In this document: positions 1 to 63,386 of the stretch, in pieces | Layout: each line of letters opens with the position of its first letter | How positions within the stretch are numbered: position 1 is the first letter of the stretch | Source of the DNA: Chloroflexi bacterium OHK40 | GTDB taxonomy: Bacteria; Chloroflexota; Chloroflexia; Chloroflexales; Chloroflexaceae | Length of the DNA stretch: 63,386 nucleotides | Reading direction: 5' to 3' | NCBI GenBank assembly: GCA_004367505.1 | Contig: SFCB01000194.1 | Span: 1-63,386 of the forward strand | Translations under genes and position numbers: made by a program | The notes under the pieces: generated by a model | The model's input: only the letters and a program-made list of their open reading frames with translations | Told to the model about the DNA's origin: nothing | The model's database searches: none

Positions 1-112
1 ATCCCCGGGGCGATGGATCCCCCGGGGGTGGGGGAATCCGGTCGGGGCGGCGGAACCCGGTCGGGACGACGGATTCCCCGGGGGCGGCGGAATCCGGTCG
101 GGGCGATCGATT
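1..112. repeat. Short direct repeats at the window edge
   Basis: A 17-base unit (GGAATCCGGTCGGGGCG) occurs at 33-49 and again at 89-105, with a diverged copy at 52-68. Around it are short GC palindromes built on CCCCGGGG. No open frame here has a recognisable product. The unit resembles in style the GC repeats at 49651-49781 and 63243-63386 but is not the same sequence. The element may continue left of the window, so its full size is unknown. Confidence 0.6.
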
Positions 113-115
113 CCG

Positions 116-445
116 CTAGAGTGGGCGCGTCGCTAGCTCCAGTTGGATAAGGTTCGCCAGCGCCTCCTCGCTGGAGCCACCGCACATCTCGGGCGTGGGC
201 CGGAGGCTGACGCAGACGGCCGGGCGCTCGGGGCGGCCGAAGAGCGCGCAGCGGTTCGCCGGGGTGAGCTGGGCGCAGCGCACCCCGGCTGGCTTACCCC
301 CGGGCATGCCGGGGATGGGCGACGAGATCGACGGCGCGATGCAGCAGGCCACGCAGCCTGCCCGGCACGCCAGAGCGCCCGCCGCAGGGTCGGGGAGGGC
401 CGAGGCCGACCCGCGCTCGCACTCAGTTGTTGGCGCGCCGTGCAT
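116..445 (-). CDS. YkgJ-type cysteine-cluster protein
   Basis: A 109-residue protein with the Cys pattern of the YkgJ family (putative zinc or iron chelating). Visible ligands are CRAGCVACC near residues 27-35 followed by spaced cysteines in VRCAQL, NRCALF and EMCGG. The motif APSISSPIPGMPGGKPAGVR is typical of the subgroup. Its ATG overlaps the TGA of the upstream enoyl-CoA hydratase by one base (TGATG), so translation is probably coupled and the two share a transcript. Function beyond metal binding is unknown. The protein is whole, with its stop just inside the window. Confidence 0.8.
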   Translation of the reverse strand: MHGAPTTECERGSASALPDPAAGALACRAGCVACCIAPSISSPIPGMPGGKPAGVRCAQLTPANRCALFGRPERPAVCVSLRPTPEMCGGSSEEALANLIQLELATRPL

Positions 446-1248
446 CAGGTGATTGGCCGGCCCCGCAGCGGCGGGAAGGCCGGTTCCTCGCGGGCGGCGA
501 AGGCGGCCAGGCCGATCTGGTAATCCTCGGAGGCGAGCGCCGCGCGGATGGCCGCCGTCTCATAGCGCAGCCCCTGTTCCAGGGCACACTCCAGCCCCAT
601 ATCGATCGCGGCCTTGGCGTAGGCCAGCGCGAGCGGGCTACGACGGGCGATCTCGGCGGCGAGGGCGCGGGCCGCCTGCGGCAGCTCACTGGCCGGCGCC
701 ACCTGGCCAACGAGGCCCCAGGCGAGGGCCTCCTGCGCGCCGATCCGCCGGGCGCTGAAGATCAGCTCCTTGGCCCGCCCGGGGCCGACCAGGCGCGGCA
801 GGCGCTGGGTGCCGCCCGCGCCGGGGATGATCCCCAGCCCCACCTCGGGCAGGCCCAGTTGCGCGTGCTCTGCGGCCAGCCGCAGATCGCAGGCCAGGGC
901 AAGCTCCAGCCCGCCGCCGAGGGCCAGCCCGTTGATCGCCGCGATCGTCGGGATCGGCAGGCGGGCCAGCTGATTGTTGCAATCGTTCATGGCGCGGTTG
1001 TGGGCCCAGCGCGCCGATGCGTCCATCGCGGCGCGCTCCTTGAGATCCGCCCCGGTGCAGAAGGCCCGCTCGCCGGCCCCGGTGAGCACCAGCACCCGCG
1101 CATCGCCGCCCTCCGCCAGCGTCGCTAGCGCCGCCATAAGTTCATTCACGAGCTGCACGCCGAGCGCATTCAGCCGCTCGGGGCGGCGCAAGGTGATTGT
1201 CGCGATGCCATCTGCGATGGTGAGATCGAGCTGCTCGTAGTGTGTCAT
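445..1248 (-). CDS. Enoyl-CoA hydratase/isomerase family protein
   Basis: A 267-residue crotonase-fold protein, normal length for the family. It adds water to 2-enoyl-CoA in beta-oxidation or a related acyl-CoA pathway. The oxyanion-hole segment AFCTGADLKE lies at 63-71. Both catalytic glutamates of true hydratases are present: Glu115 in GGGLELALACD and Glu135 in GLPEVGLGIIPGAGGTQ. That argues for hydratase rather than a specialised relative lacking one Glu. The ATG has a GGAG-type site upstream. The acyl chain cannot be deduced. It is cotranscribed with the downstream YkgJ-type gene. Confidence 0.88.
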   Translation of the reverse strand: MTHYEQLDLTIADGIATITLRRPERLNALGVQLVNELMAALATLAEGGDARVLVLTGAGERAFCTGADLKERAAMDASARWAHNRAMNDCNNQLARLPIPTIAAINGLALGGGLELALACDLRLAAEHAQLGLPEVGLGIIPGAGGTQRLPRLVGPGRAKELIFSARRIGAQEALAWGLVGQVAPASELPQAARALAAEIARRSPLALAYAKAAIDMGLECALEQGLRYETAAIRAALASEDYQIGLAAFAAREEPAFPPLRGRPIT

Positions 1249-1352
1249 CCCTGGCTCCTCCGCGTGGCGTTCGGCAAGGGTTCAGGCCGCTTGACCGTTT
1301 GGGTGCATCCAGGGCTTGCTGCTGCCGCAGCCCAGTTCCCTGTACCCTTGCC

Positions 1353-2402
1353 TTAGCGCAGCGCCCCCCGCGCCGCCACCGGCCACACGACCTCGACCGT
1401 CTCGCCTCGCACGCCCACGATGATGTCAAACAGGTTACTCACAACACAGCAATGGTTCGGCAGCACCGTCACGCGCTCGCCCACGGCGGGACGTTCGTTG
1501 CACCCGCTGAGATCCACCATGCCGTGCTCCTCCGAGAGGCGCACAATCGTCGCCTCGGGGTACTCAAGGATCAGGCCATAGCCCTCGAGGCCCAGGAGGT
1601 CGGAGGAGAGAGCCTTGCTCCCGCAGTCGAGGATGGCCCGCTCGGCGGTGGGCCGGCTCACCACCGTGGCGAGCACCGTCATGGCGCACTGCCCGAGACC
1701 CATCGCGCCGGCCTTGACGGTGGCGCGGTCGCCGTAGACATACGTGCCCGCGCGGTGCTCGGTCACCTCGGGGTACTCGTGGGCGCGCCACATGCCAGGG
1801 GTGCCGCCCCCGCTCACGCGCCTGGCCTCCAGGCCCAGAGCGCGCAGCCGCTCGAGGGCCTCGCGTACGAACGGCCCGGTACCGGCACCAGTGGGGTAGG
1901 TCATCAGGCCACCGAAGCGCAGCCCTGGCGACCGGGCGATCCGCGCGGCCAGCGCGGCGGCGGCCTCCGGCGTTTGCACGCCGCAGCGGCCCATCCCGGT
2001 GTCACACTCCACCAGCACCTCAAGCTCCAGACCCGCCGCAGCCATCGCGCCGGACAGGCCCGCAACCACCTCGGTCGAGTCGGCGCTGACGCTAAGGCGC
2101 GCGCGGCGGGCCAGGGCCACCAGTCGCTCAAGCTTGGCCGCCCCGACGATGTTGTAGGTGATAAAGATGTCCTCGATCCCGGCATCAGCCATCACCTCGG
2201 CCTCGCCGAGCTTCTGGCAGGTGACCCCGATCGCCCCGGCGGCTAGCTGCATCTGCGCAATCGCCGGGATCTTGTGGGTCTTGATATGGGGGCGGTTGGC
2301 GATGCCGTGCTCATCCAGGTAGGCCTGCAGCGCGGCGATATTGGCCTCCAGGCGGTCCAGATCCACCACGGCCACCGGGGTGTCGAGGGCGTCGATCTGC
2401 AT
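1353..2402 (-). CDS. D-threonine aldolase / D-serine dehydratase family PLP enzyme
   Basis: A 349-residue member of the fold-III PLP family that includes D-threonine aldolase and eukaryote-type D-serine dehydratase. The N-terminal alanine-racemase-like barrel carries the PLP lysine in RPHIKTHK (Lys41). The C-terminal domain carries the zinc-binding HxC motif in LPNHCCVVSNL. The open frame extends further upstream, but the ATG at 2402 starts directly on the conserved MxxxxLDTPxxVVDLDRLExNI and follows a GAGG site, so I chose it. Sequence alone does not separate aldolase from dehydratase. It is divergent from the VOC gene at 2589. Confidence 0.85.
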   Translation of the reverse strand: MQIDALDTPVAVVDLDRLEANIAALQAYLDEHGIANRPHIKTHKIPAIAQMQLAAGAIGVTCQKLGEAEVMADAGIEDIFITYNIVGAAKLERLVALARRARLSVSADSTEVVAGLSGAMAAAGLELEVLVECDTGMGRCGVQTPEAAAALAARIARSPGLRFGGLMTYPTGAGTGPFVREALERLRALGLEARRVSGGGTPGMWRAHEYPEVTEHRAGTYVYGDRATVKAGAMGLGQCAMTVLATVVSRPTAERAILDCGSKALSSDLLGLEGYGLILEYPEATIVRLSEEHGMVDLSGCNERPAVGERVTVLPNHCCVVSNLFDIIVGVRGETVEVVWPVAARGALR

Positions 2403-2538
2403 AGGCCTCGTCCGTATCCAGCAAGGATGCCACACTCTTATTGTGCCCGATTCTGCCGATCTTTGGGAAGGCATGCAGCGGTGGTTTTCGGACGTTGCTC
2501 GTGCCTTGCTCGCCACCCGGATACGCAGCGAGATCTGT

Positions 2539-2544
2539 TACAAT
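2539..2544 (+). promoter_or_regulatory. Candidate -10 for VOC/AKR pair
   Basis: TACAAT preceded by TGT, giving an extended -10 of the form TGnTACAAT, 45 bases before the VOC start codon. No convincing -35 is visible at the proper distance. The VOC gene has a strong AGGAAGAGGAAAG ribosome site. Confidence 0.4.
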
Positions 2545-2588
2545 CGCCGAGACCCGGCGCGCCTGCGCCGCACAGGAAGAGGAAAGCG

Positions 2589-3053
2589 ATGTCAGTACAG
2601 GGAATTGGCACCACCACCGTGGCCCAGGTCGGGCTGATCGTGCGTGATATCGAGGCCCGCGCGCGGGCATGGGCCGACGTGCTGGGGGTCCCGGTCCCGC
2701 CGATCATCGTCACCGCGCCAGTCGAGACGGCCCGCACCGAGTATGCTGGCGCCTCTACGCCCGCCCGGGCAAAGCTCGCCTTCTTCCACCTCGGGCAGGT
2801 AGACCTGGAGCTGATCGAGCCCATCGGCGGCCCGAGCACCTGGCAGGAGCAGCTCGATCGGCACGGCGAGAGCCTGCACCACATCGCCTTCCGCGTCCAG
2901 GGTTTGGGTGAAAGACTCGCGTACCTGGACGCCAGGGGTGTCCCGCTCATCCAGCGGGGCGAGTATACCGGCGGGCGCTACGCCTACGTCGATGGTGGCT
3001 CCACCCTGGGCGCGATCCTGGAGTTGCTCGAGAACGACGAGGTGGTCCAGTGA
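2589..3053 (+). CDS. VOC family (glyoxalase / methylmalonyl-CoA epimerase-like) protein
   Basis: A 154-residue vicinal-oxygen-chelate protein with two beta-alpha-beta-beta-beta modules. The length and the LIEPIGGPS...LHHIAFRV pattern resemble methylmalonyl-CoA epimerase. The first metal ligand, His in epimerases (HHVG), is Gln here (AQVGLIVRD), while later ligands are kept: Glu in LELIEP, His in LHHIAF and Glu in LELLEN. Substrate is unknown. The ATG at 2589 follows a strong purine-rich ribosome site. Its TGA overlaps a GTG (GTGA at 3050-3053) that is the likely original start of the aldo/keto reductase, so the two form an operon. Confidence 0.82.
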   Translation: MSVQGIGTTTVAQVGLIVRDIEARARAWADVLGVPVPPIIVTAPVETARTEYAGASTPARAKLAFFHLGQVDLELIEPIGGPSTWQEQLDRHGESLHHIAFRVQGLGERLAYLDARGVPLIQRGEYTGGRYAYVDGGSTLGAILELLENDEVVQ

Positions 3054-3101
3054 GCGCCGGGATGGCGCTGCGCCCCTTCCTTCGGGCGCACGGGGCTCGA
3101 T

Positions 3102-3998
3102 GTGACGCCGCTCTGTCTGGGATGTGCCCAGATCGGAGATATGCGCGGCGTGTTCGATCCGGTGCCGGAGACTCAGGCCCTGGAGTTGCTGCGGGCCTTC
3201 TTCCAGAGCCCGATCCGTTTCCTCGACACGGCGGCCGCCTATGGCGACGGCGAGAGCGAGCGGCGGATCGGCCTGGCATTGCGGGAGCTCGGCGGCATGC
3301 CGGAGGGTTATGTGCTCGCAACCAAGGCCGACCGCGATCTGGCGAGTGGCGATTTTAGCGGCGAGCAGACCAGGCGCTCGATCGAGCGTAGCCTGCGCCT
3401 CCTTGGCGTCGAGCACCTGCCGATCGTCCACCTCCACGACCCGGAGTATGCCAGCACCAGCTTCGCGGAGATCGTCGGGCCGGGTGGCGCCGTCGAGGTC
3501 CTGCACGACTACAAGCGCCAGGGCGTCATTGGCGCCATTGGCATTGCCGCGGGCCCGATCGACATGCTGATCCGCTATGTCGAAACCGATGCCTTCGATG
3601 CGGTGCTGAGCCATAATCGCTACACGCTGGTGGACCGTAGCGCGAGCCCGCTGTTTGACCTCGCGGCGCGCAAAGGCATGGCGGTGCTGAATGCGGCTCC
3701 CTACGGTAGTGGGATGCTCGCCAAGGGTCCCGACCAGTGGCAGAAGTATATGTACCGCCAGGCTTCGCCGGAGCTGGTGGAGCGCGTGCGCCAGATGGAT
3801 AGGGCCTGCCGGGAGTACAACGTGCCGCTCGCGGCGGCGGCCCTGCAGTTCTCCCTGCGTGATCCGCGGGTCACCGCGACGATTGTGGGCATGGCCCGCG
3901 CCGAACGTCTGACCCACACGATCGAGCTGGCGCGCCACCCCATTCCGGGCGAGCTCTGGGATGCGCTGGAGGCGATCGCGGGGGCGGGCCGCCCGTAG
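3102..3998 (+). CDS. Aldo/keto reductase (start region probably frameshifted)
   Basis: A 298-residue NAD(P)-dependent oxidoreductase of the aldo/keto reductase TIM-barrel superfamily, close to the D-threo-aldose/L-fucose dehydrogenase branch. The catalytic tetrad is visible: Asp and Tyr in FLDTAAAYGDGESE, Lys in LATKAD, His in VHLHDPE. The open frame can start only at GTG 3102, leaving DVTPLCLGCAQIG without the usual first strand. In the same frame just upstream the DNA reads GRTGL, and in the next frame it reads MALRPF, the normal family N-terminus. One extra base near 3075-3083 would explain this. The intended start is probably GTG 3050 or ATG 3062, coupled to the VOC stop. The gene is either a frameshift mutant or carries a sequence error. 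Confidence 0.82.
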   Translation: MTPLCLGCAQIGDMRGVFDPVPETQALELLRAFFQSPIRFLDTAAAYGDGESERRIGLALRELGGMPEGYVLATKADRDLASGDFSGEQTRRSIERSLRLLGVEHLPIVHLHDPEYASTSFAEIVGPGGAVEVLHDYKRQGVIGAIGIAAGPIDMLIRYVETDAFDAVLSHNRYTLVDRSASPLFDLAARKGMAVLNAAPYGSGMLAKGPDQWQKYMYRQASPELVERVRQMDRACREYNVPLAAAALQFSLRDPRVTATIVGMARAERLTHTIELARHPIPGELWDALEAIAGAGRP

Positions 3999-4020
3999 AA
4001 CGCCGTGCCGTGTGAGTGTC

Positions 4021-4044
4021 GGGGCACGCGTCAGTGCGTGCCCC
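4021..4044. terminator. GC hairpin between convergent genes
   Basis: A perfect 9-bp inverted repeat, GGGGCACGC and GCGTGCCCC, with a 6-base loop. It includes the stop codon of the P-type ATPase (4031-4033) and lies 22 bases after the aldo/keto reductase stop. There is no U-tract on either strand, so a bidirectional intrinsic terminator is only inferred. Confidence 0.5.
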
Positions 4045-6256
4045 GGTACCCCAGCAGCCGCATGCCGTTGAGCGTGACGAGCAGCGAGGTGCCGACGTCG
4101 GCCAGGACCGCCATCCACATCGTGCCCGCCCCGAGCAGGACCAGGGCCAGGAAGGCCAGTTTGATACCGATGCTGAGAGCGATGTTGGCGCTCACCGTGC
4201 CCATCGCCGCGCGGCTGAGCGCGATCGCGAAGGGCAGCCGGCGCAGATCATCGCTCATCAGAGTCACGTCGGCCGTCTCCATCGCCTGGTTGCTGCCGCC
4301 GTGGGCGCCGCCGATGGCGATACCGACGCTTGCCGCAGCGAGCGCCGGCGCATCGTTGATCCCGTCGCCGACCATGGCCGTGGGGCCGTGGGCGCGCTGC
4401 AGCTCCTCTACCGCAGCAACCTTCTGCTCTGGCAGCAGTTCGGCCCGCACCTCGGTAACGCCAACCTCGGCGCCGATACGCTCGGCGGTGGCGCGCTGGT
4501 CGCCGGTGAGCATCACTACGGCGCGCAGGCCAAGGTTCTTCAGCTCGGCAACGGCTTCGCGGCTGCTGGCGCGCGGGCTGTCGGCGAGCGTGATTGTGCC
4601 AAGGTAATCGCCCGCCACACTCACCATCACCGGGGTGTGGCCAGCCGCCGCATCGGCGCTTGCCGCCTGGCAGTGTGCGAGGTCGTGGGCGATCGTGCCA
4701 TCGAAGTGGCGATGACTGCCCACCAGCACCTCCCGCCCATCCACCAGACCGGCCACCCCCCGGCCCACCAGCGCCGTCACCCGTTCGGCCGCCGGCAGCC
4801 GCGACGCGAGCCCGCGCTCCGCCGATGCGCTGTTGATCGCGTGGGCCAGCGGGTGCTCCGAACGGCGCTCGACGGCCCCGGCCAGGGCCAGTACTTCGTC
4901 GCAGGCTACGCAGTGCCCGAGGGGAGCTCCAGGCGCGGAGCAACCTAGAGCCCGCACGGCTACCACGGAGGGGCGCCCGGCCGTGAGCGTGCCCGTCTTG
5001 TCGAGGGCCACCGCCCGCACGCGGCTCAGCGCTTCGACGAAGGCGCCACCCTTGATCAGCACACCACCACGGGCTGCCGCGCTCATCGCGCTCACGAGGC
5101 TCACCGGCGTGCTGATGACCAGCGCGCAGGGGCAGGCCACGACCAGCAGCGCGAGCCCCCGGTACAGCCAGCCAAACGTGTCGGGGGCGGGGTTCCAGAA
5201 GGGCTGCCCGAAGAGGAGCGGTGGGATGACGGCCACCAGCAGCGCCAGCACCACCACGGCGGGAGTGTAGAGGCGCGCGAAGCGGTCGACAAAGCGCTGC
5301 ACGGGTGCCCGGCGCTCCTGCGCCTCCTCGACCAGACGGATCATGCGGGCGATGGTCGTGTCGGCCGCCGGGCGGGTGACAAGCAGTTCCAGGCTGCCCT
5401 CGCCGTTGATGCTTCCGGCGAACACCTCGGCGCCGGGCTCCTTCTCAACCAGCCGGCTCTCACCGGTGATTGGCGCCTGGTTGACCGACGAGTGCCCGGC
5501 CCGCACCACCCCGTCCATGGCGATACGCTCCCCGGGCCGCACGACGATCACATCGCCGGCGCGGAGTTCGCCCACCGGCACCTGCTCCTCGCAGCCGGTG
5601 CCACAGCAGTCCGTGCTCAGCCGCGTGGCCGTAGCCGGCACCACCTCCATCAGGCTCCGGATGGCGTGGCGGGCGCGGGTGGCGGTGTAGCCTTCCAGGG
5701 CCTCGCCAAGGGCGAAGAGTACCATCACCAGCCCGGCCTCGACGTAGGCGCCGATCGCCACCGCGCCGATGGCGGCGATCGTCATCAGGGCGTTGATATT
5801 CAGCTCGCTGCCGAGGGTGAGGCCACGCCACGCGCTGCGGGCGATCGGCCCGATCGTTAGCGCCATGGCGAGCAGAGCCAGCCCATCGATCCAGGCAGCC
5901 TCCTGGCCGAGCAGCTCGTGGAGCACGATGCCCGGTAGTACCAGCAGCGCGCCAAGGAGCGCAAGGCGCGTCTCCTGGCGCGCCCACATAAAGCCAAAAA
6001 AGCCGGGAGCTGGCGCGGGTACAGCTCCCCCGGACGGGCTCGCGTCCGGGTTGTCCACCTCGTAGCCGAGCTCCCGGACGCGCCCGACGATGGCCTCGGG
6101 GGCCACCACGCCGCGCACGGTGAGGCGCTCGGTGGCGAAGCTCAGCTCGCAGGACTCGACGCCCGGAAGCTGGGCGACGCCACTCTCGATCGTGCGGGCG
6201 CATCCCGCGCAGTCCATCCCGCGAATGGTAAAGGTACGTTCGGCAGAGGTTGTCAT
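4031..6256 (-). CDS. Heavy-metal P1B-type ATPase (Zn/Cd/Pb class)
   Basis: A 741-residue inner-membrane metal exporter. Order: heavy-metal-associated domain with GMDCAGC (Cys16, Cys19), membrane segments, actuator domain with ITGES, transmembrane metal site CPC (Cys375-Pro-Cys377), phosphorylation site DKTGT (Asp419), hinge GDGINDAPALA, and a last membrane pair with a lysine (GIKLAFL) and aspartate (LADVGTS). CPC with that Lys/Asp pair marks the Zn2+/Cd2+/Pb2+ (ZntA/CadA) class rather than copper. Two extra cysteine clusters stand out: CCGTGC in the actuator region and CxxxxxxxxCxxC shortly after the DKTGT segment. I took the ATG at 6256 because it opens directly on the HMA domain; the frame runs on upstream through the promoter. 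MerR regulator lies upstream. Confidence 0.93.
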   Translation of the reverse strand: MTTSAERTFTIRGMDCAGCARTIESGVAQLPGVESCELSFATERLTVRGVVAPEAIVGRVRELGYEVDNPDASPSGGAVPAPAPGFFGFMWARQETRLALLGALLVLPGIVLHELLGQEAAWIDGLALLAMALTIGPIARSAWRGLTLGSELNINALMTIAAIGAVAIGAYVEAGLVMVLFALGEALEGYTATRARHAIRSLMEVVPATATRLSTDCCGTGCEEQVPVGELRAGDVIVVRPGERIAMDGVVRAGHSSVNQAPITGESRLVEKEPGAEVFAGSINGEGSLELLVTRPAADTTIARMIRLVEEAQERRAPVQRFVDRFARLYTPAVVVLALLVAVIPPLLFGQPFWNPAPDTFGWLYRGLALLVVACPCALVISTPVSLVSAMSAAARGGVLIKGGAFVEALSRVRAVALDKTGTLTAGRPSVVAVRALGCSAPGAPLGHCVACDEVLALAGAVERRSEHPLAHAINSASAERGLASRLPAAERVTALVGRGVAGLVDGREVLVGSHRHFDGTIAHDLAHCQAASADAAAGHTPVMVSVAGDYLGTITLADSPRASSREAVAELKNLGLRAVVMLTGDQRATAERIGAEVGVTEVRAELLPEQKVAAVEELQRAHGPTAMVGDGINDAPALAAASVGIAIGGAHGGSNQAMETADVTLMSDDLRRLPFAIALSRAAMGTVSANIALSIGIKLAFLALVLLGAGTMWMAVLADVGTSLLVTLNGMRLLGYRGTH

Positions 6257-6298
6257 CGATGCACCACTCTCATGGCGGCCCGGAGCGACCGCAGCGAG

Positions 6299-6330
6299 AG
6301 TGTACACCTTCGACTCTGGTTGAAAGTCAA
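6299..6330 (-). promoter_or_regulatory. MerR-type promoter of the metal ATPase
   Basis: On the minus strand, TTGACT (6325-6330) and TACACT (6299-6304) are separated by exactly 20 bases. The 19-20 bp spacer is the signature of promoters activated by MerR-family proteins, which untwist the DNA. The spacer holds an imperfect dyad (CTTTCAACCA / GAGTCGAAGG, about 6 of 10 positions matching). The expected transcription start is about 35 bases before the ATPase ATG. The MerR gene lies immediately upstream. Confidence 0.75.
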
Positions 6331-6398
6331 GCCCCTGAATTCGAGCGCGGGGGTGGTACAGCAACCCCCGGCACGCTCTTCAAGCCCGGGCTGCCCCG

Positions 6399-7211
6399 TT
6401 AGCGCGCCGGCCGCTCCTGCTCAAGGGCGAGGAAGAGCCGCGCGAAGAGGAAGGCATGGGCGCCACGGGCCACGAAGAGGTAGCCCTCCTCAGCCTGACG
6501 CAGCTCGGGCGCCTCACGGCCCGTCGAGGCGTGGCAGCCGGCCTCGAGCCGGGCGAGCCGCGCCAGCGCATCGGCGGCGGACGGATCGGCGCCGACAACC
6601 AGGATATGGTAGGCGTCGTCTTCTTGCCAGAGATGGACGTGGCGGCCCCGGAGGAGGGCGAGAATCACCCGGCCCTCGTGGCCCGTCAGCACGCAATCGG
6701 TCTCGGCGAGGAGCTGTTCGAGGGCGGCATCGGGGGAGAGGGCCTGGGGATCGGCGCAGACGCGCTCGATCAGCAGATCCAGCGCCGAGTGGCGCGGCCC
6801 GGCTGGGGCGGCCCTCAGGTCGCGCAGGAAGAGCCCGAGCTCGTGGCGCTGTACGAGCAGCGGGGTGAGCTGGCGCTCCAGGGCCACCAGGCGCTTGCGG
6901 GCCAGTGTGGCCAGCGCCTCCTCGCCGAGAGTGCCGTCGGCCTGCCCGGCAAGGAGCGTCTTGATATCGGCGAGGGCGAAGCCGAGGCGCTGGGCGCGCT
7001 GGATGAAGCGCAGGGTCTCCTCGGCGGCCGCAGTGTAGAGCCGGTAACCCGCTGCGGAGTAGTCGGCGGGCGCGAGCAGGCCCTGGGCCTCGTAGAATCG
7101 GAGCGCCGAGGGACGCAGGCCCACGCGCCGGGCGAGTTGGCCGATCGTCAGCAGTGGGGCGCCCCGCTCCGGCCCCTCGGGCCGTGTGGGTGTGCTGGTC
7201 GTGTGCGTCAT
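6399..7211 (-). CDS. MerR family transcriptional regulator with enlarged C-terminal domain
   Basis: A 270-residue regulator. The winged helix-turn-helix spans about 20-90 (LTIGQLARRVGLRPSALRFYEAQGLL) followed by the dimerisation helix. Metal-sensing MerR proteins are usually 130-150 residues; here about 130 more residues follow, with cysteines and histidines (ERVCADP, ETDCVLTGHEG, EAGCHAS) that could bind a metal or another effector. The gene sits just upstream of the metal ATPase and in the same direction, and a MerR-type promoter lies between them, so it most likely controls the ATPase. A palindrome GATAGCTATC (7214-7223) directly before its start may be part of its own promoter. Confidence 0.85.
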   Translation of the reverse strand: MTHTTSTPTRPEGPERGAPLLTIGQLARRVGLRPSALRFYEAQGLLAPADYSAAGYRLYTAAAEETLRFIQRAQRLGFALADIKTLLAGQADGTLGEEALATLARKRLVALERQLTPLLVQRHELGLFLRDLRAAPAGPRHSALDLLIERVCADPQALSPDAALEQLLAETDCVLTGHEGRVILALLRGRHVHLWQEDDAYHILVVGADPSAADALARLARLEAGCHASTGREAPELRQAEEGYLFVARGAHAFLFARLFLALEQERPAR

Positions 7212-7342
7212 ATGATAGCTATCCTACCACAACGGGCTGCGCCAGCGATGGGTGGCCTCAGGGGCAGCAGCCGACTGGGGCGCGGGTACGATCATCGGAA
7301 GAGGAGTGCGGGTTTCCAGCGTCAAGCTCATCACGGCTACTC

Positions 7343-7361
7343 CTGGCGGCTTGCCCGCCAG
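7343..7361. terminator. Short hairpin after the 7406-8287 gene
   Basis: Perfect 7-bp arms CTGGCGG and CCGCCAG with a 5-base loop, about 45 bases past the stop of the minus-strand membrane-protein gene. No U-tract. Offered as a weak terminator candidate. The rest of 7212-7405 shows no gene. Confidence 0.3.
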
Positions 7362-7405
7362 CCGATCCGGCGGAACTGCGCCCACGGTAGCAGCCTGCCT
7401 CTCGT

Positions 7406-8287
7406 TCAGGAACGATGCGGCCGGCGCCCGCGTGTGAGCAAGGCCCGTAGCCAGCGCCACATCGCCCGGACGTGGCGATCGAGGCTGAGCAGCAGCAGGC
7501 CAGCGATGAGCAGCGGGAGGGCGGGCCAGAAGGCGGCCAGGTCGGTGCCGTGGCGGAAGCCCGGGAGGTTGGCCACCAGCCAGATGCAGAGCGAGCCGGC
7601 ATAGCCCGGCCAGCCGGCGCGGATGCCGAGCAGTAGCGCCAGTGTCAGCAGCGCCAGCGGGAGCCCGGCGGGATGCTGGGGAATGCGCCCGGCGAGCATT
7701 GGGAGGGCGAGCAGCGCGACTCCGGCGGTGGCCAGGGCCGCCGCGATCCGCCGCCGGGTGCCGGTAGGCTGGACGAAGGGCTCGCCAGAACTGCCGATCG
7801 CTGGCGGGAGGGTGGGCAGAAGCCGCTCCAGATCGTTGGGGAGGGGGTAGGCGTCGGGGTGATTCTGAAGCGCCACGCTCAGCCCTCGCGCGGCGGCCTC
7901 GACGAGTGGCGCCGCTTCTGGCACCTGCCCAACGAGAGCAGGCGGGTCGGGCAGATCGATCGGGGGGGCTGGCAACTCGGCGGCCAGCACCGGCGGGAGG
8001 GTGATCCGGGCCGTAGTGTGCTCAACGCAGAGAAGCGCGAACACCCGCCGCCCGCGCCGCTCGTCCACCAGCAGCGCATCGCGCAGCGGGAGCGCGCCAA
8101 GCGCCCGACGCTCCCAGGCCGTGAGCAGTTCGGCCAGTTCGGCGCGCTGGTCGGGTGTGAGTCTGGCGCCCATCCGGCCCGCCCGCAGCTCGGTGAGTAA
8201 CGCACGGGGTGTCACGTCTCGCAGCAGCGCATGGACCGCGCGGCGGTCATAGGCGGCGAGGCTGAGGGCCGCGTGCTCGGGCTCCAT
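7406..8287 (-). CDS. Uncharacterised membrane protein
   Basis: I do not recognise this 293-residue protein. The first 190 residues are soluble and rich in Ala, Leu, Pro and Glu, with no cofactor motif. Residues from about 195 hold hydrophobic stretches (AALATAGVALLALPMLAG, LALLTLALLLGI, GYAGSLCIWLVANL, FWPALPLLIAGLLLLSL), so four membrane segments are likely, ending in an Arg-rich cytoplasmic tail. The ATG at 8287 gives MEPEHAAL; the frame is open a little further upstream without support. It lies 28 bases after the HAD phosphatase gene and probably shares an operon with it and argS. Confidence 0.7.
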   Translation of the reverse strand: MEPEHAALSLAAYDRRAVHALLRDVTPRALLTELRAGRMGARLTPDQRAELAELLTAWERRALGALPLRDALLVDERRGRRVFALLCVEHTTARITLPPVLAAELPAPPIDLPDPPALVGQVPEAAPLVEAAARGLSVALQNHPDAYPLPNDLERLLPTLPPAIGSSGEPFVQPTGTRRRIAAALATAGVALLALPMLAGRIPQHPAGLPLALLTLALLLGIRAGWPGYAGSLCIWLVANLPGFRHGTDLAAFWPALPLLIAGLLLLSLDRHVRAMWRWLRALLTRGRRPHRS

Positions 8288-8315
8288 GGCGACCCCTCGT
8301 CCCTGCCAGCTGCCG

Positions 8316-9113
8316 CTACCGGGCGCCTTGCCAGGCGCGCAGCAGTGCCGGCAAGTCCGGGTAGATCGCATCGGGCCGCACGGGGCCTGCCTCGGCCTCG
8401 GCGCGGGTGCTCACGCCCGTCAGCACCAGGGCAGATGGCATGCCTGCCGCCCGGGCCCCGGCGATATCGGTATCGAGCCGGTCGCCGATCACCAGTGTTC
8501 GCGCCGGGGCGGCGCCGAGCAGCTCGGCGGCCACGTGGAACATGGTTGGTGCAGGCTTGCCGATCACCAGGGGCTCGACGTCGGTAGCGGCTACCAGGGC
8601 CGCCATAATCGCGCCGGCGCCGGGGATCAGCCCGTCCTCGGAGGGGAAGGTGCGGTCAGGGTTCGTGGCCACGTAGCGGGCACCCCGGCGGATCAGCAGG
8701 GTGGCCTGGCGCAGGGTGGCGTAGGTGAGCTCGAAGTCGGCGCCCTGCACCACCAGTTCCGGCGCCTCGGCATCCTCGACGAAGTGCCCATCGGCCAGAA
8801 GCGCCTCGCGCAGCCCACGCATCCCCACAATATAGACCCGGGTGCCACGCGGGTAGCTGGCGCGCAGGGCCCGGCCCGTCGCGATCGCCGAGGTGACCAC
8901 GCGGGCCGCCGGCATGGCGATGCCCATCGCGGCGAGCCTGGCCTCGTACTGCTCAGGCGTCATCGAGGCGTTGTTGGTGATGCATGCGTAGCGATGCCCG
9001 CGCTCATCGAGGAAGGCCAGCAACTCACGCACCCCGTCGAGCACCTGCTGCCCTCGGTACAGCACCCCGTCCATATCGAACAGCACCGCGCGAATTGATG
9101 CCAGGTGGAGCAT
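8316..9113 (-). CDS. HAD-IIA family sugar/nucleotide phosphatase
   Basis: A 265-residue HAD superfamily hydrolase of the IIA (NagD/PGP) type. Motif I is VLFDMDGVLYRG with nucleophile Asp13 and general acid Asp15. Motif II appears in ACITNNAS, the Lys in VIGKPAPT and motif IV in VIGDRLDTDIAGA. The cap is inserted between motifs II and III, as expected for type IIA. Family members dephosphorylate p-nitrophenyl phosphate, nucleotides or phosphoglycolate; the substrate here is unknown. Start ATG 9113 was chosen because it sits seven residues before the conserved strand. It lies between argS and the membrane-protein gene on the same strand. Confidence 0.88.
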   Translation of the reverse strand: MLHLASIRAVLFDMDGVLYRGQQVLDGVRELLAFLDERGHRYACITNNASMTPEQYEARLAAMGIAMPAARVVTSAIATGRALRASYPRGTRVYIVGMRGLREALLADGHFVEDAEAPELVVQGADFELTYATLRQATLLIRRGARYVATNPDRTFPSEDGLIPGAGAIMAALVAATDVEPLVIGKPAPTMFHVAAELLGAAPARTLVIGDRLDTDIAGARAAGMPSALVLTGVSTRAEAEAGPVRPDAIYPDLPALLRAWQGAR

Positions 9114-9190
9114 GGTCCTGGACGATCTCCATCGGCTCGGCAGAGCCGAGTACAAAGCGGTCACAAGCCGTCAACGGGCGACCGGTACGC

Positions 9191-10918
9191 TCACATCCGC
9201 TCGGGCGCCTTGATCCCCAGCAGCGCCAGACCGCCCTTGAGGGCGGTGCCGGTTGCCTCCACCAGGGCCAGGCGCGCGGCGCGCAGCTCGGGCGTATCGG
9301 CCTTGAGCACCGGGCACTGCTCGAAGAAGACCCCGAACTCGCGAGCGGTGGTGTAGCACCACTCGGCAATGACGAAGGGCGCGTAGCGGGCACCGGCCTC
9401 CCGCAGGGCCTCGGGCAGCCGCGCCAGGTGCTTGAGCAGCCGCTGCTCGGCCGGGTGCGTCAGCAGCGCGAGGTTCGCGGGGGCGACCGCGCCGCCCCGC
9501 TCCTCCTCGACCCGGCGCAAGATCGAGCGGCAGCGGGCGTACGAATACTGCAGGTAGGTTGCGCTGTTGCCCTCGGTGGCGAGCATCCGCTCCCAGTCCA
9601 GGCTGATATTGCGCCGTGGATCCTGGTAGAGGTCGTTGTAGATCACGGCGCCCACCCCAACAGCCTCGGCCACGGCGGCCTTCTCAGCCTCGTCCAGCTC
9701 CGGGTTTTTACGCTCCACCACCGCCCGCGCCCGCGCCACTGCCTCATCGAGCAGACTCTCCAGGTAGACCATATTGCCCTTGCGGGTGGAGAGCGGCTGG
9801 CCATCAGGGGTGGTGACGATCCCAAAGGGAATATGGACGAGCTCCACACCCTCGGCGTAGCCCATCGCGCGCACAATCGCGAAGAGCTGGCGAAAGTGCA
9901 GCTCCTGACGCCCATCCACCACGTAGACGATCTTGGACGGCTGGAACTCGCTGATGCGGAACTTCACGGTCGCAATGTCCCGCGTCATATAAACCGTGCC
10001 GCCATCGCTACGCTGGATGATGAATTTAGGCAGCTTGTCGAGCTCGGCCACCACCGAGCCGTCGGCGTCGCGGTAGGCCGCCTCCGAGTGCAGCGTCTCG
10101 GCGATCACCTCGGGCAGCATGGCCTCATAGAAGCTCTCGCCATAGGCGTGGTCAAAGACGATCCCGAGCCGATCGTAGTTCTTCTGCGCGGCCTTGAGCG
10201 TCAGATCCACGCACCACTGCCAGATCGCGCGGGCCTCCGGGTCGCCCTGCTCGAGCGCGAGCGACCAGCGGCGGGCCTCGTCCTCGAGCTCGGAGCGCTC
10301 CTTCATCTCATTGTTATAGCGCGCGTAGAGCGCCTCCAGCTGCTCCATGGCCGCCTCGCCCTCGGCCTGTGGCCGGCCGTAGCGCATAATCGAGGCGATC
10401 ACGGTGCCAAACTGCGTCCCCCAGTCGCCCAGGTGGTTATCGCCGATCACCTGGTAGCCCAGGGCCCGGAAGATATTCACCAGGGTCTGGCCGATGATCG
10501 TGGAGCGGATGTGGCCCACGTGCATGCGCCGGGCGATATTGGGGGCCGAGTAGTCCACCACCACGCGCTTGCCAGCGCCGTCGGCGTGGTGGCCATAGGC
10601 CGCGCCGTGGGCGGCGATCTCGCCAAGCACTGCCTCGGCGATCCGCTCGGGATGCATGCTGAAGTTCAAAAAAGGCCCCGCAGCCTCCACCGCGCCGATC
10701 AGCGAGCCGGGGCCCGGACTGATCGCGGCGGCGAGGTCGGCCGCTAGCCGGGGTGGGGCAACTCCCAGCTCTCGGGCCGCCCGAAAGACGGGGAAGGCCA
10801 GGTCGGCCGGGATATTTGGCTTCGGAGTGGCGAGCTCGATCATCTCAGCGGGGACCATCCCCGTCGCCGCGATCGCCGCCCGCGCCTCCTCGCTGAACCG
10901 TTCGAGGGCGTAGCTCAT
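9191..10918 (-). CDS. argS: Arginyl-tRNA synthetase
   Basis: A 575-residue class I aminoacyl-tRNA synthetase that charges tRNA-Arg. The N-terminal Arg-S domain is followed by the HIGH signature as HVGHIRS within APNIARRMHVGHIRSTIIGQ. GDWGTQFG is typical of ArgRS, and the KMSKS position is filled by the LSTRKGN variant common in ArgRS. The C-terminal DALR anticodon-binding domain ends in APERM. The length is normal and the gene complete. It is probably the first gene of an operon with the HAD phosphatase and the membrane protein; an extended -10 lies upstream. Confidence 0.96.
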   Translation of the reverse strand: MSYALERFSEEARAAIAATGMVPAEMIELATPKPNIPADLAFPVFRAARELGVAPPRLAADLAAAISPGPGSLIGAVEAAGPFLNFSMHPERIAEAVLGEIAAHGAAYGHHADGAGKRVVVDYSAPNIARRMHVGHIRSTIIGQTLVNIFRALGYQVIGDNHLGDWGTQFGTVIASIMRYGRPQAEGEAAMEQLEALYARYNNEMKERSELEDEARRWSLALEQGDPEARAIWQWCVDLTLKAAQKNYDRLGIVFDHAYGESFYEAMLPEVIAETLHSEAAYRDADGSVVAELDKLPKFIIQRSDGGTVYMTRDIATVKFRISEFQPSKIVYVVDGRQELHFRQLFAIVRAMGYAEGVELVHIPFGIVTTPDGQPLSTRKGNMVYLESLLDEAVARARAVVERKNPELDEAEKAAVAEAVGVGAVIYNDLYQDPRRNISLDWERMLATEGNSATYLQYSYARCRSILRRVEEERGGAVAPANLALLTHPAEQRLLKHLARLPEALREAGARYAPFVIAEWCYTTAREFGVFFEQCPVLKADTPELRAARLALVEATGTALKGGLALLGIKAPERM

Positions 10919-10972
10919 CTAGCGCTCCACAATGCCCGCGCCGCCATGGGGCGCAGCCCGTTCTCTCCCGCA

Positions 10973-10981
10973 AGTATACCA
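10973..10981 (-). promoter_or_regulatory. Extended -10 for argS
   Basis: On the minus strand the sequence reads TGGTATACT, an extended -10 (TGn plus TATACT), 55 bases before the argS ATG. There is no good -35 17 bases upstream, consistent with extended -10 dependence. Confidence 0.5.
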
Positions 10982-11030
10982 TACCGCTTCTGGCAGCCCC
11001 CTCCTGTAAGGCGACCTTAATCTTGTGGCA

Positions 11031-11059
11031 TTGAGGCCCGCTGATCGCCGTGATAGCAT
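11031..11059 (+). promoter_or_regulatory. Candidate sigma70 promoter of the sensor kinase
   Basis: TTGAGG (11031-11036) and TAGCAT (11054-11059) with a 17-base spacer. Start of transcription would fall near 11066, upstream of all three possible kinase start codons. Confidence 0.45.
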
Positions 11060-11115
11060 AGAGGGGCGGGCCTTCCAGCCCGTTGTATTGTCGTCTGTTG
11101 ATCGCGGGCACGCGC

Positions 11116-13773
11116 GTGCGCACCACCATCCAGCAGAAGATCTTGCTCCTGCTCCTGGGCCTCGCCCTTCCCCCGCTGATTCTCGTGGGCTGGCTCGGCC
11201 TGGCCGGGCTCACCCGCGCCCGCACCACCGCCGTGCAGGAGGGCACCAATGCGCTCCGCGAGCAGACGGAGCGGAGCCTGGCTCAGCGCGCCGCCGACAA
11301 GGCCCAGTCCTACGATGCGGCCCTCGCCGGTGTGCAACAGCAGGTGCAGAGTGTGGCCTCCTACGCCACCGTGATCGCCGCGCAGCCCGGCCCTCCCCTT
11401 ACCGCTGATCGGGTGTGGGTTGCCCCGGCTCCCAGCCCCGAACTCCTCGCTACACATGCGGACGGGGTGGCCTTCGTACAGCGGATGATCCCGGTGCTGC
11501 GCGCCACCGTGGCCAACAACCCCCTCGTCAATATCGGCTACATCGCCCTCGACGAGGGTGGCGTGATCGCCTTCGACAACGATGCCGTGATCGATGCGCT
11601 GCTCGCCATCCAACCCTTCGACCCGCGCGAGCGCCCGTGGTACCTCAAGGCCCGCGAGCGTGGCACCACCGTGTGGACCGATACCTACGTCGATGCCAAC
11701 ACGGGCCTGCTGGCCACCACCTGCGCCACCCCGCTCTACGACACCGAGGGCCGCTTTCTTGGCGTGGTGGCCTTCGACCTGCTACTGGAAACCATCCAGG
11801 ACGACCTGCTGGCCCTCGATATCGGCGGCGAGGGCTACGCCATGCTCCTCAACATGGCGGGCGAGGTGATCGTGCGCCCCGACCTCGATGCCCGCGATGT
11901 GCGCTGGGACCAGCCCTTCGCCACCGAGAACCTCGCCGCCTCGCCGAACCCGGTGCTGCGCCAGGTGGCCACCGCGATGATGGAAGGCGCGGCCGGGATC
12001 GCCCGGCTCGATGACGATGGCGATGGCTCCTACATCGCCTATGCCCCCATTCAGACCGCCGGCTGGAGCGTGGCGCTGGTGATCCCCGCCGACGACGTGG
12101 TGCAGCCCGCCCTCGCTACCGGCGCCCGGATCGCCGAAAGCCAGGACGAGCTGCGCACCCGGCTGCTGTTGCTCTTGCTGTTGATCGGCGGCGCCATCAG
12201 TGTGCTCGGCTTCCTGCTCTCGCTCTCCTTCTCCGAGCGTATCCGCGTCGTGCAGGCTGGCGTGCAGGCCGTGGCCGGTGGCGATCTGAACCGGCGCCTG
12301 CCCCCCGCCGGTCGCGACGAGATCGGCGAGCTGGTGGTGGCCTTCAACAGCATGGCCGATGCGCTCCAGGAGAAGGTGGCCGAGTTGGAGGAGCACGCCC
12401 AGCAACTCGCCACGCTCAACGCCGTTTCCAATGAGCTGAAGGGCATCCTCGACCTGTCACGCCTGCTCGAGGCCATTCCGAGTACGGTGTGTGCCCGCTT
12501 CGGCTTCGACCGGGCGGCGCTCTACCTGGTGGAGGAGCAGCAGCTGCGCGTCGTCGCGGCCTCGTTTGGTGCCGGCCGCGAGGCGCAGGCCCGCCACTTC
12601 ATGCAGGTGGCCAACAGTAGCCCGATCCAGCTCGGCAGCCCCACGATCGAGGCCGATGTCGTGCGGAGCGGAAAGGCCGTGATCGTCGACAATCCCTGGG
12701 AGCACCCCGGGGTCGAGCCGCGCAAGCAAGCCGCCTCGGCCAGCCACGCTTACGTGCAGGTGCCAATCTTCGGGCGCGAAGGCCAGGTGATCGGCCTGCT
12801 CTCGGCCGACTATCACCTCAGCCGGCGCCCCATCCTGCCCCAGGACGCCAGCCGCCTGCTGATGTTCGCCAGCATGGTTGGCCTGACCATCCAGAATGTG
12901 CAGCTCTACAGCGATCTCGAGCGCCAGGTGGCCCGTCGCACCGACGAGTTGCGCGCCGCGCTGGCCCAGGCCCAGCTCGCCGACCGGCGCAAATCGGACT
13001 TTCTGGCCAGCGTGAGCCACGAGTTGCGCACGCCTCTCAACGCCATCATCGGCTTCAGCACCGTGCTACTGGATGGCCTGGACGGTCCGCTGACGCCCAT
13101 GCAGCGCGAGGATGTGCGGAGCATCAATCGCAACGGGCGCTTCCTGCTGCACCTGATCAACGAACTGCTCGACCTGGCGCGGATCGAGGCCGGCCACCTG
13201 CGCCTGGAGTTGCGCAGCGTGGAGTTGCGGCAGCTCATCGTTGACGCCCTCGATGCCGTCCAGGGGCTCCTCCACGCGCGGCCTCTGACCCTTACTCACG
13301 CCCTGCCTCCCGCGCTACCCTGTGTGCTCGCCGATCCGGACCGGGTGCGGCAGGTGCTCTTCAATCTGCTCTCGAACGCCGTCAAGTTTACCGAGCGTGG
13401 CGCGGTGACGGTCAGCGCCGATACGCTCGACGAGGTCAACGACCACGGGCGAATCACCCGCTTTGTCGTGGTTCGGGTACGCGACACCGGGCTCGGCATC
13501 CCGCCCGACCGTCTCAGCGAGGTGTTCCAGGAGTTTGTGCAGATCCACGGCCGGCGCTCGCGCAGCGGTGGCACGGGCCTGGGCCTGGCGATCGCCCGCA
13601 AGCTGGTGGAGGCCCAGCAGGGGCGGATCTGGGTCGAGAGTGAGCCCGGTGTTGGGAGTACCTTCAGCTTTACCCTACCCGTCGCGATCCAGCCTCAGGC
13701 CAGCAATGGCCGCAACGGCACCCACCAGACCGGGCCGCTGGCGCAGCTACACGATGGGCATATTAATGGTTAG
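11116..13773 (+). CDS. Membrane sensor histidine kinase (Cache-HAMP-GAF-HisKA-HATPase)
   Basis: An 885-residue sensor. Order: membrane segment at about 5-27, extracytoplasmic Cache-type sensor to about 340 (FDPRERPWYLKA is characteristic), second membrane segment about 345-371, HAMP about 372-430, GAF about 447-594, short coiled coil, HisKA with phospho-His about 635 (SVSHELRTPLNA), and HATPase_c with NLLSNAVKFT, RDTGLGIP and GGTGLGLAIA. The GTG at 11116 starts just before the first membrane helix; TTG codons at 11083 and 11098 in the same frame are alternatives and none has a clear ribosome site. It is followed 73 bases later by a response regulator-kinase, its probable partner. Signal unknown. 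Confidence 0.9.
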   Translation: MRTTIQQKILLLLLGLALPPLILVGWLGLAGLTRARTTAVQEGTNALREQTERSLAQRAADKAQSYDAALAGVQQQVQSVASYATVIAAQPGPPLTADRVWVAPAPSPELLATHADGVAFVQRMIPVLRATVANNPLVNIGYIALDEGGVIAFDNDAVIDALLAIQPFDPRERPWYLKARERGTTVWTDTYVDANTGLLATTCATPLYDTEGRFLGVVAFDLLLETIQDDLLALDIGGEGYAMLLNMAGEVIVRPDLDARDVRWDQPFATENLAASPNPVLRQVATAMMEGAAGIARLDDDGDGSYIAYAPIQTAGWSVALVIPADDVVQPALATGARIAESQDELRTRLLLLLLLIGGAISVLGFLLSLSFSERIRVVQAGVQAVAGGDLNRRLPPAGRDEIGELVVAFNSMADALQEKVAELEEHAQQLATLNAVSNELKGILDLSRLLEAIPSTVCARFGFDRAALYLVEEQQLRVVAASFGAGREAQARHFMQVANSSPIQLGSPTIEADVVRSGKAVIVDNPWEHPGVEPRKQAASASHAYVQVPIFGREGQVIGLLSADYHLSRRPILPQDASRLLMFASMVGLTIQNVQLYSDLERQVARRTDELRAALAQAQLADRRKSDFLASVSHELRTPLNAIIGFSTVLLDGLDGPLTPMQREDVRSINRNGRFLLHLINELLDLARIEAGHLRLELRSVELRQLIVDALDAVQGLLHARPLTLTHALPPALPCVLADPDRVRQVLFNLLSNAVKFTERGAVTVSADTLDEVNDHGRITRFVVVRVRDTGLGIPPDRLSEVFQEFVQIHGRRSRSGGTGLGLAIARKLVEAQQGRIWVESEPGVGSTFSFTLPVAIQPQASNGRNGTHQTGPLAQLHDGHING

Positions 13774-13846
13774 ATCAGGAGCGCGCCGCCTTCCAGAGGC
13801 TTTCGAGCGCCTGCGGCGGTGATGTGCAGGAGGGGATGCCTTCCCC

Positions 13847-15028
13847 ATGGCAGAGCAAAAAATTCTCTATGTCGAAGATAACCCGGACAACCAGCGCCTG
13901 GTGCAGCGCTTGCTGGAAGCGCGCGGGTACCGGGTGCTGATTGCCGAGGACGGGGCGGAAGGCGTCGCGATGGCCCGTGAGAGCCGTCCCGACCTGGTGC
14001 TGGTGGATCTTGGCATCCCGGGTCTGGACGGCTACGAAACGACAACCCGCCTGCGCAGCCTGGCCCACCTGCGCGAGGTGCCGATCGTGGCGCTCACAGC
14101 CGACGGCACCCAGGAGGCTCGTGAGCGCGCCCTGGTAGCTGGCTGCGACGGCTACCTCGTCAAGCCGATCGACCCGCGCCAGCTGCCCCGCCAGATCGGC
14201 GAGTTCATCAACGGGCGCCGCGAGCGGCTCCACAACGAGGCCGATGAGCCGGAGTTGCTGCGCGCCTACAACCAGAAGCTCGTCGAGCGGCTGGAGCAGC
14301 GGGTGCGTGAGCTCACGCAGGCCAACGCTGAGGTGCAGGCGCTGGATCGGCTCAAGAGCCAGTTCCTCTCCAGCCTCTCCCACGAGCTGCGCACACCCCT
14401 GACCGCGCTCATGGGCTACCTGGATCTGTTCGACCGGGGGCTGCTCGGCCAGCTCACCCCGCCCCAACGGAATGCGATCACCGTGATGCGCCGGAGCGCC
14501 GAGACCCTGGGCCAGCAGCTCAACAACCTGCTCTACTTTCAGGAGTTGCGGGCCCGTAGCTTCGATCTGCGCCCCACCCGGCCCCTGGAGGCGCTGCGCC
14601 CGCTGCTGGCGGCGATGCAGGAGCGGGCGCGGGATCTCGGTGTTGCCCTTGATGTCGTGGCCGCAGCGGTGGCACCGCTCCACGTGGATCCCGAGGCCTT
14701 CGAGCAGGTGGTGCGAAGTCTGATCGACAACGCGCTCAAATTCACACCGCGTGGGGGGCGCGTGCGGGTGATCCTTCACGACGAGCCATCGCGGCTGATC
14801 CTGCGGGTCGAAGACACCGGCCCGGGGATTGAGCGCGAGCAGCTACCCAAGATCTTCTTGCCCTTCTACCGCATCGGGGGAGCAGAGGAAAGCCAGCCGG
14901 GCGCCGGCCTGGGCCTGGCGATCGTGCAGCATATCGTCGAGGGCCACGGGGGCCAGGTGACGGTGCGAAGCGTTGTGGGCAAGGGGACGGTCTTCACCGT
15001 GGTGTTCCCGCGAACATCGGCCACCTGA
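13847..15028 (+). CDS. Response regulator-histidine kinase hybrid (REC-HisKA-HATPase)
   Basis: A 393-residue cytoplasmic protein. The N-terminal receiver has the acidic pair Glu10/Asp11, phospho-acceptor Asp54 (VLVDLGIPGLDG), Thr84 and Lys106 (YLVKPID). A helical linker about 135-170 leads to HisKA with His179 (SSLSHELRTPLTA) and a HATPase with LIDNALKFTP, VEDTGPGIE and GLGLAIVQHI. There is no membrane segment and no DNA-binding output, so it should pass phosphate onward to another protein. It follows the membrane kinase gene in the same direction and is likely cotranscribed; the receiver is the probable target of that kinase. Confidence 0.9.
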   Translation: MAEQKILYVEDNPDNQRLVQRLLEARGYRVLIAEDGAEGVAMARESRPDLVLVDLGIPGLDGYETTTRLRSLAHLREVPIVALTADGTQEARERALVAGCDGYLVKPIDPRQLPRQIGEFINGRRERLHNEADEPELLRAYNQKLVERLEQRVRELTQANAEVQALDRLKSQFLSSLSHELRTPLTALMGYLDLFDRGLLGQLTPPQRNAITVMRRSAETLGQQLNNLLYFQELRARSFDLRPTRPLEALRPLLAAMQERARDLGVALDVVAAAVAPLHVDPEAFEQVVRSLIDNALKFTPRGGRVRVILHDEPSRLILRVEDTGPGIEREQLPKIFLPFYRIGGAEESQPGAGLGLAIVQHIVEGHGGQVTVRSVVGKGTVFTVVFPRTSAT

Positions 15029-15049
15029 CCAGGCGGCTCCAATGCATGG

Positions 15050-15077
15050 GCGCCGGGTGGGTCGGGGCGCCCGGCGC
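15050..15077. terminator. GC hairpin between convergent genes
   Basis: Perfect 8-bp arms GCGCCGGG and CCCGGCGC around a 12-base loop, filling the gap between the hybrid kinase stop (15028) and the lytic transglycosylase stop (15079). No U-tract is present. Placement between convergent genes supports a bidirectional stop. Confidence 0.5.
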
Positions 15078-15078
15078 T

Positions 15079-17451
15079 CTAGCGCGCGTACAAATCCTTG
15101 TACGCCCCCCAGAACCCGTAGACTGCCCGCACATACCCCTTCGTCTCCGGGAAATCGATCGTCTCGGTGAAGAGGTCGGGGTCGGCCACGTAGTTGCCGC
15201 CGGCCCAGCGCTGGGCGTTGCCAAGCCCACCGTTGTAGGCGGCGAGGGCGGCCTGCACGCTCCCGCCCATGTCCTCGATGCGCCGGCCGAGGTAGAAGGC
15301 GCCGAAGCGCACGCTCACCGCCGGCCGGTAGAGGTCGTCCAGGGCGAAGTCGCTCACGCCGAGGTTCTGGGCGATCCCCTGGCCTGTCTCGGGCATTACC
15401 TGGGCGAGACCACGGGCGCCGACCCAGGAGGTGGCGTTCGGGTTGAAGAGGCTCTCCTGACGGAAGAGTGCGTAGAGCAGCAACGGATCGAGGCCCCGTT
15501 CCGCAGCCTCGCGGCGCACCAGTTCGGGGTAGGGCGTAGGGAAGATCAGGCGGCGCAGCGCTACGGGCTGCGCGGGGGCCGTGGGCGGCGCGAGCGCGGC
15601 CAGTTCGTCGGCTGCGAGGAGCGCGGCGTAGGGCAAGCCAGCTTCGTGGGCGCCACGGGCAATCAGGGCTAGCTCGAGTGGCCGTCCAGAGGCGGCTGTC
15701 AGCGCGTCGAGCCATTCCGCGAGGGCTTCGTCGGCGAGGCCAACCTCGTCCAGGAGGGCAGCGCGGGTGGCGATGGCATCGGGCGGGGCGGGCGCCGGGC
15801 TTGCTCCGGCCCATCCGGCCACCCATGCGGCGAGCTCGGCCCACCGGGCTTCGTCGATCGGGGCCCCGATCGGGGTGCTTCCTGCGGAGGCCTCACCAAG
15901 CTCATCGGCGGCGCGGGCGCCCTCGTAGCTGGCGGGGGCGGCGGCGCGGGCGGCCGCGAAGAGCTCAAGGGCGGCGGCGTGATCGCCCGAGGCCCGCGCG
16001 GCGCGGCCCGCCCAGTAGGCGCCACGGGCCCGCTGCGGGCCGGTGTTGCCATCGGCGAGGGCCTGCCATGCGGCGCGGGCCTCGGCGGCGCGTCCGGCCT
16101 GGAGCAGGGCAAGTCCGGCGGTGTGCAGCGCAGTCTGCCCCTCAACGCTGGCCGGGTAGCGCTGGCCCAGCTCCAGGCGGGCCTGAAGCGCGCCCTCGCC
16201 GTCGCCGAGACGCTCGCGGAGCTGGGCCACCCGGTCGAGGGCCACGGGCGCGAGCGGGTCGTCGGGATAGGCCGTGGCGAACTCCTGGTAGCCCTGGATG
16301 GCCCGCTCGGTCTCACCGGCCTGACCGATCGTCTGCACCCAGTCGAGCTGGGCCTGGCGGCCGGCGGCGCCGTTGGGGCTGAGGGCTGCGGCCTCAGCCA
16401 GGGCAGCCTGGGCCCCCGCGAAGTCGCCCTGGGCCCGCAACGCTAGCCCGCGCAGGCGGCGCAGTTCGGCGCCCGCGTCTGGTTCAACCTCCTGGGGGAT
16501 GGCCTGGTCGAGCCAGGCCACCGCGTCGGCCCAGCGCTCGGCGGCGAAGTAGACGCGGCCCGCCTGGGCGGCGCCGATTTCGGGGTTGCCGGCGGCAAGC
16601 AGCTGATCAGCGGCGGTGGCGGCCTGGGGCGTGGCCGCGAGCCGGGTTACGAGCTCCAGCTGCCAGGCGGTGGCCTGGTCGGCGCGCCCCAGACTCGTGG
16701 CGAGCGCCGCGCCGTCGGCGAGGATGCGGGCGCGGTAGTCTGGCTCATCGGCGAGGAGCAGTAGCTCGGCGTAGAGGTCGAGCGCCTCGGATGGCCGGCC
16801 ATCCTGCTGGAGCAGGGCGATGGCCTTCTCAAAGCTGCCAGCGCGCTCGCCGCGCACCACCAGGGTGCGAGCGGCGTGCAGGTAGTTAGCAGCGGCGGCG
16901 CCGGCCTGGCCAAGAACCTGCTCCTGGGCGGCCTGACGCGCGGCGGCGTAGGGCTCGATCGGCGTGGCGAGGGCGCGGTAGGCCTGGTAGGCCGCCACGG
17001 CAGCGGCATGGTCGCCGGCCGACTCGGCGGCGCGGGCGATCCAGAAGAGCGCCGGGGCTTGCAGGCGATGATCGGCCGGGGCGATGTCGCGGAAGGTGCG
17101 TAGCAGCTCGGCCGCAGATGTCCAGCGGCCACGGCGCGCAAAGCTCTCGGCGAGGTAGTAGCGGGCCTCCAGCGCCTCGGCGGCCTCGGGGTAGGCCATG
17201 ATCAGCGCGCTCAGATCATCACCGGCGGCGGCGTCATCGCCGATGGCGCGGGCGGCCAGGGCGCGCTGCAAGAGCACGGGGGCGGGCGGGGGCGTTGTGG
17301 GTGCCAGGACCGGGACGACCGTGGGAGCGCTGGGGGCCGCTGGATCGCCGGTCGCTGCGCCGGGGAGCGGCGCACTCACCACCTCGCAGCCTGCAAGGGT
17401 GGCGGCGAGGGCGAGCGCGGCACCGATCCGCAGGAGAGATGCTCGGCTCAT
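15079..17451 (-). CDS. Lipoprotein lytic transglycosylase with TPR-like repeats
   Basis: A 790-residue envelope protein of the Slt70 type. The lipoprotein signal ends in LAGC (Cys22), then a Pro/Thr-rich linker, then about 550 residues of Ala-rich helical repeats of TPR type. The C-terminal SLT domain (about 640-785) has the catalytic Glu in LFRQESLFNP (Glu666), then GARGLAQVMPETG and LAAYNGG. It should cleave the MurNAc-GlcNAc bond of peptidoglycan. It is larger than E. coli Slt70 because of the repeat region. A -10 lies only six bases before the ATG, so the transcript may be leaderless. Confidence 0.92.
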   Translation of the reverse strand: MSRASLLRIGAALALAATLAGCEVVSAPLPGAATGDPAAPSAPTVVPVLAPTTPPPAPVLLQRALAARAIGDDAAAGDDLSALIMAYPEAAEALEARYYLAESFARRGRWTSAAELLRTFRDIAPADHRLQAPALFWIARAAESAGDHAAAVAAYQAYRALATPIEPYAAARQAAQEQVLGQAGAAAANYLHAARTLVVRGERAGSFEKAIALLQQDGRPSEALDLYAELLLLADEPDYRARILADGAALATSLGRADQATAWQLELVTRLAATPQAATAADQLLAAGNPEIGAAQAGRVYFAAERWADAVAWLDQAIPQEVEPDAGAELRRLRGLALRAQGDFAGAQAALAEAAALSPNGAAGRQAQLDWVQTIGQAGETERAIQGYQEFATAYPDDPLAPVALDRVAQLRERLGDGEGALQARLELGQRYPASVEGQTALHTAGLALLQAGRAAEARAAWQALADGNTGPQRARGAYWAGRAARASGDHAAALELFAAARAAAPASYEGARAADELGEASAGSTPIGAPIDEARWAELAAWVAGWAGASPAPAPPDAIATRAALLDEVGLADEALAEWLDALTAASGRPLELALIARGAHEAGLPYAALLAADELAALAPPTAPAQPVALRRLIFPTPYPELVRREAAERGLDPLLLYALFRQESLFNPNATSWVGARGLAQVMPETGQGIAQNLGVSDFALDDLYRPAVSVRFGAFYLGRRIEDMGGSVQAALAAYNGGLGNAQRWAGGNYVADPDLFTETIDFPETKGYVRAVYGFWGAYKDLYAR

Positions 17452-17457
17452 GCGAGC

Positions 17458-17466
17458 ATCTTACCA
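17458..17466 (-). promoter_or_regulatory. Extended -10 directly before the transglycosylase start
   Basis: Minus strand TGGTAAGAT (extended -10) ends six bases before the ATG at 17451. Transcription would begin at or next to the start codon, leaving no ribosome-binding site. Confidence 0.4.
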
Positions 17467-17556
17467 CAGGCGTGCCGTTGGGGCCGTGCCGCTAGCCGGC
17501 GCGGGGCTGCTATGCATGTGGGTCTGCCCCTGAGCCCGTGCCGCCTCAAGGCAGTC

Positions 17557-17576
17557 GTTCCCGCGCAAGCGGGAAC
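17557..17576. repeat. REP-like palindrome with GCAA loop
   Basis: Perfect arms GTTCCCGC and GCGGGAAC around GCAA. Related hairpins lie at 28714-28733, 48653-48678 and 48774-48798. It sits in the otherwise empty stretch 17467-17657 between the transglycosylase promoter and the Nudix regulator gene; a degenerate second copy follows at about 17588-17612. Confidence 0.7.
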
Positions 17577-17657
17577 CCAGCCGCACCGCGCAGGCGGGAG
17601 TTCTGTTCCTGCTCTGGGAGAGGGGGTCAGGGGCCTGTCTCAGCGTTGTGGTTCCAT

Positions 17658-18389
17658 TTAGCGCTTCTCATCGATCCGGTCCTCGCGCCAGCGGAAGACG
17701 AACTGCTTATCGCTCGCCCGGTCGCGACGGAAGCGCCAGAGGCGGGTGGGCCGCCCCCGACCCTCGCGCGTATGCTCGGTCTCCTCCAACAGGTCGGACT
17801 CCTTGATCTTGCGGTAGAAGTTGCCCTTATCGAGCTTCTCACCGAGGATCTGCTCGTAGATATGCTTCAGCTCGAGGATGGAGAAGAGCTCGGGGAGAAG
17901 CTGGAAGGCCAGGGTCGTGTACTCAAGCTTGGAGCGCAGCCGCGAGATGGCGTAGGCCAGCACCTGGTCGTGATCAAAGGCGAGCCGCTCGGGGAGGGCG
18001 CGCACCGGCCACCAGCGTACGTCGGTGCTCTCCTCGCTCACCTTGATCTTCTGGGCATCGGCACGGACCAGGGCGATATAGGCCACGCTGATCACCCGCG
18101 TGCGCGGGTCGCGGTGGACGTCGCCAAAGGTATAGAGCTGCTCCAGGTAGACATCGTGGACGCCGGTTTCCTCCTCTAGCTCGCGCCGCGCCGCTTCCTC
18201 AAGCGACTCGTCCATGTTGATAAAGCCGCCGGGGATGGCCCAGAAGCCCTCGTAGGGCCAGCGGCGCCGCTGGACCAGGAGCACGTGCAGCTCCTGGCTG
18301 ATTAAGGTGAAGATCACCACATCCACTGTCACCGAGGGGCGTTCGTAGCGGCTCGGGTCGTAGGTTTGCGCGTTCTCCTCCGGCTCCAT
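17658..18389 (-). CDS. Nudix hydrolase with winged-helix C-terminus (NrtR-like regulator)
   Basis: A 243-residue protein with an N-terminal Nudix domain and a C-terminal winged helix, the NrtR architecture that represses NAD-related genes in response to ADP-ribose. The Nudix box fits the consensus in full (Gly55 to Val77, REL at 69-71, EE at 73-74), so unlike some repressors it may still hydrolyse its ligand. The C-terminal part (YRKIKESDLLEET...GRGRPTRLWRF) is typical of the DNA-binding half. A perfect palindrome overlies its own transcription start, which suggests autoregulation. No NAD gene is next to it, so remote targets are possible; a plain Nudix enzyme is the alternative. Confidence 0.85.
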   Translation of the reverse strand: MEPEENAQTYDPSRYERPSVTVDVVIFTLISQELHVLLVQRRRWPYEGFWAIPGGFINMDESLEEAARRELEEETGVHDVYLEQLYTFGDVHRDPRTRVISVAYIALVRADAQKIKVSEESTDVRWWPVRALPERLAFDHDQVLAYAISRLRSKLEYTTLAFQLLPELFSILELKHIYEQILGEKLDKGNFYRKIKESDLLEETEHTREGRGRPTRLWRFRRDRASDKQFVFRWREDRIDEKR

Positions 18390-18405
18390 GCGGCTGCTCC
18401 ATTAA

Positions 18406-18424
18406 TAGTGTATGTTCTACACTA
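18406..18424. promoter_or_regulatory. Palindromic operator of the Nudix regulator
   Basis: Perfect 7-bp arms TAGTGTA and TACACTA with a 5-base centre, extended by partly matching AT-rich flanks. It begins directly after the -10 element and covers the expected transcription start, 17 bases before the ATG. That is a classic repressor position. Assignment to the adjacent regulator is inference. Confidence 0.7.
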
Positions 18425-18453
18425 ATTGTAGCGCCCGCCTGAAGCGCTGTCAA
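18425..18453 (-). promoter_or_regulatory. Near-consensus sigma70 promoter of the Nudix regulator
   Basis: TTGACA (18448-18453), a 17-base spacer and TACAAT (18425-18430) on the minus strand. The operator abuts the -10. A GGAG ribosome site follows before the ATG. Confidence 0.8.
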
Positions 18454-18551
18454 GCCCTCTCCTGGCCAGGGTAGCGCAAGCCCGAGGCACCAGGAGCCGG
18501 AGCACCGCGCGTGGATGGCGCTCTGACGCGCCTCAGCCCGCTGCCGGCGGC

Positions 18552-19607
18552 TCAATCCTGCCGAGTAAGGCCCTGGAGCAGCACCACCCGCCCGGCGGCG
18601 GCGCGGGCGAGGCGGTCGCGGAGGGCGCGGGCCAGCCCGCTCGTGCCGAAGTCGCGGGCGAGGATACGGCCGGGGGCGCGGGCGTCGAGCGCGCGGAGGG
18701 CGGCATAGAGCCGCCGGGCGATGGCGGCGTGGTCGTCGGCGGGGCCGAGAGGCTCGATCGCGGCGCCGAGGCCAGCGAAGAGGGCAGCATCCTCATCCGG
18801 CACCAGCAGGCCCACCGTCCGGCCGGCGGCCAGATCGGCCTCAGCCTCGGTGCGCAGCCAGGCGCGGGCGGGATCGGTAGGGCCAACGACGAGCCAGAGC
18901 GCGCTTTCCGGGGCGTAGTGGCGCTCCAACAGGCCGGGCGAGCGCATCGTCTCCTTCGGGGAAGCGCGACTACCGAGGGCAACTTCGCCAAGCAGTTCAC
19001 GCAGGGCTTCGAGGCTCACGCCACCAGGGCGGAGCAAGGTCGGCACCGGAGTGCTCAGGTCGAGCACGGTGGACTCAACGCCGATCGGGGTGGGGCCACC
19101 ATCGACAACGGCGGCGATCCGGCCGTCGAGGTCGGCGAGCACATGGGCGGCGCTGGTGGGGCTGGTGTGACCAAAGCGATTGGCGCTGGGCGCCGCAATC
19201 GGGCTACCGGCGGCGGCGATCAGGGCGCGGGCCACGGGGTGAGCCGGCAGGCGCACGGCCACCGTGGGGCCGCCCGCCGTGACCGCCAGGGGCACGTTGG
19301 GGGCGCGGGGAAGCACCAGGGTGAGGGGGCCGGGCCAGAAGGCCGTCGCGAGCCGCTCGGCGACGGGCGGCACCGACACCGTCACGCGGGGCAGGTCGTC
19401 GGGGCTGGCAAGATGCACGATCAGCGGGTCGCTGGCGGGGCGGCCCTTGGCGGCGAAAATCGCCGCGACGGCGGACGGGCGTAGGGCATCGCCGCCGAGG
19501 CCATAGACCGTCTCGGTGGGGAAGGCCACGAGCTCGCCGGCCCGCAGGAGGGCGGCGGCCGTGGCGATCCCTGCCGTGTCAGCGGAGAGGATCTGAGTGG
19601 ACGACAT
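18552..19607 (-). CDS. Threonylcarbamoyl-AMP synthase, Sua5 type
   Basis: A 351-residue protein made of the YrdC domain (about 1-205) plus the C-terminal Sua5 domain. It makes threonylcarbamoyl-AMP from threonine, bicarbonate and ATP, the first step of the t6A37 modification of ANN-decoding tRNAs. Visible motifs include FPTETVYGLGGDA, KGRPASDPL and SANRFGHTSPT. The longer length marks the Sua5 rather than TsaC form. ATG 19607 opens six residues before LSADTAGI; a TATAAT ends six bases upstream of it, suggesting a leaderless message. The gene downstream on the same strand is the Nudix regulator, separated by about 160 bases with its own promoter. Confidence 0.93.
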   Translation of the reverse strand: MSSTQILSADTAGIATAAALLRAGELVAFPTETVYGLGGDALRPSAVAAIFAAKGRPASDPLIVHLASPDDLPRVTVSVPPVAERLATAFWPGPLTLVLPRAPNVPLAVTAGGPTVAVRLPAHPVARALIAAAGSPIAAPSANRFGHTSPTSAAHVLADLDGRIAAVVDGGPTPIGVESTVLDLSTPVPTLLRPGGVSLEALRELLGEVALGSRASPKETMRSPGLLERHYAPESALWLVVGPTDPARAWLRTEAEADLAAGRTVGLLVPDEDAALFAGLGAAIEPLGPADDHAAIARRLYAALRALDARAPGRILARDFGTSGLARALRDRLARAAAGRVVLLQGLTRQD

Positions 19608-19613
19608 GGGGCC

Positions 19614-19619
19614 ATTATA
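19614..19619 (-). promoter_or_regulatory. TATAAT immediately before the Sua5-type gene
   Basis: A perfect -10 hexamer on the minus strand ends six bases before the ATG. The -35 position falls inside the adjacent hairpin and does not match consensus. If used, transcription would start at the start codon. Confidence 0.4.
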
Positions 19620-19621
19620 AC

Positions 19622-19664
19622 GGCAGGGCTGGAGCAGCCGCACCGAAGCTGCTCCAGCCCTGCC
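19622..19664. terminator. Perfect 17-bp GC hairpin
   Basis: Arms GGCAGGGCTGGAGCAGC and its exact complement flank a 9-base loop. It lies 21 bases after the stop of the minus-strand SDR gene and just before the Sua5-type promoter. Read in the SDR direction it is followed by GTTATAATGG rather than a U-run, so termination would be by structure alone or with help from Rho. Confidence 0.6.
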
Positions 19665-19684
19665 ATGTGCCAGGGACAAGCGCG

Positions 19685-20611
19685 TTACGCACCCAGGGCG
19701 ATCACCTCATCGACGGGCAGGCGCTCATCGAGCCAGGCGCGGATGCTCGGGTAGCGCAAGGTGAGGGCGAGATCGTGCTTGAGCCGGCGATTGTCGAGCC
19801 GCACGGAGGCGCTCAGCGTCCCGATGACCGTCGGGTCCAGGCCGGCGGCGAGGGCCGCGGCAGGCGAGAAGGTGCGTGGCGGCACCATACCCAGGCGCTG
19901 GCGCACCTCGCTCAACAGCTCAATCTGGCGCAGCGGCTCATCGTCGCCCACATTGTAGATCGCGCCGGGCTGCCCATCAACGGCAACACGCTCAAGCACA
20001 TCCACCAGGTCGGCGATATGGATATGGGAGACGTAGTTGCGGCCATCGCCGTAGATCGTGGCCATCCCGCTCTCCACGGCCTCCACCGGATCGCGCCCGG
20101 GGCCGTAGATCGCGGCCACCCGCAGGATGATCGCGGGGAAGCGGTGGTCGCGGGCGGCGCCCATGATAGTGCGCTCGGCCTCAGCGAGCACCTCACCGAG
20201 GGGGAAGCTCGGCGCAACCGGGTGGTCCTCGCTCACGAGCGCGTCGCCCGCGTCGCCGTAGGGAGCCACGCTGGAGCTGAAGACGTAGGCGCGAACGGAG
20301 CGGGCGCGGGAGCAGGCGGCGATCAGGTTCTGGTTGCCGTCCACGTAGGTGCGGCGAACCGAGCCATTCTCGATCGCGAGGCGCGAGGTGAGATTATAGA
20401 CGTAGTCGACGCCGTCGGCGACGCCGGAGAGGGTTTCGGCGCGGGTCACATCGCCGATCCAGACGCACATGCCACGGGCGGCGAGCCGCTCGACGGTGGG
20501 GCTATCGGGGTTGCGCACGAGGCCACGCACACGGTGACCACGCGCGAGGAGCCGCTCTGCCAGCTGCGAGCCCACATAGCCGGATGCGCCTGCGATCAGG
20601 TAGTACGCCAT
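19685..20611 (-). CDS. Extended/atypical SDR (NAD-dependent epimerase/dehydratase family), catalytic Tyr/Lys missing
   Basis: A 308-residue Rossmann protein with the nucleotide motif GASGYVG (8-14), NTF-type segments and conserved YGPGRD and FSSSVAPYG. In active members a YxxxK dyad precedes xAE; here the aligned stretch is PLGEVLAEAE (138-142), so Tyr and Lys are replaced by Leu138 and Leu142. The upstream serine run (Ser112-114) is kept. It probably binds NAD(P) or acts without classic chemistry, as in atypical SDRs. ATG 20611 was taken; the frame has one further ATG four codons upstream. Confidence 0.82.
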   Translation of the reverse strand: MAYYLIAGASGYVGSQLAERLLARGHRVRGLVRNPDSPTVERLAARGMCVWIGDVTRAETLSGVADGVDYVYNLTSRLAIENGSVRRTYVDGNQNLIAACSRARSVRAYVFSSSVAPYGDAGDALVSEDHPVAPSFPLGEVLAEAERTIMGAARDHRFPAIILRVAAIYGPGRDPVEAVESGMATIYGDGRNYVSHIHIADLVDVLERVAVDGQPGAIYNVGDDEPLRQIELLSEVRQRLGMVPPRTFSPAAALAAGLDPTVIGTLSASVRLDNRRLKHDLALTLRYPSIRAWLDERLPVDEVIALGA

Positions 20612-20866
20612 AGTCCACCTCATGTACGCTGAGAGCGAGGCCAGAAGCCCACGGGGGCCGCTGATTGGCGACGGTGCCAGCCTCGCTGATCCACAGGTTG
20701 CAGGCTGCCCCCGATCTCTCGCACGACGGCGTGATCCGACCTGTTCAGGTGCAGCGATAGCCCTGAGTTTAGCACCTTTCGGCGCAGAGTGCTACACGCT
20801 GTGGCGGGAGCACCCTGTGCATTCGCGGTGCGAAAGCTGTGATTTTCAGGGCACCCCCGCCGTGGC
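20612..20866. other. Intergenic, no gene seen
   Basis: This 255-base stretch between the atypical SDR start and the malate synthase stop holds no convincing frame, strong promoter or long hairpin. It must contain the SDR promoter, but I could not pick one with confidence. Confidence 0.6.
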
Positions 20867-22465
<1,599 letters not shown>

Positions 22466-22509
22466 CGATCGTCCTTTCTTTTCACATCGTGGAAGTCGGT
22501 TTCATGATC

Positions 22510-22518
22510 ATTATAGCA
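22510..22518 (-). promoter_or_regulatory. Extended -10 for aceB
   Basis: Minus strand TGCTATAAT: perfect -10 with the TGn extension, 44 bases before the aceB ATG. The -35 region is all G/C and does not match. Confidence 0.6.
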
Positions 22519-22848
22519 GACGCGGGGCCGCTCCGCGCGGGGCATGTGTGGCGGTGCGGGCCGGTGGACGTGGCACGCTCGCACCCCACGTGTACGACCG
22601 AAGGATGATGGTGGTTCTCTTGCGCGCCGTAGGCGAATCCGCAACGGCCCGCTATCTTCCTGGCACGGCGGTCGCTTCTCTGGGGGCGGGGTCGTGCGGG
22701 CTGGCGTTCTAACCCGTCGTGAACCACGAAGTCCACGCCAGGGCGGCGAAGGTCTGCCGCCGGGTACCGGGCCAGTGGTGAGCCCGCTCGTAACAGGAGG
22801 ACGGCTGCGCGACACTGGGATTGTGCAACCGTAGTAGAGGAGGTGCAG
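22519..22848. other. Intergenic between divergent genes, no gene seen
   Basis: 330 bases between the aceB promoter and the flavoprotein start. Frames here are short and have no recognisable product. The last 15 bases include a strong AGAGGAGG ribosome site for the flavoprotein. No clear sigma70 promoter for that gene was found. Confidence 0.6.
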
Positions 22849-24225
22849 GTGGCTGAACAGTACGATGTGATCGTGATTGGTGCCGGCCAGTCCGGTGGGC
22901 CGCTGGCGGGTGAGTTTGCGCGGGCGGGCCGTACGGTGGCGGTGGTGGAGCGTGCGCACGTTGGTGGCACCTGCGTCAATGTAGGTTGCACCCCGACCAA
23001 GACGATGGTCGCGAGCGCGCGGATGGCCTACCTTGCCCGTCGAGGGGCCGACTACGGCATCGATACCGGGCCAGTGCGCGTTGACCTGGCGCGTGTGCGG
23101 GAGCGCAAGCGCCAGATGGTGGAGCGCTGGCGGAGCGGGAGCGAGCGCAGCCTGGCCGGCACGGGCGTGGAGTTGCTGATGGGCGAGGCGTCCTTTACGG
23201 GTCCCCGGCGCGTGGCGGTGCGCCTGAATGGCGGCGGTGAGCGTGAGCTGGAGGCGGAACTCGTGCTGGTCAATGCCGGCGCTCGCTCGGCCATCCCCGA
23301 TCTGCCCGGCCTCGCCGAGTTGCCCTTCCTCGACTCAACCTCGATCATGGAGCTCGGCGAGCTGCCAGAGCACCTGCTCGTGCTCGGCGGTGGCTATATC
23401 GGTCTCGAGTTCGGGCAGATGTTCCGCCGCTTCGGGAGCGCGGTGACGATCGTGCAGCGCGGCCCGCGCCTGCTGGCCCGCGAGGATGGCGATGTCGCCG
23501 AGGCGGTGGCTGGCATCCTGCGCGAGGATGGGATCGAGATCCTGCTTGACACCAGCGCGGTGAGCGTGGCAGGGCGCCCGGGCGAGATCCGCCTCACGGT
23601 GCGCACGCCCCTGGGCGCGCGCGTGATCGAAGGATCGCACCTGCTTGTCGCGACGGGCCGGCGACCGAACAGCGACCGGCTGGGGCTCGAAGTGGCCGGG
23701 ATCGCCGTCGATGAGCGCGGCAACATCCAGGTGAACGAACGGCTGGAAACGACGGCGGAAGGGGTATACGCCATGGGCGACATCACCGGCGGCCCGGCCT
23801 TTACCCATATCTCCTACGACGACTACCGCATCCTGCGGGCGAACCTGCTGCGCGGCGAGCAGGCGACCACCCGGGGGCGTATGGTGCCCTACACCGTCTT
23901 CATCGACCCGCAGCTCGGGCGCGTGGGCCTTGGCGAAGAGGATGCGCGCAAAGCGGGCCGGGCGGTCAAGGTGGCCCGCCTGCCGATGGACCGGGTGGCG
24001 CGGGCGCTCGAGGTTGGCGAGGCGCGGGGCCTGATGAAGGCGGTGGTCGATGCGGAGAGCGGGCAGATCCTTGGCACGGCGGTGCTCGGCATCGAGGGCG
24101 GCGAGATCATGAGCATGATCCAGCTGGCGATGATGGGCGGGCTGCCCTACACCAACCTGCGCGACGGCGTCTTCGCGCACCCGACCCTGGCCGAAGCGCT
24201 CAACAATCTCTTTTCGAGCATCTAG
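22849..24225 (+). CDS. Pyridine nucleotide-disulfide oxidoreductase (mercuric reductase-like)
   Basis: A 458-residue FAD enzyme of the class I flavoprotein disulfide reductase family. FAD motif GAGQSGG (11-17), redox-active disulfide Cys42/Cys47 in GGTCVNVGCTPTK, NAD(P) motif GGGYIGLE, second FAD motif YAMGDI, and dimerisation domain with the His-Glu pair in FAHPTLAEALNN. It lacks the N-terminal HMA domain and C-terminal Cys pair of MerA, so mercury reduction is unlikely; thiol or quinone reduction is more plausible. I set the start at GTG 22849, spaced correctly from AGGAGG; a GTG two codons earlier overlaps that site. Confidence 0.88.
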   Translation: MAEQYDVIVIGAGQSGGPLAGEFARAGRTVAVVERAHVGGTCVNVGCTPTKTMVASARMAYLARRGADYGIDTGPVRVDLARVRERKRQMVERWRSGSERSLAGTGVELLMGEASFTGPRRVAVRLNGGGERELEAELVLVNAGARSAIPDLPGLAELPFLDSTSIMELGELPEHLLVLGGGYIGLEFGQMFRRFGSAVTIVQRGPRLLAREDGDVAEAVAGILREDGIEILLDTSAVSVAGRPGEIRLTVRTPLGARVIEGSHLLVATGRRPNSDRLGLEVAGIAVDERGNIQVNERLETTAEGVYAMGDITGGPAFTHISYDDYRILRANLLRGEQATTRGRMVPYTVFIDPQLGRVGLGEEDARKAGRAVKVARLPMDRVARALEVGEARGLMKAVVDAESGQILGTAVLGIEGGEIMSMIQLAMMGGLPYTNLRDGVFAHPTLAEALNNLFSSI

Positions 24226-24356
24226 CGTAGCGGGGGAGCCATCAGCACGCCCGGCGGCGCACGCCGAGGATGAGCGCTCGGCGAAGCCGGCCCAGCCGGC
24301 GGCCCCGCGCTGGTGGGGGCGGCTGCGCGCCTGGTACACGCGCGAGGCGCGAGGGC

Positions 24357-25262
24357 TTACGGCCCGGGCGCGCCATAGCGGCGCCACCCGTCGAGGCAGG
24401 CGCGGATGAGCGCGATGCCCGAAGCCACGCTCGTCTCGTGGCCTGGCCCGGCGCCATAGACCGAGACGACAGCGGCGGCGGCGACCATGCCGGTGGCCAT
24501 CACCGTGTCGATCGCGGCGGCGACGGTGGGCAGATCGGGGCCGTGGGGTTCGCCGGTACCGTGGTTGGGCACCAGGCTCACATCGAGGATGTCGGAGTCG
24601 ATATGCAGGTAGAGCAGGTCGCAGCGGTTGGCGAGCGCCCGCACCGTGGCGGCGAGGTCGGCGCCTGGCCGGCCCGGCCCCACGGCGGCCACCGTCGTGG
24701 CAGTGGCCGCGATCAGCCGGGCCTCGGGCTCGTCGAGGTTACGCACATCCACCAGCACGATCCGGTCGGTCGGCAGCGGGGCGAGCACCCCGGCAAGCTC
24801 GCGCCAGGCTGGCAGCGCCAGGCCAGCGCAGACCGCCACGGGCATGCCGCCGAGCATGCCGGAGAGCGTGGTGCCGGGTGTGTTGAAGTCGCCGTGGGCA
24901 TCTAGCCAGACGAGGCCTACCCGCGTGGCCGGGCCGTGGGCGCGCTGCAGCCCGCCGAAGACGCCGACGCTGTGGGTGCAATCGCCGCCAGTGACGAGCA
25001 CGGCGCGGCCGGCGCGGCGCCCGGCGGCCACCGCATCGGCGATCGCGGCGCACACCTGGCCGAGGGCCGTGGGCCGATCATCGCTGAGCCTGCCGACTGG
25101 CAGGGTCGGCTCGCCGTAGACCACCGGGATGCCAGGCTCCCAGTAGACCGCCGAGGCGACGTACGCATCAAGTGCCCGTTCATCGTCGGTGGCAGGCGTG
25201 CTGCCGCGATAGCGCACACCCACAACTTCGAGGCCAGAGGGTGGGTGGTGGGCGGTAAACAT
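24357..25262 (-). CDS. Arginase/agmatinase (ureohydrolase) family protein with altered metal motif
   Basis: A 301-residue ureohydrolase-fold protein. Metal ligands are visible in DAHGDFNT (Asp121, His123, Asp125) and HIDSDILD (Asp222, Asp224). The first motif, GGDH in active enzymes, reads GGDCTHS (92-98), with Cys95 at the usual His position and His97 two residues on. It may therefore bind one metal or use Cys. The arginase-like ending (AGPGHETS) is present. Substrate cannot be assigned: arginine, formimidoylglutamate or another guanidino compound. ATG 25262 begins the conserved part. The 131 bases between it and the flavoprotein hold no gene. Confidence 0.78.
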   Translation of the reverse strand: MFTAHHPPSGLEVVGVRYRGSTPATDDERALDAYVASAVYWEPGIPVVYGEPTLPVGRLSDDRPTALGQVCAAIADAVAAGRRAGRAVLVTGGDCTHSVGVFGGLQRAHGPATRVGLVWLDAHGDFNTPGTTLSGMLGGMPVAVCAGLALPAWRELAGVLAPLPTDRIVLVDVRNLDEPEARLIAATATTVAAVGPGRPGADLAATVRALANRCDLLYLHIDSDILDVSLVPNHGTGEPHGPDLPTVAAAIDTVMATGMVAAAAVVSVYGAGPGHETSVASGIALIRACLDGWRRYGAPGP

Positions 25263-25304
25263 CGGGCATCTCCGTAGATCAAACGGACAGGGGAGCACGC
25301 AGGC

Positions 25305-25561
25305 TCACGCTAGCTGGACCGATGGCGTAAGCCCCAGCAGGCCGAGGGCCTGTGCGACGTTCGCCTCATCACCGTGCTCGCGGACGAGCCCGAGCAGCGG
25401 AAAAACAGACAGATCCTGCCACAGGAGTAGGCCGGGCGTCCATGCCCCGGCGCAGGCGCACGCCGTTGCGACGGAGGAGCGTGCGTACGGCGGCCACCTG
25501 GTCGCTGTGGCCAAAGATCGGCGTGGGCAGGCGAAGGCGTCGGGCCGTGGACAGAATCGTA
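25305..25561 (-). pseudogene. Possible frameshifted gene remnant
   Basis: Between the arginase-like and Kup genes, two overlapping minus-strand frames look protein-like in sequence. The upstream part (about 25443-25545) reads LRLPTPIFGHSDQVAAVRTL and on to RLRRGM; the downstream part (about 25305-25445) reads WTPGLLLWQDLSVFPLLGL and on to LGLTPSVQLA. A frame change near 25436-25445 would join them into one small protein. I do not recognise it. It could equally be chance in a GC-rich gap. Confidence 0.3.
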
Positions 25562-27520
25562 TCACATCTCCACGGCCGTCCCGATCTCAACCACCTGGGC
25601 GGGCGGGAGGCGAAAGAAGTCGGCGGCGCTGGTGGCATTGCGCTGCATCACCGAGTAGATCTGCTCGCGCCAGTGGGCCATTCCGGGCAGCTCGGAGGGG
25701 ATGGCCTTCGTGCGGCTGATAAAATACGGCACACTCTGCGGGTCGAACTTATGCCCCGAGAGCTTGAGCCGGGCGAGCGCCCGTGGCACATTGGGCTCTT
25801 CCATAAAGCCGTAGCGGATCGTGACCTTGATGAAGCCCTGACCAAGGGGTGTGGCCGTCAGTCGCTCCTTCTTGGGCACGTGGGGGCGGTTATCGATCTG
25901 GACATTCACGAGCAGGACCGTCTCGTGGATCACGCCGTTGTACTGGAGGTTGGCCACCAGGGCAGCCGGGGCGCCGTTGGGGTTGGCACTCATAAAGACT
26001 GCGGTGCCCCGGGCGCGCAGCGGCGGCTCGGTGCGGCAGGTCGTCAGCATCAAATCCAGATCCTGCTCCAGGTTCTGCTCGCGCTGGTTGACGATCCGGC
26101 TGCCCCGTTTCCAGGTTGTCATAATGGTAAAGATCGAGATCGCGGTAACGATCGGGAACCAGCCGCCCTGGGGGATCTTCACAAGGTTTGCGCCGAGGAA
26201 AGCCAGATCAACGAGCAGGAAGAAGCCGACCAGCAGCGCGACGCGCCAGCGAGGCCACTTCCAGCGGTCGCGGGCAACCACGCTGAAGATCAGCGTGGTG
26301 ATCGCCATCGTCGAGGTGACGGCGATGCCATAGGCGGCGGCCAGATTGCTGCTCGTGCGGAAGCCGACGACCACTGCGATGCAGGCGACCATCAGCAGCC
26401 AGTTGACGAAGGGGATGTAGATCTGGCCGAACTCGCGCGCGGAGGTATGGACGATCCGCAGGCGTGGGAGGAAGCCGAGGTTCTGGGCCTGCATCGTGAT
26501 CGAGAATGCGCCTGAGATCAGGGCCTGAGAGGCGATGATCGTGGCCGAGGTGGAGAGCACGACCATGGGGATCAGCGCCCAGTTCGGCGCCATGAGGTAG
26601 AAGGGGTTGACGGCGGCCTCTGGATTTTCGAGCAGCAGGGCCCCCTGGCCGAAGTAGTTGAGGAGAAGGGCGGGAAGCACCAGCGAGAACCAGGCCAGAG
26701 CGATCGGCTTCCGGCCGAAGTGGCCCATATCGGCGTAGAGCGCCTCGCCGCCGGTAACCACGAGGAAGACGGTGCCGAGGATCAGGAAAGCCTCGAGCCC
26801 ATCGGCGGCGAAAAAGCGCGCGGCGTGGATCGGGTTCACGGCAGCGAGCACGCCGGGGTTGCGCAGCAGGTTGACGATCCCGAGCAGCGCCAGCGTGCCG
26901 AACCAGAGCAGCATCACCGGGCCGAAGAGCCGTCCGATACTGGCGGTGCCCCGGCTCTGGATAAGGAAGAGCCCGACGATGATCGCCAGGGTGAGCGGAA
27001 TAACGAAGGGCTCGAACAGCGGTGTCGCGACCTTCAGGCCCTCGACGGCGCTGAGCACTGAGATGGCCGGGGTGATCACGCCGTCGCCGTAGAGCAGGGC
27101 GGCACCGAAAACGCCGAGCAGCACGAGCCAGCGCTTCTGGCTTGGCAGGAAGGGGCGAATGGGCGTGGCAAGGGCGGTCAGGGCCATGATCCCACCTTCG
27201 CCACCATTGTCGGCGCGCATAATAAAGCCAATATACTTGATCGAGATCACAATGATCAGCGACCAGAAGATCAGCGAGAGCACGCCGTAGACGTGGAAGG
27301 GCGTAGGGGCGATGCCGTGGGGCCCGTGGAAGCTCTCGCGCATGGCGTAGAGCGGCGAGGTGCCGATGTCGCCGTACACCACCCCGAGGGCGGTCAGCGA
27401 CAGCATAGCGAGGTAGCGCCCCCGCGGCGCTGCCACAGCGTAGGAATGGCCATCGTGCGCCGGATCGCCGGGTGTCGCCGTCGACTGGTCCTGCTGAGGC
27501 GCGTGTGTCTGTGTGCTCAT
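25562..27520 (-). CDS. kup: Kup/Trk-type potassium uptake protein
   Basis: A 652-residue K+/H+ symporter of the KUP/HAK/KT family. Signatures: GVVYGDIGTSPLYAMRE at the first membrane helix, NGGEGGIMAL, LYGDGVITPAISVLSAVEG and VTGGEALYADMGHFG. About 12 membrane helices occupy residues 35-450, followed by a cytoplasmic domain of about 180 residues. An N-terminal 27-residue extension of the frame runs into the promoter, so I start at ATG 27520. No regulatory riboswitch such as a c-di-AMP element is recognisable in the short leader. Confidence 0.95.
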   Translation of the reverse strand: MSTQTHAPQQDQSTATPGDPAHDGHSYAVAAPRGRYLAMLSLTALGVVYGDIGTSPLYAMRESFHGPHGIAPTPFHVYGVLSLIFWSLIIVISIKYIGFIMRADNGGEGGIMALTALATPIRPFLPSQKRWLVLLGVFGAALLYGDGVITPAISVLSAVEGLKVATPLFEPFVIPLTLAIIVGLFLIQSRGTASIGRLFGPVMLLWFGTLALLGIVNLLRNPGVLAAVNPIHAARFFAADGLEAFLILGTVFLVVTGGEALYADMGHFGRKPIALAWFSLVLPALLLNYFGQGALLLENPEAAVNPFYLMAPNWALIPMVVLSTSATIIASQALISGAFSITMQAQNLGFLPRLRIVHTSAREFGQIYIPFVNWLLMVACIAVVVGFRTSSNLAAAYGIAVTSTMAITTLIFSVVARDRWKWPRWRVALLVGFFLLVDLAFLGANLVKIPQGGWFPIVTAISIFTIMTTWKRGSRIVNQREQNLEQDLDLMLTTCRTEPPLRARGTAVFMSANPNGAPAALVANLQYNGVIHETVLLVNVQIDNRPHVPKKERLTATPLGQGFIKVTIRYGFMEEPNVPRALARLKLSGHKFDPQSVPYFISRTKAIPSELPGMAHWREQIYSVMQRNATSAADFFRLPPAQVVEIGTAVEM

Positions 27521-27581
27521 AGATCCATCAGTGTGAGCCCGGAGTGGCCGCCGCTCGCAGCGTCGAACTGGCTGCGCACCC

Positions 27582-27590
27582 ATCATAGCA
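27582..27590 (-). promoter_or_regulatory. Extended -10 for kup
   Basis: Minus strand TGCTATGAT lies 61 bases before the kup ATG. An imperfect palindrome (GGCACACTGTGCGCC) sits just upstream in the -35 area and could be an operator. Confidence 0.45.
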
Positions 27591-27641
27591 CGGCGCACAG
27601 TGTGCCCCCGCTACCAATGAGCATCGTCCGTACCGTGTCGG

Positions 27642-28097
27642 CTAGGCCTCGCCAGCCGGACGGAATCGCGAGGGGTAGTTGACGATCTTATCCCACTCGT
27701 CGGCGGTGGAGCGGGCGACAAAGGCGATCAGCGGTTCGTCGCCGATGTTATAGACCTCGTGGGGTACCCCGGGCCGAATGTAGATGAAGTCGCCGGCCTC
27801 GTTGATCACCTCCTGGGCGAGCCCTTCGCCGAAGCTGTGTTTGACACGGCCCTGCAGGATGAAAAGCATCACCTCGAAGCCGTCGTGGATGTGGGCGTAG
27901 GCGATGGCCCCGGGCGGCACGGTCGCAACATTGATCGAGAGGGCATGCGCCCCGACGTTCTTCCCGGACATGCCCTGCAGATACTGAATACCGTTCCAGC
28001 CCCGCCCGGAGCCGCCGCCGCGAATGACACTGATCCCGCCAAGATCCTCTACCGCTGCCAGATCGATTGTACTGCTACCTGTCGGCTTCGTCGCCAT
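27642..28097 (-). CDS. Cupin domain protein
   Basis: A 151-residue single-domain cupin. Motif 1 is AHIHDGFEVMLFILQGRVKHSFGE with two His and a Glu as metal ligands; motif 2 is DFIYIRPGVPHEVYNIGDEP with the third His. Such small cupins are dioxygenases, isomerases or binding proteins; nothing nearby fixes the role. ATG 28097 has a GAGGAG site. It is transcribed toward kup but ends 121 bases before that gene, whose promoter lies in the gap. Confidence 0.85.
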   Translation of the reverse strand: MATKPTGSSTIDLAAVEDLGGISVIRGGGSGRGWNGIQYLQGMSGKNVGAHALSINVATVPPGAIAYAHIHDGFEVMLFILQGRVKHSFGEGLAQEVINEAGDFIYIRPGVPHEVYNIGDEPLIAFVARSTADEWDKIVNYPSRFRPAGEA

Positions 28098-28419
28098 GGG
28101 CCTGCTCCTCTCGATTCGATCATTGGACACCGGGCCTCGAACGTGTCCCTCGCGGATGTGCACCTGCCGATCATGAATACCATTTCAGATTGGAGACGGT
28201 GGATTGCAGATTGTCGCACAAGGCATTCAGGTGAGCTTTGCGGCAACGCTGCACGCGGAGTCTTCATCTGGTATCTGGTGTAGGCGCTAAAGTAATCGCA
28301 TCGGGGGCGTGAAGCCCGGTCCAGGAGCGCGGACGTCCCGCCCGCATGCACCCGTCGCGATTGGGCTCCCGGATGTGCGTTTGGTCCACCGCATGCACAA
28401 CCTGGATAGACTTGCTATA
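28098..28419. other. Intergenic, no gene seen
   Basis: First part of an 836-base gap. No frame here shows a family resemblance. Between 28180 and 28280 the DNA is less GC-rich than its surroundings, which could reflect promoters or inserted DNA. Confidence 0.5.
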
Positions 28420-28483
28420 GTGGATCACCACGGTGATGACGCTGGATCGCGATCCCGCTGAGACGCCCCGATGGGGCGTCTTT
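28413..28483 (+). repeat. Dispersed repeat, copy A, with extended -10 and U-tailed hairpin
   Basis: Bases 28428-28469 match 35 of 42 positions with the reverse complement of 49765-49806. The copy ends in a perfect hairpin GACGCCCC-GAT-GGGGCGTC (28462-28480) followed by TTT, the only U-tailed stem noted in the window. An extended -10 (TGCTATAGT, 28413-28421) lies upstream and an inverted repeat ATCACC-AC-GGTGAT at 28424-28437. Together these could make a transcript of roughly 55 bases, but that is speculative. Confidence 0.6.
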
Positions 28484-28713
28484 ACTATGCACGAGCAGTA
28501 CGGCCGGCCGCTAGTATACCGCGTTGGTGGCCTGTCGCACGTTGGCCTATCGATCAGTTCCGCGACCGGTGTGGCTGTCATCTGCGGCTGGCTGGCGTTT
28601 GCCGGCCCCACCCCGACTATGCCCTCGCGCGGGAGCGGGGAGATCAGCGCTGTGCGCCTGGGTGTCTCGATGTGACCGGAGCCGCACCGGCTCAGATATT
28701 CTGTGTGCGCTGG

Positions 28714-28733
28714 GTTCCCGCTGGCGTGGGAAC
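28714..28733. repeat. REP-like palindrome
   Basis: GTTCCCGC, a 4-base loop, then GTGGGAAC: the same element as 17557-17576 with one G-T wobble. It lies in the empty interval before the coiled-coil protein gene. Confidence 0.6.
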
Positions 28734-28870
28734 GACACAGGCGCGGGGTGTTCGTTGGGGCGGGGTTCGCCGTCCCGGAGCCGCGCGTTGTTGCGTCATG
28801 GCGGGCGGGGGTACACAACGATACGGCGCACCCACGGGATGCTATTCTCATGCCACTCTGCTAGCGTTTA

Positions 28871-28879
28871 TGCTATACT
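28871..28879 (+). promoter_or_regulatory. Extended -10 for the coiled-coil/FkbM operon
   Basis: TGCTATACT, 55 bases before the ATG at 28934. The -35 area does not match consensus. Confidence 0.5.
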
Positions 28880-28933
28880 TCGCACCACACGCAATGCGCA
28901 TACACGGTGCCGGCTACCTGTGTGGAGCCTGCC

Positions 28934-30019
28934 ATGAGCCCTTCCATCCTGCTGGCTGTGCTGGTGATGATCATTGTCGCGCTGTTCGTGGTGGTGATCT
29001 GGCCCTTTGGTCGCCCCCCTCGGCACCGCGCGACGCCGCCTATGGGGAGCCGCCGCGCGACGCCTGTGGGGAGCCGCCGCGCGACGCCGCCCGCAGGCCT
29101 GACGCCGACCGGAATTGCCACGCAGCCCCTTCCTGCGCCGGTGTCTGTGGCTCCCAGCGACCCCGACGAAGCCAGCAGCCTGCTCCAGCTCGCCAGGAGC
29201 ATGGCCAGCATGGCTGAGGCGGCCATCGCCACGCTTCCAGCGGGGATGCTTGACCGGACGATGATGGAGCAGGAGCTGGCACACGTTCGGGAGCGCCTGG
29301 TGTTCGATCAGGACGCCTTTGGAAATCTGGACGCGGCCGCGCGCGCGCGTCACGTGCCCGATTTGAAGAACCATCTGGGCCGCCTGGTGGGGCTTTATGC
29401 CAGAGCCCAGGAGCAGATGGAGTGGGCACGCCGCCTGGCCGCAGCTGAGGAGCGCCTGGTGGCCAGTGTGGCCTCGCTCCAGGTGGACCTTGACGGTCTG
29501 GAGCATGCCTGGCCCTACCCCGTGATGCTACCGTCGGTGCGGGAGGCCCTGGAGCGATCGCGGCTACCGGCGGCGGCGCCTCCCGCAACCTCCAATGCGC
29601 TGCGCGTCCGGCTGGAGGAGGTGGAGCGCGCGCTCGCCGAGGTCGAGTGTGGCCGGGCCACCGTGCTGGCGGCGCAGGCCCAGCGTGGCAGGCTGCAGGC
29701 GCTTCTGGCAACCCCGGAGCTCGACGAACGGCTGCTCTGGCAGCAGTCGCTCGTCGCCGCGAGTCACCGTCTGGGTGGCCCCCCCGGCCCTCTGGGGCCC
29801 TTGCTGGCCAGCGGCGGGCGCCTCGCGGCCCGGCGCCGCGCGCTCTTCACGGGGTGCCCACCCGCGCCGGGAGGCGGTGTATGCCTCGATGGGGCGCGGC
29901 TGCCCGCGCTGATCGCCGAGGCTCAGGCGATCGGCGCCGAGGTTCGGGCCCTCTGGGATCGCGCGCGTGTGCTCACCACCGCTGGGCAGCCTGGCATGGC
30001 CGGCGCGCCGGGGCACTGA
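28934..30019 (+). CDS. Uncharacterised single-pass membrane protein with coiled coil
   Basis: A 361-residue protein I do not recognise. An N-terminal membrane helix (about 5-24) leads to a linker with direct repeats of GSRRATP (residues about 34-55) rich in Arg, Pro and Thr. Long helical, Glu/Arg/Leu/Ala-rich stretches follow (about 95-330), likely coiled coils. Cysteines are few (ECGRA, TGCPPAPGGGVC). ATG 28934 was chosen over a GTG nine codons upstream because the membrane helix starts there. It ends 12 bases before the FkbM methyltransferase gene, so the two are cotranscribed and may act together at the envelope. Confidence 0.7.
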   Translation: MSPSILLAVLVMIIVALFVVVIWPFGRPPRHRATPPMGSRRATPVGSRRATPPAGLTPTGIATQPLPAPVSVAPSDPDEASSLLQLARSMASMAEAAIATLPAGMLDRTMMEQELAHVRERLVFDQDAFGNLDAAARARHVPDLKNHLGRLVGLYARAQEQMEWARRLAAAEERLVASVASLQVDLDGLEHAWPYPVMLPSVREALERSRLPAAAPPATSNALRVRLEEVERALAEVECGRATVLAAQAQRGRLQALLATPELDERLLWQQSLVAASHRLGGPPGPLGPLLASGGRLAARRRALFTGCPPAPGGGVCLDGARLPALIAEAQAIGAEVRALWDRARVLTTAGQPGMAGAPGH

Positions 30020-30031
30020 TGAGGAGGAGCG

Positions 30032-30781
30032 ATGAGCTTTGGGTCGTGGGCGCGGCGGCTCCTGGTGGGTACGCCGTTCGAGGGCGTGGCGCGGCGGATC
30101 TACCTGGCCTTCAGCCCGGCCCGTGGCGTCCAGTACGAGCGGGAGCTCGCCGCGGTGATGCGGCGCGCCCTGCGCCCTCAGCACTGCTGCATCGATGTGG
30201 GCGCCTACCGTGGGGCCGTGCTGTCCGAGATGCTGGCCCTCGCCCCCGGCGGCACGCACTTCGCCTTTGAGCCCGCCCCTCCCCAGTACGCCTACCTCAC
30301 GCGGCGCTTCCCCCAGGTGCATACCTACCGTCTGGCCCTCAGCGATACCAGCGGCGAGACGAGCTTCTACTACGTGCGCTCGCGCCCAACCTACAGCGGG
30401 CTGCGCAAGGTGCGCTACCCCTCAGCTGGCGAGCAGGTGGAGGAGCTTCGCGTTCCCACGGCCCGGCTCGACGAAGTGATACCCTCTGAGCAGCCGGTGC
30501 ACTTCGTGAAGGTGGACGTGGAGGGCGCCGAATACCACGTCTTTGTCGGAGGCCTTGAGCTGCTCCGCCGCTGGCGTCCGCTGCTCGTCTTCGAGCACGG
30601 GCTCACCTCGGCCTGGTACTACCAGCGGCCCTCAGCCGCGCTCTACGACCTGCTGGCAGGCGAGGTGGGCTACCAGCTCTGGCTCATGCGCGACTGGCTT
30701 GATGGCCGCTCGCCCCTGGGCCGTGATGCATTCGTGCGGGCCGTCGAGGTGGACCGGCACTACTATTTCCTCGCGCAGTAG
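30032..30781 (+). CDS. FkbM family methyltransferase
   Basis: A 249-residue SAM-dependent O-methyltransferase. The SAM motif is CIDVGAYRGAVLSEMLAL, then HFAFEPAPPQYAYL and the family signature FVKVDVEGAEYHVF. FkbM-type enzymes methylate hydroxyls of polyketides, sugars or glycans. There is no membrane segment. A GAGGAG site precedes the ATG. Its partner gene upstream encodes a membrane coiled-coil protein. It is convergent with the malonyl-CoA reductase half across a 109-base gap. Confidence 0.87.
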   Translation: MSFGSWARRLLVGTPFEGVARRIYLAFSPARGVQYERELAAVMRRALRPQHCCIDVGAYRGAVLSEMLALAPGGTHFAFEPAPPQYAYLTRRFPQVHTYRLALSDTSGETSFYYVRSRPTYSGLRKVRYPSAGEQVEELRVPTARLDEVIPSEQPVHFVKVDVEGAEYHVFVGGLELLRRWRPLLVFEHGLTSAWYYQRPSAALYDLLAGEVGYQLWLMRDWLDGRSPLGRDAFVRAVEVDRHYYFLAQ

Positions 30782-30819
30782 GGCCGCCAGTGGGCCGGGG
30801 TGGGCCGCAGTGGCGGCCC
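30781..30819. terminator. GC hairpin between convergent genes
   Basis: Perfect 9-bp arms GGGCCGCCA and TGGCGGCCC around a 21-base G-rich loop, starting at the last base of the FkbM stop codon. No U-tract. A C/T-rich run with repeated CCCTGTG units follows at 30865-30890. Confidence 0.45.
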
Positions 30820-30890
30820 GGAGGCCCGGTGGCGGTTGGTTGGGCCAGGGGTCGTTCGGCGCTCCCCTGTGCCCTGTGCCCTGGCCCCTC

Positions 30891-32951
30891 CTACACCGTA
30901 ATCGCATTCCCCCGGTAGATCCGGGCGCGGTAGCGGCTCTCTTCGGGCGAGGGGAGCGGGGCGCTGGTGAGCAACACCGCCTCGACGAAGCGCTCAAGCT
31001 CCTCGTGCTCCTCGGCCGGCGTGCGTGGCTCCTCGTCGCGAGCGCGCCGCGTGAGGTCCACCTGGTTCACCGCCGTGTAGTGGCAGAGGCGCTCGCACTC
31101 GGCCCCCAGGGTGGCCGTGAAGCTGTGCAGGGTCGTCTTCACGAAGTTGGCCAGGGCGAACTCTTCCTCGCTGGAGCGGTGGGTAGTGGGCGGGGTCACG
31201 AGCACCAGGCGGGCCCGTTCCATCGTGGCGGCGCGCTGGGCCACGCGCACGTGGTGCGTGATCTGCTGCTCCACGAGCGTGACAAAGCCCTCGGCGCTGA
31301 GCACCTCCGACCAGTCACCGTCGGGGCCGGGGGCGAGCCGCACCGTGGGCAGCGGGCGGAAGGGGGTAGAGATGATCGCATCGGCGGGGCCGTAGGTGGC
31401 GCGGGCCTGCTCCAGGGCGGCTTCGAGCTCCTCGCTCGCTACCACGCTCACCAGCCGCCCGGACGCAAGGTGCGCGGGGAAGGTGGCCCCGAGCCGGGTT
31501 GGTGTCGCGTCGCTCTCGCTGATCAGGACCACACGCCCGGCGCCGTGCTCGTCGAGGAAGGCGCCGGTGAGGCGGGCGAGGTGCTCGCCCATGTGCTCGC
31601 CCACCAGGTAGACGGTGGCGCCGCGCAGCCCCGCGAGCCGCTGGGGGCTGGCCTTGCCGAAGAGTTCGCCCTCGGTGACGGCTCGTTCGAAGCGCAGGCC
31701 CCCGGTAGTGTGGAAGGTCTCCCCGCTCACGTAGGGGTCGGCCAGATGGTAGATGGTCGCGAGGGCCACGTCGTCGTTGGTGGGCAGGCGCCGGAGGTGC
31801 AGCATCCCGAGAATACGTTCGCCCACCTTGCTGCCCTCGCGCTCGTACTCAGCCTGGGTGAAGAAAGGCTCGGGAGGGCTGCGCCATGCCTCGTGTGCCA
31901 CGGAGGCCCGTCCGGCGGGGAGCGTGGCGGAGAAGTCGGTCATGGCACCGTCGGTGACCTGGGCGGGCAGGTGGCCGCCGTGGGTGAGCCGGCGCAGCAG
32001 CTTGCGGGCAAGGCGCTCGCTCAGGAAGTGTGTGCGCGAGCTTCCGGCCGGATCGCTGCTGGCCCAGATCCGCTCGGCGAGCGCGCGCAGGGCGCCGGGC
32101 TGCCGCTCATCAGCCATCACGGCGCGCACATCGTTGGCGAGGATGGCGGGGAGCAGATCGGAGATTGGCAGACCCTCGGCGCGGGTAGCGGCGTAGAGCG
32201 CGGCGTACACCTCGCCGAGGCGGCGGTTCTCAAGGATCACGCGGGCGCGGCGCTGAAACATGCTGGGGCGCTCCGCCGTGCCCCGCAGGCGGTCGCCATC
32301 GACGGGGCCGGGCGCCACGGCGTTGATCTGGATCTCGGGGCCAAGAAAGCGGGCCAGTGCCTCGACCATCGCGCGCTGGCCGGCCTTGCTCACGGCGTAG
32401 TCGGCGCGGTTGGGGTAGGCGATCGCCACGTACTTCTCACCGCCGAAGTAGGAGGAGACGTTGATCACGTGGCCGGCGCCACGGCGTTTCATCTGGGGCG
32501 CCAGGGCGCGGATGAGAGCATAGTTGCTGTTCAAATTGGCCTGGAGGCACTGGCGCCAGCCGTCGATCGGCATGTCGATCACCATGTCCTCGGTGCCCAC
32601 CACGCCGGCGTTGTTAATCAGGTAATCGACGTGGCCGAAGCGGGCCAGGGCGTTGGCGGCGAGGCGCTCCATATCGGCGGGGTTGCCAACGTCGCAGTTA
32701 GGCTCGATCACCACGCGCGCATCGGCGTCGGCGTAGCCGAGAGCGGCAAGCTCGGCGACGATTCGGTCGCGTAGCTGCTCCAGGGGGCCGGGGGTACGAG
32801 CGGCCAGGATGACCCTGGCGCCGCTCAGGGCCAGCATGCGGCCGAGGGATGCACCGATCCCTACGCTGCCACCGGTGATCAAGGCAACCTTGTCGGCGTG
32901 CAGGCCGCCCAGGCGTCGCGCGAGGGTGGATGTGGTCTGATCACGTGTCAT
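30891..32951 (-). CDS. Stand-alone C-terminal half of malonyl-CoA reductase (two SDR-type domains)
   Basis: A 686-residue protein that, from my memory of the family, lines up along its whole length with the C-terminal half (about 670 residues) of the 1,220-residue Chloroflexus malonyl-CoA reductase, including the ending RIYRGNAITV. In that enzyme this half reduces malonyl-CoA to malonate semialdehyde with NADPH, and the N-half goes on to 3-hydroxypropionate. Seen here: TGGSVGIG (26-33), NNAG (113-116), Ser166/167 in NVSSYFGGE, and YxxxK as Tyr185/Lys189, so the active domain is intact; a second Rossmann-like domain without YxxxK follows. The N-half is absent and no gene for it lies nearby. 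It is the last gene of a six-gene operon with an alcohol dehydrogenase that could supply the second reduction. Its substrate may differ from malonyl-CoA. Confidence 0.87.
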   Translation of the reverse strand: MTRDQTTSTLARRLGGLHADKVALITGGSVGIGASLGRMLALSGARVILAARTPGPLEQLRDRIVAELAALGYADADARVVIEPNCDVGNPADMERLAANALARFGHVDYLINNAGVVGTEDMVIDMPIDGWRQCLQANLNSNYALIRALAPQMKRRGAGHVINVSSYFGGEKYVAIAYPNRADYAVSKAGQRAMVEALARFLGPEIQINAVAPGPVDGDRLRGTAERPSMFQRRARVILENRRLGEVYAALYAATRAEGLPISDLLPAILANDVRAVMADERQPGALRALAERIWASSDPAGSSRTHFLSERLARKLLRRLTHGGHLPAQVTDGAMTDFSATLPAGRASVAHEAWRSPPEPFFTQAEYEREGSKVGERILGMLHLRRLPTNDDVALATIYHLADPYVSGETFHTTGGLRFERAVTEGELFGKASPQRLAGLRGATVYLVGEHMGEHLARLTGAFLDEHGAGRVVLISESDATPTRLGATFPAHLASGRLVSVVASEELEAALEQARATYGPADAIISTPFRPLPTVRLAPGPDGDWSEVLSAEGFVTLVEQQITHHVRVAQRAATMERARLVLVTPPTTHRSSEEEFALANFVKTTLHSFTATLGAECERLCHYTAVNQVDLTRRARDEEPRTPAEEHEELERFVEAVLLTSAPLPSPEESRYRARIYRGNAITV

Positions 32952-33025
32952 TGGTCTCTCTTATCTGCAAGCAACCGCCACGAAGCCGGAGCGTGTGGTG
33001 GCCAGTCCAGATCCCGCGCATAACT

Positions 33026-34720
33026 TCACGACGTGGCGGCGATCTGCTGGGCGGCCAGGTGCTCTTCGCGCAGCTGGCGCCGGAGCAGCTTGCCCGTGGC
33101 GGTCTTGGGCAGTTCGGCCACGATCTCGACGAAGCGTGGGGCCTTGTAGGCGGCCAGGCGCTCACGGCAGAAGCCGATCAGCTCTTCGGGGGTAGTCGCC
33201 GCGCCAGGCTTCAGTGATACGTAGGCCTTCACCGTCTCGCCCCGGTACTCGTCGGGCACGCCGATCACGGCCGCCTCGCGCACCGCTGGGTGCAGGTAGA
33301 GGGTGTCCTCTACCTCGCGCGGCCAGACTTTGTAGCCCGAGGCGATGATCATGTCCTTCTTGCGATCGACGATGAAGAACCAGCCCTGCTCGTCCATCCA
33401 GCCCACATCGCCGGTGTGGAGCCAGCCAGCGCGGATGGCCTGGGCCGACTCGTCGGGCTTGCGCCAGTAGCCGGGTACCACCATGGGCCCCCACGTTGCC
33501 AGTTCGCCCACACTGCCAGGGGGCAGTTCGTTGCCCGCGTCGTCCACAATTTTCACCACGGCGCCGGGGATCGGCAGGCCCACGGAGAGCGCGCCGGAGG
33601 CCGCATCCACCGGGGCGGTGGCGCCGAGGGGCACCGCGTGGGACGGCGAGGTCGTCTCGGTCAGGCCGTAGAGGTTGTGGATGTAGGCGCCGGTGCGGGC
33701 GCGGAACTGCTCGACCAGAGCCGGGGCGATCGGCGCGCCGCCGCTGAAGCACTTGGTGAGGCTGCTCAGGTCGTGGGCGGTAATCGCCGGATGGTTCATC
33801 AGCGCGTTGTAGAGCGTGATCGAGGCCATGAGGAAGCTCCCACGGCGCCGTTCGATCTGCCGCAGCAGCTCGGCCGCGTCGAAGCGATAGGTGAGGATCA
33901 CCGGGGCACCCACCAGCGCCGCCGCCGCCAGGTGGGCAATCGCGCCGGTGATGTGGAAGAGCGGCGCCGCGCCAACAATCACATCGGCCGCACTCAGTTC
34001 CATCCAGATCCGGTAGACCTCGGCGTTGTAGGCCACGTTGGCGTGGGTGTTCATCGCGCCCTTGGGCCGTCCAGTGGTGCCCGAGGTATAGGTCAGGAAG
34101 GCAATGTCGGCCGGGGCGACGGGTGCGGCAGGGTCGGCGGCACCGGCGTGGCGGCGGCAGAGTTCGAGCATATCGTCGGCGCGGGGGTGGGGCTGGCGGC
34201 TGGCCGACGCGAGCACGGCGGGGCGCTCACCAGGGCCAAGGAAGTCGAGCTCCGAGCAGGTGATCACGTGGCGAGTGGGCGTGTAGGCCACGGCCTCGCG
34301 AGCCACTTCGGCAAAGAGCGACTCGTGGGTGATCAGGGCGGTAGCACCGGAGTCGCAGAGGTGGTATTCCAGCTCGCGGGCCTTGAACATGGGGTTGAGC
34401 GGCACAACGATCGCGCCGAGCTTCCAGGCGGCCAGCTGGGCCAGCCAGTAGCCCGGAACATTCTGGAGGTAGAGAGCTACCCGGTCGCCGGCACGTACGC
34501 CGCGCGCCTCCAGGGCGGCGGCGAGGCTCGAGCTCAGGGCGTCGAGCTCGCCATAGCTGATCGTCGTGTCGAAGTAGTAGATCGCCGGGGCGGAGGGGTC
34601 GCGGCGAGCCGCGACGCGGAACTGGTCGATCGCGCTGAGGGTGGGCTCGGGCAGATCGGCGGGGATGCCCGGGGCATAGTGAGCGAGCCAGGGGCGGGTA
34701 GCGGCGATGCCAGTGGTCAT
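33026..34720 (-). CDS. Acyl-CoA synthetase (AMP-forming), LvaE-like position
   Basis: A 564-residue ANL-superfamily ligase that activates a carboxylate through acyl-AMP to acyl-CoA. The P-loop is LTYTSGTTGRPKGA; later motifs are YGLTET, GWLHTGDVG and the C-terminal lysine in PKTATGKLLRRQL. ATG 34720 follows GGAGG at proper spacing. Its neighbours (DUF6285, APH kinase, acyl-CoA dehydrogenase) match the levulinate/4-hydroxyacid operon of Pseudomonas, in which LvaE makes the CoA ester. By that context it probably activates a 4-hydroxy or 4-oxo short-chain acid; 3-hydroxypropionate is the alternative suggested by the malonyl-CoA reductase half. Confidence 0.88.
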   Translation of the reverse strand: MTTGIAATRPWLAHYAPGIPADLPEPTLSAIDQFRVAARRDPSAPAIYYFDTTISYGELDALSSSLAAALEARGVRAGDRVALYLQNVPGYWLAQLAAWKLGAIVVPLNPMFKARELEYHLCDSGATALITHESLFAEVAREAVAYTPTRHVITCSELDFLGPGERPAVLASASRQPHPRADDMLELCRRHAGAADPAAPVAPADIAFLTYTSGTTGRPKGAMNTHANVAYNAEVYRIWMELSAADVIVGAAPLFHITGAIAHLAAAALVGAPVILTYRFDAAELLRQIERRRGSFLMASITLYNALMNHPAITAHDLSSLTKCFSGGAPIAPALVEQFRARTGAYIHNLYGLTETTSPSHAVPLGATAPVDAASGALSVGLPIPGAVVKIVDDAGNELPPGSVGELATWGPMVVPGYWRKPDESAQAIRAGWLHTGDVGWMDEQGWFFIVDRKKDMIIASGYKVWPREVEDTLYLHPAVREAAVIGVPDEYRGETVKAYVSLKPGAATTPEELIGFCRERLAAYKAPRFVEIVAELPKTATGKLLRRQLREEHLAAQQIAATS

Positions 34721-34854
34721 GGGCGAGCCTCCGAGTTGCAAAGGCAGGCCGGGTGCGTTGGCCGGCTGCGCGGGTTGCCGGGCTGCGAGTCAGCCCCGAA
34801 GTGTCTCCCGGGTCGTGCGTTGAGGCGGCGGGCCGCTCCTTGGCGGGGCAGGCA

Positions 34855-35262
34855 TCAGGCGGCCTGCACGCGCTCCAGGAAGCGCGGGTTGGCAATCTGG
34901 AGCCTGGCCACCAGGGCGGCCTCGGCATAGGCGAGGGTTGCGGCGGCGAAGGGGCCGTTGTCGGCGTCACCGGCGCGGATGCGGGCGCAGAGCTCGCGGC
35001 TGAGGGCGTCGATCGCCGCCCGGAGCGCGGCGCTGTCGGCGGGCGGTGAGCCCTCGTGGCCGAGGAGCGCGGCGAGGTTGCCCCACTCCTCGTGCAGGGG
35101 TGCGTCGCCGGCGCGTAGTTCGCGTGTGACGATCGCCATCAGATTGGCGGCAATCAGCACGCGGAAGCGCAGCCGTGGATCGGACAGGGCGGGGGTCAGT
35201 TCGGTCTGCAAAAACTGGCTCACGGCGTCGGTCAGCTCGTCAGCGGTCGGGCGGTCTTGCAT
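34855..35262 (-). CDS. DUF6285 (LvaB-like) small protein
   Basis: A 135-residue, mostly helical acidic protein. The sequence pattern (RPTADELTDAVSQFL, RFRVLIAANLMAIVTREL, ALSRELCARIRAGD, PRFLERV) fits DUF6285, a family found beside APH-like kinases and acyl-CoA dehydrogenases. In Pseudomonas putida the small protein LvaB is needed for activity of the kinase LvaA on 4-hydroxyacyl-CoA. It lies between the kinase and ligase genes here, as expected for such a partner. There is no catalytic motif of its own. Confidence 0.8.
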   Translation of the reverse strand: MQDRPTADELTDAVSQFLQTELTPALSDPRLRFRVLIAANLMAIVTRELRAGDAPLHEEWGNLAALLGHEGSPPADSAALRAAIDALSRELCARIRAGDADNGPFAAATLAYAEAALVARLQIANPRFLERVQAA

Positions 35263-35329
35263 CGTCGTTGCTCCAACAGGGAGGGCGCGGCACGCGGCAC
35301 CCGTACCGGGGAGGGTGCCGGGCTACACA

Positions 35330-36382
35330 TCAGGGCGCTTCGTCGATGGCGCGGGCGGCGCGTTGCATGAGCCGCAGCGCCTCCAGTTCCATCTCGGCGG
35401 CGCGGCGGCCGAGGCTCACGAACTCAAGGTTGGCTTGCTCGCCCCGCAGATGGCGCCGGGCCTGATTGAGGCAGCCGATCGCCCACCAGACATTGGCGAG
35501 CAGCTCCCAGTAGGCGATCCGCGCTGGCTCTACCGGGCGGCCAGAGGCGTGGGCGTAGGCCTCGAAGAAGGGCTCGGGCTGGCCGACCCCGCCGAGGCGC
35601 AGTTCGTCCACGCCGAAGCGCCACTCGCGGATGAGGCACCAGGTGAGATCCTCGGCGTAGTCGCCGATGTGGGCGAACTCCCAGTCGATCACGCCCAGCA
35701 GGCCCGTCTCCGGGCTGACGATCACATTGCCGATGCGAAAGTCGCCGTGGACGAGCACCGGGCGGTCGGGGGGCGGGGGCTCGTGGCGGCGCAGCCAGCG
35801 CAGGCAGAGCTCCAGCGCCGGGTGCGCTTCGTCGATCGCGTCGAGCTCGGCCTCGATCTGGGCGAGGCGGGCCTGGGCGGGCGTCTGGCCGGGGCGCGGG
35901 GCTGGGAGGCGATCCCAGAGCTCGGCGCGCTCTAGATCTACGGCGTGAATGGCGGCGAGTGCCGCTCCCATCTGGGCCGGGAGCTTGCTGCGGGCCGAGG
36001 CGTAGCGCGGATCCTTGACCAGCTTGCGGCCGATGCTCTCGCCCTCCAGGCGCTCCACCAGTAGGGCCGGGGCGCCGAGCAGGTCGTCGATCAGGAGGTA
36101 GGGCGGAGGTACCGGCGCGCCCGCCGCATACGCGGCCCGATGGACCCGGTCCTCGGTGGGGAGGTCGAGCGCGCTCCCGTAGATCGCGCCGCCCAGCGGG
36201 CGCCGGAGGATCAGCGGCATGGCCCCGGCATGGACGCCGTTGTCCATACACAGGTCGAGCCGCCAGGTCTCCTGGGAGGCGCCACCGGCGATCAGGGTGA
36301 GGCCCTCGATCCAGACGTGTGAGCCGGTGGCCCGCGTGAGGGCCTGTTCGAGGGCAGTCTGAAGCGTTTGCTGGTCAGTCAC
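35330..36382 (-). CDS. APH-family kinase (LvaA / ACAD10-11 kinase-domain type)
   Basis: A 350-residue phosphotransferase with the aminoglycoside-phosphotransferase fold. The catalytic loop is VHGDFRIGN (His212, Asp214, Asn219) and the metal-binding Asp233 lies in IDWEFAHIGD, the IDWE form typical of the acyl-CoA dehydrogenase-linked subfamily. In LvaA and in the kinase part of mammalian ACAD10/ACAD11 this enzyme phosphorylates the 4-hydroxyl of 4-hydroxyacyl-CoA. It starts with GTG overlapping the TGA of the acyl-CoA dehydrogenase (GTGA), so the two are translationally coupled, mirroring the fusion seen in animals. Antibiotic resistance is not implied. Confidence 0.87.
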   Translation of the reverse strand: MTDQQTLQTALEQALTRATGSHVWIEGLTLIAGGASQETWRLDLCMDNGVHAGAMPLILRRPLGGAIYGSALDLPTEDRVHRAAYAAGAPVPPPYLLIDDLLGAPALLVERLEGESIGRKLVKDPRYASARSKLPAQMGAALAAIHAVDLERAELWDRLPAPRPGQTPAQARLAQIEAELDAIDEAHPALELCLRWLRRHEPPPPDRPVLVHGDFRIGNVIVSPETGLLGVIDWEFAHIGDYAEDLTWCLIREWRFGVDELRLGGVGQPEPFFEAYAHASGRPVEPARIAYWELLANVWWAIGCLNQARRHLRGEQANLEFVSLGRRAAEMELEALRLMQRAARAIDEAP

Positions 36383-37608
36383 GCTTGTCGCTCCCCGGCT
36401 CCCCGCTCGGTATGTGCCTCCCGCTCCGTCCCCTCGGCCCGCCGAACGAGCCGCTTCGCGATGCTCATCCGGTGGACCTCGGAGGGGCCGTCGTAGATGC
36501 GGAAGGCCCTGGTCTCACGGTAGAGGTTGGCCAGAGGGAGATCCTCGCTGATCCCCTGTGCGCCACAGATCTGGATGCAGCGGTCGGCCACCCGGTTGAC
36601 GGCTTCGGAGACGGCCACCTTGGCGATGGCCGTCTCGTGGCTGGCGCTCTGGCCCTGGTCGAGCAGCCAGGCAGCGTGCCAGATCATCAGGCGGGCGCTG
36701 TGCAGATCGATCTCGCAATCGGCGAGCGCGCTCTGGGTCACCGGATTATCGGCCAGGCGGGTGCCGAAGGCGTGGCGCCCGAGGGCGTGGGCCATGGCGT
36801 GCTCAGTGGCACGGCGGGCGGCGCCGAGCCAGCGCATACAGTGAGTGAGGCGGGCGGGGCGCAGGCGCACCTGGGCGTAGTCGAAGCCCTGGTGCACAGC
36901 GCCGAGGACGGCATCATCGCCCACCTCGCAGTCTTCGAGTGTGATCTCGCAGTGCCCGCCAATAAAGGAGCGATCGTAGATCGTCGGGCGACGGGTCACG
37001 CGGAAGCCAGGATTCGTGGCGTCGATCAGGAACATCGTGGCACCGTGCCGGCCACGCACTTCGTCGGTCCGGGCCATGAGGATGCAGAAGGCGGCCCCGC
37101 TCGCTCCGCTGATGAAGTGCTTCCTGCCGTTGATCACCCAGCGGCTGCCACGGCGTTCGGCGCGGGTCTGAAGCAGGGAAGGATCGGCGCCGGCACCAGG
37201 GGGCGGCTCGGTCATCCCGAAGCAGGAGCGCACCGTTCCGGCGGCGAGGGGGCGAAGATAACGCTCTCGCTGGGCCGGTGTGCCGATCTTCTCGATCAGG
37301 TGCATGTTGCCCTCATCGGGCGCGGCACAGTTGAGGGCCTGGATGCCGAGGGCGCTCCGGCCGGCCTCCTCGAAGATCACCGCGTTGCCCACCCAGCTCA
37401 GGCCCAGCCCGCCCCACTCGGCGCCGAGGTGCGGAAGGAAGACGCCGGCCTCGCGCGCGGCCGCCTGGAGCTCGGCGCGCAGCCCGTCCCAGGCGGCTAC
37501 GTCGTCGTCGGGGGGCATGTGGCGCTCGCGGGGGATCACGATGTCGTCGATAAAGCGGCGCGTACGATCACGCAGGGCGAGCAGGTCGGGCGGGAGCGTA
37601 AAATCCAT
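36379..37608 (-). CDS. Acyl-CoA dehydrogenase (LvaC / ACAD10-11 type)
   Basis: A 409-residue FAD enzyme. Motifs: SCFGMTEPPPGAGADPS and WVINGRKHFISGA (FAD and substrate loop), GMSIAKRLVRRAEG at the C-terminal end. The best fit is the ACAD11-like subgroup that pairs with APH kinases. In that pathway it removes phosphate from 4-phosphoacyl-CoA and yields, through an enoyl-CoA, the 3-hydroxy isomer. Frame is open much further upstream, but ATG 37608 gives MDFTLPPDLLALRDRTRRF with a ribosome site AGG nine bases before; ATG 37617 is a less supported alternative. Coupled to the kinase gene by a 4-base overlap. Confidence 0.88.
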   Translation of the reverse strand: MDFTLPPDLLALRDRTRRFIDDIVIPRERHMPPDDDVAAWDGLRAELQAAAREAGVFLPHLGAEWGGLGLSWVGNAVIFEEAGRSALGIQALNCAAPDEGNMHLIEKIGTPAQRERYLRPLAAGTVRSCFGMTEPPPGAGADPSLLQTRAERRGSRWVINGRKHFISGASGAAFCILMARTDEVRGRHGATMFLIDATNPGFRVTRRPTIYDRSFIGGHCEITLEDCEVGDDAVLGAVHQGFDYAQVRLRPARLTHCMRWLGAARRATEHAMAHALGRHAFGTRLADNPVTQSALADCEIDLHSARLMIWHAAWLLDQGQSASHETAIAKVAVSEAVNRVADRCIQICGAQGISEDLPLANLYRETRAFRIYDGPSEVHRMSIAKRLVRRAEGTEREAHTERGAGERQA

Positions 37609-37678
37609 CGCAAGCATCCTGTGATAGGGCCGGGGAGAGCCGTCCCGGCGGGGCCTTGGTACGGAGGGTGGCGCATGG

Positions 37679-38860
37679 TCAGTCGGCGGCGAGGGCCACG
37701 GGCCGGCGCTGCTCGGCGGCGGCGGGGAAGGCCACCAGCTGGCGCACAGCTTCGCCACGGGCGAGATTGTCGAACGCGGCGTTGATCTCATCGAGGGCGA
37801 TCGTCCGGGTGAGCAGCAGATCGACTGGCAAGATCCCGGCCTGGTAGAGGGCGATGAATCGCGGGATGTCACGCCGGGGCACGCAGGAGCCCATGTAGGA
37901 GCCCTTGAGCGTGCGCTCCTCGGCCACGAGGCTCACCGCCGAGAGGCTGAGCTGGCGGCTGGGGTTGGGCAGGCCAAGGGTGACGGTTGTCCCGCCACGA
38001 CGGGTGGCTCCGTAGGCCTGGGCCAGCACCTGCTCGTCGCCTACGCTCTCGAAGACATAGCTGGCGCCGCCACCGGTGATCTCGCGGATGGCCGCCACGG
38101 GGTCGCCGTCGGCGACGCGCACGGTGTGGGTGGCGCCGGCCCGGCGCGCCAGGGCCAGCTTGTGCTCCTGAGTGGCCACGGCCACGATCGGGTGGGCGCC
38201 GGCGGCCCGCGCGCCCATAATCACGCTCAGGCCTACCCCGCCTACCCCGAAGACTGCCACGCTCGCGCCAGCCTCAACCTGGGCGGTGTTCATCACGGCG
38301 CCCACGCCCGTCATGACGGCGCAGCCAAAGAGCGCCGCGATGCTCAGAGGGATGGATGGGTCGATCTTGACAAGCGACTCCTGGGCGGCCACAGTGTACT
38401 GCGAGAAGGCCGAAACGCCAAGGTGGTGATTCAACTCGCGCCCATCCCGGCTCCGGAAGCGTCGCGCTCCGCCGAGGAGCGTGCCGGCACCGTTGGCCTT
38501 TGCCCCGTTCTCACAAAGTGCCGCCCGGCCCGTGGTGCAGGGAAGGCAGTGGCGGCAGGCCGGGACGAAGGCGAAGATCACATGGTCGCCCGGTGCGAGC
38601 TCGCTGACGCCTGCCCCCACCTCGCGCACGACACCGCTAGCCTCGTGGCCGAGTACCATCGGCATCACCCGTGGCCGGTTCCCGTCGATCACCGAGAGGT
38701 CGGAGTGGCAGAGGCCAGCCGCGGCGATCTCCACCACCACTTCGCCCGGGCCAGGGTCGCCGAGCTGGACCTCCTCGATCGTGAGCGGGCGAGTCTCGGC
38801 GTAAGGCCCAACGTTACCGGTCCGGGTGAGCACAGCTGCGCGTGTGGTTCGCATAGGCAT
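37679..38860 (-). CDS. Zinc-dependent alcohol dehydrogenase (class III-like MDR)
   Basis: A 393-residue medium-chain dehydrogenase. Catalytic zinc ligands: Cys51 and His72/Glu73 in GHEASG. The structural-zinc lobe has Cys102, 105, 108 and 116. NAD-binding GVGGVGLS follows near 200. The loop and length match the class I/III ADH group, which includes formaldehyde and short-chain alcohol dehydrogenases. First gene of the operon, with a promoter and LysR-type box upstream. It may oxidise an alcohol precursor of the hydroxy acid, or reduce malonate semialdehyde made by the malonyl-CoA reductase half. Starts at 38860 (MPMRTT) or 38854 are both possible. Confidence 0.87.
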   Translation of the reverse strand: MPMRTTRAAVLTRTGNVGPYAETRPLTIEEVQLGDPGPGEVVVEIAAAGLCHSDLSVIDGNRPRVMPMVLGHEASGVVREVGAGVSELAPGDHVIFAFVPACRHCLPCTTGRAALCENGAKANGAGTLLGGARRFRSRDGRELNHHLGVSAFSQYTVAAQESLVKIDPSIPLSIAALFGCAVMTGVGAVMNTAQVEAGASVAVFGVGGVGLSVIMGARAAGAHPIVAVATQEHKLALARRAGATHTVRVADGDPVAAIREITGGGASYVFESVGDEQVLAQAYGATRRGGTTVTLGLPNPSRQLSLSAVSLVAEERTLKGSYMGSCVPRRDIPRFIALYQAGILPVDLLLTRTIALDEINAAFDNLARGEAVRQLVAFPAAAEQRRPVALAAD

Positions 38861-38965
38861 GTTCGGCACAGCAAAGCCCAGGCCGGTGGCCTGGGGGCCA
38901 CGGCTTGGGTCTGGCTGTCGCCGCCTTTCGTTGCTTCGCTACTCCGGGGAAAGCTACCTGTTCCT

Positions 38966-38995
38966 AACATACAGCCGAATGATTAATTCGTCCAA
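38966..38995 (-). promoter_or_regulatory. Promoter of the ADH-to-malonyl-CoA-reductase operon
   Basis: TTGGAC (38990-38995), 18-base spacer, TATGTT (38966-38971) on the minus strand, about 100 bases before the ADH start. The surrounding 60 bases are unusually AT-rich for this window. A palindrome GAAT-GATTA-ATTC lies inside the spacer. Confidence 0.55.
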
Positions 38996-39004
38996 TGCTC
39001 ATTC

Positions 39005-39025
39005 TTTGTGCTACATTGATACAAA
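39005..39025. promoter_or_regulatory. LysR-type binding box
   Basis: Inverted repeat TTTGT-N11-ACAAA, the T-N11-A pattern of LysR-family sites. It ends 10 bases upstream of the -35 of the ADH operon, about 56 bases before the expected transcription start, where LysR activators normally bind. The LysR gene is divergent from the same region. No other gene is seen in 38861-39260. Confidence 0.6.
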
Positions 39026-39260
39026 AAACGAATAGGTCACTCGCTGTTCATCTGATGCCAGAGGGGCGTGGTCATGCCGCCGCCTGCGGCCCCACCGCGA
39101 CCGCTCTTGCACTTCCACTCCGGGCTTCAGAGTGTTAGAGCAGCTGCGAGACGGTTTGGCCATCCGGTGACGCGCGGCGCGTGGTTGTGGCTGCTCTGAC
39201 CCCTGTCCCCTTACTTCAGGGAGCGGAGCCATCACGTTGATCTGGTACGAGGAGGGCTGA

Positions 39261-40160
39261 GTGGAACTACGCCACCTGATCTACTTCCGCGCGGTCGCCC
39301 GGCTGCAGCACGTCTCACGGGCCGCCGAGGAGCTGAGCGTCTCGCAGCCAGCCGTTTCGCGGCAGCTGAAGGAGCTCCAGACCGAGCTCGGGGGCGTGGA
39401 GCTGTTCCGGAAGGTTGGGCGCGGGATCAAGCTGACCCCGGCGGGCGAGCTGCTTCAGGCTCACGTGGACGAGATCCTGCGCCATGTGGAGGAGGCGCGG
39501 ATCGAGCTGACGCGCGAGAGCGCGGTGGCGGGCGGCAGGGTACGGATCGGGGCGCCACCCACCGTTGGGGAGCGCCTGCTCCCCCGCGCCCTCGGCGACT
39601 TCCACCGCCGGCACCCGGCGGTGGACCTGCTGGTGCACGAGGGGAGCAGTTCGACCCTCCTGCGGATGCTCTATGCCGGCGAGATCGACATGGCGGTCGT
39701 GACGGCGCCGGTCAATCCGCTGGGTATGGATATCCAGCGGCTCTTCGCCGAGGAGTTGATCGTCGTGCTGGCGCTGGAGCACCGCCTGGCCGACCCGGAC
39801 CGGCGCACGGTGAAGATCGCCGATCTGCGCGATGAGCACTTTCTGCTCTACTCGCCGGGCGGCTATGTGCGCGACGCTACCTTGCAGGCGTGCCGCGCCG
39901 CCGGCTTTACGCCGCGAGTCACCCTTGATAGCGGCTCGATGGAGTTGCTGCTGCAACTGGCCGAGGCGGGGCTGGGCGTCGCGGTGGTGCCCGAGCTGGC
40001 TCTGGCAGGGCGCGAGCGGCTCAAGCGGCTCCGCCTGATCGACCCGCCCCTCACGCGCGAGATGGTGCTCGTCTCGCAGCCGCCCCGGCTGCTCACCTAT
40101 GGCGCCGAGCTCCTGCGCGACCATCTGGCCGCCGAGTTGCCCAAACTGCGCCCACGATAG
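39261..40160 (+). CDS. LysR family transcriptional regulator
   Basis: A 299-residue regulator with the N-terminal winged helix (MELRHLIYFRAVARLQHVSRAAEELSVS..., about 1-60) and a type 2 periplasmic-binding fold effector domain (about 90-295). Starts with GTG after a GGAGGG site. It is divergent from the six-gene operon with a LysR-type box between, so it most likely controls that operon, perhaps with a CoA-ester or hydroxy-acid inducer. Pseudomonas uses a different type of regulator for its lva operon, so control differs even if the chemistry is shared. Confidence 0.9.
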   Translation: MELRHLIYFRAVARLQHVSRAAEELSVSQPAVSRQLKELQTELGGVELFRKVGRGIKLTPAGELLQAHVDEILRHVEEARIELTRESAVAGGRVRIGAPPTVGERLLPRALGDFHRRHPAVDLLVHEGSSSTLLRMLYAGEIDMAVVTAPVNPLGMDIQRLFAEELIVVLALEHRLADPDRRTVKIADLRDEHFLLYSPGGYVRDATLQACRAAGFTPRVTLDSGSMELLLQLAEAGLGVAVVPELALAGRERLKRLRLIDPPLTREMVLVSQPPRLLTYGAELLRDHLAAELPKLRPR

Positions 40161-40295
40161 TGCCAGTTTGGCACGGGCGCCTGGCGGCTGCGTGTCGGCG
40201 GTGAAGCGCGCCGGGTGTAGCGGCACGCTCCTTGCATATCACCCCGTAGCGGCGCACCAGTGGCGCCGCAGCGCTTGAGCAAAGGAGCGAAACAG

Positions 40296-40847
40296 GTGAA
40301 CCTACGCGATCTCGTGGCCGGCGGGCTGCTCGCCGTCTTCCTGGTGGCCTGCTCCGCCGCGAGCCCAACGGCTCCCAACACCGGCAATCCTCAGATCGAC
40401 GCGACGGCCGCCGCAGGTGCGGATGCGGCCAACACCGCTGTGCCCGGCCTGAGCGAGACGACCGTGGCCGGGGTTGATGCGGCCGTCACGGCTGCCCCTG
40501 CCGTCCAGGCAACCGCCGAGTCGGCCACCGGCATGGGTGCGGACGATCTGATGGCCATGGTCGGGGAGAGCGTGACCATCAGCGGCCCGGTTGGCCAGAT
40601 CATCAGCCCCATGCTCTTTGAGATCAACGACGCCGACCTCGGCGGCGACCAGGGTGTGCTCGTCATCGCGCCGGCGGGGAGCATGAGCATCGGCCAGGGC
40701 CAGCAGGTCGAGGTGACCGGCATGGTGCAGGAGTTCAACCTGAGCGAGTTGGAGCACACGCTGGGCGTGGAGATCGACGATGCCACGGCTGCCGGCCTGG
40801 ATGGCCGGGCGATCGTCGTTGCCCAGGTGATCACTCCGGGCTCCTGA
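40296..40847 (+). CDS. Lipoprotein with C-terminal OB-like domain
   Basis: A 183-residue secreted lipoprotein. The signal ends with LVAC (Cys19), then an Ala/Thr/Pro-rich linker of about 75 residues, then a small beta-rich domain (GESVTISGPVGQII...VLVIAP...GQQVEVTGMVQEF) that looks like an OB-fold. The GTG at 40296 follows AAAGGAGCG at correct spacing; the longer frame upstream lacks support. Role unknown. It converges on the TPR gene, overlapping it by 17 bases. Confidence 0.75.
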   Translation: MNLRDLVAGGLLAVFLVACSAASPTAPNTGNPQIDATAAAGADAANTAVPGLSETTVAGVDAAVTAAPAVQATAESATGMGADDLMAMVGESVTISGPVGQIISPMLFEINDADLGGDQGVLVIAPAGSMSIGQGQQVEVTGMVQEFNLSELEHTLGVEIDDATAAGLDGRAIVVAQVITPGS

Positions 40848-42147
40848 ACAGCTCGGCCTCAGCCGCGTAGAGTGGCGGTATAACGGGACTGATCGCGCGG
40901 GCCTGCTCGAGCAACGAGTGGGCCCGTTCCGTATCGCCGCTGGCCCGGGCGATCATAGCGGCGCGAAAGTACAGCACGGCGTCCTGCGTTCCCAGGCGCA
41001 TCGCCTCGGCGATCAGTGGCCGGGCCTCGTCACTGCGGCCCGCGCGGTGCAGCGCCCAGGCCAGGGCCTCGGCGCCGCGAATGCCGGGGCGGCGCTCATA
41101 AGCCGCCCGGGCCAGGGCCAGCGCCCGCTGCGGATTGCCGTGGTCGGCCTCGAAGAGCGCGAGCTCCAGGTCGATGTCGGCCCGCTCCGCCTGGAAGAGC
41201 TGCAACATCGCGCCAACAAGGGCGTACTGGCGTTGCGCCTCCTCGGTGCGGCCCACGGCCTCGTGGAGCTCGCCAAGCGCGACAACGAACTCGGGCAGTG
41301 GCATGCGTGCCACGGCTTCCTCGTAGAGAGCCCGCGCCTCCTCCAGTTGACCCCGGGCGGTCCGTACACGCGCCATTCCGGCCAGGGCGTGTACATAGCC
41401 GGGCAGCCGCTCCAGGCTCTCGGCGTAGGCCCGCTCGGCACGCTCCAGATCGCCCGCGCCGGCATACAGATTGCCCAGCTGTACGCGGGCCCACTCAGTG
41501 TTCTCAAGCGTTGGCCCCTGGGCACGCACGGCGAGGGTCATCGCCTCAATCGCTCCCTCCGTATCGCCGTGCAGTTCGCGCAGGTAGGCCACCCGGCTGT
41601 AGGAGGCCAGGTCCGGTCGCATGTCCACCATCGCCTGTACGCTGGCCACCGCCTGATCATATAGGCCGAGCTCCACCTGAGCATCGGCCATCACCCCGCG
41701 CACTCTGGCAACCGCCGGGTAGAGGCGCTGGGCCCGCTCGCCGACGGTCAGGGCCTCGGCGAAGCGATGCTGGGCGAGTAGCAGTGAACCCTGGCCGATC
41801 AACGATGGCAGGTGCTCAGGGTTACGGCTGAGCGCCCGCTGGAAGAGCGCCTCGGCTTTACCGTAGTAGCCGGGGTCGCCGCGCTCGCGGGCGAGTTGCA
41901 GGTAGAGCTCGCCGAGGATCGCGGCGGCGTCGAGGTTGTCGGGCTCGGCCCGCACCAGGTCCTGGTAGCTCCAGGCCAGGCGGTCGGTGGGGCTGGCGGC
42001 CTGGCGCTCCGCCGCGCTTCGCACTATGGCGGCGGGGGCCCGGGTCGCGCTCCACCAGGCCCAGCTCAGGGCCAGCAGCGCTGCGGCCAGGACCAGGAAC
42101 AGAATCTGTGGCGCCCGGAGCGCCGGTTGTCGCCGTACCGTGTGCAT
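40831..42147 (-). CDS. Membrane-anchored TPR protein
   Basis: A 438-residue protein with an N-terminal membrane helix (about 14-32, LFLVLAAALLALSWAWW) and roughly ten tetratricopeptide repeats from residue 60 on, with the expected Ala/Gly/Pro positions. Probably a periplasmic or cell-surface scaffold. ATG 42147 is preceded by GGAGG at five bases, better than the ATG four codons upstream. It follows the DUF4331 gene on the same strand, separated by a strong hairpin. Confidence 0.83.
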   Translation of the reverse strand: MHTVRRQPALRAPQILFLVLAAALLALSWAWWSATRAPAAIVRSAAERQAASPTDRLAWSYQDLVRAEPDNLDAAAILGELYLQLARERGDPGYYGKAEALFQRALSRNPEHLPSLIGQGSLLLAQHRFAEALTVGERAQRLYPAVARVRGVMADAQVELGLYDQAVASVQAMVDMRPDLASYSRVAYLRELHGDTEGAIEAMTLAVRAQGPTLENTEWARVQLGNLYAGAGDLERAERAYAESLERLPGYVHALAGMARVRTARGQLEEARALYEEAVARMPLPEFVVALGELHEAVGRTEEAQRQYALVGAMLQLFQAERADIDLELALFEADHGNPQRALALARAAYERRPGIRGAEALAWALHRAGRSDEARPLIAEAMRLGTQDAVLYFRAAMIARASGDTERAHSLLEQARAISPVIPPLYAAEAELFRSPE

Positions 42148-42238
42148 CAATGCCTCCATCGTAACCTCGTGGCGAGCGAGCTATGGGCGGGCCGCCACGT
42201 TCAATCCCGTACGGATGTCGGTCCCGCCTGGTCTGGAA

Positions 42239-42282
42239 CGGCTCCACAGGCCCCCACGCGGTGCTGGGGCACTGTGGAGCCG
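42239..42282. terminator. GC hairpin after the DUF4331 gene
   Basis: Perfect 11-bp arms CGGCTCCACAG and CTGTGGAGCCG with an inner GCCCC/GGGGC stem. It lies 48 bases past the DUF4331 stop and ahead of the TPR gene. No U-tract follows. It may stop or attenuate transcription between the two genes. Confidence 0.55.
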
Positions 42283-42329
42283 TGGGCGTTGAGCCCGAAG
42301 CCTCGCGGAGCCCTCACGTCGGGCTGCTC

Positions 42330-43835
42330 TTACGGCCCAAACGGTGTGCGCTGGCCGCCGTGGAGCGTGCTGTCGTACCCGGCGTTGGCCGTGGCCTGGT
42401 AGGGAAAGGCGGTCAGGAAGGGCACGTCGTTGGCGTCCACGCCGTCGCCCACCAGGTTGTTTGGCGACTTATCGGGCAGGCCGAAGATGCTATTCAGCAC
42501 CGGCCCATACCCCTGGGCCACCGCCCGCAGCTCGATGTCGGTCACATCGTCCTCGAGCCGGCGGCCGTTCGGGAAGCCAGCCAGGTCGCCGTTCAGCACG
42601 CCGAGCCGGTCGCCCGCGCCGATCGGGGCGGTGGGCGCGATGCCCACATTCAGCCGCAGCAGGTCGGCGGGCCGGCTGCCGGTAAAGGTGTACTTCGTGC
42701 CGTCGGGCAGGTCCAGGCCAGTGAGCAGGATGGCACTCAGGTCGGTGCGCCCGGTTTCGTCCACCGGCTGCAATGCGCCGCCGTAGAGCGCGTTGATGAT
42801 TCGGGCGAGCTCGGGGCTCTCGTAGTACTGCTGGAACTGCCGGTCCTTGCGGGGTTCCTGGGCATTCCAGTAATCCTTCAGGCCGAGCGGGATGATCACC
42901 TCGTTCACCAGCGGGTTGCCCAGCCGCGAGACTTGCACCCAGGGGCCGTGGCTGCGCACCCGCCCGTTGCTGCGGAGCACCCGGGTGGCCTGACGGCTGG
43001 CCGAGGCGTAGATGCCGAGCACCGGCGCGCTGGTGCTGTCGGCACCCTGGCCATCGCTGGTGAGCTGCTCGATCGGCACCTGGATGGTGATGGTGTGGGT
43101 GTCGTAGCCGCTCACGCCGTCGATGCCGGCGCCGCCGAACTGGGCCGGGTCGAGCGGGATGGCGTGGGCCTGATTGAAGGGCCGCAGGCCGCCGAGGTCG
43201 AAGATCGCGCCGAGGTCGACGAAGAAGGCGTCGTCGCGTGGGCCGGCGAAGATCGTCGAGCCGTCGGCGAGCGGGGTGATGGCCTGGGCCGCGATCGCCG
43301 GGTAATTGGGCGTGGAGCGGGGGCCGACATTCGCCGGCGGGACATTGCCATAGCCAATCGTGCGGCTGCGGTAGCGGCCGTGGCTGCGCTCGATCCGCTC
43401 GACCTTGTACGACTGCTGGAGGTTGAAGTTCGGGTCGGTGGGCGAGGTGACGGGGCCGGTGATGTAGAGGAAGGTATCCGGGTTCTGGATGTGGGTCTTG
43501 AAGGTGAGCCGGTAGGTGATGTTGGGATCGGCGTCACCGTCGTTGTCGATGTGGATCTCGTAGCGCACGTCGTCGCCGAAGCTGGTGAAGTTCGGGCCGC
43601 CATTGGGCTCCACGAGCGGAATGTAGTTGGCAACGATCGTGACGGTGTGCTCCGCCCCCGGGGTGCGGAAGGCGTAGAGGTCGGTATTATCGGCCTGGGG
43701 GTCGCGGCTGATCAGGGGTGCCTCGCGATGGCTGGAGGCGCGGGCGGCGGGGGTAGCGGCGCCGAGGGCGCCAGCGGTGAGGGCCATGGCAAGGCCGGCG
43801 GCAACGGCGCGGCCAAAGAAGCGCGCGGATCGCAT
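42330..43835 (-). CDS. DUF4331 secreted protein
   Basis: A 501-residue exported protein. A signal peptide (RSARFFGRAVAAGLAMALTAGALGAATPAARA) is followed by SHREAPLISRDPQADNTDLYAF, the hallmark of DUF4331. Later conserved parts include GNPLVNEVIIPLGLKDYWN and RLNVGIAP. Function is unknown; the Asp-rich N-terminal motif suggests metal binding outside the cell. ATG 43835 places the signal peptide at the start; the frame runs on upstream without support. A TPR protein follows downstream on the same strand. Confidence 0.87.
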   Translation of the reverse strand: MRSARFFGRAVAAGLAMALTAGALGAATPAARASSHREAPLISRDPQADNTDLYAFRTPGAEHTVTIVANYIPLVEPNGGPNFTSFGDDVRYEIHIDNDGDADPNITYRLTFKTHIQNPDTFLYITGPVTSPTDPNFNLQQSYKVERIERSHGRYRSRTIGYGNVPPANVGPRSTPNYPAIAAQAITPLADGSTIFAGPRDDAFFVDLGAIFDLGGLRPFNQAHAIPLDPAQFGGAGIDGVSGYDTHTITIQVPIEQLTSDGQGADSTSAPVLGIYASASRQATRVLRSNGRVRSHGPWVQVSRLGNPLVNEVIIPLGLKDYWNAQEPRKDRQFQQYYESPELARIINALYGGALQPVDETGRTDLSAILLTGLDLPDGTKYTFTGSRPADLLRLNVGIAPTAPIGAGDRLGVLNGDLAGFPNGRRLEDDVTDIELRAVAQGYGPVLNSIFGLPDKSPNNLVGDGVDANDVPFLTAFPYQATANAGYDSTLHGGQRTPFGP

Positions 43836-44149
43836 AGAAGCTCCTCGTTGTGGTTGTCTGAGATGCCGGCGGTCAGGGACGTGGCACGGGCGAGTAGGGC
43901 TCGTTGCGGCGCACCTCCTTTCGGCTCCGGCGCAGCGCAGGGCGAACCCTCGGCACGGCGGGGCTTTGATGGCCACCCGGTGGGGTGGTGGTGTTTCGTT
44001 CAGTGGTGGAAGACTTGAGCGGGTGGAGGGGTGGCGGGCGTAAGTCGCTCACCGACTACTGCGAGTGCGCGGCCGGGGATGGATGTGTGGGGCAGGAAGA
44101 GCAGTTGGCTCAGTGCGTGTCTCTGGTAGAGGCGACGCCAGACACACCA
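43836..44149. other. Intergenic, no gene seen
   Basis: The stretch upstream of the DUF4331 gene must hold its promoter, but no convincing -35/-10 pair was found. Frames that cross it are antisense shadows of DUF4331 or Lon. Confidence 0.5.
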
Positions 44150-44181
44150 GGAGGCAGCCGCCCTATGGGCAAGCTGCCTCC
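44150..44181. terminator. GC hairpin downstream of lon
   Basis: Perfect 9-bp arms GGAGGCAGC and GCTGCCTCC, with an inner GCCC-TAT-GGGC stem, 101 bases past the lon stop. No U-tract on either side. Confidence 0.5.
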
Positions 44182-44281
44182 GCTGTCGTTCCTGAGCACA
44201 CGGCTGGAGTTTGTCAGAACGCCATCTGCGTGTACTGCTTCGTTCCTGGTGCTCGGTTCGTGCTCGAATGGCGTACCCGGC

Positions 44282-46768
<2,487 letters not shown>

Positions 46769-46784
46769 CGGCTTCTCCTTCAAA

Positions 46785-46802
46785 GCGGAATAATGGTTCC
46801 GC
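46785..46802. promoter_or_regulatory. Palindrome in the lon leader
   Basis: GCGGAA-N6-TTCCGC, perfect 6-bp arms, lying just downstream of the expected lon transcription start. It could be an operator for a stress repressor or a short leader hairpin. It does not match the CIRCE consensus. Confidence 0.4.
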
Positions 46803-46813
46803 GTGTTGAAGGT

Positions 46814-46842
46814 ATTATGGAACCGGCCGGGGGCGGTGTCAA
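46814..46842 (-). promoter_or_regulatory. Sigma70 promoter of lon
   Basis: TTGACA (46837-46842), 17-base spacer, CATAAT (46814-46819) on the minus strand, about 46 bases before the ATG. Confidence 0.75.
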
Positions 46843-46881
46843 TGGCTCGGGGCGGCGTGCGCGCATGTTCTAGCGCAACGT

Positions 46882-47730
46882 TTACAGTTGCCGGTCGCCT
46901 GCACCTGTGCACTCCAGCCGGTCCAGCAGTGCGCTCACCAGCCCGGGCTCGATCGCCGCCAGCGCCTGGCTGGGGTGATGGCTGTCGCTCCCGCCGGAGA
47001 CGAGTAGGCCGCAGGCCCGGGCCTGCTCCAGCAGCCAGGCCCGCTGCCGGGCATTGTGGCTGGGGTAGTAGACCTCGATCCCATCGAGCCCCGCCGCTGC
47101 CAGCGCCGCGATCTCATCGGTCGTAGCGGGCACCGCGTAGATCCCCTTGCTCCGGCCGGGGTGGGCGAGCACGGCCAGCGCGCCGAGCTCGTGTGCCACC
47201 GCGATCACCTCGTCGACGCCGACGGGGCGGTAGGCGCCGGGGAGCTGCGTCAGCAGGTAGCGCATGCCAGCTTCCTCGTCGCCCTCGCCCGGCACCCGGC
47301 CAGGCAGCATGTTCTGCCTGGCGAGCGCCGTAGCGATGTCGGCCACGTTCGGTGCGCGGCCCAGGGCCGCTAGCCCCTCCAGTCGCCACCCCTGCGCGGG
47401 TAACTCGGCCAGCAGGCGCTGGGCGTCTGCCCCATTGCGCCCGGCCACCTCGGCGCAGAGCGCCAGCAGCGCCGGTGCCTCCGGGTGAGCCCCGTAGACC
47501 AGGGTGTGCCAGAGCTTGCCACCGAAGGCGCTATCGATCTCGACGCCGCTCACGACCGCCACTCCCAGCTCGCGGCCTGCGGCCTGCAACGGCCGGACGC
47601 CAGCGGTGGTGTTATGGTCGGTCGCGGAGATCACGGTGAGCCCCCTGGCCTTTGCGGCCCGCGCGAGAGCCACCGGCTCCCAGCTGGCGTGGTGGGGAGT
47701 AGCGGTTGTATGAATGTGCAGATCGATCAT
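46882..47730 (-). CDS. PHP domain phosphoesterase
   Basis: A 282-residue metal-dependent hydrolase. The four PHP motifs are visible: DLHIHTTATPHHAS at the N-terminus, ISATDHNTTAG, LAHPGR and SGGSDSHH near the C-terminus. Relatives hydrolyse 3',5'-nucleotide bisphosphates or oligonucleotide ends (YciV/RnmAM type), but the substrate is not fixed. ATG 47730 begins two residues before the first motif. It precedes lon on the same strand with lon's promoter in between. Confidence 0.87.
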   Translation of the reverse strand: MIDLHIHTTATPHHASWEPVALARAAKARGLTVISATDHNTTAGVRPLQAAGRELGVAVVSGVEIDSAFGGKLWHTLVYGAHPEAPALLALCAEVAGRNGADAQRLLAELPAQGWRLEGLAALGRAPNVADIATALARQNMLPGRVPGEGDEEAGMRYLLTQLPGAYRPVGVDEVIAVAHELGALAVLAHPGRSKGIYAVPATTDEIAALAAAGLDGIEVYYPSHNARQRAWLLEQARACGLLVSGGSDSHHPSQALAAIEPGLVSALLDRLECTGAGDRQL

Positions 47731-47827
47731 ACGGCACGTGATCGGTTGTGGTCGAGCCCGGCACCTATCATGGGGGATGGCCGGTGGGGCAGTGGCGATA
47801 CACGCTACAAACGCGGAGGCCGGCAGC

Positions 47828-48364
47828 CTACGGCCCCTCAACGGGGTGCCCGGCGTCGCGCCAGGCCTGGAACCCGCCCTCCAGGGCGATCACCGTGGGA
47901 TAGCCAAGCTCCATAAAGATCTGGGCCCCGCGCTGGCCCGACTCGGGCCGTGTGGCGTCGCCATAGGCGATAATCAGCGCGCCTTCGGGTAGCTGTGTGA
48001 GCCGCTGCTCCAGCTCGCGCGAGGTGATCGTGAGCGCGCCGGGGATGTGTCCGGCGGCGTAATCGCTTCCTGAGCGCACATCTACGAACACAGCGGTGCC
48101 TGCATCAAAACGGGCCCGCGCCTCGGCCAGGCCGATCTGCTCCACCGCCGGCCCCTCCGGGTCCAGCCCGCCGTGGGCCGGGGGCGGGGCCTCGACCGGC
48201 GGCGCTGGCGCCACCGTAGGCGCCGGGGCGACTACCCGGGGTGGCTGGGTTGTGAGCAGCACGGCCACCACCCCTGCCACGACCACCAGGGCACCCACCA
48301 GGGCTGGCAGCAACCAGGGCGGTGGCCCACCCCTGGCGCGCTCCGTCTCCGTTCTCCCTTCCAT
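47828..48364 (-). CDS. Membrane-anchored rhodanese-domain protein without catalytic Cys
   Basis: A 178-residue protein: membrane helix about 17-38, Pro/Ala-rich linker to about 70, rhodanese domain 75-178 with FVDVRSGSDYAAGHIPGA and GYPTVIALEGGFQAWRDAGHP. The active-site loop, where sulfur carriers have Cys, reads IIAYGDATRP with Gly135 in that place. It should not transfer sulfur and more likely binds an anion or partner outside the membrane. ATG 48364 was chosen; 12 more codons are open upstream. Confidence 0.82.
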   Translation of the reverse strand: MEGRTETERARGGPPPWLLPALVGALVVVAGVVAVLLTTQPPRVVAPAPTVAPAPPVEAPPPAHGGLDPEGPAVEQIGLAEARARFDAGTAVFVDVRSGSDYAAGHIPGALTITSRELEQRLTQLPEGALIIAYGDATRPESGQRGAQIFMELGYPTVIALEGGFQAWRDAGHPVEGP

Positions 48365-48652
48365 CACACACTCCTCAGCTTCTAAGGTGCGCCCTGCCAC
48401 CCGGTGGCTCCGCCTGGCTCACCGTTCAGTGGCACGCGGTCTAGCAAGCGGCAGGCCGCCAGTCATCGTTGCTCACCGCTCCCCGGCGTCTATCGCCATG
48501 CCGAATCTTAGTATTCAGCCCTACCGTCTGGCGCAGAGCCACGCCCCCATCGCCGCACACGACATCGTTTCGATGGCCGATTGTCCACGCCGGCCCGGTA
48601 CGCGGGTGCCCGTGTATTCTACCGCAGCTCCGAGGTAGGCAGGGCCGCGACG

Positions 48653-48678
48653 CCCACCCCCGCGCAAGCGGGGGTGGG
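48653..48678. repeat. REP-like palindrome, perfect 11-bp stem
   Basis: CCCACCCCCGC-GCAA-GCGGGGGTGGG. Same GCAA loop and CCCGC/GCGGG base as 17557-17576. Confidence 0.65.
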
Positions 48679-48773
48679 CTGGTGTGCTGCACGCCTGCGT
48701 GCTGTGGCGCTGAAGTGCGCGGCTACGGGGAGGCGAAGCCCGCCTGCGCGGTTGCCCGCCACGGCGATGACGT

Positions 48774-48798
48774 CCACCCCCGCGCAAGCGGAGGCGGG
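48774..48798. repeat. REP-like palindrome, degenerate
   Basis: CCACCCCCGC-GCAA-GCGGAGGCGGG, a mismatched copy of the element 120 bases upstream. Confidence 0.55.
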
Positions 48799-48911
48799 CT
48801 GGCGAGCCGCATCGGACGCCACCCCCTCTGGTTCAGAGTATGCCGGATGCCCCTGTCCCCCGTCCCTCGTCCCCTGTTCCCTGTCCCCTTGCGTACTGTG
48901 TTGCAGCGCCC

Positions 48912-48939
48912 TTGACAGCCGATACCAGAGTGTTACACT
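48912..48939 (+). promoter_or_regulatory. Promoter of the ECF sigma gene
   Basis: TTGACA (48912-48917), 16-base spacer, TACACT (48934-48939), about 40 bases before the ATG. This is a housekeeping-type promoter, so the sigma factor may not depend on itself for transcription. Confidence 0.65.
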
Positions 48940-48978
48940 TGCTCTGCTCCCGCACGATAGCTACCCGAGTGAGACTTC

Positions 48979-49545
48979 ATGGATCCAACCGATGCCGATC
49001 TGGTGCTAGCGTGCCGGCGGGGCGATGAAGCCGCTTGGGAGCTGCTTGTTCAGCGCTACAAGCGGCTTGTCTATGCCATCCCCCGACGTGCCGGCCTCAG
49101 CGACGAGGCCGTGGCCGATGTCTTTCAGCGCACCTTTGTTGCCCTGGTTGAGCATCTGGATACCCTCCAGCAGCCCGAGCGCCTGAGCGCGTGGCTCGCC
49201 ACGACTGCGCGCCGTGAGAGTTGGCGTCTCAGTCGTAGTGAGCGTATGCCCATAGTTGCTCTTCCCACGGCTGCCGACACCCAGGAGGATTCAGAGCTAG
49301 TAGACTCGGCGCCACTGCCCGATGAGCAGTTGCTCTGGCTCGAGCAGCAGCACGAAGTTCGCACGGCTCTCGCCACCCTGGATGAGCGCTGCCGCACGCT
49401 GCTGACGTTGCTCTTCTACCGGGAGGATCCGCCTTCCTACACCGAGATTGCCGAGGCACTCGGCACAAGCGCCGGGAGCATCGGCCCGACCAGGGCCCGC
49501 TGCCTTGAAAAGCTCCGCGCCCGGCTCAATCTGCGCCACGACTGA
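48979..49545 (+). CDS. ECF-type RNA polymerase sigma factor
   Basis: A 188-residue sigma70-family factor with only regions 2 and 4. Region 2 (about 5-85) includes VQRYKRLVYAIPRRAGLSDEAVADVFQRTFVAL; region 4 (about 120-185) includes LDERCRTLLTLLF and a helix-turn-helix YTEIAEALGTSAGSIGPTRARCLEKL. It would direct polymerase to a small regulon. The next gene, 314 bases on, is a candidate anti-sigma partner. Confidence 0.92.
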   Translation: MDPTDADLVLACRRGDEAAWELLVQRYKRLVYAIPRRAGLSDEAVADVFQRTFVALVEHLDTLQQPERLSAWLATTARRESWRLSRSERMPIVALPTAADTQEDSELVDSAPLPDEQLLWLEQQHEVRTALATLDERCRTLLTLLFYREDPPSYTEIAEALGTSAGSIGPTRARCLEKLRARLNLRHD

Positions 49546-49650
49546 TGTACGTATCGCGCATGTTGCGTCTCTATTTCTGTAGAGGGGCCAGTGGGGTGCC
49601 GCTCGTGGCTCATCACACCGATCGCACAACGTAGCGACGCCCCACCGGGG

Positions 49651-49781
49651 CGTCGCACCCGGGAGCCCCACCGGGGCGTCGCACCCGGGAGCCCCACCGG
49701 GGCGTCGCACCCGGGAGCCCCCCCGGGGCGTCGCACCCGGGACGCCCTCCCGGGGCGCCTCAGCGGGGCGCCTCAGCGGGG
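49651..49781. repeat. 26-bp tandem repeat between sigma and partner gene
   Basis: Three near-identical 26-base units (49651-49676, 49677-49702, 49703-49728), a 27-base variant (49729-49755) and two exact 13-base units CGCCTCAGCGGGG (49756-49781). Each long unit pairs CCCC with GGGG, so single strands could fold repeatedly. There are no spacers, so it is not CRISPR. It occupies the gap 49546-49859, which has no gene. Confidence 0.85.
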
Positions 49782-49806
49782 TCTCGATCCAGCGAATTCA
49801 CAGTGG
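49765..49806 (-). repeat. Dispersed repeat, copy B
   Basis: On the minus strand this matches 35 of 42 positions of 28428-28469, including GCTGGATCG and CCCGCTGAG. It overlaps the last 13-base tandem unit. Confidence 0.65.
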
Positions 49807-49859
49807 TGACGCCAGTACCTGGCATAAGCAACGCGCCCTGATCGTCGCGAGAGAGAACT

Positions 49860-50456
49860 ATGAATACACCACCGGTCAGCTTCGAGCAGATCGTTGATCT
49901 CGCGGAGGGGAGCCTTCCGTCTGAGGAGGCTGAGGTTCTCCGTGCGCGCGTGGCAGCCGACCCGGTCGCTTCCCAGACGCTCGCCGACCTTGAGCAGCTC
50001 ATTGCGCTCATGCGCGGTGACGATAGTGTTGATCCCCCGGAGGAAGTTCTGCAGCGCGCCCTGCGCATCTTCCCCAGGCGGGAGCCCTTCCTCGACCGGG
50101 CCAGGCGCGTGTTAGCCGCGCTGCGTTTTGACAGCTGGCAGCAGCCACTCGCCGCTGGCGTCCGTTCAGGTGTCGGCGAGGTGCGCCATCTGCTCTACGC
50201 AACCAACGACCGCGAGCTCGACCTGCGGATCATGCCAGGCGATGACGGCTGGCGGCTGATCGGGCAGGTGCTTGGGCCTGAGGAGGCAGGTGAGGTGGTG
50301 CTAGTGGGGCCAGTGACGGTGAGCGCCACGCTCAATGACAGCTGCGAGTTCGAGTTGCCCTCCGTGCCCGCCGGGCGCTACGACCTGCTGCTGCGCCAGG
50401 GTGATCAGCAGCTAGTGATCGAGGCCATCGAGATCGGCCCGCCGGGTGAGCTCTGA
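49860..50456 (+). CDS. Putative anti-sigma partner of the ECF factor
   Basis: A 198-residue protein not matched to a named family. The N-terminal 60 residues (SFEQIVDLAEGSLPSEEAEVLRARVAADPVASQTLADLEQLIALM) resemble the helical sigma-binding region of anti-sigma factors. No membrane helix and no Cys/His zinc motif is present. Residues 105-198 are beta-rich (LDLRIMPGDDGWRLIGQVLG...FELPSVPAGRYDLLLRQGDQQL), like a carbohydrate-binding or carboxypeptidase-regulatory fold. Position after the sigma gene supports the partner role; this is inference. Confidence 0.65.
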   Translation: MNTPPVSFEQIVDLAEGSLPSEEAEVLRARVAADPVASQTLADLEQLIALMRGDDSVDPPEEVLQRALRIFPRREPFLDRARRVLAALRFDSWQQPLAAGVRSGVGEVRHLLYATNDRELDLRIMPGDDGWRLIGQVLGPEEAGEVVLVGPVTVSATLNDSCEFELPSVPAGRYDLLLRQGDQQLVIEAIEIGPPGEL

Positions 50457-50802
50457 GGTAGCGTTGCCCGACGCGCCAGATGCCGCTGCCCTTGCCGCCA
50501 GCCTGGCGTCCGCGACGATCGCTAACGCGCGCCGGAGTCTACTTGAGCATGCCGGCACGCTCGCCGTGGACCCGGGCTCCCTTGCGGCCCGTGGCGGAGC
50601 TGTCTTAGCCTGTGTGGGGATGGCTGGCGGAAGAAACCCCGGGAGCTCATCGGGCCGTAGCCCGCGCTCCCAGGGCGTTTTCGGCGTTTCTGGTCACGCT
50701 GACCAGGATGGGCATCCCCGGCCAGGCGCCAGTGCGCACAGACGCACGGCAGCCGAGGCGCAGTGGAGCTCATGCCGGACCATGCGTGGCCGTCAGGACT
50801 GA
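50446..50802 (+). pseudogene. Truncated third gene of the sigma module
   Basis: A frame starts with GTG overlapping the end of the putative anti-sigma gene. Its first 60 or so codons look truly coding (PDAAALAASLASATIANARR and on to DPGSLAARGGAVLA), resembling the Ala-rich start of the large TPR/CHAT-type proteins that I recall following such sigma pairs in Chloroflexota. After about residue 62 the sequence turns into low-quality Arg/Ser/Pro-rich translation with no domain. I read it as a gene cut off by deletion. A short genuine gene is possible. Confidence 0.45.
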
Positions 50803-50808
50803 TCGGGA

Positions 50809-51117
50809 TTACGGCGTCGGGCTGGGGTTATCACGGGTGGGGAGCCCACGCTCGACGATCAGGTCCATCGCGCGGTCGATCGGGATGCGCACCGTACCGT
50901 CGGGATTGCGGCCATAGGTGCTGAGTTGCTCGCGGGCGGGCACCACATAGTCGCGGTAGGTGGGACCACTGAGTGGAGTGACGCTCGGCACGAAGGGCAC
51001 ACGCCCGGCCAGGAATACCAGCAAGCTCACGACGACGAACGCCAGCAGGAGGCCGGTCATAATCGCCCGTGGATTGGGGGTGGGCTGGACGGGGGTGTTC
51101 GTGAAGCGATAGCTCAT
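50809..51117 (-). CDS. Small membrane protein of the act operon (possible ActG)
   Basis: A 102-residue protein with one membrane helix (about 19-39, MTGLLLAFVVVSLLVFLAG) and a soluble tail ending in DGTVRIPIDRAMDLIVERGLP, a segment type seen in small subunits linked to respiratory complexes. It is the last gene of the act cluster, 176 bases after actF. Assignment as ActG rests on position, size and topology only. Confidence 0.6.
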   Translation of the reverse strand: MSYRFTNTPVQPTPNPRAIMTGLLLAFVVVSLLVFLAGRVPFVPSVTPLSGPTYRDYVVPAREQLSTYGRNPDGTVRIPIDRAMDLIVERGLPTRDNPSPTP

Positions 51118-51199
51118 ACGTAAAGTTTCCGTGTACGTGCATCTACCACAGCCATTCGCGGTGGTGGAGAACAGTTCTTACGGCCGAGGCTGGCAATCC

Positions 51200-51214
51200 G
51201 GTTCCATAGGAACC
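51200..51214. other. Short perfect palindrome between actF and the small gene
   Basis: GGTTCC-ATA-GGAACC in the gap 51118-51293. It could be a small hairpin or protein site. Nothing else stands out in the gap. Confidence 0.35.
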
Positions 51215-51293
51215 AAGCTCATCGTTCGGCTGCTCATCATAGGGATGAATCGTGTTGCGTCTACGAGATGCCGACCGATGCGCATGATGTCCA

Positions 51294-52523
51294 TCAGTGG
51301 TGCCCCCCGGCGGCTTGCAGGCCCTCCATCTGCGGGTCGTTCAGCGGCAGCAGCGCGGCCCGCTGCATGTTCCAGGCCCAGATCGCCAGGAAGATCCCCA
51401 GTAGCCCGAGGGGCGCCGCAAAATCCAGCCAGCTAATCTCGGCAACAGTCGGGTGGAACTCGGGGAGAATGATCCACATCATATCGACGAAGCGCATCGC
51501 CAGGATCAGCGTGGCCACACCAGCCAGGTAATTCAGGTTACGCTTCGGCTTACGGCCCAGGAGCAGGAAGAACGGCACGAAGAACGTCACGAAGATCAGC
51601 GCGATCACAAAGAAGAGCCAGCCGCCCTCGATCCGGCGCAGATACCAGGGGGTAAACTCCGCCACATCACCCGACCAGATAATCACATACTGGCCGAAGG
51701 AGAGGTAAGTCCAGAGGATCGTGAAGGCGAACATGAGCTTGCCGAGGTCGTGGATCGGCTTGACCGGTACGTGCTCTTCAAAGGTGGCCGTGCGGCGAAG
51801 CTGAGTGAGGGCAATGATCAGGAAGGCCAGCGCGGTCAGGCCACTGTTGCCCATATAATGCGCGCCGTAGATCGTCGAGTACCAGTGGGCATCGAGCGAC
51901 ATGCCCACATCGAAGGCGAAGAAGGTGACGGTGAGCACAAACAGGGCCACACCGATCCCGGAGAGCCGGCGCATCCGCGTCGCGGCCGCCACCGGATCGT
52001 CTCCCCGGTCCTGCCCGAGCGACCAGCGACGCAGCAGGATGGCGATGGTGCTCCAGAGGAGGAAGTAGATCAGCATCCGCCCCGCGAACCAGGGCGCGCT
52101 CATCCAGGGCACCTTATGGGCCACAATCGGGTCGAACTCCGGAGCGCCGGGGGTGACGATATTCGGGTCGGCCCAGTGGTAGATCGGGTGATCGAAGCCG
52201 AAGGTGTTGTAGGCGGCCAAGATCACCGGGAGGCTGAGGATGAAGAAGATGGGCAGCGCGAGGGCGCCAGCCTCAAGCATGCGGCGCACCGTCACACCCC
52301 AGGCACCGCCCGTGAGGTGCTGGATCATCAGGAAGCCCAGGCACCCGAGCGGGAAGGCCATCGTGAAGTAGAAGCCGAAGATGTAGGATTTGGCAAACTG
52401 CAGCGTGTTGGTCACGAAACCGAGCGCCAGCAGCGCCAGCCCGACCACAGCCGCGCCGATCCCGAGCAGCTGCATGCGGTTGAGTTGCGGGACCCGTGTC
52501 TGCGGGAAGGTGGTTGTCGCCAT
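51294..52523 (-). CDS. actF: Alternative complex III subunit ActF
   Basis: A 409-residue integral membrane protein with about ten helices and no cofactor motif. It belongs to the ActF family, a shortened relative of the NrfD-like ActC that helps form the membrane arm of the quinol:acceptor oxidoreductase. Conserved parts include DVGMSLDAHWYSTIYGAHYMGNS and HDLGKLMFAFTILWTYLSFGQYVIIW. Gene order after actE confirms the identity. Confidence 0.92.
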   Translation of the reverse strand: MATTTFPQTRVPQLNRMQLLGIGAAVVGLALLALGFVTNTLQFAKSYIFGFYFTMAFPLGCLGFLMIQHLTGGAWGVTVRRMLEAGALALPIFFILSLPVILAAYNTFGFDHPIYHWADPNIVTPGAPEFDPIVAHKVPWMSAPWFAGRMLIYFLLWSTIAILLRRWSLGQDRGDDPVAAATRMRRLSGIGVALFVLTVTFFAFDVGMSLDAHWYSTIYGAHYMGNSGLTALAFLIIALTQLRRTATFEEHVPVKPIHDLGKLMFAFTILWTYLSFGQYVIIWSGDVAEFTPWYLRRIEGGWLFFVIALIFVTFFVPFFLLLGRKPKRNLNYLAGVATLILAMRFVDMMWIILPEFHPTVAEISWLDFAAPLGLLGIFLAIWAWNMQRAALLPLNDPQMEGLQAAGGHH

Positions 52524-52639
52524 TGCTCTCTCTTAGAATGAGTGGATCGAGGATCCGCGCGGATACCGGGTGCCTGCCGAAGGGATGAGAGCCAGCGGCA
52601 GATGTATGCCCCGGACCGAACGCCGGGATCGCCGACCCG

Positions 52640-53254
52640 TTACGGCCCCACGCTGGCCCGGTTCTCCGGGGGCACATCGTCGAGGGTGGCATTCTGACTG
52701 AGTTGCAGCGCCCGGATGTAGGCGGCGATCGCCCAGCGATCCTCCGCGTTGATGCGGGAGGCGTAGGAATACATCGACTGATAGCCGCCGTTGGCGGGGT
52801 CGCCCCGGTAGACGCCGTTGGTGATCACGTTGAAGTAGTGACCGATCGGCGCCTCGCGCAGCCGCTCCTGGTGGAAGTTGGCTGGCACAATTCCGCCCCG
52901 CTGGGCCACCATGCTCTGCCCATAGCCCGACTCACCGTGGCATACGGCGCACCAGATATTGTACTGTTGCTGGCCGCGCTCGAGCAGTTCACGGCTCACG
53001 GCGAAAGGCATCACATCGCCCTCGACGCCATCGACCAGCCCCGTATAGAGGTACTCGTCCGTCTGCGCGGCGCCCACAGCCACGGTGCCGGGCACATTCG
53101 GGCGCGAGCCCCGGCCATCAGCGAAGAAGCTGCTGGGATCGTAGGTCTGCACTTTCGGCTGGTTGTACATATCCTGGTGGCAGGCAGCGAGGAGCGCGGC
53201 CAGCAGGGCCACCCAGCCATAGCGCAGGATGCGAGTAAGGGCGGCGAGGCGCAT
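52640..53254 (-). CDS. actE: Alternative complex III subunit ActE, monoheme cytochrome c lipoprotein
   Basis: A 204-residue periplasmic cytochrome c anchored by a lipobox (LLAAC, Cys25). One heme motif CAVCH (Cys102, Cys105, His106); a later Met in GGYQSMYSYASRI is the likely sixth ligand. ActE takes electrons from the multiheme subunit toward soluble carriers or an oxidase. Length and context match ActE. Confidence 0.92.
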   Translation of the reverse strand: MRLAALTRILRYGWVALLAALLAACHQDMYNQPKVQTYDPSSFFADGRGSRPNVPGTVAVGAAQTDEYLYTGLVDGVEGDVMPFAVSRELLERGQQQYNIWCAVCHGESGYGQSMVAQRGGIVPANFHQERLREAPIGHYFNVITNGVYRGDPANGGYQSMYSYASRINAEDRWAIAAYIRALQLSQNATLDDVPPENRASVGP

Positions 53255-53265
53255 CGAGGCTTCCT

Positions 53266-53817
53266 CTAGTTGGCGACCTCAGTCACCTGCAGCGGCCCGA
53301 GCGTCCGCAGGAACTGGGAGGTCTGCGAGCGATCAAAGAGCGGGTCGGTCGCCTCGATGCAGAGGAAGAAGGCGTCCTGGGATGCGCGCTCGAAGCGGGG
53401 CACGTTGAAGGCGGGGTGGTAGGGCTGGGGCAGGCCGTTGAGCACCACCATACTGATCGCGGCGGTGAAGGCGGCCAGGAGGATCCCCATCTCGAAGGTG
53501 ATCGGGATCATCGACGGCCAGTTCGTAATATCGAGGGGGCGCCCGCCGATATTGAGCGGGTAGTCGATGATATTGCCCCAGTACTGCAACGCGAAGCCGG
53601 AGAGCGCGCCGATCACCCCGGCGATCAGCACGAGGCGTGGCACACCGGTATCGCCGGGGGCGATCTCCTCGATCACCTCCTCGATTGGGAAGGGGGTGAA
53701 GGCGTCCATCCGGCTATAGCCGGCATGCTTGGCCGCATGGGTCGCGGCCACGAGCGCCTCCGGGGTGCGGAACTCGGCCATCAGGCCGTAGATCTCAGGT
53801 GTGGCTCGATTCTGCAT
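53266..53817 (-). CDS. actD: Alternative complex III subunit ActD
   Basis: A 183-residue subunit with two membrane helices (about 66-84 and 112-134) and an N-terminal cytoplasmic part starting IYGLMAEFRTPEALVAAT, typical of ActD (DUF3341). The C-terminal DAFFLCIEATDPLFD is also conserved. ATG 53817 was chosen; the longer frame upstream has no support. It lies between actC and actE. Confidence 0.92.
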   Translation of the reverse strand: MQNRATPEIYGLMAEFRTPEALVAATHAAKHAGYSRMDAFTPFPIEEVIEEIAPGDTGVPRLVLIAGVIGALSGFALQYWGNIIDYPLNIGGRPLDITNWPSMIPITFEMGILLAAFTAAISMVVLNGLPQPYHPAFNVPRFERASQDAFFLCIEATDPLFDRSQTSQFLRTLGPLQVTEVAN

Positions 53818-53894
53818 GGTCTGCCTATCATCTCGCTCGGTCAGGCGCCGATGCGGGGTTTGGGGGCGACTACGAACGCCCGGCGCCACGCACC

Positions 53895-55367
53895 CTAATC
53901 CGCGCTGGCGGCGCTCGGATCGGCCTTACCCGTCACGATATCGCGGCCAGTATCGCCGTGCGTGGCATGCTCGCGGCGGCGCCGGCGCTCATTCTCCTGG
54001 TACTGGAACAGGCGCATCTCGAAGATATTGATCATCGGCAGGACGCGGATGAAGAGGAACGTCAGGGTGAAGAACAGCCCGAAGGTGCCGAGGTAGAGCG
54101 ACCAGTCCCAGATCGTCGGCACGTAGAGATCCCAGGATGAGGGGAGGAACTCCCGTTGCAGCGAGATCACGATGATCACATAGCGCTCGAGCCACATCCC
54201 GACACTCACGAGCAGCGAGATGATCAGGAGCGCGGGAACATTGTGGCGCACCCGCTTGAACCAGAGTGGCTGGATGGCCAGCGCGTTGCAGAAGAGCAGC
54301 CCGTAGTAGGCCCAGGCGCTCGGGCCGTTGATCCGGTTGTAGAGCAGATACTCTTCGTAGGTGTTGCCGCTGTAGAGCGAGGCCCACACCTCCATAAAGT
54401 AGCCGTAGACCACGATCATCCCGGTGGCCAGCATCACTTTGGCCATCACATCGAGGTGGCGCAGCGTGATGTAGTTCTGGTAGCCGTAGAACTGCCGGAT
54501 GGGGATCATCAGCAGCAGCACCATCGCGAAGCCCGCGAAGACCGCGCCGGCGACGAAGTAGGGAGGGAAGACCGTCACCTGCCAGCCGGGCACCTGGGAG
54601 ATCGCGAAGTCGAGAGAGATGATCGAGTGGACCGACACCACCAGGGGGGTGGAAAGGCCGGCGAGCAGCAGGGATGCCATCTCATAACGGTGCCAGTGGC
54701 GAGCCGAGCCACGCCAGCCGAGCGCCGCGATGCCGTAAGCGCGCTTGACCCAGATATTCGTCGCCCGGTCGCGCAGGGTGGCGAAGTCGGGGATGAGGCC
54801 CACGAGCCAGAAGACGAGCGAGACGCTTGCGTAGGTAGAGATCGCGAAGACGTCCCAGTCGAGGGCGCTACGGAAGTTCGGCCACATCCCGTGGGTATTG
54901 GGGTAGGGAATGAGCCAGTAGAAGAGCCAGGGCCGCCCGAGGTGCAGGATGGGGTACATCCCGGCGCAGGCCACGGCGAAGAGCGTCATCGCCTCCGCGA
55001 AGCGGTTGATCGAGTTGCGCCAGCCCTGGTTCAGCAGCAGCAGAATGGCCGAGATCAGTGTGCCGGCATGCCCAATACCAATCCACCAGACGAAATTAAT
55101 GATATCCATCCCCCAACCGACGGGGATGTTGATACCCCAGATACCCACGCCACGGATGAAGAGCCATGTGACGGACACGAAGAAGACCATCAGCATGGCG
55201 AAGGCCACGGCAAAGCCGAGCAGCCAGCCCCGTGGCGTCTTCAGCGGGGGTGTGAGCGGCACATCACCGATCTTCTGGCTGATCGTCGTGTACGTCTCAC
55301 CCGGCAGCAGGTAGAGATCGCCAGTGTCGGCCTGCGGCGTGGTGGGAAGTGGTTGCGCCTGTGCCAT
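53895..55367 (-). CDS. actC: Alternative complex III subunit ActC (NrfD-like)
   Basis: A 490-residue NrfD/PsrC-type membrane protein with about ten helices, the quinol-binding subunit. Conserved features include SVTWLFIRGVGIWGINIPVGWGMDIINFVWWIGIGHAGTLISAILLL with the His and acidic residues expected at the quinone site, and ISLDFAISQVPGWQVTVFPPYFVAGA. Its start is three bases after the actB stop, so the two are coupled. Confidence 0.94.
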   Translation of the reverse strand: MAQAQPLPTTPQADTGDLYLLPGETYTTISQKIGDVPLTPPLKTPRGWLLGFAVAFAMLMVFFVSVTWLFIRGVGIWGINIPVGWGMDIINFVWWIGIGHAGTLISAILLLLNQGWRNSINRFAEAMTLFAVACAGMYPILHLGRPWLFYWLIPYPNTHGMWPNFRSALDWDVFAISTYASVSLVFWLVGLIPDFATLRDRATNIWVKRAYGIAALGWRGSARHWHRYEMASLLLAGLSTPLVVSVHSIISLDFAISQVPGWQVTVFPPYFVAGAVFAGFAMVLLLMIPIRQFYGYQNYITLRHLDVMAKVMLATGMIVVYGYFMEVWASLYSGNTYEEYLLYNRINGPSAWAYYGLLFCNALAIQPLWFKRVRHNVPALLIISLLVSVGMWLERYVIIVISLQREFLPSSWDLYVPTIWDWSLYLGTFGLFFTLTFLFIRVLPMINIFEMRLFQYQENERRRRREHATHGDTGRDIVTGKADPSAASAD

Positions 55368-55370
55368 CGG

Positions 55371-58300
55371 CTATCCTTCTAGTTCCTCGTTCGGGTTGCG
55401 AACGCGCGCCAGATAGCTCGTTCGCGGTTTCGTGTTGAGGAAGTTCAGCACGGTGTAGTTGTGGGGCTCGGCCTTCCACTTCGCTACCCGGCTCACGGTG
55501 TCGTTGATGTCACCGAAGACGATCGCCTGGGTGGGGCAAGCCGCCTCGCAGGCCGTCGTGATCATGCCGTCGGGGATGACGTACTCCGCCGCGCCCGCCT
55601 GCACCGCCGCCTTCTTGGCCTCAATCCTGGCGGCACTGATGCGCTGCACACAGTAGCTGCACTTCTCCATCACGCCGCGGTTGCGCACCGTCACGTCGGG
55701 GTTGCGCGCGAGCTGCAGGCTGATCGTGTTCAGATCGGTGTACTGCAGGAAGTTGAAGCGGCGAACTTTGTAAGGGCAGTTGTTAGAACAGTACTTCGTG
55801 CCGACGCAGCGATTATACACCATGTTGTTGAGCCCCTCATAGTCGTGCACGGTGGCTGCGACCGGGCAAACAACCTCACACGGTGCCTTCTCGCACTGCA
55901 TACAGGTGACAGGCATCAAGTAGGTGTCGGGGTTGTCCAGGTTATCACCGGCGTAGTAGCGGTCGATGCGGATCCAGTGCATCTCGCGGCCCACCGCCAC
56001 CTGGTCTTTGCCGACGATCGGGATGTTGTTCTCAGCCTGGCAGGCTACCACGCAGGCGTTGCAGCCGATGCAGGCGTTGAGGTTGAAGGTCAGGCCCCAG
56101 GCGTTGCGGCCCTCGTAGCTCACGCTGGGTTGCAGGCTCTCGTACCCGGGCCGATCCGGATCGAAGCCGGGCTGGGTGCGACCATACTCCTCGAGGTAGA
56201 CCTCCTCGGCGATCGACTTGGGGTTGAGCTTGAACTCTTCGAAGCGCCCCACCCGGTAGATGTCGCGCCCCTCCATCGTCCAGTGGTCCTGGGTGCTCAC
56301 CAGGGGGTAGCGCCGGTTGGCGTTGCGCACCTCCACGCCGCCAGCCACGAACCAGGGCGCGGAGCTGATCCGCAGGGGGTAGACATTCACGCCCACCCCG
56401 TCGCCCACGCGGCCGGCGGCGCTGCGCCCGTAGCCAAGTGTCACGGTGATGGAGTCCTCGGCGTGGCCGGGCATGAGCCAGAGGGGCAGTTCCATCGAGC
56501 CGCCGCTGGTGTAGCTAATGCGCACCACCGTGCCGTTCACTGCCGTGATGCGCTCGAGGGCCCGCTGGCGCTCGGTGTCGTCGGGGCTCTGCAGGGCCGC
56601 CGGGTCGAAGTCCAGCCCGAGCAGGCGCTGGGCGGTGCTCGGGCTCATGAGCGCCGCGTTATCCCACACGAGCTTGGTGAGCGGACGGGGCAACTCCATC
56701 AGCCAGCCATTGTTGGCGTAGCTCCCATCATAGAGGCTCGGGTCGGGCCGGAAGACAACCTCAGGGCCGGGGCCGGGCGGCGGCGCCACGAGGTCGGCGC
56801 TGGCAGGCGTGAGGGTAGGGGTGAGCTCCGGGGCGGCCGTGCCAGCGATCACGCCACTGGCGAGGGCGCCCTGCCAGAAGGCCTCGAAGTTGCCATTGCC
56901 GTTGAAGGCACCATTGGCCTCCCAGTAGGCCCGCACGAGATCATAGGGGCGGGCGTCGGGCTGGCCGAGCAGCGCGGCGAGGATCTCGTGCGCCGTCTTG
57001 CCGCCGTAGAGGGGTTCAATCAGCGGCTGAATGATACTGGCCGTGCCATCGAAGGCGCGGGCGTCGCTCCAGCTCTCGAGACTATGGGCGGCGGGGATGT
57101 GCCACGTGCTGCGGGCCGAAGTCTCATCGACGAAGAGGCTGAGGTGGATGCTGAGGGGCACCTGGGCGAGCAGTTCGGCGAAGCGCAGGTCGCCGGGGGC
57201 GTTGTAAGCCGGGTTGCCACCCAGGATGAGCAGCAACTCGACGGCGCCAGCGCGGATCTCGTTGGCCAGCCCGGCGATCTCGCTGGTCTGGTTGGTGGGG
57301 CGGGACTCGACGGGCTCGGTATAGATCACCGTGCTCCCGACGTTGCCGAGGGCGGCGTTGATGCGGTGGGCCAGTTCGTGGACAGCGGGGGGCTGCTGGT
57401 CGCCGGGGATCACCACGCAGGCGCCGCGGTTCGCCTCCAGATCCTCGGCGACGCGATCGAGGAAGGCCTGAGCCGGCGCCGGGAGCTCGCTGTCGCTCAC
57501 CCCGGCAACGCCAAGGCGGGCGGCGAGGGCAACGGTGAAGGGCGCGACGAGGCTCGCCCGGAGTGGGAGGCGGTGATCGGCCGTGGCGCCCGTAGAGGAG
57601 GGGGTCGCCTCCACCACGTAGAGCCGGTTCATCTCCGCGCTTTCCTTCGTCACCCGGCGGCCGTCGGCGAAGGCACGGGCGTAGGCGCCGAAGCCCGGCC
57701 CGGGGGCGAGAAAGTCGGCGTCGAGGGCGAGCACCACGCGGGCCTCGCCGAGGGCGTAGCGGGTGCTCACATCGGCGCCGAAGGCGCGGCGAGCGCCCTC
57801 AACCACGTTGTCGCGGTTGATCGGCTCGTACTGGTACCAGCGGGCCTGGGGGAAGCGCTCCGCAACCCTGGCCAGCTGGTCGGCCAGGGTCGGCGAGGTT
57901 ACGGTGGTTGTCAGGATGCGGATTCCAGCACCCTGGACGGTGGCCTGGGCGGCGAGGGCGTTGGCGAGGGTGGCGGTAAAGTCGGCCCAGGAGCTCGGGG
58001 CGCCACGGCTCAGCACGCGCTGCGAGCGGTCCGGGTCGTACATCGTCAGGATCTCGGCCTGGGCGAAGAGATCGGTTCCGCCGAGGCTGGCGGGGTGGCC
58101 GGGGTTGCCCTCGATCTTGGTCGGGCGGCCCTCGTCGGCGCGCACGAGCACACCGGAGGCGTAGCCGCCGAGGGTGACGGCCGAGGCGAAGAACTGGGGG
58201 ATGCCAGGCACACGCCCCAGGGGCTGCTGGGCGAAGGGGGCCAGCTTCTCCTGGGGCATGTAGGTGCAGCCGGTCACGCCGGCCAGGGCCAGCGAGGCCC

Positions 58301-58499
58301 CCATCAGCTTGAGAAAGGTCCGCCGCGTCACCGGGTCGTCCATCTCGGAGGCGCCACGGGGGAACTCGCGCTCCACGAGCTCGCGGAAGGCCGGCGTATC
58401 GGCGAGTTGCTCCAGCGAGCGCCAGAGCTGCCGGCCACGGGCGGCGCTGAGCTGGGCGCGGACGGCCTCGATCGCGGATGTAGAGTCTGGGTAGGTCAT
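55371..58499 (-). CDS. actB: Alternative complex III subunit ActB (molybdopterin-like plus Fe-S protein)
   Basis: A 1,042-residue fusion. A twin-arginine signal (RRTFLK, 59-64) ends near a lipobox-like VTGC (Cys78). A molybdopterin-oxidoreductase-like domain (about 100-760) has lost cofactor ligands in this family. The C-terminal ferredoxin domain has the Cys groups CIGCNACVVAC, CMQCEKAPCEVVC, CVGTKYCSNNC and EKCSYC...CEAAC, enough for four Fe-S clusters. These carry electrons from quinol to the ActA hemes. Start 58499 (MTYPDS) was preferred to ATG 58517. Confidence 0.94.
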   Translation of the reverse strand: MTYPDSTSAIEAVRAQLSAARGRQLWRSLEQLADTPAFRELVEREFPRGASEMDDPVTRRTFLKLMGASLALAGVTGCTYMPQEKLAPFAQQPLGRVPGIPQFFASAVTLGGYASGVLVRADEGRPTKIEGNPGHPASLGGTDLFAQAEILTMYDPDRSQRVLSRGAPSSWADFTATLANALAAQATVQGAGIRILTTTVTSPTLADQLARVAERFPQARWYQYEPINRDNVVEGARRAFGADVSTRYALGEARVVLALDADFLAPGPGFGAYARAFADGRRVTKESAEMNRLYVVEATPSSTGATADHRLPLRASLVAPFTVALAARLGVAGVSDSELPAPAQAFLDRVAEDLEANRGACVVIPGDQQPPAVHELAHRINAALGNVGSTVIYTEPVESRPTNQTSEIAGLANEIRAGAVELLLILGGNPAYNAPGDLRFAELLAQVPLSIHLSLFVDETSARSTWHIPAAHSLESWSDARAFDGTASIIQPLIEPLYGGKTAHEILAALLGQPDARPYDLVRAYWEANGAFNGNGNFEAFWQGALASGVIAGTAAPELTPTLTPASADLVAPPPGPGPEVVFRPDPSLYDGSYANNGWLMELPRPLTKLVWDNAALMSPSTAQRLLGLDFDPAALQSPDDTERQRALERITAVNGTVVRISYTSGGSMELPLWLMPGHAEDSITVTLGYGRSAAGRVGDGVGVNVYPLRISSAPWFVAGGVEVRNANRRYPLVSTQDHWTMEGRDIYRVGRFEEFKLNPKSIAEEVYLEEYGRTQPGFDPDRPGYESLQPSVSYEGRNAWGLTFNLNACIGCNACVVACQAENNIPIVGKDQVAVGREMHWIRIDRYYAGDNLDNPDTYLMPVTCMQCEKAPCEVVCPVAATVHDYEGLNNMVYNRCVGTKYCSNNCPYKVRRFNFLQYTDLNTISLQLARNPDVTVRNRGVMEKCSYCVQRISAARIEAKKAAVQAGAAEYVIPDGMITTACEAACPTQAIVFGDINDTVSRVAKWKAEPHNYTVLNFLNTKPRTSYLARVRNPNEELEG

Positions 58500-58533
58500 G
58501 CGGCTACCATCTAGCATCAGGCATGGATTCGGC

Positions 58534-59193
58534 TCAGCGGTGGCACACCCAGCAGTTCGTCAGCTGGTCGGGCGACATAATGCCATACTCGCGCACGAGC
58601 TGGGCACCGAGCTCGAGCTGGTTCGCCGGGGCGACGTAATCCATGTTGTAGACCTCATCGCGCGGGCGGACGTACTGCTCCGGGTTGCGGTGGCAGTTCA
58701 GGCACCAGCCCATATAGAACGCCTGCGTCTGCCAGACGACAGGCATCTGGTTCACCTGGCCGTGGCAATTCGAGCACCCGATGCCCTTATTGACGTGAAT
58801 GGAGTGGTTGAAGTAGACGAAATCGGGGACCCTGTGCACCTTGACCCACTCGATTGGCTGACCGGTGGCATAACTCTCGCGTACCAGGGCCAGCCGGGGG
58901 CTGTTGGTCGCGATCTGTGAGTGGCAGGTCATGCACGTCTCGGTGGCGGGGATATTGGCGAAGGCAGACTGGTTGGCCGAGACGTGGCAGTAGCGGCAAT
59001 CGATGCCGAGGGTGCTGTTGTGTAGCTGGTGGCTGAAGGGCACGGGTTGCTCGATGGCAACGTTGATCTGCCGGAAGTAGTTCGAGCGGAAGTAGACGGC
59101 CAGGATGAGGGTCAGCTCGACGGCCAGCAGCAGGCCGGCGAAGATACTCAACCATGCCAGCATGTTGGCGTTGCGCGGGAAGATCTGTCCCAT
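58534..59193 (-). CDS. actA: Alternative complex III subunit ActA, pentaheme cytochrome c
   Basis: A 219-residue protein with one N-terminal membrane anchor (about 12-33) and five CxxCH heme sites with His70, His91, His144, His168 and His218. Extra histidines (PFSHQLH, FVYFNHSIH) are the likely distal ligands. It is the first gene of the act operon. The promoter upstream is near consensus. It passes electrons from the ActB clusters to ActE. Confidence 0.95.
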   Translation of the reverse strand: MGQIFPRNANMLAWLSIFAGLLLAVELTLILAVYFRSNYFRQINVAIEQPVPFSHQLHNSTLGIDCRYCHVSANQSAFANIPATETCMTCHSQIATNSPRLALVRESYATGQPIEWVKVHRVPDFVYFNHSIHVNKGIGCSNCHGQVNQMPVVWQTQAFYMGWCLNCHRNPEQYVRPRDEVYNMDYVAPANQLELGAQLVREYGIMSPDQLTNCWVCHR

Positions 59194-59242
59194 GCCTCAT
59201 TGCCTTCTAGGGGGATGCGGTGCACAGAGGAAGTCTTTGGGT

Positions 59243-59271
59243 ATTATAGGAGCCTATGTTTTTTGTGTCAA
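59243..59271 (-). promoter_or_regulatory. Consensus sigma70 promoter of the act operon
   Basis: TTGACA (59266-59271), 17-base spacer, TATAAT (59243-59248) on the minus strand, about 50 bases before the actA ATG. Both hexamers are exact. Confidence 0.85.
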
Positions 59272-59510
59272 CCAAAGAGATGTGCCGAAGGCAAGCCAGT
59301 AGGCGAGTGTTTCGCAATATAATGCGCTCTACTCGGCTGGTTCCGCTTCAGGGCGGGGTGGCACTATTTACATATAGTGCACGATTGCGCAGATACGGGT
59401 GGGCAAACAGGCGAAGCAGGGTGTGCATTCCCTGGATGTCGTGAGTATAGTACCACAGGTTTGTGGTGAAGGGAACAATAGCCTGGCAGGGGAATGTCAC
59501 GCCCAGTGCT
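59272..59510. other. Divergent intergenic region act/ndh
   Basis: About 240 bases between the two opposed promoters, less GC-rich than coding DNA. No gene is recognisable. Regulator sites shared by the two units would be expected here, but no long palindrome is obvious. Confidence 0.5.
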
Positions 59511-59539
59511 TGACTTTGAGAAAAAAATCACATATAATC
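59511..59539 (+). promoter_or_regulatory. Near-consensus sigma70 promoter of ndh
   Basis: TTGACT (59511-59516), 17-base spacer rich in A, TATAAT (59534-59539), about 100 bases before the start codon at 59643. Confidence 0.82.
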
Positions 59540-59642
59540 AGGTACCGTGGGCGCGGCGGCGGGGGTATACTGAGGTCACACCGATGGCCAGCCCCACAGC
59601 GCGATGCTACGCAGCGTCCACGTGCAGCAGGAAGGAACACTC

Positions 59643-61100
59643 ATGCGGATCGTCAGACCGGACCAGCCGGAGTCGAACGACGGGCCCAGGCCGGCCCAGC
59701 AACAAGAACGGCCTGGGAGCGAGTACGTGCGCTACGGTGCCCGCACCTGGCCCTCGGCGCGCCCGCGCGTCGTGATCGTTGGCGCGGGATTCGGAGGGCT
59801 GAACGCGGCCCGCACCCTCGGCGGGAAAGACGTGGACGTGCTGGTGATCGACCGCAACAACTACCACGGCTTCTGGCCGCTGCTCTACCAGGTGGCCACG
59901 GCCGGCCTGGAGCCCGAGTCGGTGGCCTACCCCGTGCGGGCGATTGTCCGTCGCTATAGCAATATCAGCTTTATGATGGCCGAAGTCACCGGGATCAACC
60001 TGGAGCACAAGTTTGTCCAGACGACGACCATCAGCGTTCCCTACGACTATCTGATCATCGCGGCGGGCAGCGCGAACAATTTCTTCGGCAACGACGGCCT
60101 CGCCGAACACACCTATGGCCTGAAGGATGTGGAGGACGCCGAGCTGCTGCGCAACACCGTGCTTTCGAACTTTGAGTATGCCGTGAGCGAGCTGGAACCA
60201 CGGGAGCGGCAGCGTCTGACGACGCTGGTGGTAGTTGGCGGCGGCCCGACGGGCGTGGAGCTGGCCGGGGCCTTTATGGAGTTGATCAACCACGTGCTGG
60301 TGCGCGACTACCCGATGCTCGATATCTCGGAGGCTCGGGTGGTGCTGGTAGAGGCCAGCGACAAAGTGCTGGCAGCTTTCTCGCCAGATCTACAGGCCAA
60401 TGCCCTGCAGCGCCTCAAGCAGATTGGTGTGGATGTCCGCCTGAAGACGGCGGTGGCCTCGGTGGAAGAGGGCCGGGTGATCTTCGCCGATGGCAGCAGC
60501 ATCGAAGCCTCCGTGGTGGTCTGGGCGGCCGGCGTGCGCGCGGCGCCCCTGGCCGACCTGCTCGGGGTGCAGCAAGCCCGTGGTGGGCGCATTCCCGTGA
60601 CGTCCACGCTGAACCTCGCCAGCCACCCCGAGGTCTTCGTGATCGGGGATATGGCGTACCTGGAGGGGTATAAGAAGGAAGGCCAGGCCTACCCGATGGT
60701 GGCGCCGGTGGCGATCCAGATGGGTGAGCGGGCCGCCGCGAATATTCTGGCGCGGATGCACCGCCGGCCGCTGAAGCCCTTTACATACTTCGATAAGGGC
60801 AATATGGCGACGATCGGCCGCCGGGCCGCAGTGCTGGAGTCGTTCGGCATTCGCCTTACCGGCTACCTGGCCTGGATCGGCTGGCTGGTGGTACACCTGA
60901 TGTTCCTGGTGGGCTTCCGGAACCGGGTTGTGGTGCTGCTGAACTGGGCCTACAGCTACTTTACCTATGATCGTGGGCTGCGCCTGATCACCGGCCTGAA
61001 GCCGGCCGAGTTGCAGCCACCCCAGCCAAAGCGTATCCACCTTGCCGCGCTTCAGCCCGAGCCCTCCCGGCCCGCCGAGGGCCAGCGTGAGACAGCCTAG
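59643..61100 (+). CDS. ndh: Type II NADH:quinone oxidoreductase
   Basis: A 485-residue single-subunit flavoprotein that oxidises NADH and reduces quinone without pumping protons. FAD motif VIVGAGFGGLNAARTL near 45-60, FWPLLYQVATAGLEPESVAYP (quinone side), NADH motif VVVGGGPTGVELAG, second FAD motif VFVIGDMAYLE. The C-terminal part has hydrophobic amphipathic helices that anchor it to the membrane. ATG 59643 follows AGGAAGGA; the extra 13 codons upstream are not needed. It is divergent from the act operon and feeds the same quinone pool. Confidence 0.92.
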   Translation: MRIVRPDQPESNDGPRPAQQQERPGSEYVRYGARTWPSARPRVVIVGAGFGGLNAARTLGGKDVDVLVIDRNNYHGFWPLLYQVATAGLEPESVAYPVRAIVRRYSNISFMMAEVTGINLEHKFVQTTTISVPYDYLIIAAGSANNFFGNDGLAEHTYGLKDVEDAELLRNTVLSNFEYAVSELEPRERQRLTTLVVVGGGPTGVELAGAFMELINHVLVRDYPMLDISEARVVLVEASDKVLAAFSPDLQANALQRLKQIGVDVRLKTAVASVEEGRVIFADGSSIEASVVVWAAGVRAAPLADLLGVQQARGGRIPVTSTLNLASHPEVFVIGDMAYLEGYKKEGQAYPMVAPVAIQMGERAAANILARMHRRPLKPFTYFDKGNMATIGRRAAVLESFGIRLTGYLAWIGWLVVHLMFLVGFRNRVVVLLNWAYSYFTYDRGLRLITGLKPAELQPPQPKRIHLAALQPEPSRPAEGQRETA

Positions 61101-61109
61101 GAGCCCTCT

Positions 61110-61877
61110 GTGGCCGCCTTGATCGCTGGTCTGAGCTATCCCCTGCGTGCCCTCAGGCTGCTCGCGCGCACGCCACAGCTCTGGCAGTATGTGGTGGTAC
61201 CGATCCTGGTCAACCTGCTTGCCGGTGTCGTGCTCTATCTCGGGCTGCTGCTGCCGCTTCTGGGGCAGATCGAGCGCCGGATCAACGCCGGAGATGGCGC
61301 CCTGGCCGATCTGTTCGTCTGGACGGTGCGCCTGTTGCTGGGCCTGACGCTGGCGGTGGGGGTGGGTTTCGTACTGGTGCGCTTCGGGGTGGTGCTGGGT
61401 GCTCCGTGGTATGCCCAGCTCTCGGAGAAGCTCGAGGCGCTCCTCACCGGTCGGAGCTACACGCCACAACGCCTCACCCTCGGTGGGGCGCTCGGTGAGC
61501 TCTGGCGCGCCGTTCAGTTCGAGGGCAAGAAGCTGCTGCTCGCGGTGACGCTCTGGCTGCTCTCCTTGCTTCTGCTGCTCATCCCCGTGGCGGGCGCGCT
61601 GCTCTACTCAGGCGCGGGCGCGGCACTCGGCGCAACGATCGCCTGCCTGGATTTTTTCGACGGGCCGTTGGAGCGACGCCGGCTTGGCTTCCGCGCCAAG
61701 CTCGCCGTGATCCGCCGCCTACTGCCTGCCAGTGCCTCCTTCGGCCTCGTCGCTTTCGCCCTCGTCTCCATACCGGTAGTGAATCTTCTGGCCATCCCGC
61801 TCTGTGTGACGGCGGGAAATCTGCTCGTGATTGAGCACGAGATCGAGGCGAGCAACCGACCACGCGCCCCCCGCTAG
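61110..61877 (+). CDS. EI24/CysZ-like membrane protein
   Basis: A 255-residue protein with about five or six hydrophobic segments and the EI24/CysZ family layout (GLSYPLRALRLLARTPQLWQYVVVPILVN at the start, LDFFDGPLERR in the middle). CysZ is a sulfate transporter in enterobacteria; the function in Chloroflexota is not known. Starts with GTG nine bases after the ndh stop, so cotranscribed. Its TAG stop shares the sequence CTAG with the stop of the convergent hemW. Confidence 0.8.
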   Translation: MAALIAGLSYPLRALRLLARTPQLWQYVVVPILVNLLAGVVLYLGLLLPLLGQIERRINAGDGALADLFVWTVRLLLGLTLAVGVGFVLVRFGVVLGAPWYAQLSEKLEALLTGRSYTPQRLTLGGALGELWRAVQFEGKKLLLAVTLWLLSLLLLLIPVAGALLYSGAGAALGATIACLDFFDGPLERRRLGFRAKLAVIRRLLPASASFGLVAFALVSIPVVNLLAIPLCVTAGNLLVIEHEIEASNRPRAPR

Positions 61878-63082
61878 ACAAAGCGCTGAAAAACCTGGTT
61901 GCCGAGCATGCGGCCACGGGGGGTGAGGCGCACGCGCTCCTGGTGGCGCACGATCAGGCCCTGAGCGGCGAGTTCGGCCAGGGTGTCGCTGTAGGCCGCA
62001 TCGAGGGGCAGGCCGCAGCGGGCCGCGAAATGGGCCTCGCCGACCCCGGCGCTGAGACGCAGGCCCATGAGCATCGTCTCGGCCCGGAGGTCGCCGGGGG
62101 TGAGTGTGATCCACTCGGCGCAGGGCAGGCGGCCCCCGCCGACGGCGGCGATGTAGTCGTCGACGCCAAGGATGTTGTGGTAGCGGCGGGGGTAGCGGTG
62201 GCCATGGGCTCCCGCGCCCGCCGCGAGGTAGTCGCTGTTGAGCCAGTAGGCCAGGTTGTGGGCGCAGGCCCGCTCGGGGAAGAGGGCACCCGGCGGCCCG
62301 ACTGACTCTCTGGCCCAGTTGGAGATTTCATAGTGGGTGTAGCCGGCAGCACCGAGGCGCTCCATGGCGGCCTCGTACATGGCGGCGGTGGCATCGTCTT
62401 CGGGCAGCCTGATGCGACCGGCGGTTACCTGGGCGTAGAGCGGTGTGCCCTCCTCCAGAATGAGCGAGTAGAGCGAGAAGTGGTCCACACCCCAGGCAAT
62501 GATCGTGTCGAGGGTGGCCTCCCACTGGGCCTGGGTCTGGCCAGGAAGGCCGAAGATGAAGTCGAGGTTGATGTTGTCGAAGCCGGCCTCGCGGGCCTCC
62601 TCGTAGCTGCGGCGGGCTTCGTCGGCGCTATGAATGCGGCCGAGCACGCGCAGCGTCGAGTCGTGCAGGCTCTGTACGCCCATGCTCAGACGGTTGACGC
62701 CAAGGGCTCGCAGGCCGCGCAGATAGTCGCGGCCGAGCACGGTGCCGGGGTTGGCTTCGCTGGTGATCTCGGCCCGCTCCAGCGGCACGATGGCGCTGGC
62801 AGCCGTGAGCACCCGCTCCAGCTGGTCGAGGCTGAGCATAGTGGGTGTGCCACCGCCGAGGAAGATTGTGGGCGGCAGGGCGTCTGCCTCGGGGGAGGGA
62901 CGCTGCTCCGCTCTGGTGGGCAGCGGGCCGCCGGGAAAGGCGCCCTCGGCGAGCATATGCAGTTCGGCGCATAGCGCCGCTACGTAGGCCTCGATACGGT
63001 GCTCGAGGTTGGCGTAGGTGTTGAAGTCGCAGTAGCTGCAACGACGGTGGCAGAAGGGAATATGGATGTAGAGATGATTCAT
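61874..63082 (-). CDS. hemW: HemW-like radical SAM protein
   Basis: A 402-residue radical SAM protein. The cluster motif is CHRRCSYCDF (Cys11, Cys15, Cys18), the HemW form without the fourth Cys found in HemN. Other signatures: FLGGGTPTMLS, SMGVQSLHD, NLDFIFGLPGQT, and the C-terminal HemN-type domain ending NQVFQRFV. It is therefore a heme chaperone-type protein and not a proven coproporphyrinogen oxidase. A weak extended -10 (TGCTACGAT) lies at 63133-63141 on the minus strand. Confidence 0.88.
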   Translation of the reverse strand: MNHLYIHIPFCHRRCSYCDFNTYANLEHRIEAYVAALCAELHMLAEGAFPGGPLPTRAEQRPSPEADALPPTIFLGGGTPTMLSLDQLERVLTAASAIVPLERAEITSEANPGTVLGRDYLRGLRALGVNRLSMGVQSLHDSTLRVLGRIHSADEARRSYEEAREAGFDNINLDFIFGLPGQTQAQWEATLDTIIAWGVDHFSLYSLILEEGTPLYAQVTAGRIRLPEDDATAAMYEAAMERLGAAGYTHYEISNWARESVGPPGALFPERACAHNLAYWLNSDYLAAGAGAHGHRYPRRYHNILGVDDYIAAVGGGRLPCAEWITLTPGDLRAETMLMGLRLSAGVGEAHFAARCGLPLDAAYSDTLAELAAQGLIVRHQERVRLTPRGRMLGNQVFQRFV

Positions 63083-63242
63083 GGCTCACGCTCGGGTTCG
63101 CGCGGCAGTGCAACGGGCACCGCCGCAAGGGTATCGTAGCATAGCTGCCGATGGCGCGCGTGATTCCACTTCCGGGTGTGTTGTACCGTGCTGATCGGCG
63201 ACACGGCATGGCCCCACCGGGGCGTCTGTACGCTGGCGGATG

Positions 63243-63386
63243 CGGGGGATGGCGAACCCGGAATCCCGGAGAGACGCCCCACTGGGGCGTCTCTCCGGGT
63301 GGTGGCGGGGGATGGCGATCCCGGAATCCTGTAGAGACGCCCAGTGGGGCGTCTGTACAGGGGCGTCTGTACAGGGGCGTCTGTAC
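63243..63386. repeat. Direct repeats at the window end
   Basis: Two copies of a unit of about 48 bases (63243-63292 and 63306-63354), each with GGGGGATGGCGA, CCCGGAATCC and a palindromic GACGCCCC...GGGGCGTC. They are followed by 14-base tandem units GGGGCGTCTGTACA at 63346-63359, 63360-63373 and a cut-off third at 63374-63386. The array runs past the window. No gene is seen from 63142 on. Confidence 0.8.

Follow-up and report, generated by a model that had tools for sequence, protein, structure and literature searches.

Why should a genome that encodes a fused malonyl-CoA reductase (MCR) also carry the C-terminal half of that enzyme as a gene of its own, and what might the half do there? The question is raised by a stretch of 63,386 nucleotides (the window), which is contig C61 of the draft genome of Chloroflexi bacterium OHK40, a bacterium of photosynthetic type (6.93 Mb, 301 contigs, 3.5% estimated contamination). 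A sequence-only reading had proposed that one gene in the window encodes the C-half of the bifunctional Chloroflexus enzyme end to end, beginning at its own ATG at the domain border and keeping Ser/Tyr185/Lys189, and that no N-half is encoded nearby.

Identity of the 686-residue protein

The gene runs without interruption on the minus strand, from an ATG at 32951 to a stop codon at 30891-30893. Its codon-position GC (0.72/0.50/0.88) identifies the minus strand as the coding frame, and an ORF of 743 aa lying over it on the plus strand is a shadow of GC bias. Long antisense frames lie over minus-strand genes at 30543-32774 (743 aa), 33290-34930 (546 aa) and 55461-58514 (1017 aa), all on the plus strand; these are shadows of high third-position GC.

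When the protein was compared with PDB sequences using phmmer, residues 11-686 aligned with the C-halves of the full-length MCR chains 8hi4 (E 4e-250) and 8hjw (E 9e-248), and the solved MCR C-halves were matched as well. Ordinary SDRs formed the next family, with E values of 1e-24 or weaker. This gap in score rules out an identity as an ordinary SDR or as a fatty acyl-CoA reductase, the latter being the match that the sequence-only reading had regarded as fatal to its proposal. An AlphaFold2 model built on 36 sequences (pLDDT 87.5, pTM 0.89) superposed on the solved MCR C-half 8j2b with TM scores of 0.92/0.97 and an rmsd of 2.0. Alignment and superposition show that the SDR3-ED-SDR4 fold spans the whole length of the protein. 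The start codon is located about 10 residues ahead of the first residue homologous to the MCR C-half, the SDR1-SDR2 N-half is not in the same chain, and no N-half is encoded within the window. The protein is almost certainly an MCR C-half, and the earlier description of its extent, start and surroundings was borne out.

Residue roles were taken by mapping the protein onto the Roseiflexus MCR, in which catalytic, malonate-site and NADPH-site residues have been assigned (PMC10470521). The catalytic triad is kept, as had been claimed (Ser167, Tyr185 and Lys189; Roseiflexus Ser731, Tyr749 and Lys753), together with the YxxRxxY motif (Tyr179, Arg182 and Tyr185; Roseiflexus Tyr743, Arg746 and Tyr749). 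Also kept are the arginines of ED and SDR4 (Arg221, Arg235 and Arg621; Roseiflexus Arg785, Arg799 and Arg1164) and the NADPH-site residues S29, R52 and D87 (Roseiflexus Ser593, Arg616 and Asp651). Judged by these residues, the protein may possibly reduce malonyl-CoA to malonate semialdehyde.

Origin of the separate half

The same genome holds a full-length fused MCR on contig C187 (a 1255-aa frame whose C-half is 57% identical to the window protein), so the 686-aa gene is a second, paralogous copy. A full-length mcr adjacent to the separate gene, which would have spoken against a natural split, was looked for and not found, the fused gene being on another contig. A genome-wide search for a separate N-half returned only the fused C187 gene, followed by single-domain SDR-sized frames. 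The earlier suggestion that the rest of the genome be searched therefore had a divided outcome: the half is not the organism's only MCR, but no separate N-half accompanies it. Propionyl-CoA synthase is also present; it shares 74% identity with the protein of the Roseiflexus locus and has one internal stop in the draft.

The window contig looks native. Lon on this contig is 83-84% identical to the proteins of same-family genomes, GC and codon usage of the contig match those of the fused mcr contig, and codon usage of the C-half gene is like that of other genes on the contig. The Lon identity and the codon usage argue against a contaminant contig.

Separate halves are rare. Among 61 close genomes, one, from another genus of the same family (G016), has a separate C-half (a 700-aa frame, 67-70% identical to the window protein) in addition to a fused copy. 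In the best 80 loci of an 84,980-species collection, stand-alone halves were seen only at L044, which is G016, and at L079; the rest were fused or cut by a contig end. No stand-alone C-half beyond the window gene was found among 301 Chloroflexota, and 39 matches in an alphaproteobacterial family (398 genomes) read as fused, save one partial frame. The public record SM1_231_1 (L044, L060) is labelled Gracilibacteria and carries Chloroflexales-type genes, so the name is evidently wrong.

The L079 half (L079:6438-8774) belongs to the Ca. Chloroheliaceae L227-5C MAG, from type I reaction-centre Chloroflexota. It is preceded by about 45 residues of the N-half end, no N-half was found in the L079 genome, and it is an independent truncation. 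Ca. Chloroheliaceae L227-5C has been described as lacking the potential for the 3-hydroxypropionate bicycle, apart from malyl-CoA lyase (PMC10972752). Genes resembling those for PHA synthase, phasin and thiolase are found near the L079 half.

In a maximum-likelihood tree of 37 MCR C-halves, the window and G016 copies were paired (100/100) on a long stem branch (0.54), inside a Chloroflexales clade (99/99) otherwise made up of fused enzymes. The SDR1 domain of the N-halves was then used alone as outgroup because the whole N-half is too diverged (about 17% identity); the pair again fell inside the Chloroflexales fused clade, with moderate support. The best trees did not favour a basal place for this C-half, the point that the sequence-only reading had wished to check. 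AU tests rejected none of the other placements (p 0.09-0.48): neither a position of the pair next to the Chloroflexales fused enzymes, as their sister group (p 0.48), nor one further out, outside other fused groups (p 0.22-0.26). The nesting in the fused clade is not significant.

Because the best trees nest the pair inside the Chloroflexales fused clade, a duplicated fused gene that lost its N-half is favoured, but not proven, over a pre-fusion origin, and the stand-alone half probably derives from a fused enzyme. The sequence-only reading had left the choice open between a split before fusion and one after loss of the N-half. The split looks natural but not primitive; the trees favour loss, and the AU tests still admit other placements. 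It is quite improbable that the half is a relic from before MCR-N and MCR-C were fused. The AU tests would allow such a position outside other fused groups, but the best trees do not show it, also when rooted with the SDR1 domain. In addition, 78 of the best 80 loci are fused genes or apparently fused genes cut by a contig end, and the only other stand-alone half, that of L079, keeps its remnant of the N-half. Decay is more improbable still: a non-functional fragment of a duplicated mcr, or a contaminant, would be consistent with the longer stem branch and with a fragmented draft of some estimated contamination, but the frame is intact, all catalytic residues are kept, the copy in another genus has stayed recognizably similar, and codon usage and Lon tie the gene and its contig to the host family.

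The operon and its conservation

The C-half gene is the last of six minus-strand genes, with a divergent LysR gene alongside (Table 1). The order is zinc alcohol dehydrogenase, acyl-CoA dehydrogenase (ACAD) of the ACAD10/11-LvaC type, LvaA-type kinase, DUF6285 protein, acyl-CoA ligase and MCR C-half. The alcohol dehydrogenase and ACAD genes are 70 bp apart, the ACAD and kinase genes overlap by 4 bp, and the remaining gaps are, in order, 67, 134 and 74 bp; the second of these would shrink to 113 bp with a ligase start at the TTG at 34741. This setting was unexpected and is the most informative feature of the locus.

Table 1. The MCR C-half gene, the other genes of its operon and the divergent regulator (positions in the window)
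Feature	Position	Strand	Details
Stand-alone malonyl-CoA reductase C-half (SDR3-ED-SDR4)	30891..32951	-	686 aa; sequence match, fold, residues
AMP-forming acyl-CoA ligase (FadD-like; LvaE role)	33026..34720	-	564 aa from ATG 34720; Pfam AMP-binding + AMP-binding_C
DUF6285 protein	34855..35262	-	135 aa; PF19802
APH-fold kinase, LvaA/ACAD11-kinase type	35330..36382	-	350 aa; HGDFRIGNV, VIDWE motifs
Acyl-CoA dehydrogenase, ACAD10/ACAD11/LvaC type	36379..37608	-	409 aa from ATG 37608; Arg + HCMR, catalytic Asp (IYDGPSEVH)
Zinc medium-chain alcohol dehydrogenase (class I/III ADH-like)	37679..38869	-	396 aa from GTG 38869; ATG 38860 also possible
LysR-type regulator, divergent	39261..40160	+	299 aa

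The top PDB match of the operon ACAD is human ACAD11 (2wbi). A motif alignment revealed the upstream arginine, the HCMR motif and the catalytic aspartate, a combination reported to set ACAD10/11 and LvaC apart (PMC12440821). The kinase is nearest to ACAD11-type kinase structures and has both catalytic motifs, and the DUF6285 protein resembles LvaB in position and size only. In the lva pathway, LvaE forms the CoA ester, LvaA and LvaB phosphorylate the 4-hydroxyacyl-CoA, and LvaC removes the phosphate (PMC6692424). No LvaD-type single-domain SDR, or other SDR besides the C-half, is present among the six operon genes. Elsewhere in the window, a probable alternative complex III operon occupies 51294-59193 on the minus strand (an NrfD-type membrane protein, a 1048-aa Fe-S protein and neighbours), and an NDH-2-like gene at 59604 adjoins it.

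The operon is conserved in two genera. Contig C558 of G016 carries a divergent LysR gene, whose start adjoins the operon there too, followed by genes for proteins identical to those of the window at 80% (ADH), 84% (ACAD), 67-80% (kinase), 61% (DUF6285) and 63-82% (ligase). Behind the ligase gene this contig ends within a tandem CAGGAGT repeat, and contig C577 opens with the same repeat and continues into the MCR C-half; the G016 operon was joined across this break. The repeat, which lies between the ligase and C-half genes at L038:5930-6062 and L159:1-30 (C577/C558), evidently broke the assembly. This assembly has low coverage, and its frame breaks are probably errors. The MCR C-half very probably works with the other products of the operon.

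Related modules occur without the C-half. In another genome, G037, and in Thermus, kinase, ACAD and DUF6285 genes are found together without an MCR C-half but with an SDR gene nearby, and on Thermus megaplasmids DUF6285 directly adjoins the kinase and ACAD. Among the 61 relatives, DUF6285 was confined to the five genomes whose ACADs are closest. Because it consistently accompanies LvaA-type kinases and ACAD10/11-type dehydrogenases in both Chloroflexota and Thermus, DUF6285 probably serves the kinase. Cupriavidus has genes for kinase, ACAD, SDR, CoA transferase, ligase and Fe-ADH together, a grouping that counts in favour of the recruitment proposed below.

Possible substrate and route, and known systems

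Five positions that are invariant in 80/80 fused enzymes are altered in both stand-alone copies (T135C, G230S, L231M, P415T and F568V, window numbering). In addition, K573 (K in 73/80 fused enzymes) is R/Q and L576 (76/80) is T in the stand-alone copies. By alignment, G230-L238 adjoins Arg235 of ED, and F568-L576 lies within SDR4. Positions in the pocket region are remodelled in this way. The change of the CoA-binding Leu795 (Roseiflexus numbering; Leu in 80/80 fused enzymes) to Met231 in the window and G016 copies is conservative and accessory, and has more bearing on substrate range than on membership of the family. A laboratory-evolved C-half carries N940V, K1106W and S1114R, K1106 being at the pocket-closing interface between SDR4 and ED (PMC10470521); the natural halves have Y/F, R/Q and R, respectively, at these positions. 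Because two of the three also vary in fused enzymes, this overlap is suggestive only.

We propose that the gene arose from a paralogue of the bifunctional MCR by loss of the N-terminal half, which reduces the semialdehyde, and that it was then taken into a LysR-linked 4-hydroxyacyl-CoA operon as its last gene. There its most likely role would be that of an NADPH-dependent acyl-CoA reductase, or CoA-acylating semialdehyde dehydrogenase, for a short dicarboxyl-CoA. We infer the substrate, the direction and the link between steps as follows. The C-half would reduce succinyl-CoA to succinate semialdehyde, which the zinc alcohol dehydrogenase, replacing the lost half, would reduce to 4-hydroxybutyrate. 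The ligase would form 4-hydroxybutyryl-CoA, the LvaA-type kinase with DUF6285 would convert this to 4-phosphobutyryl-CoA, and the ACAD10/11-LvaC-type lyase would release crotonyl-CoA and Pi. Such a phosphorylation route would not be redundant, because the 4-hydroxybutyryl-CoA dehydratase family (PF03241) is absent from both the host genome and G016. As a whole, loss of the N-half and recruitment to a 4-hydroxyacyl-CoA operon is the best explanation and has about an even chance of being correct; the C4 succinyl-CoA/4-hydroxybutyrate route is put forward more tentatively. Several observations count against this explanation. None of the malonate-clamping arginines has been lost, and malonyl-CoA may therefore still be the substrate; an external 4-hydroxy acid could be degraded by four of the six gene products (ligase, kinase, DUF6285 and ACAD), for which no reductase would be needed; the G016 operon had to be pieced together across a contig break; the kinase-ACAD-DUF6285 module exists without the C-half in G037 and Thermus; the AU tests give no significance to the nesting in the fused clade; and the likeness of DUF6285 to LvaB is one of position and size only.

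A rather unlikely alternative is that the half has remained strictly specific for malonyl-CoA, yielding malonate semialdehyde that the alcohol dehydrogenase and ligase would take through 3-hydroxypropionate to 3-hydroxypropionyl-CoA, as an inducible, unfused 3-hydroxypropionate branch. The complete set of malonate-binding residues is consistent with this, as are the residues at the laboratory-evolved positions and the finding that a laboratory-made separate C-half is active and performs better than the fused enzyme (PMC3779250). However, the genome already encodes the fused MCR and propionyl-CoA synthase for the same flux, the five altered positions are invariant in fused enzymes, and there is no obvious role for the kinase and the ACAD10/11-type lyase, whose known counterparts act on 4-hydroxyacyl-CoAs. 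The succinyl-CoA route, in contrast, gives every operon gene a role.

It is unlikely that the operon is catabolic and the half-enzyme works in reverse. The alcohol dehydrogenase would then oxidise either a diol or a hydroxy acid, giving an aldehyde that the C-half with CoA and NADP+ would convert to an acyl-CoA, while ligase, kinase and ACAD would send 4-hydroxy acids to beta-oxidation. Inducible catabolic operons typically have a divergent LysR gene and an acid-CoA ligase, the lva operon is itself catabolic (PMC6692424), and the C-half activity is of the CoA-acylating aldehyde dehydrogenase type (PMC3779250). But members of the enzyme family are known to work with NADPH in the reductive direction, Arg52, which binds NADPH, is kept, and a single hydroxy acid would be oxidised by two parallel, redundant routes.

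If the succinyl-CoA route operates, it would suggest an oxygen-tolerant path that leads from succinyl-CoA to crotonyl-CoA. Natural and synthetic CO2-fixation cycles use this segment, for which they otherwise depend on an iron-sulfur dehydratase. It would be a long shot that some Chloroflexaceae run, or can run, a bacterial, oxygen-tolerant 3-hydroxypropionate/4-hydroxybutyrate-type route, in which fused MCR and propionyl-CoA synthase lead to succinyl-CoA, and a C-half retuned to succinyl-CoA, with the phosphate-elimination pair of kinase and ACAD, leads on to crotonyl-CoA without the iron-sulfur dehydratase.

MCR-C, its active laboratory separation (PMC3779250) and the ACAD10/11-Lva chemistry are already known; a search of the open-access literature, limited in extent, found no report of a natural stand-alone MCR-C in such an operon. 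Engineers have split the MCR halves on purpose; the same split also exists in nature, and the genetic context seen here is new. Half of a CO2-fixation enzyme has apparently been reused in a different pathway. The gene also makes available a natural C-half in which evolution has changed the pocket region.

With the C-half of the Chloroflexus/Roseiflexus bifunctional MCR (PDB 8j2b, 8hi5, 8a30), the window protein shares 55-60% identity, the SDR3-ED-SDR4 architecture, Ser-Tyr-Lys, YxxRxxY, both malonate arginines and the NADPH-site residues. It differs in having no N-half, in the five altered 80/80-invariant positions (L783M/Roseiflexus L795 among them) and in being a second copy in its genome, in another operon. 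The laboratory-dissected C. aurantiacus MCR-C (PMC3779250) is likewise a C-half alone, with nearly the same border, whereas the half described here is natural, occurs in two genera, is genetically tied to other enzymes and has no MCR-N alongside. An LvaA-type kinase, an LvaC-type ACAD with HCMR, a small protein beside the kinase and an acyl-CoA ligase are shared with the Pseudomonas putida lva operon and mammalian ACAD10/ACAD11, but in place of LvaD, a single-domain SDR that acts on levulinyl-CoA, there are a zinc alcohol dehydrogenase and the MCR C-half. The proposed order of steps from succinyl-CoA to crotonyl-CoA resembles the 4-hydroxybutyrate branch of the archaeal HP/HB and DC/HB cycles, except that here the reductase is of the SDR type and, with no 4-hydroxybutyryl-CoA dehydratase (PF03241), kinase and ACAD would substitute for it.
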